A stretch of DNA of 26,099 nt from a virus: the IMG/VR virus record IMGVR_UViG_3300006190_000009, positions 1 to 26,099 of that record; one strand, written 5' to 3'. A model generated the notes under the pieces. It worked only from the letters and a program-made list of their open reading frames with translations, did no database searches and was not told where the DNA came from. The stretch's first letter is position 1, and each line of letters starts with the position of its first letter. Positions 1 through 26,099 of this stretch are shown one piece after another. A program made the translations under genes and the position numbers.

Positions 1-132
1 TTAAAAGATAAAGACTATAATATTGATGAGGAAACTTATCAAAAACTCCGAAAAAGAGTGCTCGATCACGGTAACGATGCTACTCGGGAAATCGAAGATT
101 ATTTAGATAATTTTGATATTAAACTAAGGTAA
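1..132 (+). CDS. 3' end of an unidentified phage gene (partial)
   Basis: The first frame is open from the window edge to a TAA at 130-132, giving 43 residues, which are acidic and basic in alternation (ends in FDIKLR). It lies on the same strand as the chaperone-like gene that starts 5 nt after its stop. Its stop codon falls inside the tandem AAGG sequence that serves as ribosome binding site for that next gene, so the two are probably co-transcribed and translationally coupled. I do not recognise the family. By position before the tail chaperones it could be a tail tube, tail terminator or other small tail-assembly gene, but the sequence shown does not decide this. Confidence 0.7.
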   Translation, partial: LKDKDYNIDEETYQKLRKRVLDHGNDATREIEDYLDNFDIKLR

Positions 133-137
133 AAGGT

Positions 138-1154
138 ATGAAAAGATTATATCAGTTTGTTCTGAAAAAAAGTTCAACTACGAAAGTAGAAGAAAAAAGC
201 AAAGACTCAGAAGGCAACGAGGTCACTGTCAGCAAAGAGGTAGAAGTTGAGGTAGAGCAACACGTTATCTTGCGTAAACCCAATCGAATCATGTTTGATG
301 ACGCGGAGCTTTACTATGGCGTAATTCTTTCCAAAGGCATTAAAGCTGGGCTTTTGACAAGAGCTCTTTTAGCTAAAAGATTTTCTAATGATGGCGGAGT
401 GATGAGTGATGACGATAAAGAGGAATACGCTGATCTTTATCTAGAGTTATTTGAAAATCAAAGAGAAATAGAGAGGCTTTCAGCAGTTAAGTCTGACAAC
501 CGAAGCGAAGAGCAAAAGGGTCAATTTGCTACCTTTGTGAAAGAGGGTGGTATTCTTAAAAGAAAAATTCAAGATTTTGAATTAGCTCAGGCATCTCTAT
601 TTGAACAAACTGCAGAAAATCGAGCACGCAATAAAACCATTTTATGGTGGGTGTTAAATCTCGCTTATCTGACAGATGACAATGGAGAAAATCCTATAAA
701 CGTTTTTCCGGGTGATATTCATGAGGAAAGACTAAGCTCCTATGACTCCTTGGAGGAGTCGGATGATCCTTTTTATGAAGAGCTTCTTAGGAAGTTGATT
801 TATTATGTAAGCTATTGGTACGTGGGTAATGCTCAAACCGAAGAAGAGTTTAAGAAGCTTTTGGGAGAACTAGAAGCTTCAGGACTGGAGGATGCCTCAA
901 TGGAAGCACTCGCGCAAGCTGGAGATAAAAAAGAAGAATCTACTGAAGAGGCAGATCCCCCTCAAAAGAAAACTGCTAAAAAGAAAAAGGCAAAAAAGAA
1001 AGTCCCCGTAGAAGAGCCCCCCGTAGAAGAGCCTCCCGTGGAAGAGCCTCCCGTGGAAGAGCCTCCCGTGGAAGAGCCTCCCGTGGAAGAGCCTCCCGTG
1101 GAAGACTCGGGGTCAACCGAAGATTCACAAGAAAGTTCTGATAACAATGCATAG
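138..1154 (+). CDS. Putative tail assembly chaperone (G-like), with acidic VEEPP repeat tail
   Basis: This 338-aa protein lies two genes before the tape measure gene, the slot of the tail assembly chaperones (lambda gpG/gpGT position), so a role in coating the tape measure during tail assembly is inferred from context, not from a recognised domain. The N-terminal ~90 residues look like a small beta-rich domain with the segment GIKAGLLTRALLAKR. Residues ~95-165 are charged and probably coiled coil, and a hydrophobic patch (ILWWVLNLAYL) lies near 167-177. The C-terminus is low complexity: KKTAKKKKAKKK at about 278-289, then VEEPP repeated six times (291-320) and an acidic, serine-rich end. The start ATG at 138 has an AAGGT Shine-Dalgarno at 126-130. 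An A-AAA-AAG heptamer in the correct phase for -1 frameshifting lies at 992-998. The stop is TAG. Real gene: very likely; exact function: moderate. Confidence 0.75.
   Translation: MKRLYQFVLKKSSTTKVEEKSKDSEGNEVTVSKEVEVEVEQHVILRKPNRIMFDDAELYYGVILSKGIKAGLLTRALLAKRFSNDGGVMSDDDKEEYADLYLELFENQREIERLSAVKSDNRSEEQKGQFATFVKEGGILKRKIQDFELAQASLFEQTAENRARNKTILWWVLNLAYLTDDNGENPINVFPGDIHEERLSSYDSLEESDDPFYEELLRKLIYYVSYWYVGNAQTEEEFKKLLGELEASGLEDASMEALAQAGDKKEESTEEADPPQKKTAKKKKAKKKVPVEEPPVEEPPVEEPPVEEPPVEEPPVEEPPVEDSGSTEDSQESSDNNA
992..998 (+). other. Candidate -1 frameshift heptamer A-AAA-AAG
   Basis: In the reading frame of the 138-1154 gene, codons GCA AAA AAG give the heptamer A AAA AAG, the same type as the dnaX and many phage chaperone slip sites. 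Two weaker relatives, T AAA AAG (977-983) and G AAA AAG (983-989), lie just upstream. Slipping by -1 here would enter a frame that stays open to a TGA at 1139-1141 and would replace the acidic tail by about 47 residues rich in arginine (RGRAS repeats). The site is seen in the sequence; its use is inference, helped only by the fact that genes in this position often use -1 frameshifting. Confidence 0.35.
1008..1106 (+). repeat. 15-bp tandem repeat coding for VEEPP
   Basis: Six complete 15-bp units run from 1008 to 1097, followed by a 9-bp partial unit (GTG GAA GAC). The first unit is GTA GAA GAG CCC CCC, the second GTA GAA GAG CCT CCC, and the last four are identical (GTG GAA GAG CCT CCC). The length is a multiple of three, so gain or loss of units would keep the frame. 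The identical 3' units suggest recent duplication by replication slippage. Confidence 0.97.
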
Positions 1155-1173
1155 GTTATAAAAAGAACACACG

Positions 1174-1199
1174 GGCCCCATGAAAATGGGGCCTTTTTT
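1174..1199 (+). terminator. Intrinsic terminator between the two chaperone-like genes
   Basis: A perfect 8-bp stem, GGCCCCAT (1174-1181) paired with ATGGGGCC (1186-1193), closes a GAAA tetraloop (1182-1185) and is followed directly by six T residues (1194-1199). This is a textbook rho-independent terminator for the plus strand. It lies 19 nt after the stop of the first gene and before the second, so it either ends the upstream transcript or lowers transcription of the second chaperone-like gene and the tape measure gene. Confidence 0.9.
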
Positions 1200-1244
1200 G
1201 TAATGTCTAAAAAAATTGAACCACATCTATTAAGAGGAGTATAC

Positions 1245-2210
1245 ATGGATGTAATCCGTGGGTATAATAAATCTTATTTAGAAAAATTTGGCACCTTTTA
1301 TCTAAAACATATAGATCTCTTCTCTTCAGAGGAGATTGATGAAAGAAAAAAAGAATATGAAAATCATGCAAAAAGTAAGGGTCTTCCAACTGAAGAGGAA
1401 AAACTAAAAGATCTAGAAAAGGAAGGTTTGTGGTCTTCTGAAAAAGATACTCGAATAAAAGAGTGCTTACAACAAGCATCAGCCTTAAAGATAACAAAAT
1501 CTAAATTCATATTGCAGGCTGATATGGACTCTATTCAGAAGCAGATTAATGATGTACAACAAGAACATGCAGAGATCGCTTCAGAGAAACTCGAGTTAGT
1601 CGGATACACGGTAGAGTCTTATGCTACAAAAAAAGTAAATGAATTTTTTATATATACAACCTCTTATAAAGACGCAGAATGCAAGGTGCCACTTTTTAGT
1701 GCAGAAGTTTTCGAGGAAATTCATGAAAAAGATATCCTTTTATTAATTGCTAATTACAACGTCCTTTCTGAGATGTATTCTGACCACAACCTTAAAAGGG
1801 TTGCTCTTTCGGGATTTTTTCTTAATTCTTTTTATTTATGTGAGGACAATCCATTTATTTTTTATGGAAGACCTGTTGTGGAATTAACATTTAATCAAAA
1901 CGAACTCTTTAGTTTCGGTAAATACTTTAAACATATACTTTCTGAGCTTAAACATGACCCAGACCCAGAAACGATGTCAGATCCAGATAAGCTAATTGAC
2001 TTATTCAATGTCAGTAAAAACAGTGACAAAATAAAGCAAAAAATGGACGAATCTTCGGCTACTACCGTAGTGGGTGCCACACAGGAAGACATGAAGCGCA
2101 TGGGTCTTACATCTGGTGCACCGGATGGAGGCATATCCTTAGCCAAAGCTGCTGCTGAAAAGGGCGGTCATTTGGACATGGATGACTTAATAAAATTACA
2201 CGGCGAATAG
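1245..2210 (+). CDS. Putative second tail assembly chaperone (T-like), directly before the tape measure gene
   Basis: The reading frame can begin at ATG 1203, but that codon follows the terminator T-run with no Shine-Dalgarno. ATG 1245 has AAGAGGAG a few bases upstream and is preferred, giving 321 aa (335 aa from 1203). The protein has a charged, probably helical N-terminal half with coiled-coil character, a middle part with aromatic and hydrophobic segments (residues ~150-230 from 1245, e.g. FLNSFYLCEDNPFIFYGRP), and a polar, Gly/Ala-rich C-terminal tail ending HLDMDDLIKLHGE. No family is recognised with certainty. Its place between the first chaperone-like gene and the tape measure gene suggests it supports tape-measure folding or tail tube polymerisation. 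It is in the same frame as the preceding gene, with only that gene's TAG between them. It ends in TAG. Confidence 0.75.
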   Translation: MDVIRGYNKSYLEKFGTFYLKHIDLFSSEEIDERKKEYENHAKSKGLPTEEEKLKDLEKEGLWSSEKDTRIKECLQQASALKITKSKFILQADMDSIQKQINDVQQEHAEIASEKLELVGYTVESYATKKVNEFFIYTTSYKDAECKVPLFSAEVFEEIHEKDILLLIANYNVLSEMYSDHNLKRVALSGFFLNSFYLCEDNPFIFYGRPVVELTFNQNELFSFGKYFKHILSELKHDPDPETMSDPDKLIDLFNVSKNSDKIKQKMDESSATTVVGATQEDMKRMGLTSGAPDGGISLAKAAAEKGGHLDMDDLIKLHGE

Positions 2211-2220
2211 CTTTTTTTTA

Positions 2221-2243
2221 GTGTAATTATAGTCGGTAAAAGG
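2221..2243 (+). promoter_or_regulatory. Start-site motif GTGTAATT-N6-GGTAAAAGG before the tape measure gene
   Basis: The 38-nt gap before the tape measure ATG (2249) contains GTGTAATT (2221-2228), six other bases, then GGTAAAAGG (2235-2243). The same arrangement with identical spacing occurs at 26051-26073 before the last gene of the window, and a looser version on the minus strand before the M gene. The 3' half supplies the Shine-Dalgarno (AAAAGGA). The 5' half may be part of a phage promoter; this is inference. GTGTAATT also forms an 8-bp inverted repeat with AATTACAC at 2194-2201. Confidence 0.35.
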
Positions 2244-2248
2244 ATTAT

Positions 2249-5200
2249 ATGGCTAGGAATAGTGCAACAATTGATATTGGAATCAACGTCCCCGCTTCAG
2301 AAATGCGGAAGGCGGAGCAGCAGCTTCAAGCCCTTTTCAATAAAACTCAGTCCTTCAATAAAAACCCCATTGTTGCCAAGAATTTTACACAGCCCCTTGG
2401 ACGTATTACTGGGGCGGCAAATGAGTTCAATAAATCACTAGAAGCTTCTAACGCTCGTGTCATTGCATTCGGTGCTTCGGCTGGTGCTATTTTTGCTGTT
2501 CAAAAAGCGATGTCAGAGCTCGTTAAGACGACTATCAAAGTAGAGCAGCAACTCACAAATATTCAAGTCCTTCTGAATGCCACCGGTAAAGATTTCGAAA
2601 GATTTTCAAATGGACTTTTCAAGGCTGCCAAAGCCACGGGGCATAGTTTTTATGAGGTTGCTGAATCTGCGGAAGAATTTGCTAGGCAGGGTTTAAATGT
2701 TGAACAGTCACTAAAAAGAACAACCGCCGCCATGACCCTTGCAAAATTAGGTGGTATGGATGTTAAAAATGCAACGGAATCACTAACCGCCGCCATAAAC
2801 ACCTTTGGTAAAGCTGCTGGTAACTCAACGCAGATTGTTAATAAGATGGCTCAGGTAGATGCTAAATTTGCTGTTAGCTCTGGTGATTTGGCAGAAGCTA
2901 TCAAAAGGACGGGTGCTGCGGCTAATAGTGCGAATGTTAGTTTCGAGGAATTGATTTCGATTGTAACCACCGCTCAAGAAAAGACTGCTCGGGGTGGTGC
3001 GGTTATTGGTAATAGCTTTAAAACTATTTTTACGAGGATTCAGAGACCAGAAACCCTGCGTCAACTAGAATCTCTTGGCGTGGCTGTACGAAAAACAAGC
3101 GGGGAGCTACTTCCTGCTATGAAAGTTTTAGAAAACTATGCAAAAGTTTATGGTTCACTAGCTCCATCACTTAGAGCTACCTCTTCTGAAATGTTAGCGG
3201 GTGTTTTTCAGGTAAACGTTTTAAAAGCTGTTCTGCCTGAACTAGCTAATGAGACAGGAAAATATCAAAAAGCATTAATGGTAGCCAATGAAACTACTAA
3301 TGAAGCTACTCAACGCATGGGACTTTTGACTTCTACCACTGAAGGTATGGTAAATAAAACGATGGTTAATTTAACCAAGTTTGCAACAGAGGTAGGTGCC
3401 CTTACTGTTAAACCCGCTTTAGATAGAATTCTTAAAATGGTAAATGGCTTTGCTGATTTGATAAGCCCTAAAAACTTTTTTGGTTTGGGTGAAACAGTTG
3501 GTACCGCTGTGTATGAGGGCATGGGGAAAATCATAAGCGGTCCGGGGCTAGCATTGCTTGGTTTTGTGCTTGTCAAAATAGGAGCTAAGTTAGCAGTATT
3601 TGTCAAAGACGCTGCTGCGGGTTTCATGGGAATGGAAACTGCTTCCCAAAAACTAGCAAGTACACAAAATATAATTCAAAATATTTTAGCTCAACGCCCC
3701 GCGCTTATTAATCAAGCCACAGCTTCAGAAGAGGGGATGGTGGCAGTCGCTCGTGTGTTGGCTCAGAAAATTAAAGAATCTAGAGCAGAAATGGAAAAAC
3801 TTACGCTGGCTGCACAAAAGGCTGCGCCAGCGGTATTAGCAATGCAGGGGGGCGCAAAGAGAACGGGGGGCAAAAAACCCAAGGCAGGCGGTTTTATTCC
3901 CAGCTTCAATATGGGCGCTGCTTCTGGATTTGTTCCTAACTTTAGTCAAGAAGTTCAAGAAAAAAGGCTCGCGAAAGCTGGCGGCTACCAAGCGGGCAAA
4001 ATAAAAGAAGCCACCATTCCGGGGGTAGGAAAAGTTACTTATAATGGTAATGAAGAAATAAAGAAATTTCCGGGATTACAACAGCCGGGCATTATGCCAC
4101 CACGAACGTCTTCTGCGGGCAATAATTACAGAGACTCATTTAAGGGTGTACATGGGTATGACCCTTATAATTCTGCGGGTGGATTTGTTCCGAATTTTGC
4201 TAACTTAAAACTTACATCGCTAGGGGCAGGCATAATGGGCAAAGGGTCTATGTCTCAATCCACTATTACTCGAAAAATAAATGAGGGAAAACTCGACCCT
4301 AGTCATGTGGCGTCGGGTCAGGGTTATAGTTATGGTACACAAAAAAATATAAAAGAATCTAAGGCTGGCAGAGAGCCCAAAAATCCCCGAAATATACATA
4401 CATATAATACGCAGGGAGCAATAGGTCTTTTATCTTATTATGGAACGCCGAATAAGTCAGACCACGCTCAACTGCCGATTAAGAAAATACCTGCACTTTC
4501 GGACCTAATGAAGAGTAATGATTTATCAAATGATTCGATAAAATTTACAGGTTTGCAGATAAGCTCTCTTCAAAGTATGCCAAAAAAAGGAGATGAAACT
4601 TCGAAAAAGTTTTCTCAACAAATCTCAGATCACATGGCAGGGCCAATGGTAAGTTTAACTGAGCAGTTTCTTAAGCATACAGGACTTAACCATAAAGGCA
4701 GACTTAAAGACAAGAAAGGGCTAGTAGATTCACTTAAAAAATCAAATGCCTTTTTATCCCCCGGTACGGAGGGAGACATATTTGAAAATCTAGCAAGGAT
4801 TGCCACCAATACCCCCGGGCAGCTAGATGAGCTATCGGAGGCGGGCGGAAGCTTTAAGGCTCCGTTTGATTTTGAAGAGGGGAGAGGGGAGAAAGCAAAC
4901 TCTAAATTTATAAAAACTTTTAAATTCGGTTCCCAATTAAAGAAGGCTGATGCAAAAAGGTCAGCTACGGGTGAGGCCAAGCAAAGTCTTATAAATAAGG
5001 CATATACCGAGGGTCTTCTTGATGATATGGGGCTGGGGGCGAGGTTCGCGACAGAGTTACCCGGGCTTGGAAAAAATCTGAAGGCTGGACCCGGTTCGTC
5101 TGGTGCGCGGAAAATGACTCAAAAACAAAAGCTGAGTACGGCGACTAGAATGCAGAAGGCAATTTCGGCACTCGGTTTTGTTCCTAATTTTATGGCCCCA

Positions 5201-8200
5201 AGAGGTAACCCTTGGGCGGAGAAACAGAGGGCTCACCTAGCTAAGACGCTCAATAAGAACAAGCTAGCACCGGGCTTGCGGCGTTGGGATGATGGCGAGC
5301 GCGGGGGCATGAAGTATATTGGTGGTGATGAGGGTGGGAGGATGGATTACACATCGGGCAAGATGCACTCGCGTTCTTCAGGGCTTGCCGGGCAGGAGGC
5401 CCTTCAGATTCAATATAACATGTCAAAACAAAAAGGAAGGGGATTTCAACAATTTAAAGAGTTAGCTAATGTCAGCCAAGAGACAGGCAAACCAATATAT
5501 TCAAGCCAGTTAATCAATCAACTTTGGGCCGGTCTCCCTTCGCAGTCACCTGAGAAAAGAAAATCTGAATTATTAGGCCGCATGTCACCTTTCGAAGGGA
5601 TGAGTAAAGTTGCGTTTCCCCAGCTTCGACACAGAATGAGACCGAACATGGTCACATCTGGCATCCTCTCAATGCCTGAAGTGGGGCCAGAGAAAAAATT
5701 TAGAAGCTTAAAACAGCTTCAAGGTATGGTAGGCAGTATGCCAAAGGAAGTTGTTGTTGACGGGCTTCGTCGGAATAAGATTGAGTTTGAGAGCTTAATT
5801 TCTAGGCCGACAAACAATACGTCTGCAAGAGCCGATACAGGACTCCTGTCCAGAAAAACCAAGGCGGGTGGCTTTATTCCTAATTTTGCATTCGGGGGTC
5901 CGCTTGGGGAAGCTATAAATAGAGAAGACCGCGCTGGAGTAAGAAGAGATCAGGTACGCGTGGGTCATGATGATCGCTTGAACGGCGGTACAGGGGTTTA
6001 CAATACCAAAGAGGGTTCACTAGGTAATGCAATTAATATGCATCTAGCTTCCGGTGCGACCATGAAAAGCATCCAAAGACAGGGAAAAGCGGATGGTTAT
6101 ATTCCTAACTTTGCACAGAAAAAACAAGGTGGCGGCGATGATATGGGCATGGGCATGTCAATGGGCATGATGATGGTCGGTAGTCAACTGAGCGTCATGA
6201 GTGATAGACTAAAAGAGACAAATGAGGGTGTCTCTACATTTAGTAGCAGTGTACTGGATTTATCGGCCTCTTTTGCGATGTATTATCCCATGATTGCAAT
6301 GGCTACCCAAAGCTACGGGGGAATATTGGGCGCTCTTAGTAAACTTGGTACAGGGATTAGCGCCAGCATCGCAGGGTTGGCTGTATGGACTAAAAGCGTC
6401 ATCGCCTCTGCGAAAGTCAGTATGGGAAAAAGTGCCTTCAGTGGGCCTCTTACTAAGTCCGGAAAGCCGGATATGCGTTTTAAAGCTAATAAGGGGGGTG
6501 GCACGAAGGGTCTGGGAGCTAGGATGGGCGGCGGAATTGCACGTGGCGGGCGCGCTGCGTATGCCGCAGCAGCGGCTAACCCAGCGGTTGCAATTGCTCT
6601 CGCAGTAGCGGCGGTTGGAATCGGGGTTAATAAGCTAATGCAGGGGGCTTATGACGCAAAGGGAGCGGCTGCCCGTAAACGAGTACAAGAGGCTGCAAAA
6701 AAATCTGCCGAGTCTTTTAAAAATCTTAATGAACACATGTCCAAAGCCAGTGAGGCAACCTCTGCGTTTGGTAAAGCCCTTGGTAAAGGGGACGCGGCTG
6801 GGGTCGCGGCTGCAAAGAATGACATAATCAGAAGCCTGAATCTCGCCGGCATTGGCGACACAATGAAGAGGAGTGGTGGTGTTACTGTTGGCAAAGATAA
6901 GTTAAACACCAAGGCCGAGGTTATTTCAAAAATCCAAGATGTTAATACGAGTGTAGAAGATATTCGAGAGCTTAATGCAGCTATAAAAAGTGCCGCATCG
7001 AGATTTAATCAAATGGCCCAAGGGGCAGGGGCTTCAGCAACGGCACTAGATGCCTTCGCTCAAAATCAAGGTATGCTATATTCAAAGGATACCTCTGCAG
7101 AAAACATGGCTAAGGCGGCACAGGGGTTTGCAAGTATGCTGGATGGTGTGGGTCAGAAGAAGGCTAGAGAAATGTTGAAGGAGTTTACTAATTTGAAGGA
7201 CAGTGGTAAGAGTCTCTCAGATGAGTATAATATCTCCCAAGATGAAGCGCAAGCCTACAATAGGAAGGTGGTGGCACAACTCTCTTCCCTTGACGGTCTT
7301 TCAGCAGAGCAGAAGGATCTTCTCGAATCACTCAAGGAAATGGATCAAAAAGTTAATCTAGATGAAGATGACTTCATGAGATTGCACATGATCATCAATG
7401 GAAAATTACTTCCAATTTTAAAGCGGCGGGCCACTATGGAAGAGGGCTTGATTAAAGAAGAGGATGCATTTGCGAAGGAAACTAGTCTTCTTCATGACGA
7501 AATTCAAAAATTCAAAAACAACCTTAAGGGTCTTAAAAATCAAATAACATTAAAAAAATCACTAACTAAACTTTTCGAAGATCAGACTCTTAAGATGTTT
7601 GACCTTGGAACTAAGACTCTAGTAGATAATCTTTCTAAAACAGCTTCAGAACGAACGCTAATAGAATTTAACGCCGCTTCAGAAGAGCGCAGGCTCAGAA
7701 TAAAACATGCGAACGAGCTAAATGACCTTCAGGTTAAAAAACAAGAAGCTCTAATGTCGGATCTCGAAACACATCTTCTTAGTAAGGTAAGGGGGACTGA
7801 AAAGCTTACTCCTCAGAAGGGCGGCTTCATGGGTAAAGACTTTCAGAACCAAATAAATAAAAAGTTTGGCCCAGCATTTTTTGAAGCAATAAGAAATGCA
7901 GATTTATCAGGGGCAGACAAGGCTATCGCTGATGCCATTAAAATGGCAAAGGGCCCCGCCGGTGGTGCGGAGAATAGAGTTGTTGTCGCTAATATGAAGA
8001 AGCATCGGGAAGCGTTAGAGGACCTCACTTCCGCAACATCTCGAGAAATTACAGTGATGAGGGCTAAGCAGAAGGCAGAGATGGACTACGCGAAAGCGAT
8101 GAAAGTAGCTGCTACGGCTCAGTTGAAATTAGCTCAGCAAATAAGTTTTGCAGGTGGTATCGGGGGCGCTGCCGGAGCCCCCATCAAAGCTTTTAAAGAC

Positions 8201-11200
8201 TGGGAATCTAACAAATTAAATTATAAACAAGGAAATATGCTTGGGGATTCGGGCAGGGATTTACAAACGAGCGGCATGATAGCCAATCTTAAAATGCTCA
8301 GAAGCCTTACCGACCCCGGTGGCAATAACCCCGCTAATGCCTATGTTGAACCCTTAACCCAGCAACTTCAAAAGAATCATAGGTTATTCTTAGATAAAAT
8401 GCTCGGTGGGTCGTCGGAGCAAATCTTCAGCAACAAAAAACTAGAAGACATTTCAAGAACTCAAGCTAAAAATTTAATTAAACCTGACAGAGAGATAAAA
8501 GATCTGTTTTCTCAAAACGAGAGATTCTCATTTGATGGCAAAAACAACTTAAAGGTGTTTATTGCAAATTGGCAGGATGCTGGTAAAGAAGGGGGAGGGG
8601 GAACTGACCCTGTCACCGGGCTGCCCATTGGCGCGCAGGGCGGCGTCGGTGGTGATCGCGGCCCGGGCTTTGGTGGGGGCGGTAGCATCCCCGGGCAACC
8701 CAGAGCCAATTGGGCAGCGAGAAGGGGTTTGGGTAATCCAATGGCAGCTTTCTCAGCCGGGAGTGAACAGTCAAAGGAACTTCAAAGATTACAAAAACAA
8801 TATGCTGGAGGGGGAGCCGAAGGGGACAAAATCGCGCAAACTTTAAAAGGGCGCGAGCACGCCCGCGGCGTCGCGGCAGAAGCCTTTGCCAGAACCAGTG
8901 CCGCCCTTACTAAAACTATTGAGGGGTTGGCTCTTTTGAAACAAAACGAAGAAACTTCACTGAAAAATAAAGAAACAACAAGGGCAGCCCGCGAAGCTTT
9001 TGAAAAGAATGCCAGAGGAGGGACTTGGATCGGTGACAAGGACACTGGTCGCTGGGGGCGAACACCCGAGGAGGGCAAAGCACTGCCGGCGGGCCACAAA
9101 TACGGTACACCAATGTACGAGGAGGCCTTCAGAGCGGGAAAGCCCGATTTTCCGAGTAACAAGCGTGAGAACACTCGAGAGTATGATGCTATGTTGGCGA
9201 ATGAATCAACTTGGCAGCGCGCTGCGGATGAAGCCACCAAAAAGAGAGTAGCTGCCGAGAAGAGTATTGCGAATCTGGAAAGGGCGAAGGCCTCGCAGGA
9301 GAAGGCGATCACACAATATAATAAAGAAATCGGTCAGCTAAAAACCGAACTTCAGAACAATACAACTAGTCTAGGTAAGTTGACTACAGCGCTCAACCAG
9401 CTGGATAAGGGGGGCATGGAGAAGAGCAGGGAAAATGTAGGGTCGATGACGACGATGATCAGCAAGGCGTTTGGCGAGATGTCAAATCTTAAGGGTTTCG
9501 CAGGCACAAAAGAAGGTGACCAAATGATTGTTGATGGCTTTTATGACATGAACGAACTACTTACGAGGCTTACTGATGATGATGGTGTACTTTCTGCCGC
9601 AGATATGAAACAACTTAAAGACTCACTTGAAGAGATAAAGACTAAGGCACAGATGATATCCTTGGGTGAGACGTCCGCACCCTTTGGGGACGGTAATCCA
9701 CTGAACCCGGTTCAAGCGGGAAGAGCTCGGGACAAGGTCGAGACAATCGCTGCTCCAAGTCGTGCGGCTAATATGGAGAATATAGCGAAGGCTGTCCAAG
9801 ATTTTAGTGGGTCGAATAGATCTTTACCCGACAAAGAACGGGAAAAAGTTGAAAAATTCATGACAGAGCTGAGTGACTCATTGTTTAAAAATCAGAAAGG
9901 ACAAGATCTTGATTTAAAAGATATAGACCCTGCACTTATGGCAGAGAAGCTTAAGCAAGCTCGAAAAGAAATAATGCTCTTCCAAGATACCATTAATATG
10001 TCGTCATTCACGGCTGGCAGGAAAAATTTTGAAGAAGTACAAAATGGTATTTCGAAAACCATGGATGCGCTAGTCAATGATGCTAAGGGTAAAAAGACCG
10101 AGGTTGATTTAACCAAACAAATCGACCAATTGCTCAAACTTTCTGAGGCTAGGGATAAAGAGTCTGCGGCAATTAAGGGTAGTATCGATGCAAGAGACGT
10201 AATCCTTGAGACCTCCTCCTCGATGCAGGACCTAAGGTTACAGATGTCGAAATATGGTATTGAGGGTGAAGTGGCTACGAACGCGATGAGCAACTTGGGT
10301 ACTGTACTAAGGAGTGTCGCTACGGATGGAGAAATCGCGGGTGACGACATGACAAAGTTGGCTGAGGCGATGAGAAAAGCACAAGAGGCAGTGAAAAAAT
10401 CCAAACGCGAAAAAGGCTTTTTAGACCCAGATCAATTTAAAAGCGATATTACTAAATTTTTGCAAGAAGGCGTAGAAGACGGAACTAGGCAGGCGGGGGA
10501 AAGTTTAAAGGGCTATGTCGCAGCCTTAGGAGATGTGGGTAACGAGGCGGTACGCGCGATGAGGAGCAGCGAAGTAACTAAAAAACTTGGTTCGGCTTTA
10601 ATCGGTAGTCTTAATGCTGCCAACGCACAAGTCATAGAGTCACAAAAAGCAGCTGCCGTGGAATACTATAAAGTTACTGGGGACTTAGCCGCTGCTATTG
10701 AGAAAAATAACGAACTTGATCTATACAGAACAGAAATTGCGCAAAAAGTTTCCAACGGGATAATCACCCAAGCGACTGCTAACTTCCTACTTAGTGAGAA
10801 GACAAAAGAAGCGACACACGCAACAGCAAAACTAAATCGCGAATTAGGTATGCTGGGATCCTATGATCCGAAAAAACTAAAACAGGATGAAGTTGACCGA
10901 AACAATGCAAAAATGCTCAAAGGCGGCAGCACTTATGACAATGTACAGACGACACTGGACAACCTTAGTAATGATGACGTGTACAACCCCCTCAATATCT
11001 ATAAGGACGCTGGCCGAATGCGGGATAAGCGGGAGGGCGAAGTAAAGGGCGCGTTTGGCGCGAGTCTTAACACCAAACTTGGTGCAATGAACGCTGGTAT
11101 GGAGGCTGACAATACGGATATTGGTGCTCGGCGCGCAATGGGGATGGCACTGACTAAACAAAATCTTAATAAACTTGAAAACGACTCGATTGAATTAGAT

Positions 11201-13255
11201 AAAAAGAGGGTCGATATTCTTAATCAGCTAAAAGATGGGCAGATTAATGCCAATCAAGCTGAGATCAGAATGGCGAAAGCGCGTGCTCCAATGGAGCAAG
11301 AAAGACTTAATCTAGCACTCGCTGACGGAACCATCGCACAGGCGGAGTACGAGTCAGGCATGAGGGCGCTAGCTGAAACCATGATGGAGGGTGACATGAG
11401 CGCGGGGGATTTTAACAGCGCACTTAAAAGCACCCTTATGGCTCTAACTCATCTAGAAAAAAATGCGGCCCAAAAAGATTTTATCAAAATGATTGATCGG
11501 AATGGTAAGGCATTCAAGGATGGCGTAAAAGACGCTTTTGCTGCTGCCATTAATGGCACCATGACCTTCAGGGAGGCGATGGCCAAGGTAATGCAGGATA
11601 TAGCTGCTGATATGCTCAGCACCTCCATTAGTAGCCTCGTTAATACTGCTTTTAATGCTGTTGGAAAAGCTTTAATACCTCAACCCGGTGGTGCGGGTGC
11701 TGCCACAGGCGGTCATGTCGTAGGTGGCATACGGGGTGTCCAGACTTTCCAGAAGGGTGGTCTAGTGTCGGGCGGTAAGGGTGGTGTAGATGACATTCCC
11801 GCCAGATTGGGACGTGGAGAGTATGTCATAAAAGAATCATCTGCTCGCAAATATGGAACTAATTATCTAAACGATCTAAATGCAGGAAGAGTTAATAAAT
11901 TTGCAGCTGGTGGGTCGGCTGATTCTGCGCGGAGTAACCTTCAAAACACCTACGACTGGAATGACCCAAAGAAACCTACGGCGGGGTCGTTTAATGTTGA
12001 TTCTAGGCTGTCGGCCCTCGGACAGATGGATAGCAGCAATCCGCAAAATGCATATAAATTCTCTAGAGAAGCTACCCTTGATCAATACCTCAAAGACAAA
12101 GCCGCCGATGATGAAATGAAGAAAAATGCCATGATGGCATACAAGACCCAAAGAAGGAAGATCATTCAAAGCGCAGTTATGCAAATTGCAATGGTGGGCA
12201 TTCAGGCTGGAATGCAGTCAATGGGTTCCTCGCCCAAGGCGAAGAACCCGAAAACGGGCAAGCCACTCAAGTCGGGCGAGGTCCTAACGAAAGGCGGAAA
12301 AGTCATTAAACCCGGCAGTAGCGGTTGGGCACAGGCGATAAGCAGTGCGCCCGTCAGTTCGATTGGGGGTACGCCTGCGCAGATAGAAGTCCAGCAGTAC
12401 AAGGCACAAGGCGTGCGGGACATGCAGATGGCTAAGACTACAGGGTTTCCTGCTACGGCACCCGGCGGAGGCGTGTACGGGTCGGATAAAGTTGCCCGGG
12501 CTGATAGAGTAATGGAGCAGATGCAGGATCAAGCTATGCTTAAGCAATTCACAAAGGACAGAACTCCCAAACAAAACTTTCTACAACAATTGTTAGGTTT
12601 TCAACCGGGAGCGAATTATGGCAGCCCCTTGACGACACCATCGAAGAAAGCTGGGGGCACGGGCAAAAAGGGCGGCTTAGGCGATGTGAATATCTTGGGC
12701 GCAACCAGTAACTTAACGAAAGGTGACGGCGGTGGCGGAATTACGAGACCGAAGACAATGATCGATGCGTCAAGGCTGAAGTTATTTAGGCAGGATCACG
12801 ATACGATGCACGTGGCTGCTGGGGGACCTGCACACACAAGGGGCCGGGACACGGTTCCCGCCATGCTAACAGCCGGGGAGTGGGTGGTTCCCAAGGAAAC
12901 CGTAGACTTGTATGGTATGGGTTTCATGAACAAATTAAATAAAGGAGAAGTACAGCACTTTGCCGAGGGCGGCTACGTAGGTCCACGAGGCGGGGGTGAG
13001 ACACCTTCTTCTGGCGGCGGAAGCGCTTCCTCAGTTAATAATGACTTTACTATCAATGTTAATGTTACCAATGAGGGTGGCGGTAGTGACGACGGAAGGA
13101 CAGCACTCGGCGAAAAGGATCAAAATACACAGGGCGGATTAGAGGAAAACGAGCGCAATAAAGAGCTTGGCGTTAGAATTAAAGGCGCAGTGGTACAGGA
13201 GATTGTTTACCAAAAACGCCCCGGTGGTCTTCTCTACAGCGAAAAGAGAAGCTAA
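2249..13255 (+). CDS. Giant tail tape measure protein (TP901-type N-terminus)
   Basis: This 3668-aa protein would be the ruler that fixes tail length and is expelled or passes into the host envelope at infection. Residues ~95-295 match the TP901-type tape measure domain (helical, with QVLLNATG, FARQGLNVEQS, AQEKTARGG, ESLGVAV). Hydrophobic segments lie near 430-455, 1340-1393 and 1436-1462. GFxPNF motifs occur at 548, 560, 645, 976, 1208 and 1283 and bracket extra domains, one of them nuclease-like (E846, D874, D901-x-K903). Gly-rich linker ~2112-2153; long coiled coils near 2336-2388 and 2980-3040. Residues ~3085-3142 resemble the C-terminal lambda tape measure domain. Two copies of a GG...D.(I/V)PA.L..GE.V motif lie at 3170-3222 and 3525-3575. 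ATG 2249 has AAAAGGA at 2238-2244. Most tape measures are 700-2500 aa, so this is unusually long. Its stop overlaps that of the convergent J gene. Confidence 0.95.
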   Translation: MARNSATIDIGINVPASEMRKAEQQLQALFNKTQSFNKNPIVAKNFTQPLGRITGAANEFNKSLEASNARVIAFGASAGAIFAVQKAMSELVKTTIKVEQQLTNIQVLLNATGKDFERFSNGLFKAAKATGHSFYEVAESAEEFARQGLNVEQSLKRTTAAMTLAKLGGMDVKNATESLTAAINTFGKAAGNSTQIVNKMAQVDAKFAVSSGDLAEAIKRTGAAANSANVSFEELISIVTTAQEKTARGGAVIGNSFKTIFTRIQRPETLRQLESLGVAVRKTSGELLPAMKVLENYAKVYGSLAPSLRATSSEMLAGVFQVNVLKAVLPELANETGKYQKALMVANETTNEATQRMGLLTSTTEGMVNKTMVNLTKFATEVGALTVKPALDRILKMVNGFADLISPKNFFGLGETVGTAVYEGMGKIISGPGLALLGFVLVKIGAKLAVFVKDAAAGFMGMETASQKLASTQNIIQNILAQRPALINQATASEEGMVAVARVLAQKIKESRAEMEKLTLAAQKAAPAVLAMQGGAKRTGGKKPKAGGFIPSFNMGAASGFVPNFSQEVQEKRLAKAGGYQAGKIKEATIPGVGKVTYNGNEEIKKFPGLQQPGIMPPRTSSAGNNYRDSFKGVHGYDPYNSAGGFVPNFANLKLTSLGAGIMGKGSMSQSTITRKINEGKLDPSHVASGQGYSYGTQKNIKESKAGREPKNPRNIHTYNTQGAIGLLSYYGTPNKSDHAQLPIKKIPALSDLMKSNDLSNDSIKFTGLQISSLQSMPKKGDETSKKFSQQISDHMAGPMVSLTEQFLKHTGLNHKGRLKDKKGLVDSLKKSNAFLSPGTEGDIFENLARIATNTPGQLDELSEAGGSFKAPFDFEEGRGEKANSKFIKTFKFGSQLKKADAKRSATGEAKQSLINKAYTEGLLDDMGLGARFATELPGLGKNLKAGPGSSGARKMTQKQKLSTATRMQKAISALGFVPNFMAPRGNPWAEKQRAHLAKTLNKNKLAPGLRRWDDGERGGMKYIGGDEGGRMDYTSGKMHSRSSGLAGQEALQIQYNMSKQKGRGFQQFKELANVSQETGKPIYSSQLINQLWAGLPSQSPEKRKSELLGRMSPFEGMSKVAFPQLRHRMRPNMVTSGILSMPEVGPEKKFRSLKQLQGMVGSMPKEVVVDGLRRNKIEFESLISRPTNNTSARADTGLLSRKTKAGGFIPNFAFGGPLGEAINREDRAGVRRDQVRVGHDDRLNGGTGVYNTKEGSLGNAINMHLASGATMKSIQRQGKADGYIPNFAQKKQGGGDDMGMGMSMGMMMVGSQLSVMSDRLKETNEGVSTFSSSVLDLSASFAMYYPMIAMATQSYGGILGALSKLGTGISASIAGLAVWTKSVIASAKVSMGKSAFSGPLTKSGKPDMRFKANKGGGTKGLGARMGGGIARGGRAAYAAAAANPAVAIALAVAAVGIGVNKLMQGAYDAKGAAARKRVQEAAKKSAESFKNLNEHMSKASEATSAFGKALGKGDAAGVAAAKNDIIRSLNLAGIGDTMKRSGGVTVGKDKLNTKAEVISKIQDVNTSVEDIRELNAAIKSAASRFNQMAQGAGASATALDAFAQNQGMLYSKDTSAENMAKAAQGFASMLDGVGQKKAREMLKEFTNLKDSGKSLSDEYNISQDEAQAYNRKVVAQLSSLDGLSAEQKDLLESLKEMDQKVNLDEDDFMRLHMIINGKLLPILKRRATMEEGLIKEEDAFAKETSLLHDEIQKFKNNLKGLKNQITLKKSLTKLFEDQTLKMFDLGTKTLVDNLSKTASERTLIEFNAASEERRLRIKHANELNDLQVKKQEALMSDLETHLLSKVRGTEKLTPQKGGFMGKDFQNQINKKFGPAFFEAIRNADLSGADKAIADAIKMAKGPAGGAENRVVVANMKKHREALEDLTSATSREITVMRAKQKAEMDYAKAMKVAATAQLKLAQQISFAGGIGGAAGAPIKAFKDWESNKLNYKQGNMLGDSGRDLQTSGMIANLKMLRSLTDPGGNNPANAYVEPLTQQLQKNHRLFLDKMLGGSSEQIFSNKKLEDISRTQAKNLIKPDREIKDLFSQNERFSFDGKNNLKVFIANWQDAGKEGGGGTDPVTGLPIGAQGGVGGDRGPGFGGGGSIPGQPRANWAARRGLGNPMAAFSAGSEQSKELQRLQKQYAGGGAEGDKIAQTLKGREHARGVAAEAFARTSAALTKTIEGLALLKQNEETSLKNKETTRAAREAFEKNARGGTWIGDKDTGRWGRTPEEGKALPAGHKYGTPMYEEAFRAGKPDFPSNKRENTREYDAMLANESTWQRAADEATKKRVAAEKSIANLERAKASQEKAITQYNKEIGQLKTELQNNTTSLGKLTTALNQLDKGGMEKSRENVGSMTTMISKAFGEMSNLKGFAGTKEGDQMIVDGFYDMNELLTRLTDDDGVLSAADMKQLKDSLEEIKTKAQMISLGETSAPFGDGNPLNPVQAGRARDKVETIAAPSRAANMENIAKAVQDFSGSNRSLPDKEREKVEKFMTELSDSLFKNQKGQDLDLKDIDPALMAEKLKQARKEIMLFQDTINMSSFTAGRKNFEEVQNGISKTMDALVNDAKGKKTEVDLTKQIDQLLKLSEARDKESAAIKGSIDARDVILETSSSMQDLRLQMSKYGIEGEVATNAMSNLGTVLRSVATDGEIAGDDMTKLAEAMRKAQEAVKKSKREKGFLDPDQFKSDITKFLQEGVEDGTRQAGESLKGYVAALGDVGNEAVRAMRSSEVTKKLGSALIGSLNAANAQVIESQKAAAVEYYKVTGDLAAAIEKNNELDLYRTEIAQKVSNGIITQATANFLLSEKTKEATHATAKLNRELGMLGSYDPKKLKQDEVDRNNAKMLKGGSTYDNVQTTLDNLSNDDVYNPLNIYKDAGRMRDKREGEVKGAFGASLNTKLGAMNAGMEADNTDIGARRAMGMALTKQNLNKLENDSIELDKKRVDILNQLKDGQINANQAEIRMAKARAPMEQERLNLALADGTIAQAEYESGMRALAETMMEGDMSAGDFNSALKSTLMALTHLEKNAAQKDFIKMIDRNGKAFKDGVKDAFAAAINGTMTFREAMAKVMQDIAADMLSTSISSLVNTAFNAVGKALIPQPGGAGAATGGHVVGGIRGVQTFQKGGLVSGGKGGVDDIPARLGRGEYVIKESSARKYGTNYLNDLNAGRVNKFAAGGSADSARSNLQNTYDWNDPKKPTAGSFNVDSRLSALGQMDSSNPQNAYKFSREATLDQYLKDKAADDEMKKNAMMAYKTQRRKIIQSAVMQIAMVGIQAGMQSMGSSPKAKNPKTGKPLKSGEVLTKGGKVIKPGSSGWAQAISSAPVSSIGGTPAQIEVQQYKAQGVRDMQMAKTTGFPATAPGGGVYGSDKVARADRVMEQMQDQAMLKQFTKDRTPKQNFLQQLLGFQPGANYGSPLTTPSKKAGGTGKKGGLGDVNILGATSNLTKGDGGGGITRPKTMIDASRLKLFRQDHDTMHVAAGGPAHTRGRDTVPAMLTAGEWVVPKETVDLYGMGFMNKLNKGEVQHFAEGGYVGPRGGGETPSSGGGSASSVNNDFTINVNVTNEGGGSDDGRTALGEKDQNTQGGLEENERNKELGVRIKGAVVQEIVYQKRPGGLLYSEKRS
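3890..6115 (+). repeat. Dispersed GFxPNF motif series inside the tape measure protein
   Basis: Six short motifs are visible: GFIPSF at codon 548 (nt 3890), GFVPNF at 560 (3926), GFVPNF at 645 (4181), GFVPNF at 976 (5174), GFIPNF at 1208 (5870) and GYIPNF at 1283 (6095), the last two and that at 645 followed by A. They are preceded by small residues (AGG, SG, DG). From general knowledge, such motifs recur in very long tape measure proteins of marine and jumbo phages, often flanking inserted domains. They may act as processing or docking sites; this is inference. Confidence 0.85.
4202..5173 (+). other. Tape measure internal domain with PD-(D/E)XK nuclease-like signature
   Basis: Between the GFVPNF motifs at codons 645 and 976 lies a domain of about 320 residues unlike the helical rest of the protein. 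It contains GDIFENLARIA with E846, then PFDF with D874, then ADAKRS with D901-x-K903. The order E, D, D-x-K and the hydrophobic context match the active site of the PD-(D/E)XK nuclease fold. A helix-rich part with basic residues follows. No structure or profile search could be run, so this remains a motif-level proposal. Confidence 0.45.
11756..12973 (+). repeat. Two copies of the GG...D.xPAxL..GE.V motif in the tape measure C-terminus
   Basis: Copy 1 is codons 3170-3222 (nt 11756-11914): GG, then D-D-I-P-A-R-L, G-E-Y-V-I, YGTNYLNDLN, FAAGG. Copy 2 is codons 3525-3575 (nt 12821-12973): GG, then R-D-T-V-P-A-M-L, G-E-W-V-V-P, YGMGFMNKLN, FAEGG. The ~300 residues between them are Lys/Gly/Pro-rich. 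This motif is common near the C-terminus of phage tape measures, usually next to the baseplate or tip; the duplication is seen directly. Confidence 0.85.
13252..13255. other. Overlapping convergent stop codons of TMP and J
   Basis: The plus-strand tape measure gene stops with TAA at 13253-13255. The minus-strand J gene stops with TAG read from 13254 to 13252. The 3' ends therefore share four base pairs (CTAA on the plus strand), leaving no room for a terminator between the two transcription units. Confidence 0.95.
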
Positions 13256-16200
13256 TACCTTCTTCCATAATCAGCTTCAGCGCTGAAGTTAATAAATTCC
13301 ACATTAGTCCCTTCAAATTCTAGCTTAACCGTAAGGGTTGTGTCTCTATTAAATTGTTCAAGCGGAACGCCTTTAGAAAGTATATTAAATACTGGCAATA
13401 AATCTGTTGATCCATTCCATTTTGAATTTTTACAAAATACAAAGTTTTTATCCGAGGGCGGATTAGAAGCCCAGTTTTCAGCTTGATCTACCCTGATGTC
13501 ATTAACATAAACTTTCCAATTTTTGAGTTCACTTAATTCCTGCCATTTCTCATTTTGAGACTCAGCGTTAGTATACAAGGTCCTCTCCCCTTGGAGAGAT
13601 CCCTCTATCTTAAGGAAGTGCCATTGGCGTTGGGCTGGTAGGGTAAACGTGAGGGTTTGATTTCCCTGTTTAATAATCTTTCTTACTGTGTTTGTGTCGT
13701 CGAGTTTAACTTCACGAACAGAGCTTACAGATAACATTCTAGCCATATCAAAGCCTCTATTTTTGATTGGATTATTTTTTGTATTAGTACGATACGCGAT
13801 GTCTCTCTCTTGATCAAAGGTATCATAAAGGCTGTAAGCCATATAAGCCGAACCATCTAGTAAAAGATTCCCAGTAGGGGTAACTTCAATGGTCGGAGCA
13901 TAATCAAATTTTATTCTTTGAATGTCATGGCGCAAGTCATTTTGAAGAACACCCTGTACCCCAGTAACGTCAAAATACTGAGGGGAAACGTATAAAAATC
14001 CACCAGCTACATCCCTATTAAAACTCTGGGGGCTATTTTTTTCAAAAACCATTTTAACTTTATTATCTAATGTGATTTGCTGGGTAGTGCAAATATCATC
14101 ACTAGGAGCACAAACATCCCCGTCGCTTGATAGGTGGGCATGAACGGGGGGATTATTTAGCCTGACTATATCATACCCATATATGTTGGTATAATGAGAA
14201 TCTAATTTTGTATAAGTTTCAGTAATAAGATTCCCCGAACTGTCAGTATAGGGCTGTGCGCTTGGATCTAGGCTGTACCCAAATTTACCGCCCGCAGAGC
14301 TTTCACCATATTCATTATGAGCTTCTACTACGATGTCAAAAGTCCGCCTCCCAGAAGCATAAAATAAATTTCCTGTTAAATCATAAGTAAATGCAAATCC
14401 ACTTAAGTTTGTCGCCGCTCGGTCAGCGGACTTGTATCCTGTTATCTCATGGATAATGTTTGGATTCGGAATGGGAGTACCTTCAGAAGGCTCTCTAACC
14501 GTAAGTCTGTACGCATAGGAGCTTGGTACAAACCCGGACGCAGCTAGTGTCGATGTCCAAAGTATAGTTGGGCTACCTCCAGTAAATTCGATTCTTGGTT
14601 TTTTCTTTTTTTCAGCCGTTATAAGACTACCTTCATTGGTTGATAGTCCAAGGTTTTCTACCTCAACATCTTCAATAGGGTGAATCGTGGGAACGATTAT
14701 CCTCTCGGACCTAGAAGACAAGGAGTATTGATTCATGTTATTCACAGAAAATACTTTAAATAGACATGATCCTGATTGCTCAGGTCTGAATATTCCTTGC
14801 GCCTGAGCTAGGGCTGGAATTCTGGTGATTCTATGTTCATTATCAGGGATATATTGGGTACCTGAAGAGACTACTTTTGTAAGGGGGGTATTATCTATAA
14901 ACGCCCGTCCACTTAGTGATCCTCCGGTATACTGTGTCCACAGCACCGGGTAATTTCCAGTAAAGTCTGAGATGCTAAAGAAAGGAGAATTTTCTTTTGC
15001 AAATACCTGATAAGCGTCTAAACCATTTTTGCTGGTTGGGGCCCCAATAGAATATTTAACTTGTGCTGAATTTGGGGAAAATTGATCTATCTTAAGAGCG
15101 AGGCTCGTGGGTCCATCCGGAACTTTTAGTGTGGGCGAGTTATATAACCCAGCCTGCTCGAATAATAAATCATCTTCTATTCTATCATATTTTATGGGGT
15201 TATTTTCAACAGCCTTAATCGAGAATACTTGTTTCTCATCTTCTTTTACGTCTACTATTCGAAAAAGCTTCTCTTTAGTAGTAGATGCATCAAAAGAGCT
15301 TCCGAGGGCAAATTCTTTACCTGTTGGGTTAATTGTCCAAATCTGATTGTTACCTACAGTATAATCAGATCTGTTAATATTTTTTGTAGAGCCGTCAAAA
15401 CCGCCAGCTAGCCATGCTGGCCAATGAACTGCGGTGGCACCCCCTAATTTTATTGTGCTAAATTTTGGAGGAGCAGTAGTTTCTAAATCTAAACCCATAT
15501 CAATAAAGCTACCGCTAATTAAAAAATCCTGCACCTGACTACGCCTGATGTCCGGGGTGTCGTCGGAGTTCAGTCCGCTTACATTGTAACTATCATAATT
15601 CCATCCGGGGGTTATAAGGGATAACTTGTATACTTGATCATTATTAATGTATTCGGGGTCCAAAAAGGAATCTAACTGAATAGTTTCGGGTGTATTCGTA
15701 GTCGTGTCTGCGCCTGAAATAACTGTTGTTCGCCCTCCCCATCGGAATGGGTTTCGGTTATTATCAGATATGGATATGGTATCTCCCGGACGCAAATAAC
15801 TAGCCTCCACGCCAGCTTTAAAAGATACATTTTCTATTTCAAGATTATTTGTATAAACCAACCACTTACCCAGCCTAATAGCTTGACCACGAGAAGTGCA
15901 ACCAAATGCTGTTATTTCTTGTTCCCGAACTCCGTTAGCTCTAATACCTGCCAAATCTTCTACATATTCTATTGCGGGCTTATAAAAATTTGTTTTATCA
16001 TTATACCTTATAATGCCTACATTATATCTTTCTTTACGGCTCTTATTAGAGTAAGTAAAGTTTCCGTCTTGTGCGTTTGCATTTGTAAAAGTATAAATCG
16101 GATCTTTTTTAGAATCTTGAATTGCGTAAATTTGTCCTGCAGCGTAATAAAGAAGTCCCCTAAAAACACTTGCCATATCATTTATGACTTTAAATGCATC

Positions 16201-19200
16201 TTCTCGACTGGTAATTATAGTATTAAGGGTCAATCGCGGCTCCATGCCCCCCGCACCATCTGGGACAATAACATCACAATATTGTGCAATTTTATAAAGA
16301 GTCCACTTATCAAAACCATCAAGGGGTATATACCGACCCAACCCATATCGGTCATTGGTAATCATATCTAAAAAACACCAAGCCGGATTATCAGTCCAGT
16401 ATTTTTGGGTTTTCCATGTGCCATCCCATGGGCCTTGGCTTTCGTCGTATGTTTTTTTGATTGGATTATAATTACTCGGAACTCTTACCCGAAGAAGTCG
16501 AACATCTACAGACCTACTGGGAATGCTATTAAAATACGCTGCATTAAAGCGCTGCCTAATGACTGAGGAATTGGGATAGGCTGCCGCAGTATCATATTTT
16601 TCTACTAACACATCAACTGTTGTAGATTTTTTTATGTTCGTTACTGTTACTTCTGGCTCTGTTCTATAAATTTTTATTTCCCATCCATAGAAGTTATTTC
16701 TATCCGAAGCTGAGAAACTACTAATGACTTCTTTAAAATCTAAATCAAAAACCCACAGAAATGGTACATCTGCCCTTCCGGTAATTTGCTGATCATAGGC
16801 GTCCTTATAAGCTGAGGTACCATTGTGTATAAGTGGTCTAAATTTAACCACGATATTATTTATAGAGGCGTCAATCAAGTCGCCCGAGCTTTTAACGCTG
16901 TTATATAAGGCGTCAATTTTAAGGTGAACTTCTGCTCCCACACAATGCTTGTTTACAATTCTATATTTTTTTGCAAACATGTCGACGGAATAATTATCAC
17001 CTGTTGGATTTCCGCTTCCATCTACAGTAGGGCCCCTTAATCTTTCCTTAATTGCTTTGGCTTTAGTTAGGGGGAAACCCTTACTGCTTTCAAGTGTCAC
17101 TTTATCAAAGTATAGAGTTGAGTTTCCGTGTAGAAGCTCTACTCCGATCCAGCTTTCCATCGTACCCGGCGGGGCAGTGAAGGTATAAGACATGGCATTT
17201 TGGGATTCATCTACAGAAGACAACTTCTCTGCGATAGGGGTAAAAGTACTTGATTCAGCATAGGGACCACTACCTGAATCCAACCACGCAACAAATTTAA
17301 ACCCGGCATTGCCTTGGGATGTGTTTGTAGCCCTATAAGACCTGCACGAGATAGTATAATTCTCCCCACCCTTAAGCGGAACCTTTTGCACAAAAAATCT
17401 CTTTTTGATAAGGTGTTCAGTTTCTACAACGGGAGTATTGGCGACATGACCTCTGATATAATTTCCGCGATGGCTCGAAAATGACGTGCCATCAAGGTCA
17501 CCATAGTCGCCCGGAACCCATGTACTTTCATCTATACCGGGTCGATTTTTGTTTATGGTGTCATTCCATGGGTAGTGAGTCCCGTATGTAGGATAGGGTT
17601 TGCCACTCCCCCACTGAATCACGTGAACATTAAGGCCCCCCGATCTTTCAACTTCTATGGAATCCTCGGGACGAGTTACTTTTAACAGCTTACCTGTACC
17701 AATAAAATCTTTTTGTATTACTAGCTCCCCATCGTTCGCGACTGTGATATTTCCTATAAACTGGCTGGTATTTGGAGTAAAGTAAGGCTGACCGTTAGTC
17801 CCTTCACCGGGTCCATATTGCCTATTCATCCATGTAGCTCCGCTACTCCAATATCCGACCAAGCGAGCCGTGGAGGGAAGGAAGGTGGCACCGTCGGGAT
17901 ATTTGCAGAAGTCCCGCTGGATACTGGCGTTATTAATGTACCCCCCAAAGGGTCCTTCATTTAACACAGAGGTTTGACCAAATGAAAGCATAGTGGGCAT
18001 TGACGTTGTTGTTTTCTCTGTAGTGTCCTCGCCTTTTTGAACCCCGCCAATATAAAGTCGTTTCGTTCCTGACTGATTTACCATCGCGATGTGCGTCCAC
18101 TCATTTGCCGGCACAGCAGTATTTGACGTATAAATTTCCCCAAAACCCGAACCAGTAGTGTTCCACTGCCAATAAATCTTATTGGCATAATTAGTGATAG
18201 CCCAGCTGTGTCCAGTAGAACTATTCCAATTAGCCGTGCCGCCTCCGCAACTCATAAAGCATTCGGCGGTGCTGCCCAGCGCGTGATCTGGGCGCACCCA
18301 GAGCTCCACAGTCCAATCGTCGTTATTAAAATTTGCACCATCCTTTGCGGCGGTTGAGGAAAGAAATGTGCCAGCTGCTTTGTTGAAGAAAACGCTACTC
18401 TCCTGATTTCCCGCTTGGTTATTTACATCGGTTGAGTTTTCAACGGAGCCATTAGCTGTTATGGCGTTTCGATAAGATGACAGATCCGTAAACTCCGTGG
18501 TACCATCTTCCGCATCAGACTGCAAAGCAAACACCTGCCCCGGCCTACTGCTCGAGACCGTTGCTTGACCCACAGTGAGCAAGCTAAGTGCTACTGCATC
18601 GCTCGGGGGCGCGTAATAAAATTGTGTCTGGCTGGTATCTTGACCGCTGGGCTTGCCGCCGGCAAAATAATAATCTTGCCCAAAATTAACGGTCAACTTA
18701 ATGCTTGTTTCCGCGATTTTTATCGTGGGTATCCAAGTGGTGTCTCCTAAATCTGTGAATGCGGTAGTCCAACTTCCATTGTTAATCCTAAATTTGAAAG
18801 TTCCTGCGGTGCTATCAATCTCTACCCCAATAATATCGCCATTGCTCCATGTGGAGTAGCCCGCTGCAATCTCAGAACCATTACTATATTTGTACCCGTT
18901 TCCGCGAACCCATCTTGATGGACTCGCGTCGAGTTGTCTGCTAATCGGGCTTCCAACACCCATGACCCCGATGGCGGGCGGACTGGACCAGATACTGGCA
19001 GCGTCAATACACAGGACTTCAAAGTAGATTTTACCCTTACCCGGAGCGATGGTTTGGGTCGACCTCGCTGCACAGTGCCCACTTGCATCTGTAAAGGATA
19101 AATTGCCATCGCCCAACACGCCGCAACCTGCGAAGTCTGTGGAGCTCAATGTGGCATAATTCTCCTGAGGCGAATAACGAGGTACGTCACTCCAACGAAT

Positions 19201-21882
19201 TTCATCTATGTAGCCCTCAAAAAGGTAACGAGGTCGAGCGCCATTATAAGTCTGTGCGCCAATGGTGATCCGGTGTGATGCAGTCGGATAACCCCAATTA
19301 TCCCAAGACGAAGTGTGTCCAACCTGAACCCCGTCAAAGTAGATGTGGGCGCTGTTTCCTTTACCATTACTTACTACTGCAACGTGGTGCCAAGTGTTTA
19401 GATTAATGGTCACACCGCTCGCATGCAAGACTGGACCAGTACAATTCCCGCCCCATTGTATATAGTTACTCTCTGGACTGATACAAAGCCCACCATATTG
19501 TTGGCTGGAATTTCTGGATATCAAATACTGCAGGCCGGACTTGCTAGTGTTAAACCACATCTCAACTGTATATACGCCTACGCCAAGTTGTCCCGCAGTA
19601 GTGTCTATATAGAGCGATGACGCGAGTTCGCCGCCATCGTTCCATCCATCAAAATAAATCGAAGATGTCCCAAACTTTTTCTTAGTCGTTGAATTTACGG
19701 CGTTTCCAAATCTGCCTATGCTATAATTACCAGTTGAATCAGTGAACGTAGTGGAGCCATCCGTAGTGTTTGAATGGAGTAGTAGTTTGCAGTTGGTCGT
19801 GGATGTAAACGCCGCTGTTGGCACACTCGGACCCATAGCCGTAATCTTCCTCCAAACAGAGGTGTTCCCTGTTTCCACTGGAGCGATGGACTCGCCTCCC
19901 AGTATTCTTGCATTGAATATATATCCTTTAAAACTATCCATTATTACGTTCGGATGTGAACGGGCAATGCAAAAGCGAGTATCCTCATTGAGGGTTTCGT
20001 GCGAAGGGATGATTCCACGTGTGTCTACCTGTATTCCATCCACAAAAAGTCTACAATAACTACCATTATATATAACCTGAACATGATTCCAGCTTGCCGT
20101 TGAAATTGATCCTGAAAGCTGCTTGACAGATTCATCGGTAATATCTACGCACGACCAATAAATTTTAGTAGCGCCAGATTCGTGTTTCGTTGTTAGCATC
20201 CATGGGGCAGAAGTTCCATCGCCTCTCATTAGACCCGCAACAAACTGTTCATCCCCATTGGACATCGAAGCGGGATAAATCCACGTTTCAAATAACCACT
20301 CACGACTACCATTTGTGGTATAGTTGTAGTAGTTGGGGTTAAGAAATACCTCTGCATGCGGAGTTAAAGAATCCACCATTCGACTTGTATTTTGTAATGT
20401 ACCTTCGTTTGCAAGACCTTCGGTTCCATCAAAATATATGCTTGGTGTTGAGCCCCCACCGGGATCAGTAATCGTAGTGTCATACTGGGGAGTATTATTT
20501 TTTAGTAATTTAGCATTTACACAACTAAAGTCATAAAACGTGGCGTTTGCAGCTGTGTTGAGATCTTTTAAAATCTGGTTACTTTGTAATACAAACCTTT
20601 GATCGTTAACTAAGGTGCCTCGCAGCATAGTATTAATTTCTATAGAATCATCTTGAGGAATTATTGGTACTTCACCTTCAAAGCGCCAATCTTCCCCATC
20701 TATTAAAAATAGAGTACTATCATTGGGCTCAACTTTCCCCGGGGTAAAATTAGTTGCATACTTTGCCCTATTTGACATGCATATATTATCTAAAAATACA
20801 TTCCTTAAGGGGTTAGTTGAGCCGTCAGGATGCCTACCCAGAAAAAGGTCTGTGGGGCTAGAAAGTTTTATATTGGGATAATTCTTGCCACCGCCTGTCT
20901 GCTCAACACCGTTAATAAAAATTTTAACTGCTCTTTCACTGAGGCACACCGCAACGTGAGACCAAACCCCAAATTGCATTACATGACCTGTGTCAAGTGA
21001 TATGTTGTTGTTGATAAAGGTAACTTTAAAATAAAAATTACCATCATCATCTAGTGCCTCGTTACTAGGAACCATCATAAGTACCCACCCTCCCGGGTAA
21101 TTCGGATTTCCCTTGCCCGCTAACACTTGCGGCCCGTTTGAGTCTGACCCTTGAACCTGCGCTTCAAACGTGAACGCTTGTTTGTTTTGTGCTTCGATTA
21201 TCTCCTCAGGAGTATAATCTTCTTCCTCCGTAGCGACAAAGCCCCCTTGTCGCGGCCAAAAATTATAAAGGTCATCACCAAGCACCGGGTCACGTACTAC
21301 TAGTGCAGCACTTGGCGGCATTTTTACAGAGTACTCACCATATGCAGCGGAGCTCGACCTTTCCGGATACCCGGACCCCAGAGATAAAACAGCTTGTTTC
21401 TGACGATAGGTAGAAACCGAACGAGGATTGGGGTTAATAACTTTTGTAAGTTCACAGTTTTGATACTGTTCGGGATTTTGCTCAGTGTCGGGGCTGACAT
21501 TAATATTGAACGAAGCTGGGGAATTACCTTTCCAATAATCCACACCCGCCTCGTGCATGTCCCAGTCATTGAAGTATTGAGCGTTTCCAATCCCACCGTT
21601 TGGTTGACCTTTTGTAATAGCTACTTCTATGTTTTGAAAATTATAAAGACCCTGCTCATCCATGACAGGGGTGTCATTAAGATATAAAGAGGATAAGAAG
21701 TTTTTTTCGGGCTGGGCATTTACCGTATCCCAACCAGTTGCCCCCAGTGTTCCTACATAGTCGTACTCCTGCTTAACGGGTCCTTCAATGGGTCCTTCTG
21801 CTATTAAGTCAATAGTTTCTATATTAGAAATAGATTTTTTCTTAATGCCGTCTACTATAATTCCGGGTTCTGCATTAGCCAT
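13252..21882 (-). CDS. J: Tail tip / host specificity protein J-like, giant, with LamG and SPRY insertions
   Basis: This 2876-aa protein corresponds to lambda gpJ, the trimeric tail tip that recognises the host. Residues 24-95 match the lambda J start (IAEGPIEGP, LNDTPVMDEQG). Residues ~1640-2040 match the J core (VPSNYNP, DGTW, NPAWCFLDMITNDRYGLGR, YCDVIVPDGAGGMEPR, AFGCTSRGQA). Between these lies an insertion with LamG-like domains near 236-400, 480-668, 698-905 and 1117-1345, a SPRY domain near 915-1075 and a CBM4/9-like jelly roll near 1480-1600. Fibronectin III-like domains follow near 2256-2400 and 2404-2540. The last ~300 residues are unrecognised and may bind the receptor. Lambda J is 1132 aa. 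ATG 21882 has AAGGA upstream and is 29 nt from the I stop. It is the last gene of the M-L-K-I-J operon. Confidence 0.95.
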   Translation of the reverse strand: MANAEPGIIVDGIKKKSISNIETIDLIAEGPIEGPVKQEYDYVGTLGATGWDTVNAQPEKNFLSSLYLNDTPVMDEQGLYNFQNIEVAITKGQPNGGIGNAQYFNDWDMHEAGVDYWKGNSPASFNINVSPDTEQNPEQYQNCELTKVINPNPRSVSTYRQKQAVLSLGSGYPERSSSAAYGEYSVKMPPSAALVVRDPVLGDDLYNFWPRQGGFVATEEEDYTPEEIIEAQNKQAFTFEAQVQGSDSNGPQVLAGKGNPNYPGGWVLMMVPSNEALDDDGNFYFKVTFINNNISLDTGHVMQFGVWSHVAVCLSERAVKIFINGVEQTGGGKNYPNIKLSSPTDLFLGRHPDGSTNPLRNVFLDNICMSNRAKYATNFTPGKVEPNDSTLFLIDGEDWRFEGEVPIIPQDDSIEINTMLRGTLVNDQRFVLQSNQILKDLNTAANATFYDFSCVNAKLLKNNTPQYDTTITDPGGGSTPSIYFDGTEGLANEGTLQNTSRMVDSLTPHAEVFLNPNYYNYTTNGSREWLFETWIYPASMSNGDEQFVAGLMRGDGTSAPWMLTTKHESGATKIYWSCVDITDESVKQLSGSISTASWNHVQVIYNGSYCRLFVDGIQVDTRGIIPSHETLNEDTRFCIARSHPNVIMDSFKGYIFNARILGGESIAPVETGNTSVWRKITAMGPSVPTAAFTSTTNCKLLLHSNTTDGSTTFTDSTGNYSIGRFGNAVNSTTKKKFGTSSIYFDGWNDGGELASSLYIDTTAGQLGVGVYTVEMWFNTSKSGLQYLISRNSSQQYGGLCISPESNYIQWGGNCTGPVLHASGVTINLNTWHHVAVVSNGKGNSAHIYFDGVQVGHTSSWDNWGYPTASHRITIGAQTYNGARPRYLFEGYIDEIRWSDVPRYSPQENYATLSSTDFAGCGVLGDGNLSFTDASGHCAARSTQTIAPGKGKIYFEVLCIDAASIWSSPPAIGVMGVGSPISRQLDASPSRWVRGNGYKYSNGSEIAAGYSTWSNGDIIGVEIDSTAGTFKFRINNGSWTTAFTDLGDTTWIPTIKIAETSIKLTVNFGQDYYFAGGKPSGQDTSQTQFYYAPPSDAVALSLLTVGQATVSSSRPGQVFALQSDAEDGTTEFTDLSSYRNAITANGSVENSTDVNNQAGNQESSVFFNKAAGTFLSSTAAKDGANFNNDDWTVELWVRPDHALGSTAECFMSCGGGTANWNSSTGHSWAITNYANKIYWQWNTTGSGFGEIYTSNTAVPANEWTHIAMVNQSGTKRLYIGGVQKGEDTTEKTTTSMPTMLSFGQTSVLNEGPFGGYINNASIQRDFCKYPDGATFLPSTARLVGYWSSGATWMNRQYGPGEGTNGQPYFTPNTSQFIGNITVANDGELVIQKDFIGTGKLLKVTRPEDSIEVERSGGLNVHVIQWGSGKPYPTYGTHYPWNDTINKNRPGIDESTWVPGDYGDLDGTSFSSHRGNYIRGHVANTPVVETEHLIKKRFFVQKVPLKGGENYTISCRSYRATNTSQGNAGFKFVAWLDSGSGPYAESSTFTPIAEKLSSVDESQNAMSYTFTAPPGTMESWIGVELLHGNSTLYFDKVTLESSKGFPLTKAKAIKERLRGPTVDGSGNPTGDNYSVDMFAKKYRIVNKHCVGAEVHLKIDALYNSVKSSGDLIDASINNIVVKFRPLIHNGTSAYKDAYDQQITGRADVPFLWVFDLDFKEVISSFSASDRNNFYGWEIKIYRTEPEVTVTNIKKSTTVDVLVEKYDTAAAYPNSSVIRQRFNAAYFNSIPSRSVDVRLLRVRVPSNYNPIKKTYDESQGPWDGTWKTQKYWTDNPAWCFLDMITNDRYGLGRYIPLDGFDKWTLYKIAQYCDVIVPDGAGGMEPRLTLNTIITSREDAFKVINDMASVFRGLLYYAAGQIYAIQDSKKDPIYTFTNANAQDGNFTYSNKSRKERYNVGIIRYNDKTNFYKPAIEYVEDLAGIRANGVREQEITAFGCTSRGQAIRLGKWLVYTNNLEIENVSFKAGVEASYLRPGDTISISDNNRNPFRWGGRTTVISGADTTTNTPETIQLDSFLDPEYINNDQVYKLSLITPGWNYDSYNVSGLNSDDTPDIRRSQVQDFLISGSFIDMGLDLETTAPPKFSTIKLGGATAVHWPAWLAGGFDGSTKNINRSDYTVGNNQIWTINPTGKEFALGSSFDASTTKEKLFRIVDVKEDEKQVFSIKAVENNPIKYDRIEDDLLFEQAGLYNSPTLKVPDGPTSLALKIDQFSPNSAQVKYSIGAPTSKNGLDAYQVFAKENSPFFSISDFTGNYPVLWTQYTGGSLSGRAFIDNTPLTKVVSSGTQYIPDNEHRITRIPALAQAQGIFRPEQSGSCLFKVFSVNNMNQYSLSSRSERIIVPTIHPIEDVEVENLGLSTNEGSLITAEKKKKPRIEFTGGSPTILWTSTLAASGFVPSSYAYRLTVREPSEGTPIPNPNIIHEITGYKSADRAATNLSGFAFTYDLTGNLFYASGRRTFDIVVEAHNEYGESSAGGKFGYSLDPSAQPYTDSSGNLITETYTKLDSHYTNIYGYDIVRLNNPPVHAHLSSDGDVCAPSDDICTTQQITLDNKVKMVFEKNSPQSFNRDVAGGFLYVSPQYFDVTGVQGVLQNDLRHDIQRIKFDYAPTIEVTPTGNLLLDGSAYMAYSLYDTFDQERDIAYRTNTKNNPIKNRGFDMARMLSVSSVREVKLDDTNTVRKIIKQGNQTLTFTLPAQRQWHFLKIEGSLQGERTLYTNAESQNEKWQELSELKNWKVYVNDIRVDQAENWASNPPSDKNFVFCKNSKWNGSTDLLPVFNILSKGVPLEQFNRDTTLTVKLEFEGTNVEFINFSAEADYGRRY
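13275..13288. other. 14-bp perfect palindrome near the TMP/J junction
   Basis: CTTCAGCGCTGAAG is fully self-complementary and lies 20 bp beyond the tape measure stop, inside the last codons of J (F-S-A-E). Either transcript could fold it into a stem (CTTCA, loop GCGC, TGAAG). There is no T-run on either side, so it is not a typical intrinsic terminator. A role as a bidirectional RNA end or a protein site is only a possibility. Confidence 0.3.
17083..21177 (-). other. LamG-LamG-LamG-SPRY-LamG-CBM adhesin block inside J
   Basis: The block covers J residues about 236-1600. LamG-like modules show the typical pattern of small beta strands with W-T-V-E-(L/M)-W near the start (e.g. YTVEMWFNTS, WTVELWVRPD), W-x-H-V/I-A followed by a strand carrying D/N-G (e.g. 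IYFDGVQVG), and a final F-x-G-Y-I-D/N-x strand. The SPRY module has GKIYFEV, GDIIGVEID, FRINNG and VNFGQ. These modules bind sugars or proteins in other systems, so a role in cell-surface recognition is inferred. The DNA is more GC-rich than the J core; two sampled 60-base lines at 18241 and 18961 have 39 and 36 G/C. Confidence 0.8.
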
Positions 21883-21911
21883 TTGTTAAATTCCTTATTA
21901 TATTTTTTAGT

Positions 21912-22709
21912 CTAAAGACCAATAAATTTTTTTCCGATCCGTGTACCAAGGGCATTGGGATCATATTCCCCTAGAAAAGGTTTGTTTAGATTTTTTGCCT
22001 CTAAATATGACGTCATATTAAAGATGCCGGGATACCCCATATTCTCCCAAAGCTCCGTTTCATCATAGGCATCATAACCTTGTATTGGTGTCGGTGCTCC
22101 GTTTGAATCTAGAGAGCTATCAGTGGCGTCTTGATGGTAAACCGAATAACTCTGAGCTATAACTTGAGATCCCGCCATAACTCTTCCATAGCCAAGCGGA
22201 ATTGGCCCCCCTTCGTTTACTGTATTTTTGGGACCATCAAAAAGGTAAGATGACCCCTTTTTTGTGTCTTCAATTTCCTTAAAGCTCTTAAACGCTGGGG
22301 GCTTCATTAATGCTAGTGTGATTATTGTCGTTATTATGATAAGAGCAATCGTGGCAGCAATCCAGCCCATTTGGCCCTCAACACTGGGCACTATATCTAT
22401 AGATTTTAAACCCTCTTTAGGGATCAAGTTTAATTCAGAGTTTTTTATTAAATTGATATTTTCATCTTCCCTTGTACTATTTGAATCTAAGTTATCTAGT
22501 TCATTTAAATTTAATTCTTTTTCGTTAACTAAGATGTTATACTTTAGAGAGTCGTTAACCATATCGCACTGAAATCTTTGCCAAGCGCCATTTGTTATCG
22601 TATTGATAGCATGAAAGGCTTCTGGAACAGACTTCACCGCTAAATTGAATTCCTTTCCGATTCTTTCGCCAAAAATGCCATGCATTTTTATTTTTACTAA
22701 TTTATTCAT
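21912..22709 (-). CDS. I: Tail assembly protein I-like (TauI)
   Basis: This 265-aa protein corresponds to lambda gpI. Residues 1-110 contain a ubiquitin-like fold start (LVKIKMHGIFGERIGKEF) and a variable acidic linker. Residues ~114-135 are strongly hydrophobic (GWIAATIALIIITTIITLAL). Residues 153-186 hold the family signature SYLFDGPKNTVNEGGPIPLGYGRV followed by GSQVIAQS, here given as a description of consecutive short elements: SYLFDGP, NEGGPIPLGYG, GSQVIAQS. The C-terminal 80 residues are polar and not recognised. Its ATG overlaps the K stop by 8 nt (ATGAATAA), a sign of translational coupling. It lies between K and J exactly as in lambda. Lambda gpI is 223 aa. Its role in the tip is uncertain, but it is needed for tail assembly in lambda and may connect K and J. 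It ends in TAG. Confidence 0.9.
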   Translation of the reverse strand: MNKLVKIKMHGIFGERIGKEFNLAVKSVPEAFHAINTITNGAWQRFQCDMVNDSLKYNILVNEKELNLNELDNLDSNSTREDENINLIKNSELNLIPKEGLKSIDIVPSVEGQMGWIAATIALIIITTIITLALMKPPAFKSFKEIEDTKKGSSYLFDGPKNTVNEGGPIPLGYGRVMAGSQVIAQSYSVYHQDATDSSLDSNGAPTPIQGYDAYDETELWENMGYPGIFNMTSYLEAKNLNKPFLGEYDPNALGTRIGKKFIGL

Positions 22710-23454
22710 TTGCAGAATTTGGTCTAAATATCATAATTGTTTTTTTCTTTAGAAATCCTTCATAATCAATTAGGCATGATTTTTTATCAACTGGTTGAAT
22801 AATAATTTTTCCGTGGCCTATACAAACGCCTAAATGCAGCCCTACTTCCGACCTTATGCCGTCAGCCTTATACAAAATAATATCATGTTTGCGCGGAGTT
22901 TCTGATTTTTTAATACGTCCTACACTCCATACTTTTTCAATTGAACGAACAACTTTTTTTACATTGGAGGAACCGTTTTTCTTAATATAGTGTTTTGGTC
23001 CGGGCCAACATTCGTCGTAGTTGCTTTTTATTTTAAGTTCATTTAAATAATAGTCTATAACTATATTTATACAATCCGTTTTTCCAAGTTCGAAGTCTCT
23101 CCCTAAGTAAGGAGATGCCCCTTCTTCTAGTGAATCAAAAAATTCATCACTTTCTATATTATATAATATAAATCTTTCTTTATTTACTGTATAATTTTGT
23201 TGATCTCCCAAGGAGAAGCCTCCTTTCCCTGACGGGTGAGAATGATAGATGGCTTCTATTTTTCCATAATTAGAAAATTTTATATAATCTCGTGGAGAAA
23301 CTCTAAAATTAGACTCAGGCAAAGAAGAGGTATTAATGCACGGGTGCGCTTCAGTACCCTTGTTAGTAGACACTAATACCCCGCAACATTCCCGGGGGCT
23401 TTCCTCGCGGGCATGTTTTTTTATTTTCTCTTTATTTTTTTTTGTGAGTATCAT
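22702..23454 (-). CDS. K: Tail tip endopeptidase K-like: JAMM/MPN plus NlpC/P60
   Basis: From ATG 23454 this is 250 aa. An upstream ATG at 23505 would add 17 residues and overlap L by 50 nt, but the ATG one base after the L stop (TAAAATG) fits the operon and the family better. The N-terminal half is a JAMM/MPN domain with a complete metal site: E22, H71-S-H73 and D84 (H-x-H-x10-D). The C-terminal half is an NlpC/P60 cysteine peptidase domain with C128 (KTDCIN) and H207 (GLHLGV), with Q220 or H214 as possible third residue. In lambda-like phages K is a tail-tip protein with predicted peptidoglycan hydrolase activity that probably helps the tail pass the cell wall. All visible catalytic residues are kept in both domains. 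It overlaps I by 8 nt. Confidence 0.92.
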   Translation of the reverse strand: MILTKKNKEKIKKHAREESPRECCGVLVSTNKGTEAHPCINTSSLPESNFRVSPRDYIKFSNYGKIEAIYHSHPSGKGGFSLGDQQNYTVNKERFILYNIESDEFFDSLEEGASPYLGRDFELGKTDCINIVIDYYLNELKIKSNYDECWPGPKHYIKKNGSSNVKKVVRSIEKVWSVGRIKKSETPRKHDIILYKADGIRSEVGLHLGVCIGHGKIIIQPVDKKSCLIDYEGFLKKKTIMIFRPNSANE

Positions 23455-23455
23455 T

Positions 23456-24664
23456 TTACTGACGCTTAATTGCTGGAAAACCGCCAAAAGGAATTGCGGC
23501 GCCATATGGGCTTCCTTGTAGGGCAGTGTTGAGTTTCTTGTCCCACCTTAACTTACATGCCCCCAGATCTTTTGCACACACATCTGCTACCCAATAATCT
23601 TTATCAGGGGGTGGTGTGTTTTCGGGTACATCTGCGGACGAAACAAAATAATAATTTATTTTGTTATGGGTTACATAGACAGTGCTTTTTTTGGGATATT
23701 TAAGAGCCGGCTCCCACGGCACGGGGGTATTTGTTGTTTCGGGGGTGTATCCCTCTACAATGCTTGAAATAGTTTCATTATTTTCTGTAGCTATAGGAGG
23801 AGCGTTTGTTGGTATCATCGTCTTGTAAAACATCTGAAATGGCTCTGAAGTTCGTTGTGCCCTTACCATGCTGGAATACTCGTAAGTACACCCCTGTCCC
23901 CGGTACGTCCATGGACATCGGGTCACGTTAAAAATTCTTTGTGGAATTTGAAGCTCTTCAAAATTAATAAAAGAAGCTAATTCAAATTGGATAGATGATT
24001 TATCTTCGTGTGATTTTCTATCTATATAAAAAACATCCGGGGGGAAATAAGAGCCTTCATCTGGAGCAATATTCTTAGGAATATCTTCATATAGTCTTTT
24101 ATTTAGATCGGGAGTTCCGTCTGCTTTTAATTCATACCAATTTTTATAATCTAAAAACTTTGCAAAAGTTCTTATACGGTTTACCCGAGCGCCCACTAGA
24201 TCATTAAGATCTTTAAGAAGATGTTTAAAAATAGCAAATTGAGGTGGACTTTTTTCCGTGCTAACACTTAAGCTTAGCTTGGGGGTAGCGGCTACACCAT
24301 TAGAGTTCATTTCAAAGCCATCCGCTTGTATGGGTATAGCTTTATATAGGTTATCTTGGAACCAAATATTTCTTGAAATTAATTTTAAGTTATTATGAAA
24401 TCTAAATAAATTTATTTCGGGATTATGTATATTCACTTCTAGCGAGCCTCCCAGAAATACATTTAATGCATTAAATTCTTCTCGATCTATTAGTTTATCA
24501 GGACTAAGTATATCACTTAAATCTATTTCAAATAATTCTATTAAAGCAGTGGGCGATAAAGAGGTGGCTTCCGCCTGCAAGTTCTTCATGGCCGTTTGCG
24601 CCTGTGATTTTGAAATCACCGCGCCACCGCTATCATTTTTAGGATTAACAAATTCTTCAGCCAT
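23456..24664 (-). CDS. L: Tail tip protein L-like, iron-sulfur binding, with CBM5/12-like insertion
   Basis: From ATG 24664, four nt after the M stop, it is 402 aa; a TTG at 24688 could add 8 residues. The C-terminal half carries four cysteines in the lambda gpL pattern: C250-x8-C259 (CPWTYRGQGC) and C363-x6-C370 (CAKDLGAC), which bind a [4Fe-4S] cluster in lambda L. The protein ends in the family-typical IPFGGFP. Between the second and third cysteine there are 103 residues, against about 22 in lambda. This insert holds a CBM5/12-like module (W317, Y323, Y330, Y338-Y339-F340, P347, P351-353, Y357-W358). The N-terminal half corresponds to the conserved L beta domains (IELFEIDLSDI, VNRIRTFAKFLD). 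L binds the tip hub next to J in lambda. Lambda L is 232 aa. Confidence 0.92.
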   Translation of the reverse strand: MAEEFVNPKNDSGGAVISKSQAQTAMKNLQAEATSLSPTALIELFEIDLSDILSPDKLIDREEFNALNVFLGGSLEVNIHNPEINLFRFHNNLKLISRNIWFQDNLYKAIPIQADGFEMNSNGVAATPKLSLSVSTEKSPPQFAIFKHLLKDLNDLVGARVNRIRTFAKFLDYKNWYELKADGTPDLNKRLYEDIPKNIAPDEGSYFPPDVFYIDRKSHEDKSSIQFELASFINFEELQIPQRIFNVTRCPWTYRGQGCTYEYSSMVRAQRTSEPFQMFYKTMIPTNAPPIATENNETISSIVEGYTPETTNTPVPWEPALKYPKKSTVYVTHNKINYYFVSSADVPENTPPPDKDYWVADVCAKDLGACKLRWDKKLNTALQGSPYGAAIPFGGFPAIKRQ

Positions 24665-24668
24665 AATG

Positions 24669-25199
24669 CTAATCCGGAACTTCTTCAAAAGAAACTTTTA
24701 TATTAAAATTATCGCGAAAGATTACTGCTGAAGTTATTTTTTTGCATACGAAGAGCCTTTCCGTTGCAAAGGGCGCTGGTGGAGTATAAAGAAAAGCCTC
24801 TGAGGCTCGACGTACGTTTAAAAAATGGATAATAGCTAAAGTTTCTTGTTCATCTCTCCCATCAAAAGACAACTCTAAATTTAATAGATTGTTATTAATA
24901 CCATCAGGAATTCTTTGGGTATATCCGTCACCATATCGAATGGTTAAAACACGAGGTGAAATTGACGTACTTTGGTTATAGGAGCAGGGCCAAAAGAATT
25001 GTGGCTTTGTTATACCAAGGATGTCCGTAGTCCCGAATCCGCCCCAAACTGGCGATCCGATGCTCGGCTCGTTGCTCTTATTACTATCTTCTAGAGAGTA
25101 CCAGTAATCATTTGAATTCTCTGGCCATTCTACAATGTGGTTTTTTACATAAGTATTTTCTGTGTACCACCGAGCTATAGTGTCATATATTGATGCCAT
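24669..25199 (-). CDS. M: Minor tail protein M-like with N-terminal CBM5/12-like module
   Basis: This 176-aa protein corresponds to lambda gpM, which joins the tail tube to the tip. Residues ~65-174 match the minor tail protein M family: P82 to R88 with RYGDGYTQR (88-96), GIN (100-102), FL at 126-127, the P140-P141 pair and C152. Residues ~10-52 are an extra module with W11-Y12, Y17, V23, W25, Y32-W33-Y34, P45 and W52, the spacing of aromatic residues seen in CBM5/12 chitin-binding modules. Lambda M is 109 aa, so the extra length is this module. The ATG at 25199 has AAGG and, further up, GAAGGG on the minus strand. It is the first gene of the minus-strand tip operon, and its start faces the glycosyltransferase gene across 65 bp. 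It ends in TAG. Confidence 0.9.
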   Translation of the reverse strand: MASIYDTIARWYTENTYVKNHIVEWPENSNDYWYSLEDSNKSNEPSIGSPVWGGFGTTDILGITKPQFFWPCSYNQSTSISPRVLTIRYGDGYTQRIPDGINNNLLNLELSFDGRDEQETLAIIHFLNVRRASEAFLYTPPAPFATERLFVCKKITSAVIFRDNFNIKVSFEEVPD

Positions 25200-25264
25200 A
25201 TACCTTATCCCTTCTATGTTTTACACTTTTTCTAGTCATTTTTCGAAAAATTATTATTATAATA
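25200..25264. promoter_or_regulatory. Divergent regulatory region with two palindromes
   Basis: The 65 bp between the M start (minus strand) and the glycosyltransferase start (plus strand) are AT-rich. They contain the 14-bp perfect palindrome ATTTTTCGAAAAAT (25238-25251) and a second AT-only palindrome ATTATTATAATAAT (25253-25266) that includes a TATAAT-like element and the first two bases of the glycosyltransferase ATG. On the minus strand, GTGTAA (25226-25221) precedes the M Shine-Dalgarno as it does in two plus-strand start regions. Both transcription units presumably start here. The palindrome could be an operator. Confidence 0.5.
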
Positions 25265-26047
25265 ATGATCCGGAGTGTGGCAGAGAGGCAGAAAATTTTC
25301 CAACAAAAAGCCCAGAAAATTAAAAATAAAAATTTATGGGAAAAAAGAGGTTGTCAAGTAGTGATTTCCGCGAGAAATGCCTCGGATTGGTTGCCAATTG
25401 TTCTTAATTCTATTGAGAATGCTATGAAAAATCTGGATTGGGTCATGCACTTTGCTGATGATGAAAGTGATGATGATACTTATAAAATAGTTAATTTTTT
25501 TTCACAATATAGCTCTGCAAAAGAATTTAATCTATTTAAATTTAAAAAGGCACAAACAGTGGCGGGAGCCAAAAATAGAATAATTGAGAAGACTTTAGGG
25601 TATAAAGAAGATTATCCAGCTGTATTTTTAGCAGATGCAGATGATTTTTTTACCCAAGAAAGAGCCCTTGCTCTGCCCGAGATAGCCCGAGAGCTTAATG
25701 AGGGATTCCTAGTTGGAAGCTGGTATCACTGTAAAAACGGTGAAAAAAATTTAAGAAAAGCTACAGATTCCATAAAAACAGGCAAATATGGCCCGTGGAC
25801 CACCTTAATGCATGCAGATATAATCCCAGATGATGGGCAGTTATTTTATGAAGGAATGGATGCTCACGAAGATATGTTCTTATGGGATGAGTTTAAGTCT
25901 TCAGGAATTAAAACGGTACCCGTAGATAGTGTCATCGCTTGCTACTATAACGTAAGAAATGGAACAGTTTCGAGACCTTGGGACGTAGATCGGCAAAAAA
26001 AGGAGTTAACGAAATATAAGAATTTAAAAGAAGAACTTTTGGTGTAA
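25265..26047 (+). CDS. Family 2 (GT-A) glycosyltransferase
   Basis: From ATG 25265 it is 260 aa. The frame is open further upstream to TTG 25190 and ATG 25193, which would add a hydrophobic segment, but that part overlaps the M start and has no Shine-Dalgarno, so 25265 is preferred. The GT-A fold is shown by VVISARNASDWL (32-43), FADDESDDDT (63-72), GAKNRI (101-106), the metal-binding D124-x-D126 in FLADADDFF, and HED (191-193) near the catalytic base position, with RNGTVSRPWD near 211-220. It would move a sugar from a nucleotide sugar to an acceptor that cannot be read from the sequence: virion protein, phage DNA or host surface glycan. Its location next to the tail tip operon makes a tail protein a possible target, which is inference. 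It ends in TAA. Confidence 0.85.
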   Translation: MIRSVAERQKIFQQKAQKIKNKNLWEKRGCQVVISARNASDWLPIVLNSIENAMKNLDWVMHFADDESDDDTYKIVNFFSQYSSAKEFNLFKFKKAQTVAGAKNRIIEKTLGYKEDYPAVFLADADDFFTQERALALPEIARELNEGFLVGSWYHCKNGEKNLRKATDSIKTGKYGPWTTLMHADIIPDDGQLFYEGMDAHEDMFLWDEFKSSGIKTVPVDSVIACYYNVRNGTVSRPWDVDRQKKELTKYKNLKEELLV

Positions 26048-26050
26048 AAT

Positions 26051-26084
26051 GTGTAATTTATTAAGGTAAAAGGTTAAAAGGAAG
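26051..26084 (+). promoter_or_regulatory. Start-site motif GTGTAATT-N6-GGTAAAAGG and Shine-Dalgarno of the last gene
   Basis: The 38 nt after the glycosyltransferase stop contain GTGTAATT (26051-26058), then GGTAAAAGG (26065-26073) at the same spacing as before the tape measure gene, then a strong Shine-Dalgarno AAGGAAG (26078-26084) one base before the ATG at 26086. A further GTGTAA at 26042-26047 lies 9 bp upstream. The 13-mer TAAGGTAAAAGGT (26062-26074) also occurs at 125-137 before the first complete gene. Confidence 0.35.
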
Positions 26085-26085
26085 A

Positions 26086-26099
26086 ATGTCTTATTATAA
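26086..26099 (+). CDS. 5' end of a further plus-strand gene (partial)
   Basis: An ATG at 26086 follows a strong Shine-Dalgarno AAGGAAG and begins M-S-Y-Y before the window ends. It continues the plus-strand direction of the glycosyltransferase gene. Only four complete codons are visible, so nothing can be said about its product. Confidence 0.6.

Follow-up and report, generated by a model that had tools for sequence, protein, structure and literature searches.

A CBM5/12-like module predicted in the iron-sulfur loop of a lambda-type tail-tip protein L

Inserted domains in related tail-tip proteins

In phage lambda, the tail-tip protein gpL holds its cluster with Cys173, Cys182, Cys205 and Cys212, and the iron-sulfur domain lies at the outer face of the tip (PMC10721106). 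Upon receptor binding the 4Fe-4S domain, together with HDII, HDIII and HDII-ins1, undergoes a rigid-body rotation away from the axis (PMC11101478). The window analysed here, the whole 26,099-nucleotide stretch of viral DNA, encodes a gpL homolog with the fold and cysteine spacing of the lambda protein; lambda gpL has a loop of 22 residues between its cysteine pairs and no insert, whereas the loop of the window protein contains an additional domain.

A comparable split is found in two other gpL homologs, the RcGTA hub gp13 (Rcc01696) and the hub of roseophage R4C, in which, as in the window L, a four-cysteine iron-sulfur domain is interrupted by an inserted domain. In RcGTA the ion-binding domain consists of residues 143–167 and 250–263, with an oligosaccharide-binding domain (168–249) between the two parts (PMC7296036), and the R4C hub shows the same arrangement with its oligosaccharide-binding domain at 162–243 (PMC10276861). 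The inserted domain of RcGTA is said to resemble the insertion domain of LKA1 gp49 and the T4 hub, not CBM5/12, and is by this description set apart from the module reported here. The upper baseplate protein gp50 of JBD30 has the cysteine spacings of the window L (Cys147/156 and Cys238/245, x8 and x6), with 81 residues between the pairs (PMC11445458); the account of gp50 in that source describes no carbohydrate-binding domain at this place.

Carbohydrate-binding modules are also known from other parts of the tail. The evolved Dits of lactococcal skunaviruses resemble the window L in carrying a CBM within a tail-tip protein, and CBM inserts in Dit restored adsorption (PMC10688798), but the carrier is a different protein, the inserts are BppA-like and the hosts are Gram-positive. 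The A-1(L) tail fibre (8kec) and the Milano baseplate (8fqc) contain a module of the same fold, but in fibre and baseplate proteins and not in an iron-sulfur loop. The split iron-sulfur design with an inserted domain was thus already known; a CBM5/12-like filling of the gpL loop was not found in print, and appears new with respect to the literature searched.

The window L protein and its split iron-sulfur domain

The L gene and the parts of its product are located as follows.

23459..24664, minus strand: minor tail protein L (gpL homolog), 402 aa, with the ATG at 24664 and the stop codon at 23456-23458
23918..24664, minus strand: L core, residues 1-249, an HDI-like domain by alignment with lambda L and others
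23888..23917, minus strand: first cysteine pair C250-x8-C259, predicted 4Fe-4S site, spaced as lambda Cys173/Cys182
23729..23887, minus strand: linker half of the insert (residues 260-312), containing an APP-A-T-N stretch found repeatedly within the clade (alignments A2 and A4)
23582..23728, minus strand: CBM5/12-like module, residues 313-361, with putative core tryptophans W317 and W358 (from the model, fold matches and conservation)
23555..23578, minus strand: second cysteine pair C363-x6-C370, predicted 4Fe-4S site, spaced as lambda Cys205/Cys212

The window L matches the Pfam family PF05100 (Phage_tail_L) with an E-value of 1.2e-29 and 103.5 bits, against a cut-off of 25, as well as phrog_18 (E 4.9e-52), and is surrounded in the window by homologs of M, K, I and J. 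The last of these (13255-21882, minus strand; 2876 aa) carries a SPRY domain and four Laminin_G_3 stretches in front of its Phage-tail_3 domain, which makes it a heavily lectin-decorated tip protein.

The L protein contains exactly four cysteines, C250, C259, C363 and C370, which together form a predicted 4Fe-4S site. The span 23555-23917 runs exactly from C370 to C250 and leaves 103 residues between the pairs, while the x8 and x6 spacings are identical to those of lambda L; the counts thus bear out the initial annotation, which had reported lambda-like pairs enclosing a loop of 103 instead of about 22 residues. All four cysteines are retained in L001–L004, the close homologs (89–100% identical to the window L) in which their loss was looked for, and throughout the parsed module-bearing set, save where contigs end. 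In the linker half A288 is invariant and A292 nearly so (alignments A2 and A4).

Fold and ligand residues of the inserted module

An AlphaFold2 model of the whole L protein, based on a 39-row alignment, has a mean pLDDT of 66.8, with residues 300-360 among its best-modelled parts. Its best structural match is lambda gpL itself (8iyk_L, VIA Z 15.9); JBD30 (8rk3_O, Z 10.5), RcGTA (6tba, Z 10.3) and R4C (8gtc, Z 9.5) match as well, and the VIA rows mostly cover model residues 27-237. The cyanophage A-1(L) tail fibre 8kec matches only the module part of this model (50 residues, rmsd 1.7). Around the first cysteine pair, at residues 233-254 and 256-258, the pLDDT drops below 50, so that the placement of the module relative to the cluster lies outside the reach of the model.

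The module modelled alone (58 residues, 30-row alignment) reaches a pLDDT of 85.8. At the top of its VIA list CBM5/12 domains of chitinases and chitin deacetylases are mixed with phage fibre, tail and baseplate proteins: 1wvv (Z 6.6, rmsd 1.7 over 45 residues), the A-1(L) fibre 8kec (Z 6.6), the Agrobacterium phage Milano baseplate 8fqc (Z 6.5), 4nyu (Z 6.3, rmsd 1.1 over 44 residues), SmChiB (Z 5.5) and the ChiA1 domain 1ed7 (Z 4.5), with 9rkv and 9cuy as further phage fibre or baseplate entries. The Z values are limited by the shortness of the module, and in VIA a Z below 8 can reflect a common arrangement. The RcGTA and R4C entries are absent from the module's VIA list, which does not exclude them. 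A Foldseek search of the PDB places SmChiB first with a probability of 0.99 but an E-value of 0.14, and gives no match at E 0.001 or better; against BFVD many phage tail proteins are found, the best at E 4.9e-3. Taken with the models, these matches indicate that the end of the insert, about 50 residues long, very probably adopts a CBM5/12-like fold. The structure prediction suggested in the initial annotation thus returned the proposed fold and not an unrelated one.

Family searches give a less direct picture. The window module alone has no Pfam match at E-values up to 10, and a direct family label is therefore impossible; the assignment depends on the fold together with the wider alignment. 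Of 30 modules, 7 match PF02839 (CBM_5_12), and in a larger set 13 of 91 do so (E up to 1; best E 4.2e-4), the window copy not among them; the profile check proposed earlier thus gave matches for some relatives and none for the window itself. SH3_2 is matched by 8 of the 91 with a similar best E-value (8.1e-4). SH3 is absent among the listed VIA and Foldseek fold matches of the module. Profile-profile comparison of the module with four known CBM5/12 sequences yields a probability of 57% (E 1.1e-4). In profile searches of the PDB the leading entry is All3316, a component of the contractile injection system of Anabaena (E 0.0092 and 0.033), and a chitin oligosaccharide deacetylase appears lower down. 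The CBM5/12 domains of ChiA1, SmChiB and Streptomyces griseus ChiC share the predicted fold and the core aromatics with the module, but differ from it in the surface tryptophan discussed below and in formal family membership: none of 16 whole records reaches the PF02839 gathering cut-off, which leaves the module formally outside this family.

The core of the ChiA1 domain is formed by Trp656, Tyr662, Tyr670, Tyr675 and Trp696, and the surface residue Trp687 has the major role in ligand binding (PMC3701571), with His681, Thr682, Pro689 and Pro693 named alongside it (PMC2265269). In 90 aligned modules (ChiA1 numbers), the core positions are largely kept: position 656 is aromatic in 86 (W 70, Y 10, F 6), 662 in all 90 (Y 89, F 1) and 675 in 88 (Y 74, F 14), and 696 is tryptophan in 88, while 670 is mostly I, L or V. 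W317 and W358, which lie where the initial annotation had put them when counted from the ATG at 24664, align with the buried core residues Trp656 and Trp696. On this alignment their spacing is evidence for the fold core and not for sugar binding.

The ligand position 687 is tryptophan in none of the 90 modules (Y 7, F 7) and is occupied by a non-aromatic residue in the window. Among 146 parsed non-redundant modules a tryptophan occurs anywhere in the ligand loop only once, and a His-Thr/Ser-like stretch followed by an aromatic residue occurs in 15, by eye all similar to L031, a relative that keeps an H-T-S...F loop; the window module has neither. Judged from these residues, the ChiA1-type chitin site is lost in the window's lineage, and a ligand, if it is a sugar, would therefore be held differently. 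Two other positions are aromatic only here: 669 (Y or F in 80 of the 90; T in ChiA1) and 676 (Y in 86 of the 90; K in ChiA1). Both are located between core positions. In a sheet arranged like that of ChiA1 these side chains would lie exposed, and they may provide an alternative binding face or a packing face. Of the potential sugar-binding unit that had been proposed from aromatic spacing, the CBM5/12-like fold is upheld by the VIA and Foldseek matches and the core residues, while the aromatics thought to bind sugar turn out to be core tryptophans. With the ligand tryptophan gone, phage proteins annotated as CBM-like do not necessarily bind chitin.

Spread, possible role and gene neighbourhood

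A first sample of 185 loci gave 153 non-redundant L ORFs, of which 144 could be parsed. The loop between the cysteine pairs has 20-22 residues in 48 of these and 89-359 residues in the other 96, and 90 of the long loops contain the module. The six remaining long loops have other inserts (L006 with L071 and L086; L045 and L049; L088); those of L006, from Synechococcus phage S-CBS4, and of the viral contigs L071 and L086 are Ala-rich and helix-like at the end. Among the nine unparsed proteins, three stop before the iron-sulfur part (the L-like proteins L007, L110 and L111, from Prochlorococcus phage MED4-184 and Maricaulis contigs), three are cut by contig ends (L027, L171 and L177), two have other spacings (L011 and L108) and one, L107, has a lectin-like insert with the second cysteine pair not in frame. 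In L107 (1388-2611) low-complexity letters follow, as they would after a frameshift.

The loop is not restricted to a single type of insert. In L042 the module is preceded by an F5/8 type C domain (E 9.7e-7, over the cut-off), and L107 contains a B-lectin-like stretch (E 0.022, below the cut-off). An extra domain precedes the CBM-like module in L043, L173 and L183 as well as in L042, with loops of 258-359 residues; in the first three it has no F5/8 type C-like Pfam match. These cases show the iron-sulfur loop of gpL to be a site at which phages insert domains of different kinds; throughout a large uncultured clade the CBM5/12-like domain has become fixed there.

The scans with alignments A1 and A4 were ranked against module-bearing L proteins, which favours module carriers, and were for this reason repeated with the core-only alignments A5 and A6. 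One of the two A5 patterns spans the first cysteine pair, so that conservation of this pair is there partly imposed; the A6 patterns do not include it. With the core-only queries the module is present in 105 of 107 non-redundant relatives, many of them on contigs already sampled. Of the other two, L246 continues with a different sequence and reaches a stop codon close to where the contig ends, and L260 breaks off at the first cysteine pair; no clear loss of the module is seen among these 107.

When mapped onto a quick tree built from 143 L cores, the module label requires two changes, against a mean of 43.6 for shuffled labels, with none of 500 shuffles as low. The single stray row is L046, which lies on a long branch, as do L044, L008 and L158, so that a second gain in L046 is no more than a possibility. 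Pairwise dN/dS among the window, L002, L003 and L004 is 0.13-0.48 for the module and 0.065-0.098 for residues 1-249; the module is under purifying selection, weaker than that on the core. In 50,697 records of cultured phages, at least 80% of the window L is covered in none of 561 matched records and of L034 in none of 452. For L046 two of 645 reach this coverage, both Rhizobium phages, whose matches (708 and 699 bases) would, by their lengths, be too short to hold the insert. Genome contigs yielded 14 loci, four of them with the module (L098-L101, in two metagenome-assembled genomes); erroneous binning of viral contigs could account for these four.

With modest confidence, we incline to the reading that the insert makes weak, avid contacts with glycans of the host surface or with another ligand on it. 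A CBM5/12-fold domain would have entered an insert-tolerant loop of the gpL 4Fe-4S domain, once or twice, in an ancestor from which a large clade of uncultured phages inherited it. By homology with lambda it would face outwards from the tail tip beside the cluster, in three copies per tip. In a lambda-like loop the module would be exposed and would move along with the 4Fe-4S domain. This exposed moving loop, the Dit CBMs that restore adsorption, the oligosaccharide-binding domains in the same loop of RcGTA and R4C and the Laminin_G_3 and SPRY domains of J are grounds for assigning the module an accessory role in surface contact; sugar binding is plausible. The fold matches, the PF02839 and profile-profile hits, the kept core residues, the retention of the module in relatives and its purifying selection are counted for this reading as well. 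Counted against adhesion are the absent Trp687, the lack of a Pfam match for the window module, the SH3_2 hits at a similar E-value, the weak Foldseek E-values, the poor model at the first cysteine pair and the finding that the CBM on the A-1(L) neck fibre failed to bind its host (PMC10966104).

Alternatively, the module may have a purely structural role and no sugar ligand: as a compact plug packed against L or J, it would stabilize the tip or the cluster region. The missing ligand tryptophan, the aromatics at 669 and 676 as possible packing faces and the lack of clear losses among the 107 relatives, which would not be expected for a dispensable adhesion module, all agree with such a plug. 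However, the module evolves faster than the core, lambda and the 48 short-loop L proteins of the sample manage without an insert, and the homologous loop domain of RcGTA is described as oligosaccharide-binding (PMC7296036); we consider this possible, but less probable than surface contact. Docking of another phage protein, such as a side fibre or accessory adhesin, instead of the host is unlikely. Exposed conserved aromatics could serve such a contact, and some of the CBM5/12-like folds that phages carry in their fibres and baseplates (8kec, 8fqc, 9rkv and 9cuy) may join parts, but no gene for such a partner was recognized in the window, and the different domains at the same site in L042 and L107 point to ligands and not to one partner.

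The initial annotation had further proposed that sugar binding is coupled to a redox-sensitive cluster and thereby to tip opening. The lambda 4Fe-4S domain swings as a rigid body when the tip opens (PMC11101478), so that a ligand bound to the insert could exert a mechanical bias on opening, and a purely mechanical coupling between module and opening is possible. For a redox role no support was found, nor any evidence of a redox change during opening; what the cluster does is described as still to be characterised (PMC10721106), and the trigger in lambda comes from J and LamB (PMC11101478). A redox-linked mechanism is therefore very unlikely. It is also quite unlikely that the 4Fe-4S domain of L acts as a moving lectin arm, with surface binding by the three modules favouring or locking the open tip at the membrane. 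The exposed iron-sulfur domain that lambda-type tips keep may serve as a platform for surface-contact modules.

The surroundings of the tail-tip genes show some further features. The tape measure gene (PF10145, 3668 aa; 2249-13255, plus strand) is encoded on the other strand from M-L-K-I-J (25199 to 13252, minus strand) and converges with J, the two ends overlapping by 4 bases. The lambda record has M, L, K, I and J on one strand; H lies beside them. Since tail length amounts to about 0.15 nm per tape-measure residue, the tail would be very long. Two plus-strand ORFs of 338 and 335 aa (138-2210) precede the tape measure gene and have almost no family match: the 335-aa ORF has none, and the 338-aa ORF matches phrog_2115 (E 8.3e-4) and, in a low-complexity stretch, Extensin_1. 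On the other side, a family 2 glycosyltransferase gene (PF00535; 25190-26047, plus strand) directly adjoins the tail-tip genes on the opposite strand.
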